From contig JAKEHY010000016.1 of assembly GCA_022614805.1 (NCBI GenBank), positions 1 to 64,000 on the forward strand: 64,000 nucleotides of DNA, given 5' to 3'. Below, piece after piece: positions 1 to 64,000 of the stretch (position 1 is the first letter of the stretch; every line of letters begins with the position of its first letter). The translations under genes and the position numbers were made by a program. Source of the DNA: Candidatus Zixiibacteriota bacterium (GTDB taxonomy: Bacteria; Zixibacteria; MSB-5A5; DSPP01). The notes below the pieces were generated by a model, which saw only the letters and a list, made by a program, of their open reading frames with translations, was not told the origin of the DNA and searched no databases.

Positions 1-693
1 CCTACCCGAAACCTTCCGGATCTGAACAGGCATCGTCGCTGTCTCCATTTAACCTCCTTGACCAATTATACCTGTCCAAATCTTAAGTGGGGCACGGCAC
101 GCAGAATTGCTGAAGGAATTAGTGAGGTGAAAGAGTATGAGGCGACCCCAAACCTTGCCGAATTTGTGGGTTCACTAAGTTTTTCAAGTTATCAAGAGCT
201 CGGCTTTGAAAAAATCCTTCTTGTTGAAGGAGTAACCGATGTTAAGATTATTCAACAATTCCTTCGCCAGTATCACAAAGAACATGAAATAGTTCTTTTG
301 CCTCTTGGTGGCAATTCGTTGATAGACCCGAAACGCGAGGTCGAACTTCAAGAAATAAAAAGAATTTCGCCCAAAGTTTCTGCCTTGATTGATAGCGAGC
401 GAAGTTCGCAGGATGAATCTTTAGGAACCAAAAGGCAAAGGTTCGTTGCAATGTGTGAGAAAGCAAAAATTAAATGTAAGGTTCTTGAACGTCGTGCAAT
501 GGAAAACTATTTTTCGGACAGGGCGGTTAAAAAAGTGAAGAACAGCAATGCATATCGATCGTTAGATCCCTTTGAATCACTAACAGATGTTTCCCCAGGA
601 TGGTCAAAGGAAGAAAATTGGCGAATTGCGAGGGAAATGACGCTTGAAGAATTGGACAGTACAGACCTTGGTGAATTCTTAAAAAAGTTATAA
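1..693 (+). CDS. OLD-family nuclease, C-terminal TOPRIM part (cut by window edge)
   Basis: The reading frame is open to the first base, so the gene begins left of the window and no true start can be given. The visible part looks like the TOPRIM domain of OLD-family ATP-dependent nucleases. Counting from the TTG at base 58, a hydrophobic strand ending in VEG with acidic E57 is followed by the D112-x-E114 pair in LIDSER; these would bind the catalytic metals. The ABC-type ATPase half expected in this family must lie upstream. The DNA is more A+T-rich than the housekeeping genes, which fits a mobile defence gene. No UvrD-like (GajB) partner follows. The family call is fairly secure, the function is inferred. 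Confidence 0.6.
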   Translation, partial: PTRNLPDLNRHRRCLHLTSLTNYTCPNLKWGTARRIAEGISEVKEYEATPNLAEFVGSLSFSSYQELGFEKILLVEGVTDVKIIQQFLRQYHKEHEIVLLPLGGNSLIDPKREVELQEIKRISPKVSALIDSERSSQDESLGTKRQRFVAMCEKAKIKCKVLERRAMENYFSDRAVKKVKNSNAYRSLDPFESLTDVSPGWSKEENWRIAREMTLEELDSTDLGEFLKKL

Positions 694-708
694 GGGTTAC
701 AGAAAAAT

Positions 709-736
709 GGGCAGACTCATGGCCTGCCCCTACAAA
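709..736. repeat. Short hairpin repeat ending CCCCTACAAA
   Basis: GGGCAG (709-714) pairs with CTGCCC (724-729), and the element ends in CCCCTACAAA. A related hairpin with the same ending lies at 18192-18239. It follows the stop codon of the nuclease gene. Confidence 0.5.
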
Positions 737-739
737 GAC

Positions 740-845
740 CACCTAACTCCTGATCCCTTCCCCTCGGCTTTCCTCGACAAGCTTTCCTCGACTTCGCTCG
801 GAGCAAGCAAGTCGGGGCAGGCCCGATGGGGGAAGGGGGTTAGGT
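740..845. repeat. Long imperfect inverted repeat (ACCTAAC / GTTAGGT ends)
   Basis: The left arm (740-764) reads ACCTAAC then CCCTTCCCC. The right arm (about 827-845) reads GGGGGAAGGG then GTTAGGT. The same GGGAAGGG-TCAGG-TTAGGT core occurs at 44983-45006, so this is a dispersed repeat. No gene is seen between 694 and 925. Confidence 0.5.
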
Positions 846-925
846 CAAAACCGAAGAACCTGCCAATTATTTCCCTTGCTTTGGCCCAAGCTCCCCCCTA
901 TACTTAAAGACGGGAGGAAAGAAAA

Positions 926-1066
926 GTGAAAAACCTCTTACAATTCACTGATGAAGGCCGCTCCCGGCGGTTGAGCGTACGCCGAGACCCCGGTAAGCTC
1001 TTGCTTGTCAAGAGGATACCGGGTAGCGATAGCAAAACACCCCCGGTGGCTACAAAACGCCTTTAA
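926..1066 (+). CDS. Small basic protein, 46 aa, unknown
   Basis: A GTG start at 926 is preceded by GGGAGG at 912-917, a strong Shine-Dalgarno site at usable spacing. The frame runs 46 codons to TAA at 1064 and is followed within 80 bases by two hairpins, the second with a T tract. The product is rich in Arg and Lys (a run with SRRLSVRRDPGKLLLVKR) and has no membrane segment. I do not recognise a family. The surrounding signals make a real small gene plausible. The alternative is a structured non-coding RNA, because the DNA also folds: CCCGGTA pairs with TACCGGG around a CTCTT/AAGAG stem. Confidence 0.4.
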   Translation: MKNLLQFTDEGRSRRLSVRRDPGKLLLVKRIPGSDSKTPPVATKRL

Positions 1067-1068
1067 CG

Positions 1069-1098
1069 TTCTATTTGGAGGGGTTTTTTCCAATAGAA
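1069..1098 (+). terminator. Hairpin after the small ORF
   Basis: TTCTATTTGG (1069-1078) pairs with CCAATAGAA (1090-1098) with one bulged T. The loop holds a run of six T. It lies 3 bases after the stop of the 46-codon ORF. Confidence 0.4.
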
Positions 1099-1113
1099 TC
1101 TTTCCTCTTTTCG

Positions 1114-1145
1114 CCCCGCCGCCCCTAAAGACGGCGGGGTTTTTT
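1114..1145 (+). terminator. Rho-independent terminator
   Basis: CCCCGCCG (1114-1121) pairs perfectly with CGGCGGGG (1132-1139), followed by a run of six T. It would end plus-strand transcription of the small ORF before the minus-strand Roadblock gene. Confidence 0.7.
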
Positions 1146-1183
1146 GTTTCCCCGCCAAAAACGGAGATTGGGTAAAAAATTAT

Positions 1184-1930
1184 CTAAACAGGACGTTTCT
1201 CTAACAAGGCCAGCGTGCGGTAAAAGCTGGTTTTTTCGAGGGAGGAGCGCAGCTCCGAGGTCAGTTTCTCCATCGGGGCTTCCTTTCCCCCTTCCCTCAC
1301 CGAAAGTTTCAGAAACTGATGGATGAGACCGGCAAAAAAATCGGTCAAACTCGGCACGGAAATTTTTTCCTCGGAGGGCTTGAAGGACAACTTGCCGCCG
1401 GTTTCCACGAAGAGGCGGTAGTGAAAGGGATAATCCCCCGCCAGGTTTTCGCGCGATTTGCGCCAGTTCTGGGTTACTTGGTGACCTCCCAAAGATTGCT
1501 TGAAGTGGGCCGAGACAAGGTTGGCGGTGCGCAAAAACATCTCCAGCGCTTCCTCCTCCTCCATCAAAGCTTCGCCCGAAAGCTTTTCGCGCACCACTTC
1601 GTACCTTTCCATCCAGCGCTCCAGGGATTTGACCGAGTTTTTCATCACCAGTTCAAAAATCGGTTCGTCGATGGCCCCCTTGATGAAAACCAAAAGGGCG
1701 GCTTTTTCCAGGTTCTGCAGAATGACCGAGCCGGAAGCAAAGGCTAACTTAAACCGGGCATCCGGCTTGAGGTAGTAGCTCACCTGCAACAACCGGATGG
1801 CAACCGACTTTATGGTTTCGATGGAAAAGGAGGCGGGCAGAAGCTGGTAGGTGGTCTCTTCCGTTTTGTTCAACAGCAAAACCCCGGACACGCCGGGAAC
1901 CGCCTTTAAATCCTCCAAAACCTTGTTCAT
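1184..1930 (-). CDS. Roadblock/LC7-like domain protein
   Basis: This 248-residue protein opens like a Roadblock/LC7 domain: VLEDLKAVPGVSGVLLLNK, then a strand-helix-strand pattern to about residue 85. Such proteins usually regulate or scaffold small Ras-like GTPases (MglB type), but no GTPase gene is in the window. Residues 100-248 are mostly helical and unfamiliar. The ATG at 1930 directly follows the TAG stop of the upstream gene, so the two are probably co-translated. The domain call comes from pattern only; the partner and role are unknown. Confidence 0.55.
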   Translation of the reverse strand: MNKVLEDLKAVPGVSGVLLLNKTEETTYQLLPASFSIETIKSVAIRLLQVSYYLKPDARFKLAFASGSVILQNLEKAALLVFIKGAIDEPIFELVMKNSVKSLERWMERYEVVREKLSGEALMEEEEALEMFLRTANLVSAHFKQSLGGHQVTQNWRKSRENLAGDYPFHYRLFVETGGKLSFKPSEEKISVPSLTDFFAGLIHQFLKLSVREGGKEAPMEKLTSELRSSLEKTSFYRTLALLEKRPV

Positions 1931-2536
1931 CTATATCCCCAGAGGGAGCAATTTTTCAAATTCTTCCTTCAGTGAATCGGTCTTGGCCGCCTGGCGCACG
2001 GCCAGGCCGACGAAAAGTTCCGGCGCCTGCCCCAGAAAAAGCCGGGAATGGCCCGAAGTTCCCTCCCCCTTTCGGAAGCGGCCCAGCTTGGTGTTCTTTT
2101 CCAAAAAAGAGAGCAGGACCACCAGCTCGGAAAAAAGGAAGGCGGCTTCTTTCAGCTCTTCGGAAAGCTCGTCCTCCATTTGCAGAACGCCGTCCGGATT
2201 GGCGGTCAGGTATCCGGCGGCATTGGAATCGGCCGCCAGCCTCTGGAGGTCCTCGATTTCGAAAATCCTTTTGGTTTCGGCTTTTTTCCGGACCTTGGCT
2301 TCGAGATGCTCGGTCGTCTCGCGGTGCTGCAAAACGAGCTGGCGGTCCAGAGCGCGCTTGTCCTCGTCGGTTTCGAGCCCGCCCACCCAGGGAAAGTCCA
2401 CCTTGTGCACCACCTCCCCCCCTACGAACACAGTGGTGACGATATGGGGCCGGGGGCGGTGCAAAAATTCGGTCTGAATTTGGAATTCCTTCTTCTCCCA
2501 GACCACTTTCCCCAGTTTACCGGTCGGCGTATACAT
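1931..2536 (-). CDS. Two-part protein, C-terminal half possibly Roadblock-like
   Basis: This 201-residue protein has an N-terminal beta-rich segment (about 10-55: FQIQTEFLHR, then IVTTVFVGGEVVHKV). That segment resembles the N-terminus of the TPR protein at 3556-4593 (YRVETAYDDL, then VVDFFRNNRLVSARL). A charged helical linker follows. The C-terminal 90 residues begin GYLTANPDGVL and alternate strand and helix like a Roadblock fold. It abuts the downstream Roadblock gene with no gap. I know of no named family. A shared adaptor domain is inference from the two aligned segments. Confidence 0.5.
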   Translation of the reverse strand: MYTPTGKLGKVVWEKKEFQIQTEFLHRPRPHIVTTVFVGGEVVHKVDFPWVGGLETDEDKRALDRQLVLQHRETTEHLEAKVRKKAETKRIFEIEDLQRLAADSNAAGYLTANPDGVLQMEDELSEELKEAAFLFSELVVLLSFLEKNTKLGRFRKGEGTSGHSRLFLGQAPELFVGLAVRQAAKTDSLKEEFEKLLPLGI

Positions 2537-2634
2537 AAGTTCGGGCGGAATCCGGCCCCCTTTTGAAAGCCGGCCCCCCTTTATCTTATTTTCGGCAACT
2601 CCGGCCGGTTATGCAGGGGAACGGGAAGAGGCAA

Positions 2635-2667
2635 AAAAGTGTTTAGCCCCCCGGCCTCTGCCGGGGG
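2635..2667 (-). terminator. Possible terminator after TPR-like gene
   Basis: CCCCCGGC (2648-2655) pairs with GCCGGGGG (2660-2667). On the minus strand a run of six T follows about nine bases later, so this is not a classical terminator. Confidence 0.35.
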
Positions 2668-2703
2668 TGTTCATTTCTCAAGGGCAAAAACCCCGGTAAA
2701 AGA

Positions 2704-3555
2704 CTACAAAACGGAGAATTGCTTCAAAAGCTCGACCAAATCCGGCTTTTCTATTCTTACCAGCTGGGCGTTTTTGGCGGCTTTACCGAAATGGGGATTG
2801 ATTTTCAAGGCTTTTTCAAAGCTTTCCAGCCCGGCTCGAAGAAGAAAAAAGTAAAACAACAACTGGCCGGCGGCCGCCTTTCGCGTTTTCCAGCCGGGGG
2901 AGACCGGCAGGCCCTCCAGTTCCGCAAGGGCCGCCGTGATGGAAGCGAAGTCGAGGTGTCCAATGCCGGAAAGAAACAAAAGCCAAAGGTAGTCGATGGA
3001 ACTAAAGGGGGGTACGGCAAAAAATTGCTCCAAGGTGGAGCGCAGGCCGGCCAGTACACCCGCCAAGTTACCGGCATCGTATTGGGCCAGAAGATTGCGG
3101 GTTCGGTCGGAACTGACCCCGTATTCCGCTTTTATCACCTCCTCCAGCCGCTCCCGGAACTCGGGCGGGCGGCTGGAAGGGCCGGGGGGAAGCAACAAAA
3201 GCTTCAGGTAAACTTGCAAAAAGACTTGAATTCTTTCCTTCTCTGTTCCCGTTTTCTGCAAAGCGGCCAAACCTTCATCCGGCTTGCCAACCCAGGCCCA
3301 AAAACAGGCGGACGGGAGGGGTGATTTTGCCTCGAAGTCGGCGGGGAGCGGTTTGGCTCCCCATTCGGCTCTCCAGGCGGAAACAGCCCAAAAACCGTAG
3401 CGGAAATGGACGGAAACGGCGGTTGAAAAGGCCAGAAAGGCGGCGGGATACTCCTTTTTTTCGAAATGCCAGAGACCCAGAAGGGCGGCCGTATCCGGCC
3501 GGCCAGCCGCCTCCGAGCGCTCGATTTTCTCCAAGATTGTCGTTCGGTCGTCCAT
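2704..3555 (-). CDS. Helical repeat (TPR-like) protein, unknown
   Basis: The 283-residue product is almost all helical. Short amphipathic pairs such as LGLWHFEKKEYPAAFLAFS (about 27-45) and a C-terminal FEKALKINPHFGKAAK (about 250-265) match degenerate TPR units. There is no signal peptide or membrane segment, so it is probably cytoplasmic. Its ATG (3555) follows the TAA of the upstream TPR gene immediately. TPR proteins bind other proteins; the neighbouring Roadblock-like genes suggest a shared complex. Exact function unknown. Confidence 0.5.
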   Translation of the reverse strand: MDDRTTILEKIERSEAAGRPDTAALLGLWHFEKKEYPAAFLAFSTAVSVHFRYGFWAVSAWRAEWGAKPLPADFEAKSPLPSACFWAWVGKPDEGLAALQKTGTEKERIQVFLQVYLKLLLLPPGPSSRPPEFRERLEEVIKAEYGVSSDRTRNLLAQYDAGNLAGVLAGLRSTLEQFFAVPPFSSIDYLWLLFLSGIGHLDFASITAALAELEGLPVSPGWKTRKAAAGQLLFYFFLLRAGLESFEKALKINPHFGKAAKNAQLVRIEKPDLVELLKQFSVL

Positions 3556-4593
3556 TTACGTTTCCAAGCTGCCCAAAAGAAAGGCATGCTTTCCGGAAAT
3601 TTTTTTAAGCCACTTCAGGCTTTCTTTGTCTTGGGCGATGGCTTCTTCGGCGGCAGCCAGGAAGAAACGGGCGTAAAACAGGTAAGCCACCCCCAAAAAA
3701 TTGGACAGGTCGGCAAAGCCGAACCGGTTTTCCAAGTAGAGCCTTTCCAAGTAACGTTCCAACTGGGTGCGGGACAAAAGTTCCGGTCCGGAACGGAAGG
3801 CGAGGTTGAAGAGGTAGCACCAGGCTTTCAGGTTGGATTTGTCCACCCGGGAATTGCATTTCGCTTTCAAATCCAAAAAAATGCGGCAGAGCGAATCGTA
3901 ATGGATGGTCGGATTTATCGGCGGAAAGGAAGACTGGGGGTCCAAAAGGGCGAAGGATTCGGCCAAAAGCTCCTCGGCTTTATGGAGAAAACCGTCCCCT
4001 CCCCGACCGGCCCGGTCCAGATGGAGTTGGGCCAGATTTAAGCGGGCATCCAGGTATTTGGGATTGGTTTCGAGGGCCGCCAGGAAGGCCGCTTCGGCCT
4101 CCTCCAGTTTTCCCTCTTCAAGGTACACCTGTCCCAGGGCATTGGAGTAGTCGGCGTAGCGGGAATCCAGGAGGCAGGCCTTTTCGAAGCAGGCCACCGC
4201 CTGGTTGAACTTTCCCTGCCGGTGGCAGACACTGCCAAGATGGAAAAGCGCTTCGGGAAGGTCGGAGAAGGCGGCCAGGGCCTTCTTCAATTCCGCTTCG
4301 GCTTCGGCGTAAAACTGGTAAACAAAGAAAAAAAAGCCCAGTTTAAGATGGGCTTGGGAGTCCTTGGCGGCAGCCAGCTTGGCGCGCAGCTGCAGGGCCA
4401 AAACGAGAACCGAACCTTCCGAACCGTGCGCCCGCTCGGCTTCCTTCCGGTCGCTGCCCAAAGCTTCAGAACGGTACAGTCGGGCCGAGACGAGCCGGTT
4501 GTTACGAAAAAAGTCAACCACCCAGGCTCGTTCCAAATCGTCGTAAGCGGTTTCCACCCGGTAGGTGATGCCGCCAAATGAATAATCGTCCAA
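3556..4593 (-). CDS. TPR protein with N-terminal beta domain shared with 1931-2536
   Basis: The protein has 345 residues. Residues 1-45 form a beta-rich start (FGGITYRVETAYDDLERAW) that aligns by eye with the N-terminus of the protein at 1931-2536. From about residue 80 TPR units follow, the clearest being PEALFHLGSVCHRQGKFNQA and ALGQVYLEEGKLEEAEAAF. The C-terminal third is helical without clear repeats. No signal peptide is seen. It is the first gene of a four-gene minus-strand set ending at 1184. Confidence 0.6.
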   Translation of the reverse strand: MDDYSFGGITYRVETAYDDLERAWVVDFFRNNRLVSARLYRSEALGSDRKEAERAHGSEGSVLVLALQLRAKLAAAKDSQAHLKLGFFFFVYQFYAEAEAELKKALAAFSDLPEALFHLGSVCHRQGKFNQAVACFEKACLLDSRYADYSNALGQVYLEEGKLEEAEAAFLAALETNPKYLDARLNLAQLHLDRAGRGGDGFLHKAEELLAESFALLDPQSSFPPINPTIHYDSLCRIFLDLKAKCNSRVDKSNLKAWCYLFNLAFRSGPELLSRTQLERYLERLYLENRFGFADLSNFLGVAYLFYARFFLAAAEEAIAQDKESLKWLKKISGKHAFLLGSLET

Positions 4594-4720
4594 GAGAACC
4601 AGAGGCGAAGCTGGTTTTTCTGCGATTTTTTCGGTCGTACGAGCTCCTTTTTGCGAAAAAATCCCCCATCAGAAGTATCGGCGGAAACGGTTTTATTCTT
4701 GAGATTTGGAGGAAAGAAAG

Positions 4721-5362
4721 CTACGGGATGCGAAGTCCCCGGCGGGCGGAGGCGCGCGCAAAGCGGTAGCGGCTTTTGGCCGTAAAAAGCTTTTTTTTCC
4801 AGAGCAGGCGGACGAGTCCCCAGAAACTTACGGCAAAGCCGCGGCGGACCAACTCCGACTTCAATTCGCCGACGGAATAAAACGGGTCGTCGGCCACCAG
4901 ACGCAAAAGGATCTCCTCCAGGCTTTCGGCTTTTATAGGGACGGCCGGGGCCCGCGGAGCCGCCGGCCCCGCGGGCGGGACGGCCTTGAAGCTTCCGGAA
5001 GGCAGCTCGGCGCTGAAATCCTCTTTGGCCCGGTCAACGGAATCGAAGGACCGCAGAATGGAATCGAATTCCAAAAGCTCGAACACTTCATACACGGAGG
5101 GCATCATCCGGGCCAGCTTGATGTCCCCCCGATTGGCGCGCACCTCGCGGATGTTGGAGACGAAAATCCCCCAGCCGGCGGAAGAAATATAGTCGACCCC
5201 GGCCAGGTCCACCACGATGCGGAAGCGCCTTTGCTGCAAAAGGGAGCTCATCACCTTTTCCAGCTCGGAGGCGGTCATCGTATCGACCACCCCATCCACC
5301 CGCACGATGGAAAGCCCCTCGCCGTTGGCAACGTCCAGGGAGATTTTGATGTCCTGCATCAA
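4721..5362 (-). CDS. STAS-domain anti-sigma factor antagonist with C-terminal winged-helix-like region
   Basis: Residues 1-110 form a STAS domain of the SpoIIAA/RsbV type. The phospho-acceptor region reads VDYISSAGWGIF, with serines 60-61 where the regulatory serine lies in that family. When dephosphorylated such proteins bind the anti-sigma kinase and free the sigma factor. After a Pro/Ala linker (about 122-145), residues 148-213 are helical and basic and look like a small winged helix; that part is inference. The start overlaps the kinase/phosphatase gene by ATGA at 5359-5362, so the switch protein is translated with its likely partner. Confidence 0.8.
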   Translation of the reverse strand: MMQDIKISLDVANGEGLSIVRVDGVVDTMTASELEKVMSSLLQQRRFRIVVDLAGVDYISSAGWGIFVSNIREVRANRGDIKLARMMPSVYEVFELLEFDSILRSFDSVDRAKEDFSAELPSGSFKAVPPAGPAAPRAPAVPIKAESLEEILLRLVADDPFYSVGELKSELVRRGFAVSFWGLVRLLWKKKLFTAKSRYRFARASARRGLRIP

Positions 5363-7443
5363 GTCTCCTCCGGCGGCTGGAGCGAATATTTCCGGTCGGC
5401 GGTTTTGGTTTCGACCTTCACGGTTCTGGCGCCCATCCTGTTTTCCGAAGCCCCGTTTCCGAAGCCCTCTATTATATTCTCGGCGGCGACCGCTTTATCT
5501 TTCACTACCACGGCGGTAACATCGTCCCCCCAGCCTCCCCCGCCAACAAAGGCGGCCAGTTCGGTTTTCAGCCGGCTGATAAGGGCTTCGGCGGACAGCC
5601 CAGCAGAATCTTCCACCAGCCGGACCAATTGTTCCCGGCCAAAGCGGGACCCGCGACTGTCAGCCGCCTCGACGAGGCCATCCGTATAAAGCAAAAAGAA
5701 ATCCCCCTTTTCCAACGCTATTTTTTCGGTTTTTATTCTTTCCTCAAAGCTGGCTCCTTCCGGCAGGGCCAGCCCCACCGGCAGTCCGGGAGGATTATAA
5801 CTAAAAGCCTTTTTTTCCTCCGCCCGGTACAACAGCATCGGCAGATGCCCGGCGGAAGAAAAGAAAAGAGTGCGCTTTTCGGCATCCAAAAGGGCGAGAA
5901 AAACGGTGACGAACATACCCCGGGCGATCCCTTCGGAAGCCAGCCGGTTGACCCGGCATAAAATCTCGGCCGGAGAAGTTTTCCCTTTCGCCTCCAGCCG
6001 CAAGGCCGTGCGCACCGTCGCCATTCCCAGAGCTCCCGGAACCCCTTTGCCAGAAACATCCGCCACGGCGATGCCCAAAAGCCCTTTTCCAGCCGGAAAG
6101 AAGTCAAAGAAATCCCCCCCCACTTCGCGCGCCGACTGGTACCAGACGGCCACCTCCATACCCTCAATTTTTGGAAACTCGGCCGGCAAGAGGGCGCGCT
6201 GGACCTCCTGCGCCAGCTCCATTTCGCGGCGCAGTTTTTCCTGCTCCAGAAGCTCTTTCCGGGATTTTTTGAAGTAGGCGGTAATCTCGTTCACGGCCCG
6301 GGCGATTTCACCGAATTCATCTTTCCCCATGGCCGGAACCCGGCTTTCCCCCTCCCTGACCCGTCGCAAACCTTCCGTCAGGCGCTGAAAGGGGCGGGAA
6401 AGGTAGGCCCCCAAAACCCATACCGACAGACCGCCAAAAAGAAAAACGGAAAGGCAGATCTGGACGAGGAAAGAACGGGCCTGCGCCAGCTCGGCATCCA
6501 AACCGGCAGTCGAGGCGGAAAGATGGACGGTGCCGAGCCAACTCGTGCCGGAATAGATTTTTTGGGCCATATAGTAGCGGGTTTCCGCCGGGTGGCCGGT
6601 CTTGGACTGGACCGGGTCTTCCGTTATCGTAAAACGTCGGGGAACTCCAGCCGGCCCGGCCGACACTTGGGGCGGCGGCTCATAAACCGAAAGCAGTTGC
6701 CAGGGGCCGAAGGGGTCGGCCCAGACTTTCCCTCCGCGGTCGGCGATGACGAGGGAGGTGAGTTCGGGATGGTCCTGTCTGGTTTTCGCGGTCAGACTGG
6801 AAAGTATCAAATCGTTTTGATTAAAAAGCCCTTCCGCGGCAGCGGAGGCCAGCCCGCCGGCCAAATCTTCAAGTTTTTGCTCAAAATTGGCGGTGATGGT
6901 CTGCGAGAGCTTGCGGTGGGCGACAAAATAACTCCCCAAAACCAAAGCCGTTAGTAGGACCGTTCCGAAAACGGAGACTTTGGCCCGGAGGGAAAAACGG
7001 GCCCGTTGGGGGAAGGTGGAGCCTTTCAAGTGCTTGCGCATCCGAAACTCGTTCTCCTCCCCGCGGGACAAATACCCCACCTCGTCCATTATTTTCTCGA
7101 TGAGGTAAAGCCCCAGCCCTCCCTTGCGGCCGGTTTCCACCAGCCGGGACAAATCCAACCTTTCCCCCTCGGCCAGTTCCAGCCGCCGGCCGCGGTCATA
7201 AAGGGAAAATTCGACATACTCTCTGGCCGTGCGGACGGTGAGCCGCAGGGGTCCTTCGCCAAAGAGATAGGCGTGGCGAATGACGTTGGTGGCGGCCTCC
7301 TCCACCGCCAGCCACAAGGCGCTCTGCTCCTTTACCGGCAGGGACAACTCCCACAAAGCGGAAAGCATAAACTGGCGCAGGGCGGAAAGCTCCTCCGGCC
7401 TGGATTTGAAAAAGGCGGTGCTTTCCTTCAGCACCCGGCTCAT
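5359..7443 (-). CDS. Anti-sigma kinase (RsbW-like) fused to membrane sensor and PP2C phosphatase (RsbU/SpoIIE-like)
   Basis: The 694-residue protein joins both enzymes of a partner-switching pathway. Residues 1-140 are a GHKL kinase: N-box VEEAATNVIRHAY with E49 and N53, and G-box GGLGLYLI near 108-115. A membrane segment (about 153-175), an extracytoplasmic sensor (175-323), a second membrane segment (324-347), a HAMP region (348-398) and a short coiled coil follow. Residues 405-650 are a SpoIIE-type PP2C phosphatase with GGDFFD (442-447) and DVSGKG (462-467). It could phosphorylate and dephosphorylate the STAS protein encoded next, depending on the sensed signal. Its ATG overlaps the PorV gene stop at 7440-7443. 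Confidence 0.85.
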   Translation of the reverse strand: MSRVLKESTAFFKSRPEELSALRQFMLSALWELSLPVKEQSALWLAVEEAATNVIRHAYLFGEGPLRLTVRTAREYVEFSLYDRGRRLELAEGERLDLSRLVETGRKGGLGLYLIEKIMDEVGYLSRGEENEFRMRKHLKGSTFPQRARFSLRAKVSVFGTVLLTALVLGSYFVAHRKLSQTITANFEQKLEDLAGGLASAAAEGLFNQNDLILSSLTAKTRQDHPELTSLVIADRGGKVWADPFGPWQLLSVYEPPPQVSAGPAGVPRRFTITEDPVQSKTGHPAETRYYMAQKIYSGTSWLGTVHLSASTAGLDAELAQARSFLVQICLSVFLFGGLSVWVLGAYLSRPFQRLTEGLRRVREGESRVPAMGKDEFGEIARAVNEITAYFKKSRKELLEQEKLRREMELAQEVQRALLPAEFPKIEGMEVAVWYQSAREVGGDFFDFFPAGKGLLGIAVADVSGKGVPGALGMATVRTALRLEAKGKTSPAEILCRVNRLASEGIARGMFVTVFLALLDAEKRTLFFSSAGHLPMLLYRAEEKKAFSYNPPGLPVGLALPEGASFEERIKTEKIALEKGDFFLLYTDGLVEAADSRGSRFGREQLVRLVEDSAGLSAEALISRLKTELAAFVGGGGWGDDVTAVVVKDKAVAAENIIEGFGNGASENRMGARTVKVETKTADRKYSLQPPEET

Positions 7444-9245
7444 TTCAACCTCTTTTTGGCGTCGGCAACGTTGCGCAAAAGCGCCTCGTTGTTGGGATAA
7501 CGCAAAAGCAAGGACTCCCAGACGTCCAGCGCTTTTTGATACTCGCCGGCGGTATAGGCCGCCAGCCCCTCGTTGTAGAGCCGCCAGGCCTCCGGGTCTT
7601 TTTGCAAATCTTCCAGCCGCGTGCGGGCTTCGGCGGCGGCGCGGATTTTTTGCAGGTAGGCCTGGGCCGCCGGCTCAGCCGGGCGGAGTTTGAGTGCCTG
7701 TTCGAAACTTTCCTGGGCGGCCAAAAGCCGGCCGGCCTCGAAATCGGCGATCCCCTTTTTAAGCAGGTCGGCCACTTTGATTTCCCCAGCCGCCATTTTG
7801 AAACGGGCCGAGGCCGTCGTGTCCGAGGGGTCCAAGGTTCCCATTTTCTCCCACGCCGCCAGGGCGTTTTCAAATTCTTTACGGTTGAAAGCGGCCCAGC
7901 CGGTTGAATCGAGGAGATTTTTGGCCGAGTCCAGGCTCTTTTGAATTCGGCCGGAAAGCTCCGCAAATTCGGAATCTCCCAGCCGGACCTGCTCTTCTAA
8001 AAGAGTTAGGGCGTTTTTGAAATTGCCCAGGGCGTATTCGGTCCGGCCGGACTCGAGCGCTTCCTGCCGGAGGCGCAAGCTTAATGCTTCCTGCTCCTTC
8101 GTTTCTTTTTCCACCTGCAAAAGATGTTCCAGCCGCGCCGCTTCCCTTTTCAAGGCCTCGTTTTCCGGGTCTATCCCCAGGGTCAACCGAAGATAGGCCA
8201 AGGCCGAATCATTTTGGCCGGCGGCGGCGAAAATCTCCGCTTTGGAACGATATTCTTCCAAGCGGGCGCGGTTGGCCCGCAGATAATTTTCACGTTCCTC
8301 CCTTTGCTTCTTTTCCCGGGCGATTTTTTCCCGCTCCCGGACGGGCGTTCCAAAGCGGAAGGAAAACCCGAAGCGGTGGCTGGCGGCCAAGCCTTCCGGC
8401 TGGGGCTTGAAGGCGTAGTCCAAACCGAGCCGATTATAGGCCAGCCCGACGCCGAAGGTTAGGTCCTCCCGGTCATAGCCTCCGCGTATAAAAAAAGAAC
8501 CCCGGTACGACATTTCCGCTCCGGCGTGCCAGGCCACGGGAGCATCTTCCGACTTTTCGGCATCCACGGCCGCACGGATGCCCACGAGGCTTTGACGCAG
8601 GGGCAAAAGATACGACGCGCCGGCTTTGAAATTGCGGGGAATCGACTCCTTGCTGTCTTTGAGCTTCAAATCGGAGGAAACCACGTCCTGGGCGTTCACA
8701 CCAAAAAATAGGCCCTCGTGCGGCTCGACCAGAACGCCCACATCCGCCCCGGCGGCGTTGGCCGAAAAGCCGGCCAAAGACTGGCCGTAAAGCTTAAAGC
8801 TCCCTCCCACGTGGATGAACTTAAACAAAGAATGTCCGTATGCCAACAGAATTTGGGTTTCTGAAAAAGAGACGGAGCCCATATCGACGGCGCGCTCATC
8901 CCGGGAAAAAATGCCATCCGTGCCGACGCGCAAAAAACCCAGAGCAAACGAGCCCGCCTTCACGGTGGGATAGGCCAGCCCGGCAAAATCATATTCGCTT
9001 CCTTCCGGCAGGGTGACGTGCGAAAAACCGAGTTCCCCGAACGAAAGCCGTGCCAACCCGGCCGGGTTCCAGAAAACGGCGGAGGCGTCATCCGCCACGG
9101 AAACGAAACTCCCCCCCATTCCCATGGCCCGGGTTCCGGCCCCGAGCAGAAAAAGAGACGAAGTGCCGGAACTTCCTTCCCGCCCAAAAGCTATCGAGCT
9201 TATCGAGCCGACGGCCAACCAAGCAGATAAAACGAGCTTTTTCAT
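7440..9245 (-). CDS. PorV/PorQ-like outer-membrane barrel fused to TPR domain
   Basis: I place the start at the ATG at 9245, which overlaps the upstream stop (ATGA, 9242-9245) and begins a clear signal peptide (KKLVLSAWLAVGSISSIAFG). Residues about 25-305 match PorV/PorQ-type barrels: GAGTRAMGMGGSFVSVADD, then SAVFWNPAGLA, and a late strand FGFSFRFG. In Bacteroidota PorV carries type IX substrates to the cell surface. Residues 345-601 are helical TPR units (FEQALKLRPAEPAAQAYL; YQKALDVWESLLLRYPNN). A periplasm-facing TPR tail on a PorV barrel is unusual. The neighbour upstream encodes a likely substrate. Confidence 0.75.
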   Translation of the reverse strand: MKKLVLSAWLAVGSISSIAFGREGSSGTSSLFLLGAGTRAMGMGGSFVSVADDASAVFWNPAGLARLSFGELGFSHVTLPEGSEYDFAGLAYPTVKAGSFALGFLRVGTDGIFSRDERAVDMGSVSFSETQILLAYGHSLFKFIHVGGSFKLYGQSLAGFSANAAGADVGVLVEPHEGLFFGVNAQDVVSSDLKLKDSKESIPRNFKAGASYLLPLRQSLVGIRAAVDAEKSEDAPVAWHAGAEMSYRGSFFIRGGYDREDLTFGVGLAYNRLGLDYAFKPQPEGLAASHRFGFSFRFGTPVREREKIAREKKQREERENYLRANRARLEEYRSKAEIFAAAGQNDSALAYLRLTLGIDPENEALKREAARLEHLLQVEKETKEQEALSLRLRQEALESGRTEYALGNFKNALTLLEEQVRLGDSEFAELSGRIQKSLDSAKNLLDSTGWAAFNRKEFENALAAWEKMGTLDPSDTTASARFKMAAGEIKVADLLKKGIADFEAGRLLAAQESFEQALKLRPAEPAAQAYLQKIRAAAEARTRLEDLQKDPEAWRLYNEGLAAYTAGEYQKALDVWESLLLRYPNNEALLRNVADAKKRLK

Positions 9246-12200
9246 TTTACCACCGCCAGCTTTTGCCTGACCACCTCGCCGGTAGCTTTCGAGCGGATGA
9301 CGGCGATGTAGACGCCATTTTTCACCATTTCCCCCCTGCCATTGCAACCGTCCCATTCAAGTTGGTTGACACCGGCGGCGCTGGCGTAGCTTTTTTCGAT
9401 GACCCGTTCGCCCGTCAAGGTGTAAATTTTCAACTCGACTTCCGAAGCGGTTGAAAGCCGGTAGGCGATTTGGATTTTTTCAGCTGGAGGAGAGAACGGA
9501 TTGGGATAGGTGACCAAAGAAGCGGCCAGCCCCGCGCCCGATGCGGTGGTGAAAATGGAGGAAGTGTACTCGAACGGACGGCCGTCCGCTTTCAACAGCA
9601 CCGCCGGCACGGCACCGCCGCCCGCAACGGAGTCAAAAGCTTCGATCCCTTCCGCATCGGTATGGAAGCGGAGGGAAACCGGCGACTGGGCTTCCGGCCG
9701 GATGGAAAGGGAAAAATTCTTCGTCTCCCTTGGCCCAATCAGCACCGGTGGAGAAAAGGCGAAAGCGAGGCTATTATCCTCTACCGTGGCGGCGGCGGAA
9801 TCAACGCCGTCCGAAAGGGTGGCCCGGTCAAAGGCGAAAATATTGTCCGGTGTGCGGAGTCCGCTAAGGCCGAAGGAAATTTTCTTTACCAGAAAAAGAT
9901 GGCTTCCGGTTGCATCGACATTGGTGAAACCGAGACGGAGAGGAGAACTCCATTCCCCGGCATACAAAAGAGGAGCCGGTTTCTCCAAAGCCGTAACCTC
10001 AAGGGCCAATTGAGCCGGCCGAATCCTAAAAGCAAACGCAACGGAGTCCAAAAGCGTTTGTGCCGGCAAGGCCGTGTTGGAATCGGCCGGGACTTGTGCC
10101 CAAGAAGCGACAATTCTTCCAGAGTCGATGATAGCCTGCGCCAACAGTTGAAAAACGGCCGGCTGGGTGAGGCTTATCGAGGCCGCCGAATCGGAAATAA
10201 AGGTCAAAATGGGGGGGACAACTCGCAATCGTACCTGGCCGGCGCTGACCGGTGCTTCCCCCAGATTACGCAGATGAACGGCCAAGGTAAGCGTTTGCCC
10301 AGCCACCAAGGTTCCGGAAGAAGAAGGCGCCACGATTTGGCCAGAAAGCTCCAAAGCGGCCCGGCGCTGACGCAGAACCGTGATTTGGCTCATTTTCAGC
10401 GTGACTTCGGCCGGAGCGGAGGAAATGGTGCCGTGGCCGGGTAAAACCTCCACCCGGTAGGTAACCGGACCCAGCCAGACCGAATCGGCCGGCACGGTCA
10501 AGCTTTTCTCCACAGTTTCCTGGGGGGCCAAAAACGGAACCGTAAGTGAAGTCAGCTGGCTATCCCCCGCCTTTAAGTAAAGCGAGGTGGCCGACAAACT
10601 TTCCGCCGAGGGATTAAAAAGCCGGACGCGAATGGGGAAAGAGCGGTCGCTGTTGACCCGGTTCGGGGAGGGGGTAACGGCCCAGAGGGTGTCCAGTATC
10701 AAACTGGGCTGTGGAAAAAGGGTAACGGAGTCCGGCAGGGTCAAAAGTGAATCCACGGCCAGCCCGTTTTCTACTCCGGAAAGTTGGACGAAGGGACTCC
10801 AGTTAAAAATCCCGTTCGACGGAGTTCGGGGAAACCCGGTAATCTGGAAATCAAGCTCGACTGGCGGGCCCGCGGCTATGGGGGTCGGAGACTGGAGATG
10901 GCCGAAAAGTGAGTCGGCATCGTGCGCCAAGATTAGCCGGGAAAGGGTGTCCGCTTCAAAAGCCGCCTGGCCATTGTTGCCAAACCGCAAGCGGAAGTTA
11001 CGAGTTGCTTCCAAGAGGGCCGTATCGGGAAAGAGAGAACCGGCCACGTAGTAAAGCTTCGAAGGGTCTTCCAGCCGGATGGAATCTCCCAGTGCAAAGG
11101 AGTCGGAGAGGCTCGTGCCATCCCGGCGGCCGAAAACGACCAAGGAGGCCGCAAAACTTCCGGAGGGGAAAGCCGCCGGAAAACTATCCGGCTGAAAGAC
11201 AACCGTGTTCTCGGCATTTTTGGGTAAAAGGGTGACCGCGGAAATTTTGAAAGAACGGAGATACCCCAACCGGTTAAAAACCAGGCGGGTGGCGGAATCC
11301 AGAACCACGTCAAAGTTGGACTGGTTAACCAAATTAAAGGAAAAAGGATACCTTCGACCCTTGGAAACCTTTTCAAAGTTCAACCCTTCGGCAGCGGGGC
11401 GCAGAAAGAGGGAATCGGCCACCGCCAGCGAGTCCAAAACGGGCGTGCGAATGGTTGTAAAGGCCGTGCCGAAGCGCCCGGAAAACTCCAATTGTACGGA
11501 AAACTTCCCCAACGGAAAATCCCCCGGAACGGCCCCCAAGGTCGAATAACTTCTCTTCTCCGAGGACGCCAGAGTGTCGGGCAGCGCGGGCAAAGAAAGA
11601 AAGAGCGACTGCCCGGCCGACAAAAGCCCAATCCCATCCAGGGTAAACGGGCCGGGGGACTGGTTGGCAACCCGGAAAGCGACGGAAATATGCTGGCCCC
11701 GTATGACGTTGGAAGGGACCACTGAAAAAGAGTCGACAAAAATCGAGCGGACTTCAACCGGCGAAGAGGTGCCCGTTTTGCCGCTTGCGCTGACGGCGTT
11801 GAAAATATAACTGCCCGCCGGGCCGAAGAAGGTGACACCCACAGTGGAGAGGTCGGCTGCGCCGGAAACAAAATCGGTCGGAGCTTTTAACACATTTCCT
11901 TCCCAACTGCCGGAAGGTTGGGAGAACAAAACCACGCTGTCGGAGGAAGCGTCGAAATTGTTCTTAAGATTGCCGAAGCGGTCCTTTGCAGTCAGCTTAG
12001 CAGGTGCCGAAAAGGGAACGCCGGAAGTTTGAGGGGAAGCGAGATTCCATTCGAACCTATCTAACCCGGCCGGGGAAACCAATATCGTATCGGAAGAAAA
12101 CCGAAGAGAGCCGGAGACGCCTTCCAGCACCGCTTTTTCCGCCCTGGGTAAAACCGCCTGCCCTTGCCCGGAGCCGTCGGTGACGGAGAGGAGGGGCAAG

Positions 12201-14035
12201 ACGGGGGCATCGCCGGAGGGGGAAATTCCGCCGCCGGATTTGAGGCCAACCTGAACCGAAAGGGAAACTGGATTGTCGTATGCGTCTTCGGCATTTTGGA
12301 CCGAAAGGTCAAAAGGAGTGCCCGCCGTAACATTGGGCGGAACTGAAAGCGAAAAGGAAACCGGAGGCCCGGGCAAAATTAAAAAAGGAGCAGGCGGCGA
12401 ACGCAACGAGTCGTTGCCGAAAGTCAAAGTTTGCGTTCCTTTGGTCAAAAACTTTACCGAAGCGCCGGGAAAAACAGGCCGGCCGGCGTCGGCTGTCGAG
12501 AACGAATAAGGAGTAGCCGCCGGATATCGCAGGAAGGCTCTGGAATCGGAACTGGAAAAATACCCGCTGCCGGTGAAATCGGTTTTCAAATTGCCGAAGC
12601 GGTCTTTGGCTTCGACGGAAAAGGCGGACACCGTGTCGCCGGCCGCCAAAGTATCCGGCAGAAACGACGTGGAAAATCCCCCCAGGGCGGCGGGGCGGAC
12701 GGTAATCGTGTCGCTGAAAGCCGAAAAATAGCCGTTGGAGCCGCGCAGGACGGCGGGCGCAGTGGAAACCAGCGTTTGCCCAGATTCCCCCGTGCCGTCG
12801 ATGACCACCACTGGATTGAAAGCCGACACGGCACCGTTAGGAGAGGGGCCGCCGCCCAAAACAGGAACTACGTTGACCGTACCGGAAGCGGGATTTCCGT
12901 ACAGGTCAACTCCGCCGGCGACGGTAACAGCGAACGCTTTTCCGGCGATTACCTCCGGCGGAGCGAAAAAAAAGAAATCGGACAGGTAGTTGGGTGCGAC
13001 CTGCACCGGGAGCGAAACGCCGGTTTTGCCGTCGGCGGATACAAAGACTTTTCGCGAACCCGCCTTTTTCAGCACGAACTGGCTGCCGGAAAAAGCGTGG
13101 CGTCCGTTATCCCGGCCGGGACCCACGGTGAAAACATACGGCGCGGGCAGAACCGCCAGCGGGTCATCGGAGGAAAAGAAAACCGTGTCGGAAAAATCGG
13201 TCACGGTGTTACCGAACTGGTCTTTGGCCGTGACAACGATGCTATCCCCGGCCGAACCCGGAAAGGGGACTCCGGCTACCGTCGTTTCCGGGGTACCTGT
13301 GACTTCAAAACCGGCCAATTCATCAGCGATTACGTTCAGCTTGAGCGGGATGCTGACCAGTGCTGCGTTCGATGCCAGAATTTCGACCCGACCGGCCCCG
13401 GTGGCGAAGAAGCGGTTGTCGAGAAAAATACCGCTTCCTTCCGAGCCGGGAGGGATTTTCCACTCGACCGAACGTGCGGCGGCCGGATTTCCAAAGCGGT
13501 CTTCCTGCACGGGGGAAAGCGGGGTGAATCGGCCGGCCCGAATGTCGGGTTCCGCCGGCGGAGTTATGGAAAGTTTCACCGCCATATCGGGAACAACTGA
13601 AAAAGGGGCGACGAAACGGGAAATCCGTTCTCCCCCCGGGTTGAAAAGTAAAACCTCGACTTGAAAAGTTTGTGCCCGACGCGGATTTTGAATTTTGTTC
13701 AACTCAAACATAACCGGCCGGCCGGGAAGAATGGAGCCGCTTTTGAAACCGCCCTCGACTTTCTGCCCGGCAACCTTTAAACCGCCGACCCTTAAATCCT
13801 TCGGGGAGCCGTCCGGAACGAAGGTTTCTACCGATTTGAGGGATTTGAGAGCAAAACCGTCTGGAAAGATAAACTGAAAGCTTCCTCCGGAAGGAATCGA
13901 AACATCGGAAATCAAAATCCGGTACGGCTCGGTCTTGTCCACGATGCCGGAGGCGGGGAAAACGGCGATTTCGGCATCCAGTCGCTGAATTCCCAAAAGC
14001 ATTATAATTATAAAACCCCTAAGCCCCTTTTTCAT
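9242..14035 (-). CDS. Giant exported Ig-repeat protein with type IX-like C-terminal sorting domain
   Basis: The protein has 1597 residues. A signal peptide (about 1-21) is followed by many Ig-like beta domains. Several carry the same signature: AKDQFGNTVTDFSDT, AKDRFGNLKTDFTGSG, AKDRFGNLKNNFDAS. This is the pattern of tandem invasin/filamin-like repeats. The middle (about 800-1400) resembles CARDB-type adhesive domains. The last 85 residues are a FlgD-like or type IX sorting domain: YPNPFSP, then YTLTGERV, then GVYIAVIRSK ending in KLAVVK. It is probably a surface adhesin or matrix protein. Both ends overlap neighbours by ATGA (mscS upstream, PorV downstream). Confidence 0.8.
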   Translation of the reverse strand: MKKGLRGFIIIMLLGIQRLDAEIAVFPASGIVDKTEPYRILISDVSIPSGGSFQFIFPDGFALKSLKSVETFVPDGSPKDLRVGGLKVAGQKVEGGFKSGSILPGRPVMFELNKIQNPRRAQTFQVEVLLFNPGGERISRFVAPFSVVPDMAVKLSITPPAEPDIRAGRFTPLSPVQEDRFGNPAAARSVEWKIPPGSEGSGIFLDNRFFATGAGRVEILASNAALVSIPLKLNVIADELAGFEVTGTPETTVAGVPFPGSAGDSIVVTAKDQFGNTVTDFSDTVFFSSDDPLAVLPAPYVFTVGPGRDNGRHAFSGSQFVLKKAGSRKVFVSADGKTGVSLPVQVAPNYLSDFFFFAPPEVIAGKAFAVTVAGGVDLYGNPASGTVNVVPVLGGGPSPNGAVSAFNPVVVIDGTGESGQTLVSTAPAVLRGSNGYFSAFSDTITVRPAALGGFSTSFLPDTLAAGDTVSAFSVEAKDRFGNLKTDFTGSGYFSSSDSRAFLRYPAATPYSFSTADAGRPVFPGASVKFLTKGTQTLTFGNDSLRSPPAPFLILPGPPVSFSLSVPPNVTAGTPFDLSVQNAEDAYDNPVSLSVQVGLKSGGGISPSGDAPVLPLLSVTDGSGQGQAVLPRAEKAVLEGVSGSLRFSSDTILVSPAGLDRFEWNLASPQTSGVPFSAPAKLTAKDRFGNLKNNFDASSDSVVLFSQPSGSWEGNVLKAPTDFVSGAADLSTVGVTFFGPAGSYIFNAVSASGKTGTSSPVEVRSIFVDSFSVVPSNVIRGQHISVAFRVANQSPGPFTLDGIGLLSAGQSLFLSLPALPDTLASSEKRSYSTLGAVPGDFPLGKFSVQLEFSGRFGTAFTTIRTPVLDSLAVADSLFLRPAAEGLNFEKVSKGRRYPFSFNLVNQSNFDVVLDSATRLVFNRLGYLRSFKISAVTLLPKNAENTVVFQPDSFPAAFPSGSFAASLVVFGRRDGTSLSDSFALGDSIRLEDPSKLYYVAGSLFPDTALLEATRNFRLRFGNNGQAAFEADTLSRLILAHDADSLFGHLQSPTPIAAGPPVELDFQITGFPRTPSNGIFNWSPFVQLSGVENGLAVDSLLTLPDSVTLFPQPSLILDTLWAVTPSPNRVNSDRSFPIRVRLFNPSAESLSATSLYLKAGDSQLTSLTVPFLAPQETVEKSLTVPADSVWLGPVTYRVEVLPGHGTISSAPAEVTLKMSQITVLRQRRAALELSGQIVAPSSSGTLVAGQTLTLAVHLRNLGEAPVSAGQVRLRVVPPILTFISDSAASISLTQPAVFQLLAQAIIDSGRIVASWAQVPADSNTALPAQTLLDSVAFAFRIRPAQLALEVTALEKPAPLLYAGEWSSPLRLGFTNVDATGSHLFLVKKISFGLSGLRTPDNIFAFDRATLSDGVDSAAATVEDNSLAFAFSPPVLIGPRETKNFSLSIRPEAQSPVSLRFHTDAEGIEAFDSVAGGGAVPAVLLKADGRPFEYTSSIFTTASGAGLAASLVTYPNPFSPPAEKIQIAYRLSTASEVELKIYTLTGERVIEKSYASAAGVNQLEWDGCNGRGEMVKNGVYIAVIRSKATGEVVRQKLAVVK

Positions 14036-15084
14036 AGTGTCCGGTTTTCTTTAAGCCAGACCTCCTTCTGGGCGAAACGTATTTTGGCATCCTTCAGCAA
14101 CTGCAGGGCACGCAGGCGCACCCCTTCAGCCGCAATTCCTTTTTTATCCAAATCGGAAACCCAGAAAAAAAGCGAAAATTCCAGGCCAGCCTCGGTCAAA
14201 TCGGAAAGCAAAAGGGCCGGCTCCGGTTCCCGCAAAATTCCAGGCGTGGCGGAAAGGGCCTTCTCGAAAATGTTTTTTGCTTTTTCCACCGGCGAATCGT
14301 GGGACAGAACGAATTTCAGCGAAACGCGGGCGCGCGGGTCGGGAAGGGAAAGGTTGGTGAGCCGGGTGCGGACCAGCTCCACGTTGGGTACGACCAGAAT
14401 CGAACCGTCGTCGTTCAAAAACCGGCTGGAACGCAGTCCGATTTCAACCACGATTCCGGATTCTCCGCTGGAGAGAGCCACCCTGTCCCCGACGCGGAAG
14501 GGACGGTCGGCCATCAAAATAAAACCGGAAATCATATTGGAAAGAGTATCCTGCGCGGCCAAGGCGAAAGCCAAAGAGGAGATGCCGGCGACGGCCAAAA
14601 GTCCCTTGATGTCGATTTTGAAATGGTCCAAAATCACCAAGAGCGCCAGAAAAAAGATTGCGCCTTTCAGAATACGGTTGAAAAGAATCACAAACTGGGC
14701 ATCCATCCCAGCCTGCGTGCGGGCCGCCAAAAGCCGGGAATACCAGGCCAGTCCGGCGGCCGCAAGACGGTAGAGCAGATAGACAACCAAGGCCACCGCG
14801 ATGATAAAAATCAGCGCATCCAGCCCGTTAAAAATCCAGCCGGCCACCCGGGTGGGATAGGTGGCTTTCAGCCGGTTGAAAACCGCCACCAGTCCGCAGG
14901 CGACAATCAGGTGAAAAACCGGCCAGCGGGAGGCAAAAAGGAGCTCGTCGGCCAGGGTCTTTCCTCTCTTCAGGAAAATTTGGGTGCGGGCCAAACGCAA
15001 AAAGAAGTTCGCCGCGGCGGCCGCCACGGTCGCAACCCCGAGAATGAGAAGACCGATTAGTACTTCCTTAAGCCATACCGGCAT
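14032..15084 (-). CDS. Small-conductance mechanosensitive channel, MscS family
   Basis: The 350-residue protein has three or four N-terminal membrane segments and the MscS pore-lining helix with its small residues (LAVAGISSLAFALAAQ, about 163-178). This is followed by FILMADRPFRVGDRV and the beta domain (GIVVEIGLRSSRF, then VVPN). Such channels open under membrane tension and release solutes on osmotic downshift. It is the first gene of the coupled operon that also encodes the surface protein, PorV and the partner-switching proteins. The link to surface stress sensing is inference. Confidence 0.9.
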   Translation of the reverse strand: MPVWLKEVLIGLLILGVATVAAAAANFFLRLARTQIFLKRGKTLADELLFASRWPVFHLIVACGLVAVFNRLKATYPTRVAGWIFNGLDALIFIIAVALVVYLLYRLAAAGLAWYSRLLAARTQAGMDAQFVILFNRILKGAIFFLALLVILDHFKIDIKGLLAVAGISSLAFALAAQDTLSNMISGFILMADRPFRVGDRVALSSGESGIVVEIGLRSSRFLNDDGSILVVPNVELVRTRLTNLSLPDPRARVSLKFVLSHDSPVEKAKNIFEKALSATPGILREPEPALLLSDLTEAGLEFSLFFWVSDLDKKGIAAEGVRLRALQLLKDAKIRFAQKEVWLKENRTL

Positions 15085-15102
15085 TTATCCCAATTTGCTC
15101 CT

Positions 15103-15130
15103 CCCCGCTCAGGGCGGAAGATAAGCGGGG
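15103..15130 (-). promoter_or_regulatory. Hairpin in the leader of mscS
   Basis: CCCCGCT (15103-15109) pairs with AGCGGGG (15124-15130). On the minus strand the 3' arm runs into a GGGGAGGAG purine stretch upstream of the mscS ATG, so it could mask a ribosome site. The distance to the ATG (about 13 bases) is long, so the role is uncertain. Confidence 0.25.
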
Positions 15131-15187
15131 AGAGAAACGAAGGCAAGAAAAACTAAGGTCAATCGCACGGTTGTTCCCACTTGGGGC

Positions 15188-15214
15188 TTTACTTTTGTTG
15201 TAAAAAGCTATTAT
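15188..15214 (+). promoter_or_regulatory. Possible promoter of the TolB/TPR kinase gene
   Basis: TTTACT (15188-15193) and TATTAT (15209-15214) are 15 bases apart, shorter than ideal. The -10 lies only 12 bases before the ATG at 15227, and no Shine-Dalgarno site is visible. The transcript might be nearly leaderless. Confidence 0.3.
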
Positions 15215-15226
15215 TAAATCCACCAA

Positions 15227-18184
15227 ATGATAGGTCAAACCGTCTCCCATTACAAAATTCTGGAAAAATTGGGCGAAGGGGGAATGGGGGTGGTGTACAA
15301 AGCCCACGATTCCAAGCTGGACCGGGATGTGGCGTTGAAGTTTCTGCCCCCTCATCTTGCCGCCGACCCGGTGGAAAAGGAGCGGTTTCTGCGCGAAGCC
15401 CGGGCGGCCTCGGCTTTGAACCATCCCAACATCACCACCGTTTTTGAAATAGATGAACACTTCGATCAGATTTTTTTGGCGATGGAACTGGTGGAAGGAA
15501 AGTCGCTCAAAGAACTTATTAAATCCGAATCGCTTCCCATCAAAAAGGTTCTGGAGATTGGCATTCAGGTTTGTGAGGGGCTGACCGACGCCGCGGAAAA
15601 GGGGATTGTTCATCGGGATATCAAATCGGATAATATCCTGCTCACTCCCAAAAATCAGGCCAAGATTATGGATTTCGGGCTGGCCAAATTCAAAGGCGCC
15701 GGCCAGCTTACGAAGGCCGGCTCGACCGTGGGAACGGCGGCTTATATGTCGCCGGAGCAGGCCTCTGGCGAAGAAGTCGACCATCGGTCGGACATCTTCT
15801 CTTTTGGGGTAGTTTTGTACGAGCTTCTGACCGGCAAGCTGCCTTTTCGAGGTGAACACGCCGGGGGACTGGCGTATTCCATTCTGAACGAGGAGCCGCC
15901 GCCTTTGGCCCGTTTTAATGACAAAACCACGCTGGAACTGCAACGCATCATCAGCAAGGCCCTGGCTAAAGACAAAGCCGAGCGCTACCAGCACATCGAC
16001 GACATGGCGGCCGATTTGCGGCACGAAAGAAAGAATTTGGAATATGCCAAAGCGCCGGTGGTGCCAAAACCGGAGGCAGTTCACCAGCCGAAGAAAAACC
16101 TGCTAAAAATCCTGGTTCCTGCTTCTGCCGCGGCCGTTTTGGTTCTTTTGTTTTTGATTTTCAACCCCTTCAAAGTGGAGGTCTCTCGGGACCAGACGGC
16201 CGAGGCCTCCCAGAATTCGTTGGCGGTTATGTATTTCGAAAACATTCCCGACCCGGAGGACAAGGATCATACCGGCGAAATGCTGGCGAATTTGTTAATC
16301 ACTTCCCTCTCGCAGGTTCAAGGGTTGGAAGTAATCAGCCGGGAACGGCTGTATGATATACAAACCGAGTTGGGGAAAGCAGGCGGGGAAAAAATAACCC
16401 CCTCGCTGGCCACCCAAATTGCCCAGCGGGCTGGTGTCAAAACGATGCTTTTGGGAAGCATCCTGCAAAAAGAGCCGGAATTGGCGGTAACCGCCCGTTT
16501 AATTGATGTCAAAACCGGAAAGATACTGAATTCTCAACGGATAACCGGCTATACGGCAGCCAAGATGTTTCCGATGGTGGATAGCTTATCGGTATTGGTG
16601 AGGAATGGGTTAAACGTGGTTGCCGTTCCGGCATCCCCGGCGAAATCGGTGGCGGAGGTGACCACCAGTTCTCCAGAGGCGTACCGCTCTTATTTGGAAG
16701 CGGAGGAACTGGCCAAGAAATTTTACACTGCCGAGGCCAAAGCAGCCGTGGAGCGGGCCATTGAACTGGACAGCAGCTTTGCTATGGCCTATTTCGGGCT
16801 TTCGCAGGCCAGTGGTGCTACTGGAGATGGCGTCGGTGAAAGAAAAGCTTTGCAGAAGGCCTGGCAGCTAAGAAAAAACGTGACGGAAAAGGAGCGTTTA
16901 CAAATTGAAGCGGCCTATGCTCGAGAAGTTGAGAATGACTTAGTCAAAGGGACGAAAATATTGGAAAAGCTTTTACAAAAATATCCGCACGAACAGAGCG
17001 TTTATGACGAGGTGGCCCGAAACTACTTGGCAGTCCACGAATATGAAAAGGCCCGTCAAATTTACCTGGCGGGATTGAAAAACGATTCTTTGGATAAAGG
17101 TTTTTGGAATAGTTTGGCCTACTTATACGCTGGCCTGAACCAAAGGGAAGAAGCTATGGAAGCCGTCGGCCGGTATTTGAAAATAGCTCCCGGCGAACCG
17201 AACCCCTATGACAGCAAAGGAGAAATCCACTTTGTATTTGGTGAAATCGATTCGGCTTTATACTGGTATCGGAAGGCCGTTTCCTTCCGCACCGATTTCG
17301 TCACCATAGAAAAATTAGGGTTCAATGCCCTTTTAAAGCTGGATTATGCCAATGCCGGGAAATATTTCCAGCTGTTTGGGTCCACCCCCGACGAGTTTCA
17401 AAAGCTACGGGCAACTTACGACTCCCTTTTGATTCCGCTTCACAAAGGGCAGCTCAAATGGACGGCGCAAGCGCTGCGGCAAGGTTTAGCCGCCTTCGAA
17501 AAGGAAGTCCCTCCACAAGTGAGGGGGGGTATCTACGGATTCTTTGGGCTTTTGGCTTTTGAAGCCGGTGACTATGTCGAAATGCTGAAATATGTTCAAA
17601 GAGCTTCCCAAGAGGCAAAAAAAGACCCCAGCGAAAAAATCTACGCCCGGGATGCGCTGGCACTGGCTTGGTTAAAAAACGGCAATCAAAAAATGGCTTA
17701 CAAAATATTGGAAGAGCTCAAACGCGACGTGGCCGGCGAACCTCCCCGCCGTCAACAAATATACGATTACGCCGCTGCGGTTGTGGCTTATGAAGAAGGA
17801 AAGTTCGATATGGCCCTGGAAAAGTTCAAAAGTGCTTTAGGGCCCCAGTTTCCCAAGCGCGCCCCTCAATTTTACTATGCCGTATGCCTGCTAAAAACAA
17901 GGCACCTCGCCGAAGCCATCGAGGAACTCAAGCGGGTAACCTGGTGGTCACCGATCTCCCTTCCCACCATCAGCTTGAATTTTTTACCTGTTGCCGACTA
18001 TTGGCCGATTGCGGCGGTGAAAGCCCATTACTGGCTGGGGGTGGCGTACGAGCAAAAAGGGGATAAAGAGCAGGCCCGGAAAGAATACGAAAAGTTTTTG
18101 GAAATCTGGAAGAATGCGGATTTCAATTCGCCGGAGATGGCGGACGCAAAGCAAAGATTGGAACGATTGAAGGGGAAAGCTTAG
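15227..18184 (+). CDS. Hanks-type Ser/Thr kinase with TolB-like and TPR domains
   Basis: The protein has 985 residues. Kinase domain 8-270: glycine loop GEGGMG (16-21), Lys38, HRD (129-131) with DIKSDN, DFG (149-151), and a GTAAYMSPEQ activation segment. One membrane helix follows (293-312). Residues 330-470 read SLAVMYFENIPDPED and LLGSILQKEPELAVTARL, like the TolB/FlgO-type domain often found behind such kinases. Residues 480-980 are TPR repeats (GLSQASGATGDG, YAGLNQREEAMEA). The kinase is cytoplasmic and the sensor part faces the periplasm. Substrates are unknown. It is transcribed divergently from mscS. Confidence 0.9.
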   Translation: MIGQTVSHYKILEKLGEGGMGVVYKAHDSKLDRDVALKFLPPHLAADPVEKERFLREARAASALNHPNITTVFEIDEHFDQIFLAMELVEGKSLKELIKSESLPIKKVLEIGIQVCEGLTDAAEKGIVHRDIKSDNILLTPKNQAKIMDFGLAKFKGAGQLTKAGSTVGTAAYMSPEQASGEEVDHRSDIFSFGVVLYELLTGKLPFRGEHAGGLAYSILNEEPPPLARFNDKTTLELQRIISKALAKDKAERYQHIDDMAADLRHERKNLEYAKAPVVPKPEAVHQPKKNLLKILVPASAAAVLVLLFLIFNPFKVEVSRDQTAEASQNSLAVMYFENIPDPEDKDHTGEMLANLLITSLSQVQGLEVISRERLYDIQTELGKAGGEKITPSLATQIAQRAGVKTMLLGSILQKEPELAVTARLIDVKTGKILNSQRITGYTAAKMFPMVDSLSVLVRNGLNVVAVPASPAKSVAEVTTSSPEAYRSYLEAEELAKKFYTAEAKAAVERAIELDSSFAMAYFGLSQASGATGDGVGERKALQKAWQLRKNVTEKERLQIEAAYAREVENDLVKGTKILEKLLQKYPHEQSVYDEVARNYLAVHEYEKARQIYLAGLKNDSLDKGFWNSLAYLYAGLNQREEAMEAVGRYLKIAPGEPNPYDSKGEIHFVFGEIDSALYWYRKAVSFRTDFVTIEKLGFNALLKLDYANAGKYFQLFGSTPDEFQKLRATYDSLLIPLHKGQLKWTAQALRQGLAAFEKEVPPQVRGGIYGFFGLLAFEAGDYVEMLKYVQRASQEAKKDPSEKIYARDALALAWLKNGNQKMAYKILEELKRDVAGEPPRRQQIYDYAAAVVAYEEGKFDMALEKFKSALGPQFPKRAPQFYYAVCLLKTRHLAEAIEELKRVTWWSPISLPTISLNFLPVADYWPIAAVKAHYWLGVAYEQKGDKEQARKEYEKFLEIWKNADFNSPEMADAKQRLERLKGKA

Positions 18185-18191
18185 AGAGAAC

Positions 18192-18239
18192 GGGCGGGTT
18201 AACCCTCGCTTTCGCTCGGGATATAAACCCGCCCCTACA
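18192..18239. repeat. Palindromic repeat GGGCGGGTT / AACCCGCCC
   Basis: GGGCGGGTT (18192-18200) pairs with AACCCGCCC (18226-18234), with an inner stem rich in CGCT/GCGAG. The ending CCCCTACAA matches the repeat at 709-736. It lies between two convergent genes and may end both transcripts. Confidence 0.6.
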
Positions 18240-18245
18240 AAAAAC

Positions 18246-19859
18246 TTATCGTATTGTAATGTCCACTCCTTCGGTTTCGAAGCGGGCTCGGACAAAGACC
18301 GTATCCGGGTAGAAAAAGGCCGGTTCGGGGAAAGCAAACGGTGCGAGTGAACCCGGTTCGCGTTTTCGGTCATGGTTTTCGTCCACAAAGCCGGAAAGAA
18401 AATATTTTCCGGCCAGAAGCGGGATTGAAAAGGCGGAATCCAGAAGCGTTTCGGTTTTAACCCACCCGGAACGAATTTCACGGAACTCCAAGACGACTGT
18501 ACCCGCCGGGTTTCCGACCAAAAGTCCGGTGACGGTTCCGAGCGAATCAAGAAAATAGGTGCGGAAGCCAAGCGTAAGCGAATCGGTGGAAGGATTTCCG
18601 GCCTTATCCGCCACCACTCCAGCCGGAAGACGGAAGCGGTACCATTCCCCCGGGTGCAGAGGGACTTGGGGAGCGAAGAAAAAGGCGTTGGCCTGCGGCC
18701 GGGACCAGACCGCCGGCACGGCGGCGCCAAGAGAGTCCAAAAGCCCCGGCGCTCCGGCCTCAAATTTGGATAAGACGGGCTCCGAAAAGTATATTTTCAA
18801 GGTGTCGGAAAAGCCCATCCGCTCCCGCCGGTTGGGGGGTTCCGAATAAACAGGCTTGGGCGGGATTTCATCCGATTTGGCTCCAATTAAAAAAACGGCG
18901 CTGTCTTCTCCGCTCCGGCTTTCCGATTTGGCAACAAAATCGGAAAAATAAACGACGGCCTCTTTTTCCTCCATAGGAAGACCAGCGACCAAATGCAGTT
19001 TATCCTTCTGGTTGGGATTCCAAAAAACCGAGCGGACGGGAATCTCTTCGCCCGGGGCGCCGGTAAAAATCTTGAAATTGGCCGGCAAGGTATCGGGAAA
19101 ATCCAGCGGACGGTTGAAGGTCAAAACCAAAAGCCGGTCGGCATTCATACGGGCGTCCTGGAGTTCCAACCGGGCGGTGTCCAGCGGTTCTAAAAAAATC
19201 TGGGCGGGGAGTGTTTTCTCGCCCACTCGGGCCGTTACAACGTCCCGATCATGCAGGCCGAACTTCTGGCCGGAGGAGGCCAAAAGCCGGTACCGGCCGG
19301 AAGGCAAAAAGGAAAATTTAAAGAGGCCATCCTTGCCGGAAGCAGTCTGATAATCCGGTTTTTTCCAGTCGGGGGGGGCCGCGGTATCGGCCATCCGAAA
19401 AGCCTGGACGAAGGCCTGGCTCACCGGGGCGGTTTTATCGAACACCTGACCGGCAATTTCGCCGGAATCGATTGTTTCCCCCGTGGAAAAAGCGAAGCTG
19501 TATGCTTGGGCCAGGGAATTTCCGTGCAAATCCCGAACCCCGGTCCCCAGCGAAATCACGTAGGTGGCGCCCTTTCTCAAGTATCGATTCGGATAAATCC
19601 GGTAGGTTTTCCCTCTAAGTTCATCACGAAACGAATCGGCCAAGGGCGGCGAAATGAAAACGTTGGCAGTCAGCGATGTGCGCACCACTTTTTCGGAGAA
19701 GACAAACTCGAAAAAAGCGCCGGTGTCGACCTGAAGGGAACCGGAAGGGGGGGAACAGGAGAGCACCTCGGGCGGGGTTTTATCCTCCGGCCCGCCGGGG
19801 GGGGCGCCGAATTTGGCACAACTGGCGAAAAGAAGCGAAAAAAGGAAAGCCCTTCTCAA
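18246..19859 (-). CDS. Exported lipoprotein with Ig-like domains
   Basis: The protein has 537 residues. A signal peptide with lipobox FASC (Cys14) marks it as a lipoprotein. Residues 28-130 look like a bacterial Ig-like (Big_5) domain: [19 protein letters not shown], then FVFSEKV, then [17 protein letters not shown] second copy appears near 340-440 (IYFSEPV, then [19 protein letters not shown]). Between them is a carboxypeptidase-regulatory-like segment ([20 protein letters not shown]). The likely start is TTG at 19859, overlapping the stop of the TPR lipoprotein gene. Probably a cell-envelope structural protein; function unknown. Confidence 0.65.
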
Positions 19860-21436
19860 CGGGAGAGCTTTTCCTTCAGGGCCACATTTTCCGGGTCCAT
19901 ATCCAAAGCTTTCCGGTATTGAACGTGGGCTTCCTTCTTTTTGCCCATCGCCCGGTAAATATCTCCCAAATGCTCGACGATGATGGCGTCCTTGTTGTTT
20001 TTCTCCAAGGCCCGGCGGATGTACTTCTCGGCCTCCTTAAGCTTTCCCATACGGAACAACACCCAGCCGTAGCTGTCCAGGAAGGCGCCGTTTTCCGGCT
20101 CTTTTTCGAGCGCCTTTTCAATCATTTTTTTGGCTTCGGGCAGGTTTTCGTTGCGGTCGGCCCAGGTGTAACCCAGGTAGTTCAGGGCCTGGGCGTGCTC
20201 CGGCTCCAGGGAAAGAACTTTTTTGAAAACAACAACGGACGTATCGACGCGGCCGGAACGCTCCAGGGCGGCGGCGTAGGAGAAGAGGAAATTCAGGTTC
20301 TCCGGTTCTTCCGCAACCAACCGGTCAAAGACAGCTCGGGCGGAATCGTTTTGCTTTTGGGCGGCGAAGGCCTGCCCGACCCAGAAGCGGAGGTCGGGGC
20401 TTTCGGGAAATTTTTCCAGCCCCCGGCGGGCCACCGCGAGCGCTTTCTCCGGCTTTTCCCAGGAAAGATAGGTCAAGGCCAGCCCGGTGAACCCCTGCGG
20501 CAGGGTGTCGGCCCGTTGGATAAGCTTCTGGTAAAGGCTTTCGGCGCGGGAATAATCCGGCCGCAGAAAGGCGATACGGGCCAGGTAGAAAAGCGGCACG
20601 TAATCGGCGGAGTCCTCTGCCAGGCGAACCAGAACCGATTCGGCGGAGGCAAATTCCTTCAACTCGAAGTACAAATCCCCCAGGTGCAGGGCCACCGCCC
20701 GGTCGCTGGAATCCCGTTCCAAAAGCTTTTGATAGACTTCCGCCGCCCGGGCATATTCCCCGCTTCGTTCCAAACTTTCCCCGAGCAAAAGATAGGCCCG
20801 CCCATCGGAGGAATCCGACTCGAGGTACCGCTCCGCTTCCGCGGCCGCATCGGCGTGGCGGCCCCCCGCCCAGAGCAACTGCACCAACTGGTAAAAGTTG
20901 GAGTAGGAGGGGGAAAGGCGGGTCAGTCTTTTCTGCGCCCGGATGGCGGTTGCGGAATCTTTGGTCTGTTCCGAAATGCGGGCCAGATACCACCAGGCCG
21001 AAGTTCCGGAGGAATCAATGCTCACAGCCGAGAGGTAACGCTTTTTGGCCTCCTCCCAGTCGTTTAAGTGGCGGGCGCAGTCGGCCAAAAGCTGCTCCCG
21101 TTCCCAAGTCTTAATGGTCAGCTTTTCCCCTTCCAGCCGGGCGGAAGGGTAATCTCCGAGGAAAAAGTAGCTCTGCGCCAGGGCCAGGCGGATTTCGTAG
21201 GAATCCGGGTCGTAGCGCAGGGCCTTTTGAAACTCTTCGGCGGCGCGGCGGAAATCGCCCGAATGGCGGTACAAATCGCCGCTGACATAATGCTCGTAGG
21301 CCTCCTGACTGAACAGGATTTTCACCTTTGAGGGTTTCCCGACTTCCACCTTTCCTTTTTGCCCGGCGCAAGCGGCAAACAGAAGAATAAAAAGAAACCC
21401 AAGAACCACGCTTTTGATAAAAAAACCGACCTTCAT
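19856..21436 (-). CDS. TPR-repeat lipoprotein
   Basis: I choose the ATG at 21436 because AGGTG lies six bases upstream; the GTG at 21445 has no such site. The signal peptide ends in the lipobox FAAC. The remainder is a regular TPR solenoid of about a dozen units, for example [20 protein letters not shown], and near the end [19 protein letters not shown]. Such outer- or inner-membrane TPR lipoproteins act as scaffolds in envelope assembly or secretion. It is translated with the Ig-like lipoprotein downstream through a 4-base overlap (19856-19859). Confidence 0.75.
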
Positions 21437-21479
21437 CCCCTTCACCTGAAATTTCTTACCCGAAAAACCGCCAAATTTT

Positions 21480-22358
21480 TCATTTTTTTTCCGCCATCAC
21501 GATGCGCACCACCCCAAACAGGTCAATAAAGGCGGTCGGTTCTTGATACGAATCGGTTTTTCTTATCCATTCGGAAACTTCACCGGCCTGGTTTTCCCCC
21601 ACCTCCAAGGCCAAAAGCCCTCCCGATTTCAACGCCCGGGCGGCCTGGGTGGCAATTTGGGCGTGAAACCAAGTGCCCCCGTTTGGGCTTTCGAGGGCAA
21701 GTCTTGGTTCAAAATTCCGCACCGAGGAGGCGAGGTTTGAAAATTCGTCCGGCGACACATAGGGCGGATTGGAAACAATCAAATCGAACCGTTCCGGCGC
21801 CTTCAGCGGCCTCAAAAGATTTCCCCGCACGAATTGAATTCTTTTCTCCAGCCCCAGGCTGCGCGCGTTTTTCTTTGCCACCCAAAGGGCTTCTTTGGAT
21901 ATATCGGTCGCCACCGCCCGGGCTTGGGGCAATCGCGAAAGCAAAGCCAAAGCGATGCAGCCGGAGCCAGTGCCAACGTCGAGGATGGAAACGGGATAGT
22001 CTTTCCCTTTCTTTTCAAAGAGCGACTGCACGCACTTTTCCACCAGCACTTCGGTCTCCGGTCGGGGAATCAAGACGGCCGGGCTTATTTTGAACTTCAG
22101 TCCGTAAAATTCGGTCTCCCCGGTTATATAGGCCAGCGGGCGGCCGCCCCGGCGCTGCAGGATGATTTCTTCCACTTTCTTCCCGGCCGAAGCGGGAGCC
22201 AGCCGGGGCAACTCGGCCGCCAACCGCGCATTTTCCCAATCGGCGGCGAAAGACAAAACCCACCAAGCCTCCTGTTCAAAGTTGGGCACCCCCAAGCGCT
22301 CCAGTTTGGAGGAAGCCTGCTTAAGCAGTTGGGCGTAAGTCCTTTCAAAACGACTCAT
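21480..22358 (-). CDS. prmC: Release factor N5-glutamine methyltransferase PrmC
   Basis: PrmC methylates the glutamine of the GGQ motif in peptide chain release factors, using S-adenosylmethionine. The catalytic motif [10 protein letters not shown] is present, as is the SAM-binding strand [16 protein letters not shown]. The N-terminal helical domain binds the release factor. I prefer ATG at 22358; a TTG at 22391 would overlap the prfA stop but has no ribosome site. Its place directly behind prfA, its substrate gene, is the classical arrangement. Confidence 0.92.
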
Positions 22359-22387
22359 GCTCTTTGCCCTTGCAACACCAGCGACCG

Positions 22388-23455
22388 TCAAAGGTTCGTG
22401 TTTTTCAGCCGTTCTTCCTGCTCCTTGGTCCGAAGGGCTTCCACGATGGCCTCAATTCCTCCTTCCAGAATGCTCTCCAATGAATGCAGGGTCAAGCCGA
22501 TGCGGTGGTCGGTCACCCGGTTCTGGGGGAAATTGTAGGTGCGGATTTTTTCCGAACGGTCGCCGCTGCCGACCATCGAGCGCCGGGCTGTGTCGATTTT
22601 TTCCTTTTGTGCAATTTGGGCCTGGTCCAAAAGCCGCGCCCGCAAGACTTTCATCGCCTTGGCCTTGTTTTTTATCTGGGAGCGTTCATCCTGGCAGCTT
22701 ACCACTAGGCCGGTGGGGATGTGGGTAATGCGCACGGCCGAATCGGTGGTGTTTACCCCCTGTCCCCCCGGGCCGCCGGCGCGGAAAACGTCGACGCGCA
22801 AATCGGCCGGGTTAATCTGAATATCCACATCTTGCGCTTCCGGCAAAACCGCCACGGATGCGGCCGAGGTGTGAATCCGGCCGGAGGCCTCCGTCGCCGG
22901 CACACGCTGGACCCGGTGGACGCCCGATTCATGCTTCAATTTGCCGAAAGCCCCATTCCCCTCGATTAAGAAAACCACTTCCTTGAACCCTCCCAAGCCG
23001 GTGGGGTGGGAGGACAAAAGCTCCAATCTCCACTTCTGCCGTTCGGCAAAGCGCAGGTACATCCGGTAAAGCTCGGCCGCAAACAAAGCCGCCTCTTCCC
23101 CGCCCGTGCCGGCCCGGATTTCAACGATGACGTTCTTGGTGTCGTTCGAGTCGCGCGGGGCCAAGAGCAGTTTCAATTTCTCTTCCAACCGGTCCTTTTC
23201 CGGTTTCAGTTCTTCCAGTTCCGCTTTGGCCATATCTGCCAGTTCCCGGTCGGAGGCGCTTTTCAGTTTTTCATCCTCCTCAATTTGGGACAAAACCTGC
23301 CGGTAGCGGGTGGCGGCCTGCACGGTTTCCTCCATACCGGCCCGCTCCCGGGCGATTTTTTGGAGGCGGGGCGGTTCGGCCAAAACCGTCGGGTCGGACA
23401 AAAGCTCGGTCAGTTCTTTGTATTTGTTTTCAACTTTTTCCAGAAGTTTCAGCAT
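22388..23455 (-). CDS. prfA: Peptide chain release factor 1
   Basis: RF1 ends translation at UAA and UAG. The 355-residue length is normal. The stop-codon reading motif PAT (186-188, in [14 protein letters not shown]) identifies RF1 rather than RF2. The catalytic GGQ is at 230-232 in [16 protein letters not shown] ribosome site lies just before the ATG at 23455. It is followed by prmC, which would methylate Gln232, and preceded by the DUF1385 gene. Confidence 0.96.
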
Positions 23456-23527
23456 GTCTCCTCAAAATATAAATTTGCCGACAAAATAGAAAGTCGCAAA
23501 ACGGCTTAAAGAAACGGGTAAATGAAG

Positions 23528-24502
23528 CTAAGAAGCCGCCGCCGGAACGGACTCCGGCAGGGCCCCTTTCAGGGCGGCGATAGCCACTTCTATCTGGTCG
23601 TCGGAAGGGGGGCGGGTGGTGATTTTCTGCAGCCAGATGCCAGGGGCGATGACGGCTCGGCCGAGCCAGCTTTCCTTTATGCGGGCGGACCATTTTAGAA
23701 CTTCATAGCTCCCCCCCGCCACCAGGGGTAAGAGCAAAAGATGATAACCGAACCGCTCGAAAACGTTGGGCGCTTCTCCGGCTACCAGAAGATAGGCCGC
23801 ATCCGAAGCGGAGTAGATGAATATGGCCAGAAGCGCTACCAAAATTAGAAACGAGGTGCCGCAGCGGGGGTGCATCGTCGGATATTTGCGGATGGCACCG
23901 ATTTCCAACGGGTCGCCGGCTTCAAAGGCGTAGATGGTCATATGCTCGGCCCCGTGATACTGAAAAATCCGCTGAAAATCTTTGAAACGTGAAAGCACAA
24001 AAAGATAGGCCAGAAAAATGGCCACCCGGAACCCGCCCGCTAAAAAATTGAAGGCGACGGCGTTGCGTTTAAGCCCGAAAAGATTGGAAAGCCAGATGGG
24101 GACAAAAAAGAAAAGCAGAATCCCCAACCCCAAAGCCAGAATGGTGGTCAAACCCAAAACCCAGTCCGACTGCTTTTTCACCGCTTTCGTTTCTTTTTCC
24201 GGGTTTTCTTTTTTCTTTTTCTCCTCCTCCGCGGCGAGAGCCACCTCGGCCGAAAAATTCAAGCTTTTGGAGCCGATGTAAAGCATTTCGAACAAGCCGA
24301 CGACCCCGCGGACGATGGGAACGTTCAGCCATTTGATGCGTTTGACGATGGGCAAGAACTCTCCATCAGTGGAAACGATTTGCCCGTCCGGCCGGCGCAC
24401 GGCGGTGGCCACCTTGGCCCATGAGCGAATCATCACCCCTTCGATAACCGCTTGCCCGCCGACGTTTTTCTCCGGGTTGTTGGCCAAACAGCAAGTAAAC
24501 AT
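23528..24502 (-). CDS. DUF1385 (YqhQ-like) membrane protein
   Basis: The 324-residue protein opens with the DUF1385 signature VGGQAVIEGVMIRS and carries the conserved FQYHGAEHMTIYAFE and KYPTMHPRCGTSFL blocks. About four membrane segments are visible (near 118-140, 155-175, 220-240, 255-275). Genes of this family usually lie between rpmE and prfA, as here. The molecular function is not established. A Lys/Glu-rich loop (about 95-110) lies between the N-terminal domain and the first membrane helix. Confidence 0.85.
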   Translation of the reverse strand: MFTCCLANNPEKNVGGQAVIEGVMIRSWAKVATAVRRPDGQIVSTDGEFLPIVKRIKWLNVPIVRGVVGLFEMLYIGSKSLNFSAEVALAAEEEKKKKENPEKETKAVKKQSDWVLGLTTILALGLGILLFFFVPIWLSNLFGLKRNAVAFNFLAGGFRVAIFLAYLFVLSRFKDFQRIFQYHGAEHMTIYAFEAGDPLEIGAIRKYPTMHPRCGTSFLILVALLAIFIYSASDAAYLLVAGEAPNVFERFGYHLLLLPLVAGGSYEVLKWSARIKESWLGRAVIAPGIWLQKITTRPPSDDQIEVAIAALKGALPESVPAAAS

Positions 24503-24558
24503 TTAAATAATGCCCTTGTCCCCCACGGAAAAATATGGAATAAAGTTGGGCAAAAAAC

Positions 24559-24750
24559 TCAATTTTTCAAGGCCGCCCGCCAGTTCAAAATCGACAGAAA
24601 ACCAAAAAACAGCAAGGCCGGGTAGGAAACCCAATGCGGAACGACCCACGCGCCAATCTGGACTTCTATGCTGTAAGCCAAGCGAAGCAAATGCAGCAAA
24701 AAAATCAGCGTAAATAAGAACCCGGAAATAATAAAAAGCGTTTTTTTCAC
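24559..24750 (-). CDS. Small two-helix membrane protein
   Basis: The likely product has 63 residues from GTG at 24750; TTG at 24756 is possible. Two hydrophobic helices are visible (about 4-22 and 38-54). The gene begins within ten bases of the rpmE stop and has no clear ribosome site, so translation may depend on rpmE. I do not recognise a family. It separates rpmE from DUF1385. Confidence 0.5.
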   Translation of the reverse strand: MKKTLFIISGFLFTLIFLLHLLRLAYSIEVQIGAWVVPHWVSYPALLFFGFLSILNWRAALKN

Positions 24751-24759
24751 AGGCAAGAC

Positions 24760-25005
24760 TTACGTGTCGGTCTTGGCCGCGGCCGTCGATTTCGGCTTCT
24801 TTTCGACTTTCTTTTGATAGCGTTGGCGGAACTTTTCCACCCGGCCGGCGGTGTCAATCAGCTTCTGCTTGCCGGTGAAGAACGGATGGCAGGCCGAGCA
24901 GATTTCGACGTGTATGTTCCGTACCGTCGAGCGGGTCTGGATGACGTTCCCGCAGGCGCAGGTGATGGTCGTATCGTAGTAGGCCGGATGTATCTTTTCT
25001 TTCAT
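24760..25005 (-). CDS. rpmE: 50S ribosomal protein L31 (zinc type)
   Basis: The 81-residue product begins [20 protein letters not shown], the L31 signature. It retains the four cysteines of the zinc-binding type: the C-x-C of TCACGN and the C-x-x-C of [13 protein letters not shown]. The C-terminal tail is Lys/Ala-rich and longer than in many homologues. A GGGAG site precedes the ATG. L31 bridges the 50S and 30S subunits. The gene heads the rpmE - DUF1385 - prfA - prmC cluster. Confidence 0.95.
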
Positions 25006-25068
25006 TTATTGGCTCCCTTCAGAGACATTATGATAGCTTAACGAACCGAAAAATGCAAGCCATCTACT

Positions 25069-25105
25069 AAAACCGTGCCAGGTTCCCTTCGGTTCCCCGG
25101 GCACG
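25069..25105 (-). terminator. Probable terminator of pcm
   Basis: CGTGCC (25074-25079) pairs with GGCACG (25100-25105), with an inner GG/CC stem. On the minus strand it is followed by TTTT (25069-25072). It lies between the pcm stop and rpmE. Confidence 0.55.
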
Positions 25106-25166
25106 ACCAGGCACCGGGAGTACCCCAAAAAGCGCCCTTCCCGTCGAAAATCGGGGCTATGATATG

Positions 25167-25802
25167 CTACTGCCGGGTCAAGGGGACGAAGCGAACCGGA
25201 ACCCCTCTCTTTTTGACCACCCCCTCTTCCGTGCGGATGAAAAGATAAAGATACTGCTCCCGTTCCGTGCCGAGCGGAGCCACCAGCCGCCCCCCATTTT
25301 TTAACTGCCCCAAAAGCGGAGGCGGAAGCTCTTCGGCGCAGGCCGTTACGATTATGGCGTCAAAAGGAGCCATTTCCGCCCAGCCATTGTAACCGTCGGC
25401 TATTTTTATCCAGACGTTTTTGTAGCCCAGGGAGGTGAGCAGATCAGCCGCCCGTTTTCCCAGCTCCGCCACAATTTCAAGGGAATAAACCTCTCCCGCC
25501 AACTCGGCTAAGATGGCGGTCTGGTAGCCGGAGCCGGTGCCGACTTCCAGCACCCGATGCTTGGGGGAAAGGGCCAAAAGCTCGGTCATCACCGCCACTA
25601 TGTAGGGCTGTGAGATGGTCTGCTCCAAGCCAATCGGCACAGGTTCATCACTGTACGCTTCTTCTATGTACTCTTCTGGAAGAAAAAAATGGCGGGGGAT
25701 TTTGCGCATCGCCCCCAGAACCCGCTGGTCCTTTACGCCCCGGGCTTCAATTTGGTGAGCCACCATCCGTTCGCGAAGTTTTTGGTACGGGTCGACGGTC
25801 AT
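25167..25802 (-). CDS. pcm: Protein-L-isoaspartate O-methyltransferase
   Basis: This enzyme methylates damaged L-isoaspartyl residues in proteins and so starts their repair. The family blocks are present: FFLPEEYIEEAYSDEPVPIG, TISQPYIVAVM, and the SAM-binding VLEVGTGSGYQTAILAEL. I use ATG at 25802 (MTVDPYQKL) rather than a TTG fifteen bases upstream. No strong Shine-Dalgarno site is visible. It is divergent from eno, with a palindromic repeat between them. Confidence 0.93.
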   Translation of the reverse strand: MTVDPYQKLRERMVAHQIEARGVKDQRVLGAMRKIPRHFFLPEEYIEEAYSDEPVPIGLEQTISQPYIVAVMTELLALSPKHRVLEVGTGSGYQTAILAELAGEVYSLEIVAELGKRAADLLTSLGYKNVWIKIADGYNGWAEMAPFDAIIVTACAEELPPPLLGQLKNGGRLVAPLGTEREQYLYLFIRTEEGVVKKRGVPVRFVPLTRQ

Positions 25803-25834
25803 AAGAACAATATACAAAAAGAACAGTGTACCTT

Positions 25835-25923
25835 GTCATTTCGAACGAAGTGAGAAATCTGGGTGGGGAAGGGAGAAGTCCCTCCACCCCGCTGCCCAGA
25901 TTCCTCGCTTTGCTCGGAATGAC
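25835..25923. repeat. Palindromic repeat, GTCATT ... GGAATGAC type, copy 1
   Basis: The left end reads GTCATTTCGAACGAAG and then GAGAAATCTGGG. The right end reads CCCAGATTCCTCG and then CTCGGAATGAC. An inner stem pairs GTGGGG with CACCCC. The same ends flank 34620-34718. It fills the gap between the divergent pcm and eno genes. Confidence 0.75.
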
Positions 25924-25988
25924 GATGAAGGAAATCTTCAGGCAACAAATCTCTTGCCCAAATTTTTTTTTCCTTTACTTTTGCGGCC

Positions 25989-27293
25989 GTGGAGCTGGCT
26001 TTCCTCAAAGCGCGGGAGATTCTGGACTCCCGCGGCAATCCCACTTTGGAGGTAATCGGCGGCACGGCGGACGGCGTGGTCGCCTCCGCCTCTGTTCCCT
26101 CCGGCGCCTCCACCGGCACGCACGAAGCGTTGGAACTGCGCGACCGGGACCCCAAGCGCTACCGCGGGATGGGAGTCAAAAAAGCGATTGAAAACGTGGA
26201 GCGGCAGATTGCCCCGGCCTTTTTGAAAAGCCAGCCGGACATTTTCAACCAAGGAAGCGTGGACGGCTTTTTGTGCGAGCTGGACGGCACGGAAAACAAA
26301 AGCAAGCTGGGCGCCAATGCCATTTTGGGGGTCTCCATCGCCTGCGCCCGTCTGGCAGCCCGCAGCTTGATGCAGCCCTTGTATCAGTATCTCGGCGGGG
26401 TGTATGCCTCCCTTTTGCCGGTGCCGATGATGAACATCCTAAACGGAGGCAGGCACGCCGATTCCAACGTCGATTTGCAGGAGTTTATGGTTGCGCCGGT
26501 CGGCACCCCCAATTTTCGGGAGTGCCTGCGGATGGGCTCGGAGGTTTTGTGGGCCTTGAAAGCCGTGCTCAAGGAGAAAAACCTTTCCACCGGCGTGGGG
26601 GACGAAGGAGGCTTTGCCCCCAACCTGCGCTCCAACCGGGAGGCCTTGGATTTGATTTCGGAAGCGGTCAAAAAGGCCGGATTCCATCTCGGCGAAGACG
26701 TCCTTTTCGCTTTGGACCCGGCCGCCAGCGAGTTTTTTGACGCCGGCAAAAGCCGCTACGTTTTGAAGGGGGAGAAAAAAGAGCTTTCGCCGGAGGAGAT
26801 GGTTGCCTATTATGTTGACTTGTGCAAAAGCTACCCCATCTACTCGATTGAGGATGGAATGGCGGAAGATGACTGGGACGGGTGGAAGTTGTTGACCGAA
26901 CGGCTGGGGAAAAAAGTGCAGCTGGTAGGGGATGACATTTTCGTGACTAACCTTAAACGGCTATCGCTGGGCATTCAACGCAAAGTCGCCAACGCCGTTT
27001 TAATCAAGCCCAACCAGATTGGAACTTTGAGCGAAACCTTTCAATGCGTGCAGGCGGCCCGGGAGGCCGGCTACGCCTCCGTGATTTCCCACCGCTCCGG
27101 CGAAACGGCCGACAACTACATCGCCGATTTGGCGGTCGCCTGGCAGACCGGGCAGATTAAGACCGGCGCCCCCTGCCGGGGGGAACGGGTGTCCAAGTAC
27201 AACCGGCTTTTGGCCATCGAGGATGAACTGAAAGGGCAGGCCCGCTGGGCCGGGCCGAAGATTCTGGAAAACTACCGGAGCAAGAATGTTTAA
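25989..27293 (+). CDS. eno: Enolase (phosphopyruvate hydratase)
   Basis: Enolase interconverts 2-phosphoglycerate and phosphoenolpyruvate in glycolysis. The 434-residue product has the start [18 protein letters not shown] and the active-site blocks [43 protein letters not shown] and SHRSGET. The frame is open to 25929 but has no ATG. GTG at 25989 gives the usual N-terminus, without an obvious ribosome site. The stop overlaps the FtsB-like gene by eight bases. Confidence 0.96.
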
Positions 27294-27678
27294 GCCGGCG
27301 CGAAAGGAAAGCTCCTTTGTCAGCCGCATACGCGACCGGGCTTTGGGGTCGAAAAAATCGTTCCGGCTTTTTTTGTGGCTGGCCGGCTCCATTGTGCTGT
27401 TGTATCTTTTTGCCACCGGCAATTTCGGCTTTTTGCGCATTTTGTCGCTTTATGAAAAGCGGGAAAACCTGATTCGGGAGAACCGTTATTTGACGGTTGT
27501 GCAGGCCGATTTGGAGTGGCGCAAGCGGGAGCTGGCCAAAAACCCTGTCTTGGTGGAGAAACTGGCCCGCGAAAAGATGGGTTTGACCAAAAAGGGGGAA
27601 ATTCTCTACAAAATCATTCCTCCCAAGGATTCCACCCCGAAGTTTGAAGAGGGGGCTTATGCCCCTTTACAAAACTAA
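27286..27678 (+). CDS. Septum formation initiator family protein (FtsB/DivIC-like)
   Basis: The 130-residue protein has a basic N-terminus, one membrane helix (about 27-44) and then a coiled coil ([20 protein letters not shown]). The closing motif [18 protein letters not shown] is typical of FtsB/DivIC divisome proteins. These link FtsL and FtsQ at the division site. A GGAG site lies inside the end of eno, before the ATG. The gene order eno-ftsB is common in bacteria. Confidence 0.85.
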
Positions 27679-28438
27679 CGCCGTCGTCTTGGGCAGCCGC
27701 CGCTTCGGCGACACCTCCAAAATCATCTCCGCCTATACCGCCGAGTTTGGCAAGGTTCATCTTTTAGCCAAGGGTGCCCTGACGCCGAAGAGCAAATTTC
27801 TTTCCGCCTTGGAGACCTTTTCCGAAAGCGAGCTGGTCTTTTATCACAAGACCACAACCGAATTGCACCTCCTTTCGCAGGCAGCTCTTTTGAAATCTCA
27901 CCTTCGCTTGGCGGATAAAGTCGAAATTTTCCCCTTCGCCGCCGCCGCCTGCGAAATAACGGATGAATGGATTAAAGGTGAGGAGCAAAACCCGGCCTAC
28001 TATCAGTTGCTCGTGAGTTTTCTCAACCGGCTCGAGATGGCCACTCCGGTTCAAGCTCCTCTTTTCTTTTGGCTTTTCGTCTATTACGGCGCTTCCATTT
28101 TGGGCTTCCGTCCCAATTTGGAGGCCTGTTTTCGCTGCGGCAAGAAAGAAGATAAAAAGAGCTACCTTTTTCACCCCGAAAAAGGCGGCCTGGTCTGCGC
28201 CGAGGACGCCCGCGAAAGCGAAAGGTATTTGAAGGTCTCCGCTGACTTGAAGAATCTCGCCCAATCCCTCGCCCATTCCGATTTCGAAGCCGCCTCGCAT
28301 CTGGAATCCCTTCCCTCGGATGCCTCGGGACAAGCCAAACTGGTCAAAGAGCTATCCGAGTTCTTGAAGGACTTCCTTCTGGTGCAGGGGGTCTGGAAGG
28401 AACTGCCGGGGAGTTTGGGGCTTGGACAAAAAAACTAA
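27659..28438 (+). CDS. recO: DNA repair protein RecO
   Basis: RecO loads RecA onto SSB-coated single-stranded DNA together with RecR. ATG at 27659 is chosen because GAGGGGG lies just upstream and the N-terminus [20 protein letters not shown] is canonical; it overlaps the preceding gene by 20 bases. The OB fold (1-80) is followed by helices and a zinc-site remnant, CFRCGKKEDKK with a third Cys in GLVCAED. The last 22 codons (KDFLLVQGVWKELPGSLGLG region) recur twice downstream, see the separate repeat entries. Confidence 0.92.
   Translation: MPLYKTNAVVLGSRRFGDTSKIISAYTAEFGKVHLLAKGALTPKSKFLSALETFSESELVFYHKTTTELHLLSQAALLKSHLRLADKVEIFPFAAAACEITDEWIKGEEQNPAYYQLLVSFLNRLEMATPVQAPLFFWLFVYYGASILGFRPNLEACFRCGKKEDKKSYLFHPEKGGLVCAEDARESERYLKVSADLKNLAQSLAHSDFEAASHLESLPSDASGQAKLVKELSEFLKDFLLVQGVWKELPGSLGLGQKN
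28367..28425 (+). repeat. recO 3'-end repeat, copy A (inside recO)
   Basis: This 59-base stretch is the genuine recO tail. Copy B at 29107-29165 matches it at 53 of 59 positions. Copy C at 30188-30237 matches the first 40 positions at 34. All three read in the same RecO frame. Confidence 0.85.
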
Positions 28439-28543
28439 GGGCTTGACTTGGCGGGGAAAATAATAATATTCAATTCCGGGAGGGGGCAATCTCTATAATC
28501 ATTTTAGGCCGCACGTTATGCGTGCAAAACGAAGGGAGATACT

Positions 28544-29050
28544 ATGCGTTTGAAGTTGATACTTATTATGCTTTTGCTATGTACGGGTTTTGCCGCCGGG
28601 CAGGATGTTCCACTGGGTCAGGGCCTCACAGTTGGGGGTGCCGGCGGGGTTGCGTTCATGGATAACAGCGGCATCGATGCCCGTGCTTCGGCGTGGTTCC
28701 ATGTGACCAAATTCTTAGACCGCACCTGGGGGCTAAGTGTTCTGGTTCAAGGAGTCCCTATGAGCGTCCTTGGTGCGGACTTTGCTTTAGCTGGCGATCC
28801 GGGCGTAGTCGCACGCGTTGCCAAAGGGCGGGTTCTATTTCGGGCTGGACCGAGTATTTTAATGCCATTCGGCGGAGGAGAAGGGGCGCAAGCTCACTTG
28901 GGAGGGCACGTCGGGATTGCTTGGGCACCGCTTGACCTCGGCAAGGTCTCGTTCTACATCCAAGGGATTCAACACTTCTATTCCGTTAATGGCAGTTTCG
29001 TCCGTTATCCCGGAGTCGGAATCGGACTAACCACGTTAGGCCGACCGTAA
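28544..29050 (+). CDS. Exported small beta-barrel-like protein, unknown
   Basis: The product has 168 residues. A clear signal peptide ends at about residue 19 (LCTGFAAGQ). The mature part has alternating hydrophobic strands with many Gly residues (GQGLTVGGAGGVAFMD, ARASAWFHV, GHVGIAWAPL). This suggests a small outer-membrane barrel or barrel-like secreted protein. AAGGGAG at about 28531 gives a good ribosome site, and a perfect TATAAT lies at 28494-28499 without a clear -35. The gene sits between two copies of the recO tail. No family recognised. Confidence 0.6.
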   Translation: MRLKLILIMLLLCTGFAAGQDVPLGQGLTVGGAGGVAFMDNSGIDARASAWFHVTKFLDRTWGLSVLVQGVPMSVLGADFALAGDPGVVARVAKGRVLFRAGPSILMPFGGGEGAQAHLGGHVGIAWAPLDLGKVSFYIQGIQHFYSVNGSFVRYPGVGIGLTTLGRP

Positions 29051-29106
29051 CGGCGATACTACCGCGTCTCTACTTGAAATGCGGAGGTTTCACGCTATTC
29101 TTATGG

Positions 29107-29165
29107 AAGGATTTCCTTTTGGTGCAGGGGGTCTGGAAACAACTGCCGGGGAGTCTGGGGCTGGG
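29107..29165 (+). repeat. recO 3'-end repeat, copy B
   Basis: This copy encodes KDFLLVQGVWKQLPGSLGLG followed by a stop, but no recO body precedes it. Of the differences from copy A only one changes an amino acid (Glu to Gln); the rest are synonymous. Similarity continues past the stop to a shared GCTTGACT element (28442-28449 and 29182-29189). Confidence 0.85.
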
Positions 29166-29183
29166 CTAAAGCAGCCAAAGCGC

Positions 29184-29211
29184 TTGACTCCCTCTCGGGG
29201 GGCATTATTTT
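29184..29211 (+). promoter_or_regulatory. Possible promoter of the 286-residue barrel gene
   Basis: TTGACT (29184-29189) and TATTTT (29206-29211) are 16 bases apart, about 85 bases before the ATG at 29297. The TTGACT is part of the sequence shared with the region behind recO. Confidence 0.35.
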
Positions 29212-29296
29212 ACATGCAAGCGAAAGGAGTTTCTGAAGGCATAGTTAACGAGGTACGAGCTTTCCAAAACGCCCGTACGGGCAGAAAGAGGTTAAC

Positions 29297-30157
29297 ATGC
29301 TTAAGAAGAGCAAACAAAACGCAAGCTGGCTGGCCTTGGCCATCGCCCTCGTTTTAATCCCGTTCATCCCCGATTTAAACGCCCAGGAGCTTCCATCCTA
29401 CCTGCGGGATCGGGGCACCGGCGTTCCCTCCTCGATGTTTGGCACTTACTTGCAAAAAGGGGAGCTGCGGGTCTATCCCTACTTCGAGTGGTACGCCGAC
29501 TCGGACCTCGAATACAAGCCAAGCGAACTGGGTTATTGGCTGGAGGTCGACTACCGCGGGCGTTACCGCGCCTCCGAGTGGCTTTTGTTCCTTGGTTACG
29601 GCCTCACCTCCGACCTCGTCCTCGAGTTCGAGGCGGCGGCCATCTCCGCCGAGTTGGAAAAATCCTCCAACGACACCTCGGCTATGCCCCAAGACGTGGA
29701 AGAATCCGGCTTGGGGGACGTGGAGGCGCAGCTTCGCTGGCGTTTTCTTCGTGAGAACCAAAGCCGGCCGGAGGTTTTTACCTACTTCGAGACGGTCTTC
29801 CCGCTGCAGAAAACGAGGCGGCTCATCGGCACTTCTGACTGGGAGTTCAAGCTGGGTTTCGGCGCCGTCCGGGGGTTTGGCTGGGGGACGATGACTTTGC
29901 GCTTGGCCGTGGACTACACCCGGGCGGAGCGGAAGTTCGAGGCCGGCAGCTATGCGCTCGAATACTTGAAGCGTCTTTCGCCCGCTTGGCGGGCGGTCGC
30001 CTTAATCGAGGGGAATCAGTTCGACGAAGTGGAGCTTATCACCGAGATGCAGTGGTACATAAACCCGCGCACCTACCTCAAGTTCAACAACGGCTGGGGG
30101 CTGACCACAAACGCCACCGACTTCGCCCCTGAAGTGGGCCTTATGTTTTCGTTTTGA
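29297..30157 (+). CDS. Exported beta-barrel (porin-like) protein
   Basis: The 286-residue protein has a signal peptide (about 1-30, ending LNAQE). The body of amphipathic strands is rich in Trp, Tyr and Gly (LRVYPYFEWYADSDLEY, LFLGYGLTSDLVLEFEA), and the last residue is phenylalanine (VGLMFSF). A C-terminal Phe after an amphipathic strand is the usual signal for BAM-dependent outer-membrane insertion. AGAGG stands before the ATG. Substrate unknown. The gene lies between recO-tail copies B and C. Confidence 0.65.
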   Translation: MLKKSKQNASWLALAIALVLIPFIPDLNAQELPSYLRDRGTGVPSSMFGTYLQKGELRVYPYFEWYADSDLEYKPSELGYWLEVDYRGRYRASEWLLFLGYGLTSDLVLEFEAAAISAELEKSSNDTSAMPQDVEESGLGDVEAQLRWRFLRENQSRPEVFTYFETVFPLQKTRRLIGTSDWEFKLGFGAVRGFGWGTMTLRLAVDYTRAERKFEAGSYALEYLKRLSPAWRAVALIEGNQFDEVELITEMQWYINPRTYLKFNNGWGLTTNATDFAPEVGLMFSF

Positions 30158-30187
30158 TACCTGCTCGTTGTTCGGGCCAAGTTTTTG

Positions 30188-30237
30188 CAGGACTTCCTTT
30201 TGGTGCGGGGGATGTGGAAGGAAGTGCCGAAAAGCTT
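30188..30237 (+). repeat. recO 3'-end repeat, copy C (diverged)
   Basis: In the RecO frame it reads QDFLLVRGMWKEVPKSLELQ and runs to a TGA. It matches copy A at 34 of the first 40 bases and then diverges. It marks the left border of the A+T-rich HNH cassette. Confidence 0.7.
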
Positions 30238-30324
30238 AGAATTACAAAAGAGTCGCCCTTCTAATTGAAAATTTCTATTAAATCAATTAACTTGGCCTTC
30301 ACCTTGAAAGGAGGAACAAGCAAT

Positions 30325-30630
30325 ATGCCAAAAAGCTCCTATTATTTAACTTCTCTCAGTAAAGACAGAACGCCTGTCGCTTGGGCGATTACAAACGGGG
30401 ATATAAAGACAGAACTAAAACAAATTTTAGAGCGAAAACCAAAAAAAGAGGAAATAGAAATTGCTACTAAAATGATTGGTGAGGCGATTTCCGATTGGCC
30501 AGTGATTTTAAGTGAAAACCTAAACTGGATAACGGATGTGAAACGAAGAGAAGATTTAATGCGGAGGTATACACAACCCCAAAAAGCAGGACGGGTGCAA
30601 AATGGAGAAATTCACAAGAATAAAAAATAG
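30325..30630 (+). CDS. Unknown 101-aa protein, first gene of HNH cassette
   Basis: ATG at 30325 follows AAAGGAGG at 30307-30314, a strong ribosome site, so I use it instead of an earlier in-frame ATG at 30265. The product is soluble and charged, with a helical middle (KTELKQILERKPKKEEIEIA). I recognise no family. The DNA is A+T-rich compared with recO and uvrA. The gene overlaps the next one by 29 bases, so the three genes to 31638 form one unit. Confidence 0.55.
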   Translation: MPKSSYYLTSLSKDRTPVAWAITNGDIKTELKQILERKPKKEEIEIATKMIGEAISDWPVILSENLNWITDVKRREDLMRRYTQPQKAGRVQNGEIHKNKK

Positions 30631-30886
30631 GGTTGACCATCTCGCAAAGGGGGATGTGGTAACCCTTGAATTGGGCTTTTGTCCATTTTGTAAAAGTTTA
30701 ACAGATTTTAGGGGGGAATTTCTCCCCTGTTGCGGTGAAGACATTGATACTTTACGGAATGAAAAAAAATCAAGCACCATAGTTTTTGAGGCAAAAGTTA
30801 CGGCCATTAATGAATTAGACCTGCAAAAGCTTTCCGCCTTCACCAAGCGCATCTTTAAAGGAAGACATACCGAATGGAAAAGTTAG
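30602..30886 (+). CDS. Small zinc-ribbon-like protein
   Basis: The 94-residue product has a C-x-x-C pair (CPFC, 27-30) and a second Cys pair (LPCCG, about 43-44) that could bind one metal ion. The remaining residues suggest a small alpha/beta fold. It overlaps both neighbours (29 bases upstream, 13 bases downstream). It may be an accessory or specificity subunit of the HNH protein; that is inference from gene order only. Confidence 0.55.
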   Translation: MEKFTRIKNRVDHLAKGDVVTLELGFCPFCKSLTDFRGEFLPCCGEDIDTLRNEKKSSTIVFEAKVTAINELDLQKLSAFTKRIFKGRHTEWKS

Positions 30887-31638
30887 AACGCATAGTCTGG
30901 AAAGAAAACGAGAATGCCGTAGAATTAGGCTTCGAGTTTTATCTTCAGCTTTTGGAGAAAAGAATTAAAGGCAAAGACATCTCATTAGTCCAAGAATTGC
31001 GGAAATTCTTCAAAAACCAACTCGGAATTTCTCTTCGCGAAACCCAGGCTCGTGGGCTGATGCACAAAAGTTCATCGATATTCATTGACTATGTTGAAAC
31101 TGTTGCTGGAGAAAATTTTAATCCGACAAGTGAATTCTGGGCAGCACAAGGCATCGACAAATTTTTGGAATGGAAAAAGAAATGGGAATTTTTGAAGAAA
31201 CAAGAAGCGGTTGATCTTGAAATACCTGCTCAAGAAGCCGAAGAATCAGCGCCCAAAAAATCAACGACAACCATAACGAGAACTATTCGGGATAATGCCT
31301 TGAGTCGTTTCTTAAAGGGTGTTTATGATTACCAATGTCAAATCTGCACCTTCACCTTTTTGACTCCCAAAGGAGTTCATTACGCCGAAAGCCATCACAT
31401 AAGGCCACTGGGCCGCAAACATAACGGGATAGATAAGGAAACAAATATGTTAGTCTTGTGCCCGCTCCATCACGCAATGTTTGATTTCGGTGCAATTGCG
31501 GTCGAACCAAAGAAAAGAATAATTTTAAGCATTGATGAGGGCGTAAAGGAAGTCGGCAAGAAAATGGCTTTAGAAAAGCACAAACTTAACACGGACTTTC
31601 TGGAATATCATCTTAACTATATCTACGACAAGGTTTAA
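30874..31638 (+). CDS. HNH endonuclease
   Basis: The 254-residue protein has a helical N-terminal domain (1-110), an acidic/Ser-Pro linker (111-135) and an HNH nuclease domain (140-225). Visible catalytic and zinc residues are C155-x-x-C158, H174-H175 in ESHHIRPLG, N191, C196 and H199-H200 in CPLHH. This arrangement is common in restriction-type HNH enzymes. The A+T-rich DNA and its place between a recO-tail repeat and uvrA suggest horizontal gain. Anti-phage function is likely but unproven. Confidence 0.8.
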   Translation: MEKLERIVWKENENAVELGFEFYLQLLEKRIKGKDISLVQELRKFFKNQLGISLRETQARGLMHKSSSIFIDYVETVAGENFNPTSEFWAAQGIDKFLEWKKKWEFLKKQEAVDLEIPAQEAEESAPKKSTTTITRTIRDNALSRFLKGVYDYQCQICTFTFLTPKGVHYAESHHIRPLGRKHNGIDKETNMLVLCPLHHAMFDFGAIAVEPKKRIILSIDEGVKEVGKKMALEKHKLNTDFLEYHLNYIYDKV

Positions 31639-31786
31639 TTACCGGTAAGGGCACACCCCAACCCCCACCTACCCCCACCAAATACTAATTGCCTCTCCCC
31701 TGAAATTTTGGTATTTTACGGGCTTGCCTTTTGAGGTGGTGTGGTTCGACCAGCTCACCCATCTCGAGGCCGAGGAGTACATACCG

Positions 31787-34609
31787 GTGATAGAGACAAT
31801 CCGAATTCAGGGCGCAAGAGAGCATAACTTAAAGAACATAAGCTTGGAACTCCCCCGCGATAAGCTGGTGGTATTCACGGGGTTATCCGGGTCGGGCAAG
31901 TCCAGCTTGGCGTTTGACACCATCTACGCCGAAGGTCAAAGGCGCTATGTGGAATCCCTCTCCGCCTACGCCCGCCAGTTCTTGGGGCTGATGGAAAAGC
32001 CGGACGTCGATTTAATCGACGGCCTCTCCCCGGCCATCTCGATTGAACAAAGGAGCTCGGCCAAAAACCCCCGCTCCACCGTCGGCACGGTCACCGAAAT
32101 TTATGATTATTTGAGATTGCTCTTTGCCCGTATCGGCATCCCCCACTGCTACAAATGCGGCCGCAAAATCTCCAAGCAGACCACCGACCAGATTGTGGAT
32201 AGGGTGCTGGAATTTCCCAAGGGGGCCAAAATTCAAATTCTGGCCCCCCTCGTCTCCGGCCGCAAAGGGGAGCACCGCGAGGTCTTAGAGGAAGCCAAAA
32301 AGAAGGGCTTCATCCGCGCCCGCGTGGATGGCAAAGTGGCGGAGATTTCCGACGAGATTAAGCTGGACAAAAAGAAAAAACATTCGATTGAAATCGTGGT
32401 GGACCGGCTGGTGGTGGAAGCGAAAATCCAAAAGCGGCTGGCCGATTCGCTGGAGACGGCGTTGAAGTTGGGCTCCGGGGTGGTAGTCGTGAACGAGATT
32501 GGCAAGGAAGACCATCTTTTTTCGCAAAACTACGCCTGCGTCTATTGCGGCATTTCGTACGAAGAGCCGACCCCGCGCCTTTTCTCCTTCAACTCCCCCT
32601 TCGGCGCCTGCCCCGAATGCGACGGGCTGGGGTCCAAAATGGAAATCGACCCGGGTTTGGTGGTGCCCGACTCCAAACGCTCCATCAACGCCGGCGCCAT
32701 CGCCCCCTGGGGGATTAATTTGGGGGGCTGGTTTCAGTTTATGGTGCGGGGGGTTCTGGAAAATTACGGCCAGAACGCCAATACGCCGTTTTACAAGCTG
32801 CCGGAGGAGGTGAAGAAGGTTCTGCTCTACGGCTCCGGCGCCAAGGAGATGAAATTTCAATACGAGCATTCGGAAGGGCGTGGGAAGGGGGAGTATCTCT
32901 CCAGCTTCGAGGGAATCATTCCGCAGTTGGAACGCCGCTTCCGCCAGACCGAATCGGAGGGGGTGCGGAACTGGATTGAGCAGTTTATGACCGTCCGCCC
33001 CTGCCCCAAATGCGAAGGCGCCCGGCTGAAAAAGGAGGCCCTTTCGGTTAAAATAGCCGACCGGTCGATTCGGGACGTCACCGCCTTTTCGGTCAAGGCG
33101 GCCGCCGGGTTTTTCAACAACCTGTCGCTTTCCAAAAAAGAGCAAATCATCGCCCGGCAGATTATCAAGGAAATCCGCGAGCGGCTCACCTTTCTGGTCA
33201 ACGTCGGGCTGGATTATCTGACCTTGGACCGGAGCGCCTCCTCCCTTTCCGGCGGGGAGGCCCAGCGCATCCGCCTGGCCACCCAAATCGGTTCGCGGTT
33301 GATGGGCGTGCTCTATATTTTGGACGAGCCCTCCATCGGCCTGCACCAGCGGGACAACAAGAAGTTGCTGCGGACCTTGACCGATTTGCGCGACATCGGC
33401 AACACCGTGATTGTGGTGGAGCACGACCGGGAAACGATCGAAATGGCCGACTGGGTCGTGGATTTGGGCCCCGGCGCGGGAAAAGACGGCGGGGAGGTGG
33501 TGGCGCAGGGAACGCCGGAGGCGATTTCGCGAAACGGACGCTCGCTGACCGGGCAGTACATCTCCGGCAAAAAATTCATTCCCATTCCGCCGCGGCGTCG
33601 GAACGGCAAAGGAGAGCACATCTATCTTTTTGGCGCCGCCGGCAACAATTTGAAAAAAATCGAGGTGAAGTTTCCGTTGGGGCTTTTCATCTGCGTCACC
33701 GGCGTTTCCGGCTCGGGGAAATCGACTTTGGTGAACGAAACGTTGTACCGGATTCTGGCACAGGAGTTCTACAACTCCAAGACCCCGCCGCTTTCCTACG
33801 AAAAAATCGAGGGGCTGAACAGAATAGACAAAGTGATTGACATCGACCAGTCACCGATTGGCCGCACGCCCCGCTCCAACCCGGCGACCTACACCGGCGT
33901 TTTTACTTACATCCGCGACCTTTTTGCCCAGCTACCGGAGGCCAAGATACGCGGCTATGCGCCGGGGCGGTTTTCCTTCAACGTCGCCGGCGGGCGCTGC
34001 GAGGCCTGTGAAGGGGACGGCATCATCAAAATCGAAATGCACTTTCTGCCGGACGTCTACGTTCCCTGCGAGGTTTGCAAGGGGGCGCGCTACAACCGGG
34101 AAACTTTGGAGGTGAAATACAAGGGAAAATCGATTGCCGAGGTTTTGGATATGACCGTCGTCGATGCCTTGGAATTTTTCGAGAACATTCCCAGAATCCG
34201 TAAAAAATTGCAGACCCTGGCCGATGTCGGTTTGAGCTACATCCATCTGGGCCAGCAGGCCACCACCCTTTCCGGTGGCGAGGCCCAGCGTGTCAAACTT
34301 TCCACCGAGCTTTCCAAGACCGCGACGGGAAATACTTTTTACATTCTGGACGAGCCTACCACCGGCCTGCATTTCGAAGATATCAAGATGTTGTTGGGCG
34401 TTTTGAACGCGCTGGTGGAACGCGGCAACACCGTTTTGGTCATCGAGCACAATCTGGACGTAATCAAAACCGCCGACTACATCATCGACTTGGGGCCCGA
34501 AGGCGGCGACGCCGGCGGCAAGGTGGTGGCCAGCGGCACGCCGGAAGAGGTGGCCGCCGTCCGCGAATCCTACACCGGTCAGTTTCTGCGCAAGACGTTG
34601 AGCGATTAA
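31787..34609 (+). CDS. uvrA: Excinuclease ABC subunit A
   Basis: UvrA recognises DNA damage in nucleotide excision repair. GTG at 31787 gives 940 residues, the length of E. coli UvrA, and GAGGAG lies nine bases before it; a TTG at 31724 would add 21 atypical residues. Both ABC ATPase modules are complete: [14 protein letters not shown] and [14 protein letters not shown] as Walker A, two LSGGEAQR signatures, [10 protein letters not shown] and [10 protein letters not shown] as Walker B. Zinc-site cysteines are present (CYKCG, CVYC with CPEC, CEAC with CEVC). No uvrB or uvrC is in the window. Confidence 0.96.
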
Positions 34610-34619
34610 TCCCCCGTTT

Positions 34620-34718
34620 GTCATTTCGAACACGGTGAGAAATCTGGGCGGAGGGGCCGGGAAACTCCACACCACTCAACCCAGATTCCTCGTCCGCCTT
34701 CGGCGGACTCGGAATGAC
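34620..34718. repeat. Palindromic repeat, GTCATT ... GGAATGAC type, copy 2
   Basis: It has the same ends as 25835-25923: GTCATTTCGAAC, GAGAAATCTGGG, then CCCAGATTCCTCG and CTCGGAATGAC. The right arm holds its own hairpin, GTCCGCC/GGCGGAC. It lies between the convergent uvrA and birA genes and could act as a two-way terminator. Confidence 0.75.
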
Positions 34719-34727
34719 ATCTATATT

Positions 34728-35714
34728 CTATAAAACCGAAACCTCTCCCGAAATCGCCCGGTAATCGCCGGATTTCGTCTCCAACAATAAAGCCCCGTCC
34801 GGCGCCAGGCCCGCCACTTTGCCGGCTATAATATCTTTGCCGGCGGCCAGCGTCACTTTCTGTCCCAAAAGCGCCATCCGCCGCTCGATTTCTTGGATAA
34901 AGGGGGCGATGCCGGACTTTTTGAATTGCAGATAAAAATGCTCGAATTCTTTCAGAAAGAGGGCCAGAATCTCCGCCCGCTGCCATTTCTGTTTCGTTTC
35001 AATGGCCAATGAAGTCGCTTTCGACCGCAAAGGTCTTGGAAAATCGCTTTTTGTCTGATTCACGTTCAGCCCCACTCCAACAATAATGAAATTCACTCGG
35101 TCGAGCTCGGACGATAGCTCGGTCAGAATCCCCGCCGCCTTTTTCCCTGCAATCTGGCAGTCGTTGGGCCATTTTATCTTGGCTTCCATCCGGCAGTGGC
35201 TTTGAATGCTTTGCGCCAAGGCCAAAGCGGTTAAAAGCGAAAGCCCCGACGCTTCCGAGGGCGGGATTTCCGGCCGGAGCACGAGCGAAAACCAAAGCCC
35301 CACCCGCGGCGGCGAATGCCAGCTTCGTCCCAATCTCCCCCGCCCCGCCGTCTGCCGGTCCGCCACGACCACCGTTCCCTCAACCGCCCTTTCTTCCGCC
35401 AGTTGCCAGGCGGTGGTGTTGGTGGAGCCGATGGACTGGTAGCTGTGAATTTTCTGCCCGAAAACCTTCGTGGAAAGATAGTGCCGGATGGCGAAATCAT
35501 TGACAAAATTCCCCACCTCGACCAGTTTCAACTGGCCTCCCGATTCCCTGACTTTATATCCCCACCCGCCCAAAAGTTCGGCTAATTGCCTAAGCTGTGG
35601 AGTCGAGACGGAAAGCTGTCTTTCCGCTTGCTCAAGGGCAACCCCGCCTCCAATTCGGTCTCCCAAGAGGGTCAAAAAACGGTCGGCCAGTTCAAGTTGG
35701 TCTTTTCTTATCAT
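34728..35714 (-). CDS. birA: Biotin-protein ligase / biotin operon repressor
   Basis: BirA activates biotin with ATP and attaches it to carboxylase carrier proteins. ATG at 35714 overlaps the nadC stop (ATGA, 35711-35714) and gives 328 residues. Residues 1-65 look like the winged-helix domain of the bifunctional repressor form. The ligase domain has GSTNTTAWQLAEE, the biotinyl-AMP loop GRGRLGRSWHSP (usual GRGRxGR), and KWPNDCQIAGKKAAGIL. A C-terminal SH3-like domain follows. No biotin operon is visible nearby. Confidence 0.92.
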   Translation of the reverse strand: MIRKDQLELADRFLTLLGDRIGGGVALEQAERQLSVSTPQLRQLAELLGGWGYKVRESGGQLKLVEVGNFVNDFAIRHYLSTKVFGQKIHSYQSIGSTNTTAWQLAEERAVEGTVVVADRQTAGRGRLGRSWHSPPRVGLWFSLVLRPEIPPSEASGLSLLTALALAQSIQSHCRMEAKIKWPNDCQIAGKKAAGILTELSSELDRVNFIIVGVGLNVNQTKSDFPRPLRSKATSLAIETKQKWQRAEILALFLKEFEHFYLQFKKSGIAPFIQEIERRMALLGQKVTLAAGKDIIAGKVAGLAPDGALLLETKSGDYRAISGEVSVL

Positions 35715-36604
35715 TTCACGATTTTCAAGCTGAAATCCAGCGCCGGGGCCGAGTGCGTCAACGCTCCGGCGGAGATGAAATCGACTCCCGTATTGGCGAC
35801 TCGCCGCACCATTGCCATTTCCACGTTTCCCGATGCTTCCAGCCAGATTTTTGTCGTATGCTTTTTCTCCCACTCGCGGGCTTTTTGAACCACTCCGGCC
35901 AGTTCCGGCAAAGGGAAATTGTCCAGCATTAAAAACCGCGCTCCGGCATTCAAGGCCAAAAGCATTTCCCTTTGACTTTTCACCTCAATTTCAAAAAGCG
36001 GTTTGGTCTTCAAATCATTTTTCCAGCTGGGGTAGTTCTTCTTCAAAAAAACGAGGCTTTTCTTCACCGCATAAGCCACGGAACCAACTTGAGTAAGATG
36101 ATTTTCTTTCACCAAAATCTGATCAAATAACCCAATACGGTGGTTTTTTCCTCCGCCTACGCGAACGGCGTATTTCTCCCAAGCGCGCAGCCCCGGCAAG
36201 GTCTTGCGGGTATCCAAAATTCTAACGCCGGTACCCTGCAGGGCATAAACGAATTGCGCCGTCAGTGTCGCCACGCCGGAAAGATGGCATAAAGCATTTA
36301 GAGCCGAACGCTCCGCTGTTAGAAGAACATTGGCACACGCGGTTATTTCAGCCACTTTCATATTAGGGATTACCTTGTCTCCGTCCTCGGCATACCAGCG
36401 AAACCGAGAGCGGAGCTCCAAATAGGAAAAAAACGCTTCAAACAGTTTTTTCCCTGCCAAAACACCTCGTTCCTTGGCCCAAAGGATTGCTTTCGCGTTC
36501 TTACCGGGAACCCCAAGAGCCCATGAAGTTAAGTCCTCTTCATCTTTACCCAAGTCTTCGGCCAAAACCCAGGCAACAAAATCGTAATCGACTTTCGGAA
36601 TCAC
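35711..36604 (-). CDS. nadC: Nicotinate-nucleotide pyrophosphorylase (quinolinate phosphoribosyltransferase)
   Basis: NadC converts quinolinate and PRPP to nicotinate mononucleotide in de novo NAD synthesis. Typical blocks are seen: LLTAERSALNALCHLSGVAT, ILDTRKTLPGLRAWEKYAV and VGGGKNHRIGLFD, then VKENHL and late FISAGALTHSAPALD. The start is GTG at 36604, one base after the stop of the flavin reductase-like gene. The stop overlaps birA. No nadA or nadB lies in the window. Confidence 0.94.
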   Translation of the reverse strand: MIPKVDYDFVAWVLAEDLGKDEEDLTSWALGVPGKNAKAILWAKERGVLAGKKLFEAFFSYLELRSRFRWYAEDGDKVIPNMKVAEITACANVLLTAERSALNALCHLSGVATLTAQFVYALQGTGVRILDTRKTLPGLRAWEKYAVRVGGGKNHRIGLFDQILVKENHLTQVGSVAYAVKKSLVFLKKNYPSWKNDLKTKPLFEIEVKSQREMLLALNAGARFLMLDNFPLPELAGVVQKAREWEKKHTTKIWLEASGNVEMAMVRRVANTGVDFISAGALTHSAPALDFSLKIVK

Positions 36605-36605
36605 G

Positions 36606-37220
36606 TCACTCTCTTTTTATCCGCGGCCGCTGCATTTCGAAAATATCTCTCGTTTTCGTATAGCGCGGGCCGGACATCCGCCCGATGGCAAAGAGCTTTC
36701 GAACGTCCACCTCCCCATCCCCCCAGAGCTCGTCTTTGATGTGAAATAGAAGCACCTCCCCCAAGGTTAAATAAGAAGCATACGGAGATTCGCCGACCTT
36801 GGACATCTCCACCAGCCGGCATTCCATCGAAATGGGGGATTCCTCCACCCTTGGCGGTGTTACCAAAGTGGAGGGCAAAGGGGTAAGGCCGGCCGCTTCA
36901 AATTCGTTCACCTCCGGCGGATAGTCGCCGGATGCCACGTTCATTTTTTCGGCTATCTCTTCCGTCACGATGTTCACCACGAACTGGGCGGTTTCCTGAA
37001 TGTTGGTGGCGGTATCTTTGGGGCCGGAGGGGCGCTCGATGATGGAAACGGCGATCGTGGGTGGGTGCGAACACACCCCCATAAAGTAGGAAAACGGCGC
37101 CAGATTCAAAATCCCGTTTTTGCTCACGGTGGAAATGAAGGCAATCGGCCGGGGAACGATTACGCTTATCATCAACCGGTACAGCTCCCCCACCTGTTTC
37201 GATTTTGGCTCTATCTGCAT
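36606..37220 (-). CDS. Flavin reductase-like FMN-binding split-barrel protein
   Basis: The 204-residue product matches the flavin reductase-like domain: VIVPRPIAFISTVSKNG near the N-terminus, then LAPFSYFMGVCSHPPTIAVS, and the NIQETAQFVVNIVTEE region. Such proteins bind FMN and reduce flavins or other substrates with NAD(P)H. The specific substrate cannot be told. AGGT lies just before the ATG at 37220. It heads a flavin reductase - nadC - birA operon and is divergent from queG, 32 bases away. Confidence 0.8.
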   Translation of the reverse strand: MQIEPKSKQVGELYRLMISVIVPRPIAFISTVSKNGILNLAPFSYFMGVCSHPPTIAVSIIERPSGPKDTATNIQETAQFVVNIVTEEIAEKMNVASGDYPPEVNEFEAAGLTPLPSTLVTPPRVEESPISMECRLVEMSKVGESPYASYLTLGEVLLFHIKDELWGDGEVDVRKLFAIGRMSGPRYTKTRDIFEMQRPRIKRE

Positions 37221-37252
37221 TTTGACCTGCTTTCTTTCTTATATTTGGAAAG

Positions 37253-38206
37253 ATGAAAATCGAGGCCGGTGCTGCAGTTGTCAAGGCAAATTCCGAACGG
37301 ATGAAAAAACTGGCATTGGAAGCAGGTTTTGCCAAAACCGGCATCGCCGCACCGGTTGTGGATGCGAAAACCAAAGCCCACTTTGCCGAATGGCTGTCGA
37401 AGGGCTTCCACGCCGATATGGATTGGATGGAAGAAAACGCTGAAAAACGTCTTGACCCAAAGAAGGTGATGCCGGAAGTCCGCTCGGTCGTTTCTCTGGC
37501 GCTGATTTACAATACCCCCTTTCGACATTCAAATGACCCATCCGAAGGAAAAATCTCCCGCTATGCCTGGGGGAAGGATTATCATCTGGTCATTCAAGAC
37601 AAACTGAAAAAGCTGATTTCCCGTCTGCAAGACGAGTTTCCCGGCTCCAACTGGAAGGGCTGGGTGGACACCGGCCCCACGATGGACAAATACTGGGCCG
37701 CCCGTGCTGGAATTGGCTGGCAGGGGAAGCATACGAACGTTTTGGCCAAAGGGCTCGGCTCTTACTTCTTTCTGGCGACTTTATTCACGGACATGGAACT
37801 CGAGCCGGACACGCCTGCAAAGGATATGTGCGGCAATTGTACTCGCTGTATCGAGGCCTGCCCCACGCAGGCCATCATCGAGCCGTATTTGTTGGACTCC
37901 AACCGCTGCCTTTCCTACTGGACCATCGAATATCGTGGTGAACAAATACCTTCCGACATTGCGGAAGAAATGAACGGATGGCTTTTTGGCTGTGACATTT
38001 GCCAGGAGGTTTGCCCGTATAACAAAAAGCCGGTGTTCAGTTCTGAAGAGGATTTTCTCCCCTATTTGGGCGAACCCGAGCTAAATTTGGAAACCGTCGC
38101 AAAGATGAGCCAGCCGGAATTTTCCCGCCGCTTTGCCAAAAGCGCCGTCAAACGAACCAAACATTCCGGCCTCGTGCGCAACGCCAGACAGCTTTCCGGC
38201 CGCTGA
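37253..38206 (+). CDS. queG: Epoxyqueuosine reductase
   Basis: QueG catalyses the last step of queuosine synthesis in tRNA, with cobalamin and two 4Fe-4S clusters. The 317-residue protein shows the DUF1730-type start, the block GKHTNVLAKGLGSYFFLA, and both cluster motifs CGNCTRCIEACP and CDICQEVCP. The C-terminal HEAT-like extension of longer QueG proteins is mostly absent; the protein ends soon after RRFAKSAVKRTKHSGL. A GGA lies shortly before the ATG. No other queuosine gene is in the window. Confidence 0.92.
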   Translation: MKIEAGAAVVKANSERMKKLALEAGFAKTGIAAPVVDAKTKAHFAEWLSKGFHADMDWMEENAEKRLDPKKVMPEVRSVVSLALIYNTPFRHSNDPSEGKISRYAWGKDYHLVIQDKLKKLISRLQDEFPGSNWKGWVDTGPTMDKYWAARAGIGWQGKHTNVLAKGLGSYFFLATLFTDMELEPDTPAKDMCGNCTRCIEACPTQAIIEPYLLDSNRCLSYWTIEYRGEQIPSDIAEEMNGWLFGCDICQEVCPYNKKPVFSSEEDFLPYLGEPELNLETVAKMSQPEFSRRFAKSAVKRTKHSGLVRNARQLSGR

Positions 38207-38227
38207 TTTATTATTCTCTCCTCCTGA

Positions 38228-39856
38228 ATGAAAAATTGGCTTGCCCGACGTTGGCCCGCGGCCGCAGCCGTATTGCTGCTTTTGGCGACGGTATCCATTA
38301 TTTTAAACTCCTCTCTCAAACACAATCAGAGGAAATTGATATATGCCTTGGACGACCCCTACATCCATATGGCCATCGCCAAAAACTTTGCCCAAGATGG
38401 CGTTTGGGGGGTGACCAAATACCAGTTCAGCAATTCCTCCTCCGCGCCGCTCTGGACTTTGCTGATTTCCCTTTTCTATTTCCTGTTCGGCGTTTCCGAA
38501 ATCGTCCCTCTCCTGCTCAATTTGATAACCGCTTCCACCCTGCTTTTTTCGGCTTATTATGTGCTCGAAAAGTTTCAAACCTCGAATTTTTACAAATTCG
38601 TTGTATTGATTGCCATCCTCTACTTCACCCCTCTCCCCACCCTCATTTTCAGCGGGCAGGAGCATATTCTGCATGCCCTTTTAACCGTCCTTTTTGCCCA
38701 TTTGGCCGCCAAAGAACTATCCGGTGAAGCGGCCGCTTTAAGAGGCCGCAGGGCCGGCTTGATGGTTTTGGCCCCTGCCCTTGCTTCCATCCGCTACGAG
38801 GGGCTGTTTTTGGCCGCGCTCGTTTCTCTTTTCTTCCTTTTTCGCAAACGCCGGCTGTTTTCAATTCTTTTGGGGGCACTTGCGCTTGCCCCTCCCATCG
38901 TTTACGGTTTGATATCCTTGTCCAAAGGCTGGTTTTTCTTTCCCAACCCCATCCTTGTGAAATCCATCCTCCTTATGCTGCCGGGGGAGAAAAATGTTTT
39001 CAGCCTGCTGGGCTACCTCGTCACCGGTGCGTATCAATTGTTTTTCGCAATCCGTCACTTCACTTTTCTTTTTATTTCAGCTTTGCTGGTTTACGCCTGG
39101 CGCGGGTGGGAGAAAAAAAAGTTCTGGAACCAAAACCAAATCCTGCTTCTTTTTTTCATTGGTTCGACTCTGCTGCACATCCTTTTCGCCAACGCCGGCT
39201 GGTTTTTCCGCTACGAAGCTTATCTGATTGCCTTCGGCCTCTTCGCCATTTCGGCCGCCATCTTTGAATCCCTGTCGGACCCGGGACCGGAAATCCAAAC
39301 GCAAAAAAAACCTGTTCTTCGCTATGCCATCATTTTTCTATCTCTTCTTCTTATCTCCCCCCTCGTCCGCAGAGGATTTTTGGCCTTGCAGCAAACCCGC
39401 ACGGCCACCACCAATATCTACGAGCAGCAGTATCAAATGGGGCTTTTTGCCAAGGAATTTTATTCCGAAAGACCCGTTGCCGCCAACGACATTGGAGTCA
39501 TTTGCTTTTTGAGCAATGCCCGCTGTTTCGATTTGTGGGGACTGGGGAACAAAGAAACGGCGATTTTGCGAATCTCCGGCTACTATGGCCCGGAGGAAAT
39601 TGACGCTTTGACTTTTCCGATGGAGGCCGTAATCGTTTACGAAGAGTCCTTTGTGGATGTAATGCCGGCCCGGTGGATAAAAACCGGGCAGTGGAAAATT
39701 TCCGACAACATTGTAGCAGCTTACGATTCGGTCGCCTTTTTCGCCCCCGATTCCGCCAAAGCCGCGCGCTTGATGGAAAATTTGAAAGCTTTCGCCCTCC
39801 GGCTTCCCAAAACGGTTGTCCAATCCGGAAAATATCTTGATTATATTGGAGAATAA
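38228..39856 (+). CDS. Multi-pass membrane protein, glycosyltransferase family C-like
   Basis: The 542-residue protein has about ten membrane helices. After the first one it carries LDDPYIHMAIAKN, an acidic loop motif like the catalytic first loop of GT-C enzymes that use polyprenyl-phosphate sugars. The C-terminal 130 residues form a soluble, probably periplasmic domain. It may transfer a sugar or act in cell-surface glycan synthesis. The substrate cannot be inferred. It follows queG by 21 bases and shares one base with the rhodanese gene. Confidence 0.6.
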   Translation: MKNWLARRWPAAAAVLLLLATVSIILNSSLKHNQRKLIYALDDPYIHMAIAKNFAQDGVWGVTKYQFSNSSSAPLWTLLISLFYFLFGVSEIVPLLLNLITASTLLFSAYYVLEKFQTSNFYKFVVLIAILYFTPLPTLIFSGQEHILHALLTVLFAHLAAKELSGEAAALRGRRAGLMVLAPALASIRYEGLFLAALVSLFFLFRKRRLFSILLGALALAPPIVYGLISLSKGWFFFPNPILVKSILLMLPGEKNVFSLLGYLVTGAYQLFFAIRHFTFLFISALLVYAWRGWEKKKFWNQNQILLLFFIGSTLLHILFANAGWFFRYEAYLIAFGLFAISAAIFESLSDPGPEIQTQKKPVLRYAIIFLSLLLISPLVRRGFLALQQTRTATTNIYEQQYQMGLFAKEFYSERPVAANDIGVICFLSNARCFDLWGLGNKETAILRISGYYGPEEIDALTFPMEAVIVYEESFVDVMPARWIKTGQWKISDNIVAAYDSVAFFAPDSAKAARLMENLKAFALRLPKTVVQSGKYLDYIGE

Positions 39857-40185
39857 TGATGGATGAAAATGTACCCCCCCTTGAACTGAAAAAACTCCTG
39901 GAAGGGCCGCGCGATTTCATACTTTTGGATGTCCGTCAGCCCTGGGAAAATCAAAAAGTAGCCCTGCCCGACTCCCTTCTTTTCCCCCTGAACCGGCTGG
40001 TGATGGAGAAGCCGGATATTCCGGAAGACCGGGAAATCATCGCCTACTGCCACCACGGCGTCCGCAGCAAAACCGCCTTGGCCCTTTTGAAACGCCACGG
40101 TTTCAAAAATGTCAAGCATTTGGCCGGCGGCATCGATTTGTACTCCCAAACCGCCGACCCCTCGGTGCCGCGGTATGTCAAATAG
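39856..40185 (+). CDS. Single-domain rhodanese-like protein
   Basis: The 109-residue protein is a single rhodanese domain: FILLDVRQPWEN (about 21-32), then IIAYCHHGVRSKTALALL with active-site Cys65, and HLAGGID near the end. Such proteins carry sulfur as a persulfide on the cysteine. The ATG overlaps the upstream stop by one base, and a second ATG follows immediately. Cytoplasmic, because no signal peptide is present. Confidence 0.88.
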   Translation: MMDENVPPLELKKLLEGPRDFILLDVRQPWENQKVALPDSLLFPLNRLVMEKPDIPEDREIIAYCHHGVRSKTALALLKRHGFKNVKHLAGGIDLYSQTADPSVPRYVK

Positions 40186-40275
40186 CTTGACAACTGGTAT
40201 GCTTCACCTGACCTTATCCCCGATGAATGCGGGTGACCGGCAAGAGCAAATCAAAGACGATACCGTAAAATAAAA

Positions 40276-40812
40276 ATGAGTCACCGCGGGTGGACGAGTA
40301 GGGCATGGCACCGAACTCAAGTGGGCGTTCTGCTGGCGATGGCGATTTTAGCGGCGGCTTACGGCTGCCGGAGCAAAGAAATGCGAACGAACGAAGAAGA
40401 TTGGCGGGCTATTGAGGCCATTGTGTCGGGAATGGAACAGGCATGGGCCAAAGGCGATGGCCAAGCTTGGGCCGGCCACTTCGCTGCAAATGCAGATTTT
40501 ACCGTATGGTTCGGACTCTATCTGTCCGGGCGGGATTCCATCGCGGCGGCGCATCAGCAGATTTTCGACTCTTTCTATCGCAACACCAAACTGCGACTCG
40601 AGGTCCGCGACCTGCGGTTTCTCCGGCCGGACGTGGCGGTGGTTCACCTCAATGGATGGGTCGCTAACCAAGGTGAAGAGTTCTCCGAGCAGCCCCACAT
40701 AGTTCCCGTGGCGATTCTTACAAAGGATGGCGGACAGTGGCGAATAGCTGTATTCCATAACACAAAAAACACTGTGCAGGAGCATCTCGGTAAAGGGGAT
40801 ATCCGGAAATAA
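40276..40812 (+). CDS. Lipoprotein with SnoaL/DUF4440-like (NTF2-fold) domain
   Basis: The 178-residue product has a signal peptide with lipobox AAYGC (Cys31). The mature part is one NTF2-like domain: WRAIEAIVSGMEQAWAKGD, then WAGHFAANADFTVWFG, then GRDSIAAAHQQIF, and late VAILTKDGGQWRIAVFHNT. The fold is used by small enzymes and binding proteins (SgcJ/EcaC type), so activity cannot be inferred. The signal peptide places it at the envelope. It precedes a GNAT gene by 25 bases. Confidence 0.75.
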   Translation: MSHRGWTSRAWHRTQVGVLLAMAILAAAYGCRSKEMRTNEEDWRAIEAIVSGMEQAWAKGDGQAWAGHFAANADFTVWFGLYLSGRDSIAAAHQQIFDSFYRNTKLRLEVRDLRFLRPDVAVVHLNGWVANQGEEFSEQPHIVPVAILTKDGGQWRIAVFHNTKNTVQEHLGKGDIRK

Positions 40813-40837
40813 CCGGGGCTGACCCTCGGTGTGGAAA

Positions 40838-41380
40838 ATGCCGCAGGTTTTGGAATTGAAAACCGAACGCCTGATTTTGGAACCCCTGCAATCCCGCCAC
40901 GCCGCTTTGCTGTTCCAAACGCTCTCCGACCCCGCCATCTACATCTTCATCCCATTCGACCCGCCTAAATCGGTGGAGGCGCTGGCCGAGCGCTACGGAC
41001 ATCTCTCCGTCGGCCACTCGGCGGACGGCAAAGATATCTGGCTGAACTTCGCCCTGCGGAAATTGGAGGACGACGCATACGTAGGCACCGTTCAGGCCAC
41101 CATAACCGGCAAGCGTGCCTATGTTGCCTACGAACTCGGCCCGGCGCATTGGGGAAAGGGCTACGCCACCGAAGCCGTCCGCACCCTCATCGCGCATCTG
41201 TTCAAAGATTACAAAGTCGAGGTAATCCGCGCCGAGACCGACACCCGCAACGACCGTTCCGCCACCCTGTTGGAGCGCCTCGGTTTTGTCCAAATCGAAA
41301 AGAAAGAAAACGCCGACCATTTCAAGGGCTCCCCCAGCCACGAGTTTATCTATGAACTGCTTCGGGAGGCGTGGGGATAA
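40838..41380 (+). CDS. GNAT N-acetyltransferase, RimJ/RimL type
   Basis: The protein has 180 residues from ATG at 40838; GTG at 40829 is also possible. Family blocks are LKTERLILEPLQSRHAALL at the start, the acetyl-CoA site GKGYATEAVRTLIAHLF, and VIRAETDTRNDRSATLLERLG. Such enzymes acetylate protein N-termini or small amines, including antibiotics. The substrate cannot be read from the sequence. Confidence 0.88.
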   Translation: MPQVLELKTERLILEPLQSRHAALLFQTLSDPAIYIFIPFDPPKSVEALAERYGHLSVGHSADGKDIWLNFALRKLEDDAYVGTVQATITGKRAYVAYELGPAHWGKGYATEAVRTLIAHLFKDYKVEVIRAETDTRNDRSATLLERLGFVQIEKKENADHFKGSPSHEFIYELLREAWG

Positions 41381-41410
41381 AACACTTGGTAATCACAGGC
41401 TAACATTCAA

Positions 41411-42646
41411 ATGGTAAAAGTATCTTTTTTAATTGGCTCAGGGTTCTCGGTGCCAGCCGGCTATCCAACCACAAAGAACATTAACAAGAAATTGCAGAGA
41501 ATTAACGCTTCAGAAATTTGCGTATCTTCAAATCGACAAGCTTGGTTTCTAAATGATCAGCCCGATCCAAATTCATGGATAAATGCTGAACAACGGCAAT
41601 TTGTCCAAGAGTTTCTGGAATTCTACGATACTCAAGTTCTGAAACAAGGAGAAAGTTTTCATTACGAAACGTTTTATGACTATTACATCTCAGCATATAA
41701 AACCGGTTCACATTCGGAGGCGCTCCACAATTTCTTAAAAAGCTTTAAGAACAAATACAACAAAAACTTCGATAATCTTGATCTTCAAAATCTATTGGGG
41801 ACCTTCCATGACATTTTTTCTCAACTGCTGGCAGGGCAACTTAATAAACCCCTAAGACGTGTCCATCGCTGCGAACCTTACGGTTCAGAATGTAACGCAT
41901 TTCTTGTTTTGGTTGGAAAGCTCGCACAGAGTTCAAATGTTCATTTTCACAGCTTAAACCACGACTTGTATCTAGAAAACTTGGCTTTATCCGATACCAT
42001 GCAGGGCGATTTAGACGATGGCTTTGAGGAATTAGGTTCACAACTCTACGTTAAAAAATATGACGAATACGCAACATACATGATTCGCCTTAGACGATTT
42101 ACAAACAAATACGAAAGTCGGTTTTGCTTGTATAAACTGCATGGTAGCATCGATCATTACTGGTGCAACTTTGAAGATGGATTTGATCTTGTGAAACTCC
42201 CTTGGACGTCTGGTTTCTTAGCTCATGAAATTTACAAAGAATTTAATCGAAACGGAAAATATGCATACGACAACAGGTCGACGGACGTAGTACCCGACTT
42301 TCTCTCTGGAACAACGCACAAACCAAATCAATACGACCGGGGGCCATATTACCCTCTTGTTCATGAACACTTTAAGAAGAATTTAACGGAATCAAAAAGT
42401 CTTATCGTTATAGGTTATGGTTTCGGGGATTTAAGAATAAACAACTACATAGAAGAAAACTTCCTGACGGATTCGGACAAAGTCATGTTTGTTGTTGACA
42501 TTGAAAGACCGGAAAATGCTTACTTAGATCGTCCCAATGTGCATTTCATCGAGGGCGGCGTTTCAGGAATGAATACCAAAACGATTCTAGAACGTATCTC
42601 CTCAAATATAGGAAACTTGAAGGATAGTTGTGGCACGGTAAAATGA
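41411..42646 (+). CDS. SIR2-like domain protein, probable NADase effector
   Basis: The 411-residue protein has the NAD-site pattern of SIR2-like proteins: GSGFS (9-13), N183-H184-D185, KLHGS with H244, and GYGFGD (335-340). Proteins of this kind often destroy NAD in anti-phage defence systems. No recognised partner (HerA, ThsB, Argonaute) is nearby. The DNA is A+T-rich, unlike the GNAT gene upstream. The stop overlaps the ATG of a 31-codon membrane microprotein (ATGA, 42643-42646). NADase function is family inference. Confidence 0.75.
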   Translation: MVKVSFLIGSGFSVPAGYPTTKNINKKLQRINASEICVSSNRQAWFLNDQPDPNSWINAEQRQFVQEFLEFYDTQVLKQGESFHYETFYDYYISAYKTGSHSEALHNFLKSFKNKYNKNFDNLDLQNLLGTFHDIFSQLLAGQLNKPLRRVHRCEPYGSECNAFLVLVGKLAQSSNVHFHSLNHDLYLENLALSDTMQGDLDDGFEELGSQLYVKKYDEYATYMIRLRRFTNKYESRFCLYKLHGSIDHYWCNFEDGFDLVKLPWTSGFLAHEIYKEFNRNGKYAYDNRSTDVVPDFLSGTTHKPNQYDRGPYYPLVHEHFKKNLTESKSLIVIGYGFGDLRINNYIEENFLTDSDKVMFVVDIERPENAYLDRPNVHFIEGGVSGMNTKTILERISSNIGNLKDSCGTVK

Positions 42647-42738
42647 AAATAACTTTCACAGTCCCAATTGTTGCACTGGTTTGCTTAACCATCGTTATTC
42701 GAATAATCGCGGTAGAGTATGTCCATGTCAATAATTAA
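42643..42738 (+). CDS. 31-aa membrane microprotein coupled to SIR2-like gene
   Basis: The ATG overlaps the SIR2-like stop, and the frame ends in TAA at 42736, inside the next gene. The product is one hydrophobic helix (TFTVPIVALVCLTIVIRIIA) with a short charged tail. A gene this short could be chance, but the ATGA coupling and the single helix support it. It could anchor or restrain the SIR2-like protein; that is speculation. Confidence 0.35.
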   Translation: MKITFTVPIVALVCLTIVIRIIAVEYVHVNN

Positions 42739-43186
42739 GTTTATTATCTGGGTCGCGATCGTCACAGGGGTGGCAACCATTGTAAATATGATTCTAATTC
42801 TCCCACTTGGCATCTATGCACAGAAAAAATGGGGACCTCGCTGCGAGACTCCACTTACAGAGGGCGTTCCTATCTTAAATGCGATTCCCAACAAGGGTGT
42901 GATGCCCATTCTGTACGGCCTTTTCTGCGGCATTCTCGTCGGCGGAGGTATAGCGCTCATCACTCGATTGTACGTAAGCCCACATTGGTTCTACCAAATT
43001 TTTCTTGCTTTAGGCTTCTTCTTCGCAGCCGGTAAAGTGCAAAAACGGTACCTGACAACAGGAACTCGAGGTCCTTTTATGTTCGGGCTTACAGGTGACC
43101 GCACCATCGCCGCTATGTATGGTTTTTATAGCTGGGGCGCTCTTTTTGCCATCATTGCGCTCGGCCTCTGGTCGTGGCTGGTGTAG
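42719..43186 (+). CDS. Membrane protein, unknown, 155 aa
   Basis: About four hydrophobic helices are visible (8-30, 62-85, 88-105, 132-153), with a loop PRCETPLTEGVPILNAIPNK between the first two. I recognise no family. The start ATG at 42719 lies inside the end of the 31-codon ORF; another ATG is at 42725. Composition is closer to the SIR2-like gene than to housekeeping genes. Confidence 0.55.
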   Translation: MSMSIIKFIIWVAIVTGVATIVNMILILPLGIYAQKKWGPRCETPLTEGVPILNAIPNKGVMPILYGLFCGILVGGGIALITRLYVSPHWFYQIFLALGFFFAAGKVQKRYLTTGTRGPFMFGLTGDRTIAAMYGFYSWGALFAIIALGLWSWLV

Positions 43187-43214
43187 TACCGCTTTATTCT
43201 GTTCTGGATGGATA

Positions 43215-43376
43215 ATGAACAAAGCAATGACAGAAAGGATAAACGTGATCAAACAAAGTAAGAGGAGAGAAGCCGGCTTTCGTTGTCCGCATTGCGTTAA
43301 GCCGGTTTCTGAAATTACTGGGAAGTTACCGCTTAAAATGAAGCAGAAGGAGGATAAATCACTATGCGAACGCTGA
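43215..43376 (+). CDS. Small Cys-containing protein, 53 aa
   Basis: ATG at 43215 starts a basic protein (NKAMTERINVIKQSKRREAG) with one C-x-x-C pair, CPHC (24-27), and a late Cys. It may be half of a zinc knuckle. The stop overlaps the next gene by 13 bases, and the ribosome site of that gene (AGGAGG) lies within it. No family recognised. Support is moderate because the gene is short. Confidence 0.4.
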   Translation: MNKAMTERINVIKQSKRREAGFRCPHCVKPVSEITGKLPLKMKQKEDKSLCER

Positions 43377-43645
43377 TTATCATAATCTGCGGCGTAGCTC
43401 TCTGGGGCGGGTTTCTTGGGGCAGCCAAGTTCTTTGGCAATGCCGGCTCGAAAGGGATGGGCTTGGCCACTTACCTGTTTATCGCGCTCTGGTTTTTAAT
43501 TTCCGCCGGAAATATGTGGATGGGCGTGGCGCGGGCCGGTTATTCCGTCCGGGAAGAACTTCCCATCTTTCTTCTCATCTTTTTGCTGCCCGCCGCGCTC
43601 GCGTTGTTCGTTTACTGGAGATTTTTGCGGACGGACGGCGGATAA
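43364..43645 (+). CDS. Small membrane protein, three helices
   Basis: The 93-residue product has hydrophobic helices at about 2-22, 33-52 and 67-85. GAAGGAGG precedes the ATG at 43364. Six bases separate its stop from the TMEM175-type channel gene, so both may be expressed together. No family recognised. Confidence 0.6.
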   Translation: MRTLIIIICGVALWGGFLGAAKFFGNAGSKGMGLATYLFIALWFLISAGNMWMGVARAGYSVREELPIFLLIFLLPAALALFVYWRFLRTDGG

Positions 43646-43651
43646 TAACCA

Positions 43652-44236
43652 ATGAGTAAACACCGGCTGGAAACCTTCAGCGACGGCGTTTTGGCCATCG
43701 TCATAACCATAATGGTTTTGGAAATGAAAGTGCCCCACGGCGCCAGTTTGTACGCCTTAAAGCCGGTTTTGCCCGTCTTTTTAAGCTACGTCTTGAGCTT
43801 CGCCTACCTCGCCATCTACTGGAACAACCACCACCATATGTTGCACACCGTGCAAAATGTCACCGGCCCCGTCCTCTGGGCCAACCTGCACCTCCTTTTC
43901 TGGCTCTCCCTCTTCCCCTTCACCACCGGCTGGGTGGGGGAAAACCATTTCGCCCCCGCTCCAATGGCCCTCTACGGCGCCGTTCTCCTGATGGCCGCCA
44001 TCGCCTATTTTATTCTGCAAACGGCCATTATAAAAAGCCAGGGCACGGGCTCCCTCTTGGCCCGGGCCATCGGCAAGGACGTAAAGGGAAAAATCTCCCC
44101 GGTTCTCTACGCAGTCGCCATCCTCGCCGCCTTCTTCCAGCCCTGGATAGCGGGTGGCATCTATGTCCTTGTCGCCCTGATGTGGCTGGTTCCCGACCGC
44201 CGGATTGAACGCGCCTTGGGTGAAATCGAAAAATAG
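43652..44236 (+). CDS. TMEM175 (DUF1211) family ion channel
   Basis: The 194-residue protein begins with the family signature RLETFSDGVLAIVITIMVLE. The R-x-x-x-FSDG motif lines the first helix of these potassium-permeable channels. Further helices carry YLAIYWNNHHHMLHTV and FWLSLFPFTTGWVG. In bacteria such channels conduct potassium as multimers. The gene directly follows the small membrane protein at 43364. Confidence 0.85.
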   Translation: MSKHRLETFSDGVLAIVITIMVLEMKVPHGASLYALKPVLPVFLSYVLSFAYLAIYWNNHHHMLHTVQNVTGPVLWANLHLLFWLSLFPFTTGWVGENHFAPAPMALYGAVLLMAAIAYFILQTAIIKSQGTGSLLARAIGKDVKGKISPVLYAVAILAAFFQPWIAGGIYVLVALMWLVPDRRIERALGEIEK

Positions 44237-44330
44237 CAGCGTAAAATCCCCGCCTATTGCCATTGCTATAGGTATTCCCGCTTTTTGCCGATGTTTTGGA
44301 TAACGGATGAGAATTAAAAAGGGGGAATAA

Positions 44331-44963
44331 ATGGCATTGGCGGCTAAACAAAGGCAAAAAACAGAAAACGATTTAACCTGCCCCCATTGCGGTGGGCCGG
44401 TATCGCCAAAAGCCCAAACCTGCCCGCATTGCAATGGGCCTCTGTTTCACGATGGAACGACGATTGAAACCCCCGTTTGTCCCCGCTGCCACGTTGAATT
44501 GAAAAAAATGAAAACCGAAGGTGAAGACGAAGTTGAAACCTGCCCCCAATGTCACGGCCTCTGGCTCGATTATCAAAACTTTGCCCGCGCCACCAATCCC
44601 CAGCGGCTGTCAAAAGAATACGCCGATTCCAAAAACCACTGGCACAAGCCGGAATCCGGCCCCATTCACTACGTCTCCTGCCCCCGCTGCGGGCGCTATA
44701 TGAACCGGGAAAATTTCTCCAAAATCTCCGGCATCGTCATCGACCGCTGCGGCGACCACGGCGTCTGGCTGGATGAAGGCGAGCTGGACCGCATCCGGCT
44801 CTTCATCGCCTCCGGCGGCCTGGAACGCCTGCAGGATAAACGGCTGGACAAAATGCACGAGGAAATGCGCGAACTGGCCAGCCGCGTGCAGGGCGAGGAA
44901 TTTATGACCCGCCTGCTCCAGTTCTGGAACCCCAAGCGCATCTTCTTCAAAGGCCGCATTTAA
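44331..44963 (+). CDS. Zinc-ribbon protein (TFIIB-type repeats)
   Basis: The 210-residue protein has four or five C-x-x-C knuckles: CPHCGGPV, CPHCNGPL, CPRCHVEL, CPQCHGLWLDYQNF and CPRCGRYM, then a single RCGDHGVWLDEGELDRI. The pattern CPxCxGxWLD is that of zf-TFIIB ribbons of bacteria. The C-terminal 60 residues are helical. GGGGGAAT stands before the ATG. Function unknown, possibly protein or nucleic acid binding. Confidence 0.75.
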   Translation: MALAAKQRQKTENDLTCPHCGGPVSPKAQTCPHCNGPLFHDGTTIETPVCPRCHVELKKMKTEGEDEVETCPQCHGLWLDYQNFARATNPQRLSKEYADSKNHWHKPESGPIHYVSCPRCGRYMNRENFSKISGIVIDRCGDHGVWLDEGELDRIRLFIASGGLERLQDKRLDKMHEEMRELASRVQGEEFMTRLLQFWNPKRIFFKGRI

Positions 44964-44968
44964 CCCTT

Positions 44969-45006
44969 CCCCCTTCCCGTTTCGGGAAGGGGGTCAGGGG
45001 GTTAGG
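44969..45006. repeat. Hairpin repeat CCCCCTTCCCG / CGGGAAGGGGG
   Basis: The 11-base arms (44969-44979 and 44983-44993) pair perfectly around TTT. The right arm continues GTCAGGGGGTTAGGT, matching the repeat at 740-845. No T tract follows, so I call it a repeat rather than a terminator. Confidence 0.6.
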
Positions 45007-45053
45007 TTGTCTTTCCGGCAACTTTCCTCGCAATTCCAGCGTAAAGTAAATCG

Positions 45054-45626
45054 ATGAATCGCAGGAACTTCTGGCGCGGCTTCTGGGGGCTTTTCTTGAT
45101 GGTGGTTGGAATCCTCTGGGTGCTGAATAACTTTGACGTCATCGATTTCGATTTTGGAGACGCGCTGGCGCTCTTTTTCCCCCTGCTTTTGATAGCCATC
45201 GGCCTGCTTATGCTTTTGCGGCCGCGGCCTCATACCTATGGCGGCGAAGGAGCGGCGGACAAACATATCTTTCGCGCTTTTGGGGACGTCAAGCTTTCCG
45301 GCGAAAATCTAGACCCCAACGGGCTGGAAGTTTCCACCGGTTTTGGGGACGTGGAGTTGGACTTGAGCAAGGCCCGCTTTGCGGACGGTGAAAACGTTTT
45401 GTATGCCCGGACCGCCTTCGGCGACGTGGAAGTGAAAGTACCGGAAGGAGTGGCCGTTTCTGCATCGGGCGGCTCCGCCTTCGGGGACATTAAAATTCTG
45501 GGCAAAATGGAAAAGGGAATCGGCAACCAGCTTTCTGCTTCCGACCCGAATTTTGAAACCCAAACCAGGCGGCTGCGGGTGAACGCTTCGACCGCTTTCG
45601 GGGACATTGTAATCTCGAGAAATTAG
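45054..45626 (+). CDS. LiaF-like membrane protein
   Basis: The 190-residue protein has two N-terminal helices (about 9-27 and 38-56; FWGLFLMVVGILWVLNN) typical of the DUF5668/LiaF N-terminal domain. A C-terminal beta domain follows with repeated G-D-V/I units (AFGDVKLSG, GFGDVELDLS, AFGDVEVKVP, AFGDIKIL, AFGDIVIS), the LiaF_C or toastrack pattern. In Bacillota LiaF modulates an envelope-stress sensor kinase; here no LiaRS pair is visible. A related domain is encoded at 52191. Confidence 0.75.
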   Translation: MNRRNFWRGFWGLFLMVVGILWVLNNFDVIDFDFGDALALFFPLLLIAIGLLMLLRPRPHTYGGEGAADKHIFRAFGDVKLSGENLDPNGLEVSTGFGDVELDLSKARFADGENVLYARTAFGDVEVKVPEGVAVSASGGSAFGDIKILGKMEKGIGNQLSASDPNFETQTRRLRVNASTAFGDIVISRN

Positions 45627-45640
45627 GCCTCGAGCAAAAC

Positions 45641-45674
45641 AAAAAGGCAGGGCCTCTGCTGACCCTGCCTTTTT
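45641..45674. terminator. Bidirectional terminator
   Basis: AAAAAGGCAGGG (45641-45652) pairs perfectly with CCCTGCCTTTTT (45663-45674). It has a T tract on both strands and lies between the convergent LiaF-like and aquaporin genes. Confidence 0.9.
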
Positions 45675-45691
45675 GCATTCAAAGTCCGGTT

Positions 45692-46366
45692 TTAAGCTCT
45701 CTTTGCAAAGAACTTGTTATAAACCAAGGCCGCGACTACGCCCCCCAGTATTGGCCCGACCCAGTATACATAGTGATTGGCCCAAAAGCCGGCCGCCAAG
45801 GCCGGGCCGAAGGCCCGCGCCGGGTTCATAGCCGCGCCGGTCAAAGGCCCGCCGACCAAAATTCCCATCGTTATCGTTAGCCCGATGGAAAAAGGAAAAA
45901 TCGCCTTCGGCCCCCGCTCATCCACGGCTGTGGCCAAAACGACGTGAACCAGAAACATCGTCAGGAATGCCTCAATCAAAATAGCTCGGCCAGCATCAAT
46001 GGAATCGCTCACTGCCGGGGCCCCCAAACTGACCGGGCCCCAGATATCGATTGAGAAAATCAGGCGCAAAATAAAAGCAGCCACCGTCGCACCCAAAAGC
46101 TGGGCGATGAGGTAGCCGACTGCTTTGGCGGCATCGATTTTCTTGGCCAAAAGCACGCCGATGGTGACGGCCGGGTTGAAATGCGCCCCGGAAATGTAGG
46201 AAAAAATCGAAACGCCAATAAATATCGCCAGGCCGTGCGCCAGCGCGATGCCGACCAGGCCGACGCCGCCAACTGTGAAACCATCCGTGCAGACGGCCCC
46301 CGCCCCGACAAAGATTAAAATGAAGGTGCCGAAAAATTCCGCCAAAAGCGGACGCAATCGTTCCAT
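45692..46366 (-). CDS. Aquaporin / MIP family channel
   Basis: The 224-residue protein has six membrane helices and both NPA boxes: HFNPAVTIG and AAMNPARAFGP. It conducts water and perhaps glycerol. The residues around the second NPA do not let me choose with certainty between AqpZ and GlpF types. GAGGAGG lies just before the ATG, and a good sigma-70 promoter stands at 46410-46438. Confidence 0.93.
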   Translation of the reverse strand: MERLRPLLAEFFGTFILIFVGAGAVCTDGFTVGGVGLVGIALAHGLAIFIGVSIFSYISGAHFNPAVTIGVLLAKKIDAAKAVGYLIAQLLGATVAAFILRLIFSIDIWGPVSLGAPAVSDSIDAGRAILIEAFLTMFLVHVVLATAVDERGPKAIFPFSIGLTITMGILVGGPLTGAAMNPARAFGPALAAGFWANHYVYWVGPILGGVVAALVYNKFFAKRA

Positions 46367-46409
46367 CGTACCCTCCTCTGATTGACGGCTTCTTTTTCCG
46401 TCCGTGCAG

Positions 46410-46438
46410 AATATACAACGCTGTCAAAGTATGCGCAA
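46410..46438 (-). promoter_or_regulatory. Sigma-70-type promoter of the aquaporin gene
   Basis: On the minus strand TTGCGC and TATATT are 17 bases apart, and the -10 lies about 45 bases before the ATG at 46366. Confidence 0.6.
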
Positions 46439-46463
46439 AAATTTCCGCGGCTGTCTTTTATAC

Positions 46464-47123
46464 TCATGGCGTAACTTCTTCCTGCGCTGGACGAAGCCAT
46501 TTTCTTAAAATTGCCGTCACGGTCATCGAGATAAATGCTCCCGTTGCCGCCATCGTCATATCCTTTTGCGCGTCCCAAATATCCCCCTGCGTCCCCAGCC
46601 AGGCATCGCCGGTGCCGGGGGCAACCATTGCGGCAATCAGCCATTCCATAATTTCGTAAGCGGCGGAAAAAGCCAACGTAACGTCGAAGGGCAGATAGTA
46701 GGCCCAAAAACCCCGGACGGAGGCAACCCGCAAAAAAACTTCCCGAATCGGGTAGGCCAGCAAAAACCCAAAGGAAAAGTGAACGATACGGTCGAAATGA
46801 TTGCGCGAAAAACCAAAGGCATCTTTAAGCCAGTATCCCAGAGGGACCTCGGAATAGGTCCAGTGCGCGCCAATGGTATGCAGACTCATAAAAACGGTGA
46901 TGAGGATGTAGGAAAGGTCGGAAAGAGGAAAAATCCGGTAGGTGCCGAACATCAAACCAACCGCCGCAACGACCAGAATGTTTTCCAAAATCCAGTCATG
47001 CCGGTCGAGCGGGCTTATGGCCATTACTATCCAGAAAACCAGATACCAGCCCAAAAGGATTTGCAGAAGCCGGTTTTGGCGAAAGTCCGCCCTCACCCGC
47101 ATCGTGGAAGTGGTAAAGCCCAC
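46464..47123 (-). CDS. DUF2238 (YjdF-like) membrane protein
   Basis: The 219-residue protein has about six membrane helices. It carries the family blocks SPLDRHDWILEN, HTIGAHWTYSEVP, RNHFDRIVHFSFGFLLAYP and YEIMEWLIA, then GTQGDIWDAQKDM. GTG at 47123 is favoured because GGAG lies five bases upstream and it shares a base with the glyQS stop; ATG at 47102 is the alternative. The function of the family is not known. Confidence 0.85.
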   Translation of the reverse strand: MGFTTSTMRVRADFRQNRLLQILLGWYLVFWIVMAISPLDRHDWILENILVVAAVGLMFGTYRIFPLSDLSYILITVFMSLHTIGAHWTYSEVPLGYWLKDAFGFSRNHFDRIVHFSFGFLLAYPIREVFLRVASVRGFWAYYLPFDVTLAFSAAYEIMEWLIAAMVAPGTGDAWLGTQGDIWDAQKDMTMAATGAFISMTVTAILRKWLRPAQEEVTP

Positions 47124-48427
47124 TAAATCTCCACTTTCTTCTGCAGAATTCCCGCCAGTTCGGAAATTTTATGCCTCGTTTGCTGCATCGTGTCCCTTTC
47201 TCGGATGGTAACGGTTTCATCCTGCAGGGTTTGGGAATCGACGGTGAGGCAGAAGGGAGTGCCGACTTCGTCCATTCTTCGATACCGCCGGCCGACGGCA
47301 CTTTTGTCATCGTAGAAGATTTTGAACTTTTTACGCAAAGCGTCATAGATTTTTGTGGCAACCTCCGGCATTCCATCCCGATTGACGAGCGGGAAAATGG
47401 CCGCTTTGAAAGGGGCGATAGGGGGGGCCAGCCGCAAAACCGAACGGGTCTCCCCTTTCACTTCCTCTTCGTAATAGCCGTCAATTAAAACCGTGAGCAG
47501 GGTCCGGTCACAGCCGGCCGAGGTCTCAATGATGTAGGGGATAAAACGCTCCTTGGTCGGCTCGTCAAAGTAGGAAAGCTCCTTGCCGGTCGCCTGCGAG
47601 TGGCGCGACAGGTCGAAATCGGTGCGGTTGTGAATCCCCTCCAGCTCCTGCCAGCCGAAGGGAAACTCGTACTGGATGTCGTAGGCCGCCTTGGCGTAAT
47701 GCGCCAGCTCCTCCGGCCCGTGTTGATGAAAGCGCAGTTTTTCCTTGCGGATGCCCAACTGGTGGTACCATTTCATCCGCTCCTGCCGCCAGAGCTCGAA
47801 CCATTTTTCGTCCTCCTTGGGGTGGACGAAAAACTGCATCTCCATCTGCTCGAACTCCCGCATCCGGAAAATGAAATTGCCGGGGGAAATCTCGTTGCGG
47901 AACGCCTTGCCGATTTGGGCGATTCCGAAGGGGACTTTTTGCCGGGAAGGCACCAGTACGTTCAGAAAGTTGACATAAATCCCCTGCGCCGTTTCCGGGC
48001 GCAGGTAAACGATGGCGGCCTCCTCCTCCACCGGGCCCATAAAGGTCTTGAACATCAAGTTGAACTGCCGGGCCTCCGTCAGTTCCCCGCCGCACTTGGG
48101 ACAGCGACCGGAGACTGCTTCGTCGGCCCGGAAGCGTCCCTTGCACTTTTTGCAGTCCACCATCGGGTCGGTGAAGTGGGCCACGTGGCCGGAGGTTTCC
48201 CAGACTTTGGGATGCATCAAAATGGCGGCATCCAGCCCCTCGATGTCGTCCCGCAGAAGGGTCATCGAGCGCCACCAGAATTCCTTGATGTTGCGTTTCA
48301 ACTCCACCCCCATCGGGCCGTAATCCCAGCAGGCGTTCAAGCCGCCGTAGATTTCGGAGGATTGAAAGATGAAACCCCGGCGCTTGGCCAGGGAGGAAAG
48401 CTTGTCCATTACGTTATTTTCCGCCAT
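47123..48427 (-). CDS. glyQS: Glycyl-tRNA synthetase, dimeric type
   Basis: This class II synthetase charges tRNA-Gly. At 434 residues it is the single-chain homodimeric form, not the alpha2-beta2 form. Visible blocks are RGFIFQSSEIYGGLNACWDYGP, a zinc-binding insert (CKKCKGRF and CPKCGGEL), motif 2 around FRNEISPGNFIFRMREFEQ, and motif 3 ETSAGCDRTLLTVL. The C-terminal anticodon-binding domain follows from about residue 330. DUF2238 follows with one shared base. Confidence 0.95.
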   Translation of the reverse strand: MAENNVMDKLSSLAKRRGFIFQSSEIYGGLNACWDYGPMGVELKRNIKEFWWRSMTLLRDDIEGLDAAILMHPKVWETSGHVAHFTDPMVDCKKCKGRFRADEAVSGRCPKCGGELTEARQFNLMFKTFMGPVEEEAAIVYLRPETAQGIYVNFLNVLVPSRQKVPFGIAQIGKAFRNEISPGNFIFRMREFEQMEMQFFVHPKEDEKWFELWRQERMKWYHQLGIRKEKLRFHQHGPEELAHYAKAAYDIQYEFPFGWQELEGIHNRTDFDLSRHSQATGKELSYFDEPTKERFIPYIIETSAGCDRTLLTVLIDGYYEEEVKGETRSVLRLAPPIAPFKAAIFPLVNRDGMPEVATKIYDALRKKFKIFYDDKSAVGRRYRRMDEVGTPFCLTVDSQTLQDETVTIRERDTMQQTRHKISELAGILQKKVEI

Positions 48428-48679
48428 TTCTTATCCTCTCACAAATCGCAAATTTCCAGTCTTTGCCGGAAGCGGCCAATATAGACGAAGCCTGACGGCT
48501 TTTCAAGGCGCATTAAAAAGGCAGCCGACTTACTGCGGCTGACATTTAAGTGTCGGGAGCACACCGAGGCTGACTTTAATAAAGCTGCACCTGCTCGCTT
48601 TTCTGTTTGATTTTTTGCCGTCCGCCCTTAACTTTCATTTATAGCCCGGCGAGCAAATGCTCCAGGGAAGCTTAAAACT

Positions 48680-50056
48680 ATGGCGATGATAGAAAACATC
48701 CTGAAGGGGATAGGCAAAACCCCTTTGGTGCGCCTGAACAAGATGGTGCCGGCGGAGGCGGCGGAAGTCTGGGCGAAAGCCGAGTTTTTAAATCCGGCCG
48801 GCAGCGTCAAGGAGCGGATGGCCGTCTACATCATCGAAAAAGCCGAGCGGGAAGGGGTTTTGAAACCGGGGGGAACGATTGTCGAGGGTTCTTCCGGCAA
48901 TACCGGTTTGGGAATCGCAATGGTGGCGGCCTTGAAAGGTTACAGGGCCGTAATCACCATCTCCGACAAGATGTCGGCTGAAAAGGTGAACCAGCTGAAG
49001 GCCTTCGGCGCCAAGGTGGTCATCTGCCCGGCCAACGTTCCGGCCGAATCGCCGCATTCCTATTACGAAACGGCTAAACGCATCGTGCAGGAAACCCCCG
49101 GGGCTTTTTATCTGAACCAGTACCACAACCCCGAAAATATCGAGGCCCATTACCGCTGGACCGGGCCGGAGATTTGGGAGGAGACCGGCGGCAACTTCGA
49201 TGCTTTCGTGGCCGGCATCGGCACCGGCGGCACCCTTTCCGGCATCGGCCGGTTTATCAAGGAAAGAAATACCCAGATCAAAATCATCGCCGTCGACCCC
49301 GCCGGCTCGGTCTTCTACTCTTATTTCAAAACCGGCAAACTGCCGGCTCCCCACGCTTACAAAGTGGAGGGAATCGGCGAGGATATGCTGGTCAAAGCGA
49401 TGGATTTTTCGGTGGTGGATGATGTGGTCCAGGTGACCGACCGGGACTGCTTTTTGACCGCCCGGCGGCTGACCCGCGAGGAGGGGCTTTTTGCCGGCGG
49501 CTCTTCGGGCGGGGCGGTCTTTGTGGCGTTGAAAGTGGCGGAGGAGCTGGGGGCTGGTAAACGGGTGGTTACGCTTTTGCCCGATTCCGGCAATCGCTAC
49601 CTCTCCAAGGTTTTTTCCGACGAATGGATGCGGGACAACGGCTTTTTGGACGAAGAACCGCGCCTGGGCCGGGTGAAAGACATTTTGAACTTGCACAAGC
49701 GCAAGGTGATAACCGCCGCTTCCAAAGACCTGGTGCACCGGGTCATCGATAAAATGAAGCGCTACGACATCTCCCAACTGCCGGTGGTGGACGAGGGCCA
49801 GCTGGCGGGCATTATCCGGGAAGTTGACTTGCTGAACTATATGGTCACCGGCCGGCACCGGATTTCCGAGCCGATTGAAACCATTGTGGAGAAAAATGCG
49901 GAAACGATAAGCCCGGAGGCTTCCATCTCTCTCCTTTCGGAAAAATTTATGGCCAATCAGGATACCGCCGTGGTGGTGGTGGAAGGGGAAAAAATCATCG
50001 GGCTGGTTTCCAAAATTGATTTAATCGACTACCTCGCCAAAAAGTTCAAAGATTAA
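48680..50056 (+). CDS. Cystathionine beta-synthase-type PLP enzyme with two CBS domains
   Basis: The 458-residue protein has a fold-type II PLP domain (1-320): Lys44 in NPAGSVKERM binds PLP, and EGSSGNTGLGIA (69-80) and GTGGTLSGIGRF bind substrate and phosphate. Residues 335-458 hold a CBS-domain pair, usually a site for adenosyl ligands. It likely condenses serine (or acetylserine) with homocysteine or sulfide; the sequence does not settle which. The gene stands alone, followed by an ECF sigma operon. AGGGAAG lies before the ATG. Confidence 0.88.
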   Translation: MAMIENILKGIGKTPLVRLNKMVPAEAAEVWAKAEFLNPAGSVKERMAVYIIEKAEREGVLKPGGTIVEGSSGNTGLGIAMVAALKGYRAVITISDKMSAEKVNQLKAFGAKVVICPANVPAESPHSYYETAKRIVQETPGAFYLNQYHNPENIEAHYRWTGPEIWEETGGNFDAFVAGIGTGGTLSGIGRFIKERNTQIKIIAVDPAGSVFYSYFKTGKLPAPHAYKVEGIGEDMLVKAMDFSVVDDVVQVTDRDCFLTARRLTREEGLFAGGSSGGAVFVALKVAEELGAGKRVVTLLPDSGNRYLSKVFSDEWMRDNGFLDEEPRLGRVKDILNLHKRKVITAASKDLVHRVIDKMKRYDISQLPVVDEGQLAGIIREVDLLNYMVTGRHRISEPIETIVEKNAETISPEASISLLSEKFMANQDTAVVVVEGEKIIGLVSKIDLIDYLAKKFKD

Positions 50057-50237
50057 ACCCCAAGCGGTCCGGCCGCCGCACCATCCGGGGTCCGCTCGCC
50101 CGCCTTGCCTGCCTCTAAATATTTTCTATCTTTCGGCGCGAATGCGTGGCCAACAAGACCGGTGGTTCGGCAGCTTCCCCTCGGAACCCTTCCCCAACCC
50201 CAGAAACACCCCCCCGCGTTTGGCCGGGGAGGGGTAA

Positions 50238-50810
50238 ATGCCCCACGAAGAGGACTCCGCATTAATCAAGAAAGCCCTGTCCGGCGACCAGGCCGCCTAC
50301 CAGAAGTTGGTGGCCCGCCACCGGCAGGCGGTCTTTCACGTCGTTTTCAAAATGGTGCGCAACCGGGAGGAGGCGGATGACCTGGTGCAGGAGGCCTTTA
50401 TGAAGGCGTTCGCCTCCCTCGCGAGCTATCGGGAGGAGTTCCGCTTCACCACTTGGTTGTACCGCATCGCCGCCAACGCCGCCATCGACTCCCTGCGCCG
50501 GCAGAAAATAGAAGCGATGTCTTTGGACGAACCGGTGGAAACGGAGGAGGGCACCGTCGGACTGGAAATTGCCGACACTTCCTACAACCCGGAGGAGGAT
50601 GCACTAAAAAAAGAAAAGGGGCTTTCGATTATGGATGCCATCGCCTCGCTCCCCCCCAAATACCGGGAAGTGATTGAGCTGGTTCATTTGAAGGAAAAAC
50701 CGTACGATGAAATCGCCGCCATTTTGAGAGTCCCTGTCGGCACGGTGAAAGCGCGTATTTTTCGCGCCCGCGAGCTGTTGAAAAAGAAGTTGAAATCAAT
50801 TCGGAGTTGA
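50238..50810 (+). CDS. ECF (RpoE-like) sigma factor
   Basis: The 190-residue protein has region 2 (about 22-90: NREEADDLVQEAFMKAFASL, then FTTWLYRIAANAAIDSLRR) and region 4 (about 130-185: LPPKYREVIELVHLKEKPYD, then LRVPVGTVKARIFRARELL). It directs RNA polymerase to a stress or envelope regulon. GGGGAGGGG lies before the ATG. The next two genes encode envelope proteins. No classical anti-sigma with zinc motif is visible, so its regulation is unclear. Confidence 0.93.
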   Translation: MPHEEDSALIKKALSGDQAAYQKLVARHRQAVFHVVFKMVRNREEADDLVQEAFMKAFASLASYREEFRFTTWLYRIAANAAIDSLRRQKIEAMSLDEPVETEEGTVGLEIADTSYNPEEDALKKEKGLSIMDAIASLPPKYREVIELVHLKEKPYDEIAAILRVPVGTVKARIFRARELLKKKLKSIRS

Positions 50811-50815
50811 TAAAT

Positions 50816-52189
50816 ATGCGAGAAGCCCTTCAGGAAGAATCGAATAAATTCTGCAACTTTTTGCACTCGAAAAACGATATATATAATGGAATGGTGAAAA
50901 GACTGTTTATATATGCGCTTGCGGCTCTATTTTTGACCGCAGGCTCCGCTCTTGCACAGGACACCGGCCAAACGGCGGCGCGCAAGAAAACCCGCTCCTC
51001 TCCCAGCCCGCCAAAGGTGACTATTCAAAATGACTCGGTCCGGGTGATTGTGGGCGAGGACGAAATCATTGTCGAAACCCCCTCCGGTAAAACCAAGGCC
51101 ATTCCAATTCCGCCTGAAGAGGCCCTTCAGATGTCCCGGTTAAAGGTCCTCGAAGCCCAAAAAAAATACGAAAAAAGCGGATTTGTTCTGGGGGATTCGG
51201 TCTTTCTGGAGGAGCCGCCGGAGGTGGAAAAAAGCTATCGGGCCCGCATCTCTTCCGGCGACCGGGTGGCGTTTGGCCGCACCGTCCGGGTGGAAGAGAA
51301 TGAAGAAATAACCGGCGACGTGGTGGCCATTTTCGGCCGGGCCGAAATCGAGGGGAAAGTCAACGGCGATGTGGTGGTTCCTTTTGGGAGCGTCTATTTG
51401 GGCCCGCGAGCCGAAGTGAACGGGGATTTGGTTTCGGGCCATTTGGATAAAGCCGAAGGGGCTGTTATCCACGGTGATTTGGTTACGGTAGGCATGTCTA
51501 CCCGCGGCCTCGGAGTATTTAAGGGGACACCCCCCGCCCTTGTTTATAAAGGGAAACGGTATGACTTTGACGACGGCGGCCCCTTCTCCAACCCGCCCAT
51601 TTTTCTGATAGTCACCCTTCTTTCCACCGGCATTCTGCTTTTGATTTACATTCTCACCTGGGCCTTGGTCCCGCAGCGGGTGGAGACGGTTCGCAATCAG
51701 GTAATGAACGGCTTCTTAAAGTCCTTCCTTATCGGCTTTCTCGGAATGCTATCCATCCTCCCCGTTTTCATTCTCCTTTTGGTGACCATCATCGGCATCC
51801 CGGTTGCCCTGATCGTGCTTCCGCTCGCCCTAATTCTGGCCACGCTCTTGGGGGATACCTCGATATGCCTCGCCGTTGGGGAGCGAATCAAAAAAACCCT
51901 TAACTTCACAACGGATTCCAAAATCTTTTTAATCGCCGCGGGCCTGTTGGTGCTCGAGCTTCCTTTTTTGCTCGGCGCTTTGCCTTTGGCTATGGAAGGG
52001 GCAGCCGCCGGAATGGGAATTTTTCTCCTCGTTTTCGGATGTCTGCTCAATTTGGTGCTCTGGATGGTGGGCTTCGGCGCCGTGATTTTGACCCGCTATG
52101 GTGGGCGGGCCAAACTGGCCGCCGCCGCCGCCGCCCCGCCGGCTGCGCCGATGGTTCCCCAACCTTCAACCCCACCTGCAGGGGCTTGA
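50816..52189 (+). CDS. Exported/membrane protein with bactofilin-like (polymer-forming) segment
   Basis: ATG at 50816 follows GGAG inside the end of the sigma gene; an ATG at 50891 would start directly at the signal peptide (KRLFIYALAALFLTAGSALAQ). Residues about 150-215 carry short beta-helix rungs (EEITGDVVAIFGRAEIEGKV, GDVVVPFGSVYLG) like bactofilin or polymer-forming repeats. Four or more membrane helices follow (250-430), and the tail is Ala/Pro-rich. Translational coupling to the ECF sigma gene suggests it is either a regulator or the main target. Function unknown. Confidence 0.65.
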   Translation: MREALQEESNKFCNFLHSKNDIYNGMVKRLFIYALAALFLTAGSALAQDTGQTAARKKTRSSPSPPKVTIQNDSVRVIVGEDEIIVETPSGKTKAIPIPPEEALQMSRLKVLEAQKKYEKSGFVLGDSVFLEEPPEVEKSYRARISSGDRVAFGRTVRVEENEEITGDVVAIFGRAEIEGKVNGDVVVPFGSVYLGPRAEVNGDLVSGHLDKAEGAVIHGDLVTVGMSTRGLGVFKGTPPALVYKGKRYDFDDGGPFSNPPIFLIVTLLSTGILLLIYILTWALVPQRVETVRNQVMNGFLKSFLIGFLGMLSILPVFILLLVTIIGIPVALIVLPLALILATLLGDTSICLAVGERIKKTLNFTTDSKIFLIAAGLLVLELPFLLGALPLAMEGAAAGMGIFLLVFGCLLNLVLWMVGFGAVILTRYGGRAKLAAAAAAPPAAPMVPQPSTPPAGA

Positions 52190-52190
52190 T

Positions 52191-53054
52191 ATGAAACTCT
52201 CGAGCACTTTCTGGATTGCCGCTTTGTTTGTGATGCCCACCTTGACGCCAACCGCTCTTGCCCGCCGCACCGTCACCGAACAGAAAACCATCCCCCTGAA
52301 AAACGAAAAAACGCTGGAGACATCACTGGACTTCGGCGCGGGCGAAGTGGAGTTGAAGCCCCTTTCCGGGCGCGTCAACCTTTTTGAGGGGCATTTTACC
52401 TTCCGTCCCGGCAAAATCGAGCCGGAAGTCCGTTATTCAGCCAGCCGCACGGTCGGCCGCCTCGATTTGGAAACCCATTCGATTAAAAAATTCTTTTCCG
52501 ACAACGATGCCCGTAACGAATGGGACCTCCGCTTTTCCACCGAAGTAACCCACGCCTTCGACATCGACGTCGGCGCCTGCGAGGCAAAGCTGGATTTCTC
52601 CGGGCTTCCCATCGAGGAGATGCTCTTCGATTTGGGGGTGGGGGACTGCGAGATTTTCTTTCATGCCCCCAACCCGGTCGAAATGAAGAGGCTCGAAATC
52701 AATGCCGGCGCCTCCGAGTTGACCATCATCGGGCTGGGAAACGCCCGCTTCCAAAACCTAAATTTTGACGGCGGCATGGGGGATTTTACCCTCGACTTCT
52801 CCGGTGACTTGGACGGCGACCGGCACGCCGACATCTCCGTGGGGTTGGGCTCGGTCGAAATTCGCTTCCCGCCGGAGCTGGGGGTGCGGGTTCACAAGGA
52901 CGGGGCTTTGTCTTCGGTCGATTTCGACCCCGACTTGGAAGAGGTTTCCGACGGGGTCTGGGAGAGCTCCAATTACTCCCGGGCGAAAAACCGGTTGACC
53001 ATTGAACTTTCAATTGGAATGGGCTCGGCCGAATTGAAGCGGGCCGAGAATTAA
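52191..53054 (+). CDS. Exported toastrack/LiaF-like beta protein
   Basis: ATG at 52191 is one base after the upstream stop, with AGGGG before it. The 287-residue protein has a signal peptide (about 1-23) and a beta-solenoid-like body with repeated D-x-G-x-G units: SLDFGAGEVELKPLSG, DIDVGACEAKLDFSG, LFDLGVGDCEIFF and ISVGLGSVEIRFP. This matches the toastrack (LiaF_C-like/DUF4097) pattern and resembles the domain at 45054. It is the third gene of the sigma operon and probably acts in the envelope. Confidence 0.65.
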   Translation: MKLSSTFWIAALFVMPTLTPTALARRTVTEQKTIPLKNEKTLETSLDFGAGEVELKPLSGRVNLFEGHFTFRPGKIEPEVRYSASRTVGRLDLETHSIKKFFSDNDARNEWDLRFSTEVTHAFDIDVGACEAKLDFSGLPIEEMLFDLGVGDCEIFFHAPNPVEMKRLEINAGASELTIIGLGNARFQNLNFDGGMGDFTLDFSGDLDGDRHADISVGLGSVEIRFPPELGVRVHKDGALSSVDFDPDLEEVSDGVWESSNYSRAKNRLTIELSIGMGSAELKRAEN

Positions 53055-53057
53055 CGG

Positions 53058-54950
53058 CTACTTTTTCGGCCGGAAGATGTGCCGCACCAAAGCCGAACTT
53101 CCGTCCCCGATGAAAACGGTCGTGTCGAACGAGAGCGGCTCCTTGCCGAAGCCGGGGTGCTTTAAGCTCACCTTGTAGGAACCGGATTCAAGACTGGTGT
53201 CAAAGGCCGGCCCTTCTTTTCCGACTGGCCGGCCGTCAATAAAAAACGAAGCCTTGGGAACGGCCCGCAGGCTAAGCTCCCCCTTCGGCAAGGTATAGGT
53301 GACCGTTACCGGTTTGCCGGAGGGAACCTGAACGGTTTGCACAAAGCCGGTGCGGTTGGGAACCTGTACGGAAACCGTTTGCGTGCCGGAAACCACCTCT
53401 AATTTCTGCCCGTTGTAATCAATCGCAACGTCATTCAATAAAACCCGGGCCCCCCTGGGTACCCCCTTCAAGGTAATCCACTGCGCCAAACCCGGCAGCC
53501 GAAGGGTGCCGAAGTTTTTGCTCTCCCCCGGGGAGAGTTCGAACTCGATGGTGGTATCGCGGTAATCGGCGGCGGTCAGCCGGAGCGAATGCCTCCCGGG
53601 CGGAATGGAAACCGCCCCCTCGGTGGAAACCGGCTGGCCGTTCAAGAAAACCTTCGCCCCCGGCGGGTCGGTGTTCAAGACAAAACTCCCCTTTTGGTCC
53701 GGCAGAGGGGCCGCCTGGGCTCCGTTTGTTGCATTCACATCCAGTTTTTGATTTTTCCCGGAAGCGATTTGAACCCCCTTCTTCCATATGACCTGGCCAT
53801 CCTTTTCGATGGAAAGCTCGTATTCCCCTTCCGCAAGGGACAGCCCCTCGGGGGAGTAATCGGTCCTTTTACCGCCCACTTTTAAAACCCCGTCACCAGG
53901 AAAGTTCTCCAAAGTCAACCTTCCGGGAGGGGAAATCAGGCGAAACTTTTCATCCTTCTCCGGCCGGGAAGCGATTTGCAGGACAACGAAAATCCCGATG
54001 GCTCCGAGAATCAAAACCACGGCGCTGGCGGCCGCCGCCCGCTTGAGATTGAAGGCCAAAAGCCGGCTCGCCAGCGTTTCCGCTCCTTCCGGTTTCGGCT
54101 TGAAAAGTTTTTTCTTCTTTTTCTTTTCCGGCGGCATCGACTGCAGGGCCACCAGCATCGCTTCCGCCGACTGAAAGCGGTCGTCCGGGTTTTTTTCCAA
54201 TGCCCGCAGGATGATGAGCTCCAAGCTGGAATGCACGTCCGGATTTTTGGAAGAAGGGGGCGGCGGCGGCTCTTCGATATGCGCTTTCATCAAAAGAAAA
54301 TGGTTTTCAGTTTCGAAGGGGACATGGTTGGTGGCCATCTCGTACAAAGTCGCCCCCAGCGAGTAGATGTCCGTGCGGGCATCCACCGGTTTATGCTCAA
54401 TCTGCTCCGGGGAGATGTACAGATAGCTGCCGACGACGCGGCTGGTGGTGGCTAAAGTCTGGGCACCCGAGCCGGCCACTTTGGCGATTCCAAAGTCCAT
54501 AATTTTGACCGAACCCTCTTTGGTGACCATTATGTTGGAGGGTTTGATGTCCCGGTGGATGATACCCGCCTTGTGGGCCATCGTGAGGGCCGGCAGGACC
54601 TGCTTCATTATTTCCACAATTCTTTCGGTTTTTAACGCCCCTTCCGTTGACAAGAGCTGGTCGACTGTTTGACCTTCGATGAACTCCATCGCCAGAAAGT
54701 TATTCATCTCGTCGAACTCGTAGAGGATGGCGATGTTGGGGTGGTTGAAGCGGGCCAAAGCTTTTGCTTCCAGCCGCAGGCGGTCGCGCAGCCTTTGGTC
54801 TTCGGTGATTTCCGTCAAAAGGACTTTCAAAGCCACCGGCCGGTCGAGGGTCAAATCGGTTGCTTTATAGACCGCCCCCATCCCCCCTTCTCCCAACTTT
54901 TCCTCGATGCGGTATTTGCCGACGATGTGTCCTACTAAAAGTTCAGCCAT
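53058..54950 (-). CDS. Hanks-type Ser/Thr kinase with PEGA repeats
   Basis: The protein has 630 residues. Kinase domain 13-275: GEGGMG (20-25), Lys42, HRD (132-134) with DIKPSN, DFG (152-154) and YISPEQ. A Lys-rich segment and one membrane helix (about 310-332) follow. The outer part holds several PEGA-type beta repeats, for example GSFVLNTDPPGAKVFLNGQP, LKGVPRGARVLLNDVAI and GELSLRAVPKASFFIDGRP. PEGA domains are thought to bind envelope components. Only three bases separate its stop from the convergent sigma operon. Confidence 0.9.
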   Translation of the reverse strand: MAELLVGHIVGKYRIEEKLGEGGMGAVYKATDLTLDRPVALKVLLTEITEDQRLRDRLRLEAKALARFNHPNIAILYEFDEMNNFLAMEFIEGQTVDQLLSTEGALKTERIVEIMKQVLPALTMAHKAGIIHRDIKPSNIMVTKEGSVKIMDFGIAKVAGSGAQTLATTSRVVGSYLYISPEQIEHKPVDARTDIYSLGATLYEMATNHVPFETENHFLLMKAHIEEPPPPPSSKNPDVHSSLELIILRALEKNPDDRFQSAEAMLVALQSMPPEKKKKKKLFKPKPEGAETLASRLLAFNLKRAAAASAVVLILGAIGIFVVLQIASRPEKDEKFRLISPPGRLTLENFPGDGVLKVGGKRTDYSPEGLSLAEGEYELSIEKDGQVIWKKGVQIASGKNQKLDVNATNGAQAAPLPDQKGSFVLNTDPPGAKVFLNGQPVSTEGAVSIPPGRHSLRLTAADYRDTTIEFELSPGESKNFGTLRLPGLAQWITLKGVPRGARVLLNDVAIDYNGQKLEVVSGTQTVSVQVPNRTGFVQTVQVPSGKPVTVTYTLPKGELSLRAVPKASFFIDGRPVGKEGPAFDTSLESGSYKVSLKHPGFGKEPLSFDTTVFIGDGSSALVRHIFRPKK

Positions 54951-55006
54951 TCTTTCTCAATATAGTTTCGACAGAAAATATACCAAACCGAGCCGCTCCC
55001 GCCAGC

Positions 55007-55037
55007 AAAAAAAAGAGGCCGGACAGCGCCCGGCCTC
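55007..55037 (-). terminator. Rho-independent terminator of the cupin gene
   Basis: GAGGCCGG (55015-55022) pairs with CCGGCCTC (55030-55037). A run of T follows on the minus strand (55007-55014). Confidence 0.85.
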
Positions 55038-55057
55038 CGTCTGAAGATAAAGCCCGA

Positions 55058-55567
55058 CTATTTGTCCATTTTGGTTTGGCGTGGGTCGTCGGCCGGGTTG
55101 ACATAGTTGATTCCCCACGGCCCCATTGCGTGCACCTGAATCTCGCTCTCCTTTTTGGCCATTGCAAAATGGCGGGTGCCGGTAACCATCATGGCAAATC
55201 CCCCCGGCGGAAGCTCCTTCATCCCTTTTTCGTCGAATTTTTCTCCCAGTCCCATAAACAAACTTCCGGAAATGACGGTTACGTGCTCATCCGCCGGATG
55301 CCAGTGAGGTGGAACTTTATAGCCGGCCGGAACCTTAATCCGCATCGTGAAAAGCGCCGGTTGAGCCGGATCTCCCTCGAGCACAGCCATTTTGGCGCCT
55401 GGCGGCAAAGCCGGCGGGGCATCCTTCCAGGCAAGCTCCATCCCCGTGAACATAACGTGGTCCGGTTTGGCGGCTTCCTGTTTCCCTTCCGTCTTATGTT
55501 CCTGGGCCAAAGCGAAAGCCACGACCAGAACAGCCGCAACGGTGGCCAAGGCAACTAAGCGTTTCAT
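55058..55567 (-). CDS. Exported cupin-domain protein
   Basis: ATG at 55567 is preceded by AAGGAGGT, an almost perfect ribosome site. The 169-residue product has a signal peptide (about 1-22) and one cupin barrel with the metal motif HWHPADEH, then PPGGFAMMVTGTRHFAM. It resembles periplasmic cupins with DUF4437-like sequences, but I cannot name the substrate. It has its own promoter (55598-55626) and terminator, so it is a single-gene unit. Confidence 0.75.
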   Translation of the reverse strand: MKRLVALATVAAVLVVAFALAQEHKTEGKQEAAKPDHVMFTGMELAWKDAPPALPPGAKMAVLEGDPAQPALFTMRIKVPAGYKVPPHWHPADEHVTVISGSLFMGLGEKFDEKGMKELPPGGFAMMVTGTRHFAMAKKESEIQVHAMGPWGINYVNPADDPRQTKMDK

Positions 55568-55597
55568 TTCTACCTCCTTTTGTTCTTCGTTGGCGTA

Positions 55598-55626
55598 AAT
55601 ATCGCAGCGCAAGCAAAAGTTGTCAA
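55598..55626 (-). promoter_or_regulatory. Sigma-70-type promoter of the cupin gene
   Basis: On the minus strand a perfect TTGACA is followed after 17 bases by GATATT, about 30 bases before the ATG. Confidence 0.6.
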
Positions 55627-55686
55627 CTGTAAAGAAAATAAGACCGGTTTCCCGGCCTTTTTAATGCAGGTGCTCTTCTCATCGTA

Positions 55687-56658
55687 CTAAAACCGCTTCA
55701 CCGGGCGGTGGCAGTACGGCTCCTTGCCGGTTTTGGCGTAGTAATCCTGGTGGTAATCTTCTGCCGGCCAGAACTCCTTGGCCGGGCGCAATTCGGTGGC
55801 CACCTTGAACCCTTTCGATTTCAGCAAGCCGATTAGTTTTTCGGCGGTCTTTTTCTGTTCGTCATCAACGTAGAAAACCACCGATTTGTACTGCTCGCCG
55901 ATATCCGGCCCCTGACGGTTCACCTGGGTGGGGTCGTGGATTTCGAAAAAGAGTTTGGCCACTTCCTCGTAGCTGGTCTTGGCCGGGTCGAAGGTCACCT
56001 CGTTGGTTTCGATATGCCCGGTGGTGCCGCTGCAGACCTCCTTGTAGGTCGGATTTTTCTTATCCCCCCCCATATAACCGACTTTCACGCCGGTGACCCC
56101 TTTGGCCTGTTTGAGGTAATATTCCGTTCCCCAGAAGCAGCCGCCGGCAAAATACGCCTTTTGCGTCTTCATTCGAGTTTTTCCCTCCGTTTTGGACGCT
56201 CCCGCCGGTATGAATTTCAAAGAAACCGAATTGACGCAGTGCCGGGTATCCTTGTCCGTGAACCCTTCGCCGGTGAAAACATGCCCCAGATGAGCGCCGC
56301 AGTTGAGGCAGATGATTTCCGTGCGCATGCCGTCCGGGTCGGGAATTCTTTTGACCGCGCCGGGAATTTCATCGTCAAAGCTGGGCCAGCCGCAGTGGGA
56401 ATCAAACTTATTTTCCGAGCGATACAGCTCCGCCCCGCACCGCCGGCAGGTGTAGGTTCCCGCCTCTTTATTATTCAGATACTCCCCGGTAAAGGGCATC
56501 TCCGTCCCTTTATGGACAATTACCCGCTCCTCTTCGGGGGTTAACTTATTGTACGTCACTTTCTTAGTCTCCTCCTTCTTCTTCCCCTGTGACAACACCA
56601 GCCCAAATACCCCCATAATCGCTATCACCAACCCTATAAGTATAATGGTCGTTTTCAT
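55687..56658 (-). CDS. Membrane-anchored methionine sulfoxide reductase, MsrB-MsrA fusion
   Basis: The start is ATG at 56658 with GGAGG eleven bases upstream. Residues 4-23 form a hydrophobic signal anchor, so the enzyme probably acts outside the cytoplasm. Residues 36-152 are MsrB: zinc pairs C71-x-x-C74 and C117-x-x-C120, and catalytic C141 in RHCVNSVSLKF. Residues 166-323 are MsrA with GCFWG (C174) and HDPTQVNRQGPDIGEQYKS. Together they reduce both epimers of methionine sulfoxide. The B-before-A order differs from many fusions, where MsrA comes first. Confidence 0.9.
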   Translation of the reverse strand: MKTTIILIGLVIAIMGVFGLVLSQGKKKEETKKVTYNKLTPEEERVIVHKGTEMPFTGEYLNNKEAGTYTCRRCGAELYRSENKFDSHCGWPSFDDEIPGAVKRIPDPDGMRTEIICLNCGAHLGHVFTGEGFTDKDTRHCVNSVSLKFIPAGASKTEGKTRMKTQKAYFAGGCFWGTEYYLKQAKGVTGVKVGYMGGDKKNPTYKEVCSGTTGHIETNEVTFDPAKTSYEEVAKLFFEIHDPTQVNRQGPDIGEQYKSVVFYVDDEQKKTAEKLIGLLKSKGFKVATELRPAKEFWPAEDYHQDYYAKTGKEPYCHRPVKRF

Positions 56659-56805
56659 ACCGGCAATAACCTCCACAAAACCCGGGATGTTCCAGGTTTT
56701 TTTGAAAAGTTTAACCCTTGGTTTCTACTTCTGTCCTGCTGGAATTCCTGCTTGCGGCATCTACAACAAGTCACGACAGGTTTTTGTTCCCCTTTTATTT
56801 TTCAT

Positions 56806-56834
56806 TTGACAGGCCGGGCAGATAGTTGTAAAAT
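56806..56834 (+). promoter_or_regulatory. Strong sigma-70-type promoter of the DUF885 gene
   Basis: A perfect TTGACA (56806-56811) and TAAAAT (56829-56834) are separated by exactly 17 bases, 24 bases before the ATG at 56859. Confidence 0.8.
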
Positions 56835-56858
56835 GTGCGGACGGGAATGGAATGACCA

Positions 56859-58685
56859 ATGAAAAAACAACTCGGGTTAATATTGTTTAGCTTCATTATG
56901 GCACTCCCTGCAACAGTTACCGCCCAAAACCAGACGACCGGTTTCCAAAAAAACTGCACGGACATTGTTCAATCCAAAGGAAAAACAGCCGATTCGGTGC
57001 GCTTGCACCAGCTTTTTGATTTGACCTGGAAGCACGGCTTGGAGGATAACCCGGAGTGGGCCACCTTTATCGGCTATCCGGGGCTGAATGACAAATGGGG
57101 GGATCGCTCGTTTGCCGCCATCGAGCGGCGCAAAAGGGAAAACCTTTCAACTATGGAGGCAATAAACTCCATAGCCAAAGAGAAGCTTTCCGATGAAGAC
57201 CGTCTCAATTACGACCTATTTAAAGACCAAACCGCTCTGAATATTGAAGGGGCGGAGTTCCCCGGCGAGCTGATGCCCATTTCGCAGATGGGGGGTGTAC
57301 AGCAGGATATTGCCCAAATGCTTGTCATTACCCCTGCCAATACGGTTAAGGACTATCAGGATATTTTGGCCCGGCTGAAAGCGGTTCCCGCGTTGGTCGG
57401 GCAGGTGCGGACGCTTTTGGAGCGGGGCTTGAAAGAAGGGATAACTCCCCCTCAAATTACTTTGCGGGACGTTCCCCAGCAGGTAAAAAACCAAATCGTA
57501 AAAGACCCATCCGTTGCTCCGGTCTTGGTTCCATTCAAGGAGTTTCCCAACTCCATTCCAAAAGCGGAACAGGAAAAGCTAAGAAAAGAAGCGTATTCAA
57601 CATATACGAGCCAGATTGCGCCGGTTTTTGACTCGCTGGCCGCCTATCTGGAAAAAATCTACATCCCCGGCTGCCGAAGCGGCATCGGTTTGTCCGCTCT
57701 TCCCAACGGCAAAAAGTGGTACGCCTATCTGGTCAAATCCTACACCACCACGGCGATGACGCCGGAGGAAATTTTCAATCTCGGGGAAAGCGAAGTCCGG
57801 CGCATCCGGGGGGAAATGGACAAGGTAATCAAGGAAACTAAGTTCAAGGGGGATTTTGCTGCTTTTTCCGAGTTTTTGCGCACCGAACCGATGTTTTTCT
57901 TTACCAAGGCGGAAGACCTCGTGCAGGCGTACCGGGATATTTGCAAACGGGCCGACCCGGAGTTGATTAGGCTGTTTGGACACCTCCCCCGCCTCCCCTA
58001 TGGGGTCAAGCCGGTGCCACCGTATGCGGAAAAATCCCAAACCACCGCCTATTACGAAGGCGGCTCGCTCAAGGCCGGCCGACCCGGATACTTTTTCGCC
58101 AACACCTATGATTTGAACTCCCGTCCCAAATGGGAAATGGAGCCGTTGAGTTTGCACGAGGCAGTCCCCGGCCACCATCTGCAGACCGCTATCGCCCAGG
58201 AGCTGGAGGACCTGCCGGAATTCCGGCGCTGGGGCTGGTACACCGCCTATGGCGAGGGCTGGGGGTTGTATTCCGAAACGCTGGGCTACGAAATGGGTTT
58301 TTACGAAGACCCCTATACCAAGTTCGGGCAGTTGAGCTACGAAATGTGGCGGGCCATCCGCTTGGTGGTGGACGTGGGAATGCACTGGAAGAACTGGAGC
58401 CGGCAGCAGGCCATCGATTATTTTACCCAAAACGTCGGCAAGGCCGAACACGACATTACGGTGGAAGTGGACCGCTACATCGTCTGGCCCGGGCAGGCCC
58501 TGGCGTACAAAATCGGCCAGTTGAAAATCAAGGAATTACGGGAAGCGGCGCAAAAGGATTTGGGGGAAAAATTCGACATCCGCGCCTTTCACGATTTGGT
58601 TTTGGGCAGCGGCCCGGTTCCCTTGAATATCCTCGAGCAGATGGTCAAGGATTGGGTCAAAAAAGCCAAAGACAGCAAAAGCTGA
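56859..58685 (+). CDS. Exported DUF885 family protein, probable metallopeptidase
   Basis: The 608-residue protein has a signal peptide (about 1-22, ending TVTAQ). It carries the DUF885 zinc-like motif LHEAVPGHHLQTA and the downstream GWGLYSETLGYEMGFY block, which resembles HExxH-type peptidases. The family's biochemistry is poorly known; carboxypeptidase activity on peptides is likely. The C-terminus has WPGQALAYKIGQLKI, also conserved in the family. It has its own promoter. Confidence 0.88.
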   Translation: MKKQLGLILFSFIMALPATVTAQNQTTGFQKNCTDIVQSKGKTADSVRLHQLFDLTWKHGLEDNPEWATFIGYPGLNDKWGDRSFAAIERRKRENLSTMEAINSIAKEKLSDEDRLNYDLFKDQTALNIEGAEFPGELMPISQMGGVQQDIAQMLVITPANTVKDYQDILARLKAVPALVGQVRTLLERGLKEGITPPQITLRDVPQQVKNQIVKDPSVAPVLVPFKEFPNSIPKAEQEKLRKEAYSTYTSQIAPVFDSLAAYLEKIYIPGCRSGIGLSALPNGKKWYAYLVKSYTTTAMTPEEIFNLGESEVRRIRGEMDKVIKETKFKGDFAAFSEFLRTEPMFFFTKAEDLVQAYRDICKRADPELIRLFGHLPRLPYGVKPVPPYAEKSQTTAYYEGGSLKAGRPGYFFANTYDLNSRPKWEMEPLSLHEAVPGHHLQTAIAQELEDLPEFRRWGWYTAYGEGWGLYSETLGYEMGFYEDPYTKFGQLSYEMWRAIRLVVDVGMHWKNWSRQQAIDYFTQNVGKAEHDITVEVDRYIVWPGQALAYKIGQLKIKELREAAQKDLGEKFDIRAFHDLVLGSGPVPLNILEQMVKDWVKKAKDSKS

Positions 58686-58767
58686 TTTCTTCTTCATGTT
58701 TCAGACTATAAAGTCTTTCGATAGTTTTTAAAGAAAATTCTACACTCTTGTAACAACTAAAAATTCA

Positions 58768-59787
58768 TCAATAAAGCCTGCAAAACCTATGTCCTAAACT
58801 CCCACCTTGTTGCAGTCCAAGTTTCCAATCTAACACCTTATTTCTTATAAAACGGGCCTCATCCCCAAGATTAACAACATTCAAAAGAGCTTTAGGCTTT
58901 GCGGCCTCGAACATCTCCTTAATCACTTCATCTTCCGCTCTGTAGCCAATCAAGAAAATTTCTGTTGCCTGAGCAATCATGTTTTGCGCTATCGTAATTA
59001 TCCTTTCCTTAAACCCTTCAAAATGCTGATACAATTTGGTTGTAAAAGGCAGAAGAATAAGAGGATAGCAATATTGGTTTTCAAATGTATCCGCTGCGAT
59101 TATTTCCTTTTCATCGAGAATTTTATGAGAAGGAGGCCAAACGACTGGTTGCCCAATGGGAGTATTGTTTGCGAACATTTGGCTGCTGGCAAGATTGAGT
59201 CGAACCTTTATATCCCTGCTTCCTTCAGATCGAGGAATTAGCGGATCGTTTTGCCTTCTTCGGCTAAACCAATTCACTGAGCCATGAGGCTTAAAATAGT
59301 TTGACTCAATATATCCATTTATTGTAGTCAAATTAAATCCATAAATCTCCTGTAACGCTCAATCTAAGAGTGTATCGTAATTGAAATTTATTATTCCGAA
59401 GTTTTCATCTATTGTTCTAAGTTTTTTTAGAAAGCTTCTATAGAGGTTGGTGTCGTTATAGGTATTTGATACACCTTGCAACAAACGCCAGAGGTAGAAG
59501 GCGATTTTTCCAAATTCTGTCCGCTCTGCTTGTATTCTTGAAGGAGTTTTAAGTTTTGTTATTCCAAGCCACCTTTCAGTGAGCCACTGTTCAATAGAAT
59601 CATTAGGTTTTTTAGCACGAGAAAACTCCTCAAACTGCCCTTTTGAAAAACCTAACTCATCAAAATAAGATAAATAGCGAGGATGAAATAGCTCGTTGAC
59701 GAGAGGTGCTCTCTGACCATCTGAAAATCCTCTCATATTAGCCTGAGAAGCCGCCGATGCACCTGCTCCAAGAATAAAAACTTTCAT
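58768..59787 (-). pseudogene. SIR2-like gene interrupted by one in-frame TGA
   Basis: Two open segments (59787 to 59359 and the segment ending at 58768) lie in the same frame, separated by a single TGA at 59359-59361. Together they make a 339-residue SIR2-like protein: GAGAS (7-11), NFNYDTLLD up to residue 142, then stop, then ALQEIYGFN, KPHGSVNWFS and FLIGYRAED. The residue at the stop would often be Arg, and CGA to TGA is one base change. The DNA is A+T-rich. It is most likely an inactivated defence effector, but a sequencing error or readthrough is possible. Confidence 0.7.
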
Positions 59788-59858
59788 TAGGGCTTATTAT
59801 ACAAAATTTTGTGAGATGTCGAGAACTCTCAAGTTGGCAGGCAAAAAAAGCCCATCAA

Positions 59859-59894
59859 TTCCTCGACGCGCCCCATTGGGGCTCGCTCGGAATA
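59859..59894. repeat. Degenerate ATTCCTCG ... CTCGGAAT palindrome
   Basis: ATTCCTCG and CTCGGAAT flank CGCCCCATTGGGGCTCG. The outer parts match the right arm of the repeats at 25835-25923 and 34620-34718, but the left arm and GTCATT ends are missing. Confidence 0.45.
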
Positions 59895-59896
59895 AA

Positions 59897-59983
59897 CGGA
59901 GAGGGAGGGATTCGAACCCTCGAGACCCGCAAGGGCCTAACGGTTTTCGAGACCGCCCCATTCAACCGCTCTGGCACCTCTCC
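59897..59983 (-). tRNA. tRNA-Ser (CGA)
   Basis: The acceptor stem GGAGAGG/CCTCTCC, a long variable arm typical of tRNA-Ser and the loop CTCGAAA with anticodon CGA are visible on the minus strand. The T arm GGTTCGAATCC is intact and the discriminator is G. CCA is not encoded. It decodes UCG. Confidence 0.93.
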
Positions 59984-60002
59984 TGAAAAACCGGGCGAAA
60001 AT

Positions 60003-60491
60003 TTACGCCCCTCCCGTGAAACCCAAAAGCTTTTTGACCAGCTCCGGCCGGGGGCGCAAAAACTGGTAGCCAAGCAGGTTGAAGACCAGAAGCAAAAGAC
60101 CTTTTTCCACCTGCCCGCCCAAGACAAAATACGCAAATCCTAAAACGGCGGAAACCAGGCAGAGGGCGTAAATGGTGATGGTGGTGCTCAAAAGAACCCC
60201 CGAAAGAGGGGACTTGCGTACTTCCGCCAAGGTGGAAAGCCGCGAAGGGGTGAGCAGAAAGTAGCGCATCCAGGCCGCCACCCCCAAATCGGCCAGGGAA
60301 ACGAGCAGGAAGAGAATAAAGGTGACGTTCAGCGCCTCCGGCGCCACATGCAAAACGTTGCCGGTGCCGGTCAAAAAGTAGGCCACCAGCAAAAGCCCGG
60401 TGGGAATGCCCAGATTCATAAGCATCCCCCAGATTAAAACCCGCTTTAAGGTCTCTTCAAAAACCTGTCGGGTCATCAATTCCTGAACCAT
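60003..60491 (-). CDS. Four-helix membrane protein, unknown
   Basis: The 162-residue protein has hydrophobic helices at about 18-40, 54-75, 100-125 and 130-145. I recognise no family; the layout resembles AtpI-like small proteins, but this is weak. Its ATG shares one base with the tadA stop (TAATG), so it is co-translated. tRNA-Ser follows 20 bases after its stop. Confidence 0.6.
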   Translation of the reverse strand: MVQELMTRQVFEETLKRVLIWGMLMNLGIPTGLLLVAYFLTGTGNVLHVAPEALNVTFILFLLVSLADLGVAAWMRYFLLTPSRLSTLAEVRKSPLSGVLLSTTITIYALCLVSAVLGFAYFVLGGQVEKGLLLLVFNLLGYQFLRPRPELVKKLLGFTGGA

Positions 60492-60970
60492 TATTCTTTC
60501 GCCTTCTCCGAATCGGTCCGCAAAGTTTTGAAAAACTTTTTTAAAAGCGCCTCCGCCTCCGGCAGCGGCTTGAACTCCACTTTTACTTGATGATTGAACT
60601 TCCCGTCGGCCAAAATATCCACCACCGAGCCGCAGGCTCCCGCCTTGGGGTCCTTAGCGGCAAAAACCAGCCGGTCGATACGGGACAAAATGGCCGCCCC
60701 GGCGCACATCACGCAGGGCTCGAGGGTGGTGAAAAGCGTAACGCCCGAAAGCCGCCAGCCTTCCAAAGTTTGGGCGGCGGCGGTCAAGGCAATCATTTCG
60801 GCGTGGGCGGTGGCGTCCTTCAGCGATTCGACCTGATTATGCCCCCGGCCGACGATGCGGTTTTCAAATACCGCGACTGCCCCGATCGGCACTTCTTTTT
60901 TTTCGGCGGCCAAAAGCGCTTCGGCCAGGGCCTTTTTCATCCAGAAACTGTCATCAGCGGAGGGGAGCAT
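60491..60970 (-). CDS. tadA: tRNA-specific adenosine deaminase TadA
   Basis: TadA converts A34 to inosine in tRNA-Arg(ACG), so that one tRNA reads CGU, CGC and CGA. From ATG at 60970 the protein has 159 residues with zinc and catalytic motifs HAE (56-58, proton shuttle E58) and PCVMC (85-89). The tRNA-binding region GAAILSRIDRLVFAAKDPKAGACGS follows. No clear ribosome site precedes the ATG. The gene for its substrate, tRNA-Arg(ACG), lies 58 bases upstream on the same strand. Confidence 0.93.
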   Translation of the reverse strand: MLPSADDSFWMKKALAEALLAAEKKEVPIGAVAVFENRIVGRGHNQVESLKDATAHAEMIALTAAAQTLEGWRLSGVTLFTTLEPCVMCAGAAILSRIDRLVFAAKDPKAGACGSVVDILADGKFNHQVKVEFKPLPEAEALLKKFFKTLRTDSEKAKE

Positions 60971-61028
60971 ATCGGTTATGTTTCTTACTTGCAGTCGGCT
61001 GGAACTCGACCGTTTTTTCGAATTAAAG

Positions 61029-61102
61029 CGCGCCCAGGAGGAGTCGAACCCCCAACCTTCTGATCCGTAGTCAGATGCTCTATCCAATTGAGCTATGGGC
61101 GC
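61029..61102 (-). tRNA. tRNA-Arg (ACG)
   Basis: On the minus strand the acceptor stem GCGCCCA/TGGGCGC, the D arm AGCTCAATTGGATAGAGC and the anticodon loop CTACGGA are intact, giving anticodon ACG. The T arm GGTTCGACTCC is present, the discriminator is G, and CCA is not encoded. It begins six bases after the stop of the binding-protein gene and lies 58 bases before tadA. Confidence 0.95.
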
Positions 61103-61108
61103 ACATAC

Positions 61109-61825
61109 TTACTTAAACCACTTCTCTTCCAAACCGTGCAAAACCCCGGAAGTTTCCAGTTCCGTCAAAGCCGCATTGAACCTTTCCAGCCGCGGGTCCC
61201 CCTTGCGCAAAGCTATGCCGTAGTTCTCCGAGGTCAAGGTGGTGTCCAAAAGCCGGGCGGATTTCTTCAAGGCGACAAAGCGGGCCGAAACCGGCCGGTC
61301 GTTGACGATGGCGTCCAGTTGTCCGTTTTCCAAATCGATAAAAGCAGCCGAGATGGCATCGAAGCTCATCACCTTGGCATTCGGCACGGTGCCCGCCAGT
61401 TTTTCGCCAGTGGTGCCCAACTGTGCGCCAATCTTTTTTCCCTTCAGGTCCGTAAACGATTTAATCTTTTCCTCGTTGACGCGCACGGCAATCGACTGCC
61501 CCGCATTCATATACGGTGTTGTGAAATCGACCTCCTTCTCTCGCTCCGGCGTGATGGTAAAAGAGGAAATGATGGCGTCATATTTACCGGTCTTAAGCCC
61601 GGCGACGATGCCGTCGAACGGCACCTCGACATATTCGACTTGGTATCCCATCCGGCCGGCCAAAGAATCCATCAAGTCGATGTCGAATCCGGCAATTTTG
61701 CCGCTCTGAACGTCTTTATATTCCATCGGCGGATAGGTGGTGTCCGTCCCGACTTTCAAAACCTGCGTCCCTTTTTTGGCGCAGGCCAGGGCCAAAAATA
61801 AAAAAAACCACGCGAATTTCTTCAC
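61109..61825 (-). CDS. Amino acid ABC transporter substrate-binding lipoprotein
   Basis: The 238-residue protein has a lipobox LALAC (Cys15) and the SBP_bac_3 pattern: VGTDTTYPPMEY, GFDIDLMDSLAGRMGY, IISSFTITPEREKEVDFTTPY and the late ENYGIALRKGDPRLERF. It would capture polar amino acids such as Arg, Gln or His at the inner membrane. GTG at 61825 is the likely start. No permease or ATPase gene is visible here. tRNA-Arg follows six bases after its stop. Confidence 0.88.
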   Translation of the reverse strand: MKKFAWFFLFLALACAKKGTQVLKVGTDTTYPPMEYKDVQSGKIAGFDIDLMDSLAGRMGYQVEYVEVPFDGIVAGLKTGKYDAIISSFTITPEREKEVDFTTPYMNAGQSIAVRVNEEKIKSFTDLKGKKIGAQLGTTGEKLAGTVPNAKVMSFDAISAAFIDLENGQLDAIVNDRPVSARFVALKKSARLLDTTLTSENYGIALRKGDPRLERFNAALTELETSGVLHGLEEKWFK

Positions 61826-61842
61826 AACCTCGTAAAGATAAT

Positions 61843-61880
61843 AAAAATCCCGCCGGTTTCAAAGAAGTCCAACCGGCGGG
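61843..61880 (-). terminator. Rho-independent terminator of the Cys-rich protein gene
   Basis: CCCGCCGGTT (61849-61858) and AACCGGCGGG (61871-61880) pair perfectly, with a T tract next on the minus strand. Confidence 0.88.
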
Positions 61881-61891
61881 AAAATGTAGGG

Positions 61892-62278
61892 TTACTTCGC
61901 TTCCGCCACCGTGTTGAGGTTGAAAATCTTGGCCCCGCCCCGCTCAAACCAGCGGCCGGTCAAAGCCACCTTCTTGCCCGCAAACGGCTGCAAATCAGCG
62001 TTCGCCCCGGTGTGTCCTTTGACCACTAGATATACATTGCCGGTCTTATCTTCCAGAATCCCCATCGGCACGCCCCGTTTGGCGCAGGAAGCGGCACAGG
62101 CAGCGTGCTCGGGTCCTCTCGATTCGTGGTCCGCGTAGCAGGAAATGCAAATGACTTCGCCGACCAGCTTCGCCTCCGTTTTCGGGGCGGCTTCGGTCTT
62201 TCCTTTCGTGTCGGAAGCCAAGACCGCAACCGAAGCAACCAAGGCCGCCGTTGCGGCCGCCATTAAAACTTTCTTCAT
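61892..62278 (-). CDS. Small exported Cys/His-rich protein
   Basis: ATG at 62278 is preceded by AAAGGAGG. The 128-residue product has a signal peptide (about 1-22). It then has a Cys/His block CISCYADHESRGPEHAACAA followed by SCAKRGVPMGILED, with the spacing C-x-x-C, H, H, C-x-x-x-C. The rest is a small beta domain (VYLVVKGHTG; KKVALTGRWFERGG). Similar blocks occur in exported proteins of unknown role; metal or haem binding is a guess. It has its own terminator. Confidence 0.7.
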   Translation of the reverse strand: MKKVLMAAATAALVASVAVLASDTKGKTEAAPKTEAKLVGEVICISCYADHESRGPEHAACAASCAKRGVPMGILEDKTGNVYLVVKGHTGANADLQPFAGKKVALTGRWFERGGAKIFNLNTVAEAK

Positions 62279-62346
62279 AATTCCTCCTTTCATAGTTGGT
62301 ATACTCTTTTACCCAAAAAACTATTGGTTCGTCTTAAGAAAGATTT

Positions 62347-63360
62347 CTAAGATTTTGGATTAAACAGGGAAGGCAGAAATTTCACACCATCGGCATTGAT
62401 TTTTAAAGAGGGCGTCTCCAAAGGGGCTTCCAGCGACTGGGCGTCGAACCCCCGCTGGCGCAAAATTTCAGCGAATTCGACGAAGCCGTGCAAGGTGTAC
62501 ACTTTTTCCGGCTGCGCTTCTTCGAGGTAGGCCAAAAGCTGGGCAAAATCGGCATGGTCGGAGAGGGGCAAAACCTCGTCCGCTTTGAACGACTGCCGGC
62601 TGCCTTCGTCCAGCCCCCAGCCGGAAAGGAAAAAAACCTTTTTCGGCGCCAGCTGCGCCGCCATCCGCGAACGCCATAAATAAGGAGGAATAATGACCGC
62701 TTTTCGGGCCGTCGATTGATTGGATAAAACGTCCAGATTTTTGAACTCGACCCCGCAGCGGGCGTAAATCTTGCAAATTTCAAAAATCGTGGGATGCACG
62801 AAAACCGCATACCCCCGCTCCCCCAAAAGCTTGGCCGCTTCCTGTGACTTGCCGAGTGGATAGGCCAAAAAAATCGGCGTTTTCCCCTGGGCAAACGTTT
62901 CCTCCGTCTTCCGGCAAATCAAATCGGCCACTTCCTCCCGGGTGGGAAACTGGTAGCGCGGCAGGCCGTAGGTCGATTCCATAATCACGATGTCCGACTT
63001 GGGAATCTCGGCCGGCGGCGAAGTCCAGCCGGGGCTCAAGGTAAAGTCGCCGGTGTAAACAATCCGTTTGCCGCGATGCTCCAGCAAAATCTGCGCCCCG
63101 CCGAGGATGTGGCCGGAGGGAAAAAGTTCCACTTTGACCCCGCCGATGGTTTGCTTCCGCCGCAGGGGCAAAGCCCGCGCCACCACTTTTTTGTAGCGGT
63201 GGCGGAAAAACAAAAGGGTCTCCGGCGTGGCCAGGACTTTCCGGTGGGGGGCGATATGGTCAAAATGGGCGTGGGAAACGAAAGAAAAATCAACCTTGGT
63301 GCGGGCATCCAGATGGAACGGAACCCCCTCTATTTTTATCCCTTTTTCGAAGGAAATCAT
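62347..63360 (-). CDS. MBL-fold exonuclease-like protein (beta-CASP/CPSF type)
   Basis: ATG at 63360 overlaps the upstream stop (ATGA), giving 337 residues. Metal motifs of the metallo-beta-lactamase fold are HAHFDH (30-35), [10 protein letters not shown] and YTGDFTLSP. The beta-CASP-like part (about 170-300) has [17 protein letters not shown] and [16 protein letters not shown]. It resembles mRNA 3'-end processing-factor exonucleases that bacteria often keep near an ATP-dependent DNA ligase; no ligase is visible here. Likely substrate is RNA or DNA ends. Confidence 0.82.
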
Positions 63361-63839
63361 CGCTTGTATCCGATTTTGCGCAAGAATTCTTTTCGTTTGA
63401 CTACATCCTCGGCGGTTTCGACCCCTTTCGGCTTGGAGCCGTCCACGACCCCCAGAACTGCCCGCCCCTGTTCCGTTTCCGCCAAAATGACCTCGACCGG
63501 ATTGGCGGTGGCGCAAAAAACCCGACAGACCTCCGGACAGTTTTTAATCTGATTCAAAACGTTTATCGGAAACCCGCTTTTGATGAAGACCAGAAAGGAA
63601 TGCCCCACCGAAATCTTCAAAAGCTCCCGTTCGGCCTTTTTCTTCAATTCATCATCGTTTCCGTCCGAGCGGATGAGGCAGGGGCCGGAGGCCTCCGAAA
63701 AGGCCAGCCCAAACTTCAAGGCTACACCGGAGCCGACTAAGATTTCGTACAAATCCTCGGCCGTCTTGATGAAATGGCTGTGGCCGAAGATTAGGTTGGC
63801 GTCCGCCGGAAGGTCAATCTTTACGGAAAGGGTATTCAT
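63357..63839 (-). CDS. Adenosine-specific kinase-like protein (archaeal type)
   Basis: The 160-residue protein matches the compact adenosine-specific kinase family best known from archaea: [19 protein letters not shown], then [20 protein letters not shown], then [20 protein letters not shown] and [17 protein letters not shown], and [14 protein letters not shown]. The fold is unrelated to ribokinases. Activity is family knowledge only. The stop overlaps the MBL-fold gene by four bases, so both are co-translated. Confidence 0.8.
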
Positions 63840-63865
63840 TCTCTTCTCTATCCCAAAGTTAATCC

Positions 63866-64000
63866 TTATTCAATTTTCTGCAAGGCAATCGATTTAATTT
63901 CAAATGCATCCCCAATTTGTATCTGGTCCACCACATCCATTCCATTCACGACCCGGCCAAATATAGTATATCGCCCGTCCAGATGGGGCTGGGGGGCGTG
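63866..64000 (-). CDS. Peptidyl-prolyl cis-trans isomerase (cyclophilin), C-terminal end
   Basis: The frame runs off the right edge; 44 residues and the TAA stop are visible. The text [20 protein letters not shown] is the conserved end of the cyclophilin fold. Catalytic residues lie outside the window. It is the upstream neighbour of the kinase-like gene. Confidence 0.9.

Follow-up and report, generated by a model that had tools for sequence, protein, structure and literature searches.

Elements such as CIMEs and IMEs accrete at the 3′ ends of genes: the gene end is restored, the old end is kept as a distal repeat, and further elements can follow in tandem. At the joints left by homology-facilitated illegitimate recombination (HFIR), the non-homologous side often has 3–10 nt of microhomology. 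Effector–immunity arrays of the Vibrio cholerae T6SS have been explained by serial displacement, for which HFIR was proposed, and orphan Rhs 3′ ends are discussed in the same work (PMC5361080). In Helicobacter pylori, insertion with long target duplication has been described (Nobusato et al. 2000, as relayed in PMC1643837 and PMC4978471). Experiments in Escherichia coli gave end duplications of 109–950 bp that were attributed to a single crossover of circular molecules, and published HFIR mostly deletes resident DNA instead of duplicating it – a point that counts against HFIR at the locus described here (PMC3240628).

We analyzed a 64,000-nt stretch of DNA from a Candidatus Zixiibacteriota bacterium (hereafter the window) in which displaced copies of the recO 3′ end lie behind intact genes.

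Results

The window encodes a functional copy of recO (27662..28438, plus strand; RecO_N 7e-20 and RecO_C 2e-16, Pfam) whose product ends in ...GLGQKN and shares 87% amino acid identity with the RecO of a congener from the same genus (G001), and only ~30% with the RecO of class members. The recO 3′ end is present three times, always on the plus strand – tail A (28361..28448), which is the end of recO itself followed by a −35-like GCTTGACT; tail B (29101..29189), which has its own GCTTGACT; and tail C (30177..30268), which is the most diverged. They form one direct-repeat family (28361–28430 within recO, 29101–29170 and 30182–30251). Tail B is 90% identical to A over 60 nt and tail C is 85% identical to A over 53 nt, with the start of C at 30177 corresponding to recO 28356. 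Using tail B as a query against the whole genome of the window (G000), we recovered A at an E-value of 3.3e-17 and C at 1.5e-5, which bears out the three copies reported in the first-pass annotation. The next match had an E-value of 0.05, and this search found no recO tail outside the recO locus. A dispersed-repeat reading was dropped because the tails are confined to recO within the genome.

The RecO frame is kept in both displaced copies and B keeps its stop (29167–29169), as first annotated. Over their common 57 nt, A and B differ at five synonymous codons and a single nonsynonymous codon, again in line with the earlier count. Tail C had been taken for a partial copy of 40 nt, and its 34 identities to A over those 40 nt matched our count by eye, but the RecO frame stays open in it as far as a stop of its own (30266–30268), with the translation QDFLLVRGMWKEVPKSLELQKSRPSN. 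With this in-frame TGA in C, each of the three tails is a complete recO end. Tail C has more amino acid changes than the other tails and keeps KSLEL, which resembles the LKSLEFL C-terminus of RecO in class relatives. RecO of this genus (28350–28438 in the window) lacks the YHxG...LKSLEFL C-terminal motif of class relatives, and only tail C resembles that motif.

The homology between A and B extends beyond the stop over a total of 89 nt (82% identity) and reaches GCTTGACT, which is found at 28441–28448 after A and at 29182–29189 after B. CTTGACT is also present at the same place after the G001 recO. The promoter-like element thus travels with the tail: it does follow both A and B, as had been noted, but it is part of their homology and not an extra coincidence. 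Just upstream of B, nothing but a few bases is in common with recO. The junctions of B and C map within ~10 nt of each other in recO, and we found neither recO head sequence beside B or C nor an intact recO duplicate.

Between A and B lies cargo 1 (28544..29050, plus strand), an orphan of 168 amino acids with a signal-peptide-like start, whose stop falls 50 nt ahead of tail B. No homologue was found in G001, 132 genomes of the phylum, GTDB contigs, IMG/VR or plasmids, and its coding score of 0.09 per codon is under the genome’s 5th percentile. Between B and C lies cargo 2 (29297..30157, plus strand), a barrel-like gene that stops 19 nt ahead of tail C, lacks a Pfam match and has a native-like coding score of 0.91; of the beta-barrel-like genes originally proposed for each interval, this is the one that stands. 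A G001 orthologue (74% amino acid identity) occupies the same position. Relatives in three other class members (G017, G019 and G022) are 57–60% identical, although RecO itself is only ~30% identical to that of class members, and do not adjoin recO – in G017 and G019 the two genes are on different contigs – and these are single genes around which comparable tail duplication was not seen. Cargo 2 is an old, host-adapted gene.

Behind tail C lies cargo 3 (30322..31638, plus strand), an AT-rich foreign block (GC 0.39, compared with 0.54 for the genome) of three ORFs, the last of which encodes an HNH_2 endonuclease (30874–31638; HNH_2 3.6e-9, with weak ZorE/HNH matches). At this position before uvrA, G001 carries a different module with an MzaB-like ATPase. 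The uvrA gene (31724..34609, plus strand) is the conserved right border of the variable interval, with 81% nucleotide identity and the same order in G001. The recO–uvrA interval is a place of repeated exchange. Elsewhere in the window, a dispersed repeat of ~75 nt occurs at 25833–25907 and 34618–34692 (77% identity; the reverse strand reads HSEQSEES...FVRNDK) and probably represents a REP-like family.

The history at recO was read from the single available congener, G001; a GTDB scan for recO gave no usable result. Counting recO tails in relatives had been proposed as a check, and the G001 recO has one tail only, which is B-type. GAT, TTG, AAA, CAA and the stop position are common to G001 and B, and at the recO tail sites G001 agrees with B at five and with A at one, making A the odd one out. 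Tail B aligns with G001 over an unbroken 151 nt that takes in the recO end, stop, promoter and leader, and the G001 tail joins the barrel-gene orthologue directly, without a break. A second G001 tail near 4910 of the reversed contig (a 22–27-nt match) was discounted because it also reads as a hairpin after a stop codon.

Because the B-type tail is joined to the barrel gene in G001, B with the barrel gene is the older, inherited state, and A with cargo 1 is an insertion in the window’s lineage. Lacking cargo 1, G001 provides the empty site for this last recO insertion. Tail C is probably older still than B: its divergence, its amino acid changes and its KSLEL suggest, rather than prove, that it is the oldest of the three.

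We screened the last or first 150 nt of each predicted gene for copies within 6 kb, covering 1.71 Mb of the same genome and 1333 genes. Non-coding copies comprised tails downstream of 18 genes, heads upstream of four, heads downstream of three and tails upstream of two. Robust loci were picked by hand once paralogues, domain repeats and dispersed repeats were out. Dockerin-like clusters (contigs C25 and C5), T9SS-like C-termini (C18) and tandem VOC genes (C1 and C15) were left out, and C13a 51603, C33, C19 and C30 were likewise kept from the tally.

Besides recO, five loci in the screened 1.71 Mb survive – thyX, YCII, an Nramp-like transporter, an SH3/TPR gene and an outer-membrane gene (OMP). 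At each of them the architecture is a gene, an intact cargo and an in-frame displaced copy of the gene’s own tail. Both recO and YCII have two units. At the YCII locus, a YCII cargo and then a RibD-type cargo precede a DinB gene, and the repeat takes in the start of the next gene; apart from this start inside one YCII unit, no head-type locus was left after the same filtering. The SH3/TPR cargo is a sigma/anti-sigma pair (the names Nramp-like, SH3/TPR and sigma/anti-sigma were judged by eye from protein sequence). Sampling 279 kb of G001 turned up the same architecture at gyrB and at a RibD-like gene. There, gyrB is followed by an MNT/HepT (nucleotidyltransferase/HepT) toxin–antitoxin pair and a displaced gyrB tail at 95% identity (L129, reverse strand, 10975–11740). 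The interval after gyrB is wholly different in G001 and G000 (contig C5).

The architecture is thus present at eight genes across two congeners, and the tails of different loci have no sequence in common; the recO-specific integration site suggested in the first-pass annotation is not supported, given this pattern at seven other, unrelated genes. As controls, 345 genes of E. coli K-12 (400 kb) gave no such locus and 336 genes of a genome from the same order (G002) gave one weak tail candidate, numbers that are too small for a claim that the genus is exceptional.

The SH3/TPR locus gives a second clean empty site: G001 aligns over 1.56 kb (77%) with the displaced tail and the gene that follows it, and lacks the cargo. 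At all loci, same-strand cargos stop 0–50 nt ahead of the displaced tail, and displaced tails are ~40–116 nt long. The Nramp and SH3 cargos are on the opposite strand, for which reason the idea of a reverse-transcribed operon was dropped.

We observed two further arrangements. Ahead of rpsI, the rplM 3′ end and its 3′ UTR hairpin are duplicated in tandem over 172 nt (L094, contig C32, 740–1050); the duplication is cargo-free, differs at five synonymous codons and one nonsynonymous codon, and was kept apart from the tally. A dense array of YCII, RibD_C, DinB, VOC and DUF1761-like genes with displaced tails (L102, reverse strand, 6680–9922 and 12197–14290) includes a VOC paralogue with an internal deletion and a head, MQKITPF, that recurs on unrelated genes. 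This array looks like a site of repeated gene gain.

Across eight comparisons of attached and displaced tails, 38 synonymous and 18 nonsynonymous codons differ, where ~24% synonymous would be expected by chance (p 2e-10). Changes private to the displaced tail are 11 synonymous and eight nonsynonymous. The in-frame stop is kept in nine of ten displaced tails, the exception being the G001 RibD-like copy. This synonymous excess and the kept stops indicate that most of the divergence between the tails built up while each was still a working gene end. Together with the B-type tail of G001, the synonymous-rich differences uphold the earlier proposal that the tails derive from different functional recO alleles, with the gene end restored each time; at recO, no relative with a decaying tandem duplication was found. 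The displaced tail rather than the attached one carries the G001 allele at 5:1 sites in recO, 4:0 in thyX and 7:2 in SH3. Nramp (8:11), OMP (2:2) and the rplM tandem (3:3) show no consistent polarity.

Discussion

We consider it probable that these loci arose through homology-anchored, one-ended insertion of congener DNA. An incoming fragment from a close relative would carry the congener’s recO end, the downstream promoter and a new gene, and would recombine by homology with the resident recO through the common tail. The far end of the fragment would be joined a few dozen bases before the resident stop codon, with no extended homology at that joint, and the resident tail would be kept, pushed downstream behind the cargo. 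The chemistry could be HFIR, or the fragment could circularize and then undergo one crossover in the tail. After each event, recO would still work but end in a new allele (the donor-type tail A), an intact new gene would be served by the promoter that came with the tail, and the old tail would persist as a fossil (tail B, the displaced former native end); serial gains would place the newest insertion nearest recO. A cargo that inherits the promoter region after the anchor gene would explain the −35-like element common to the recO units.

Several observations fit such insertion. Both the resident tail B and G001 can be aligned with tail A, which gives a homologous anchor on one side, and at both recO and SH3 direct repeats flank an insert for which G001 has the empty site. 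The genome has a predicted ComEC and no predicted Ku. No donor with recO(A)–cargo 1 was seen, so the donor, like the uptake route and the recombination chemistry, is one that we infer. Against such insertion, three loci (Nramp, OMP and rplM) have mixed polarity, and random fragment ends would not yield the gene-precise cargo ends and rather uniform tail lengths (~40–116 nt) observed here. This precision may reflect selection for intact cargo, or existing cassettes that spread between relatives via their flanking tails.

Insertion with target duplication, where the attached and displaced tails would both come from the same resident target, is possible but rather unlikely. Direct repeats do flank each cargo at several loci, as described in H. 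pylori, and the YCII repeat even takes in part of the neighboring gene; the mixed polarity at Nramp, OMP and rplM is neutral and leaves room for target duplication at some loci. At recO, thyX and SH3, however, changes fall mostly on the functional copy (16:3 summed), although a copy free of selection would be expected to change no more slowly, and those on the displaced copies are synonymous-rich. Site-specific integration, with an att site in the recO 3′ end, a recombinase in trans and CIME-like accretion, would suit the closely spaced B and C junctions, the restored gene end typical of integrases and the two extra tyrosine recombinases on contig C21. We nevertheless regard it as very improbable, given that eight genes share the architecture with different tails rather than a single attachment site. 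No unit at the recO locus contains an integrase or, as first annotated, any recombinase. Nor was a recombinase in trans borne out: no serine recombinase was found, and four tyrosine recombinases lie elsewhere, with the Xer-like ones on other contigs and without a visible link to the tail loci. The tails do not fold like attC and fold no better than shuffles (z ~0, for tails other than the G001 tail); an integron cassette array was rejected on the same result, as no attC-like folding site was found beside the genes.

Two other explanations carry still less weight. That the tails are remnants of complete tandem recO paralogues with deleted 5′ parts is hard to credit: at one other locus, a VOC gene on C15, a paralogue with an internal deletion does retain both head and tail, but beside B and C the head of recO is absent, and the intervals are filled by unrelated, intact genes. 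An assembly chimera joining contigs of different strains is highly unlikely. The assembly does consist of multiple contigs and every tail looks like a functional allele, yet the copies differ by 10–29%, which is not strain-level divergence; recO, B and the barrel gene are independently present in G001; no cargo gene is broken before it reaches a joint; and the recO locus lies inside a 78-kb contig.

Returning to one-ended insertion of congener DNA, displaced tails look like marks of gene gain by a general recombinase-free route rather than by a special recO element. The entry of single foreign genes without mobile elements is usually inferred from the absence of other signals. Displaced allelic tails offer a positive, orderable footprint for which any genome, that of an uncultured organism included, can be screened; here they flag genes gained next to the core genes recO, gyrB and thyX and indicate the newest insertion. 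If the donor reading is true, they also reveal the donor’s relatedness. A broader view, which we put forward as doubtful, is that the genus has an unusually active, gene-precise way of gaining genes without a recombinase. The ends of housekeeping genes would be its landing pads; homology-borne cassettes, each made of a tail, a promoter and one intact gene, would pass between relatives and pile up with the newest in front, and the displaced tails would form a readable, genome-wide record of gain.

Among known systems, displaced recO-type tails are closest in logic to the serial displacement of T6SS arrays. In both, the newest module is nearest the anchor, the former 3′ end is pushed downstream, and several rounds produce arrays (PMC5361080). 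In the T6SS arrays, however, the anchor’s variable 3′ domain is itself the cargo, whereas at our loci housekeeping genes act as anchors, have no more than their end restored, and are followed by cargo to which they are unrelated. HFIR and the crossover of circularized fragments share with our loci one homologous anchor and inserts of ~1 kb and have one non-homologous joint, for which the far side of the recO insert is a candidate, and the latter duplicates the homologous end, as here, though over 109–950 bp rather than ~40–116 nt (PMC3240628). The H. pylori insertions, as far as the citing accounts describe them, likewise involve genes flanked by target direct repeats without a transposase (PMC1643837, PMC4978471); unlike in those accounts, the repeats here are allelic gene ends and not plain duplicates, and the cargo is not mainly restriction–modification. 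A restored gene end, an old end kept as a distal repeat and tandem accretion are shared with CIMEs and IMEs, from which our loci differ in having no recombinase seen in the units, no common att site and several unrelated target genes. What is unusual here is the repeated use of ordinary housekeeping genes as anchors, in two species of one genus.
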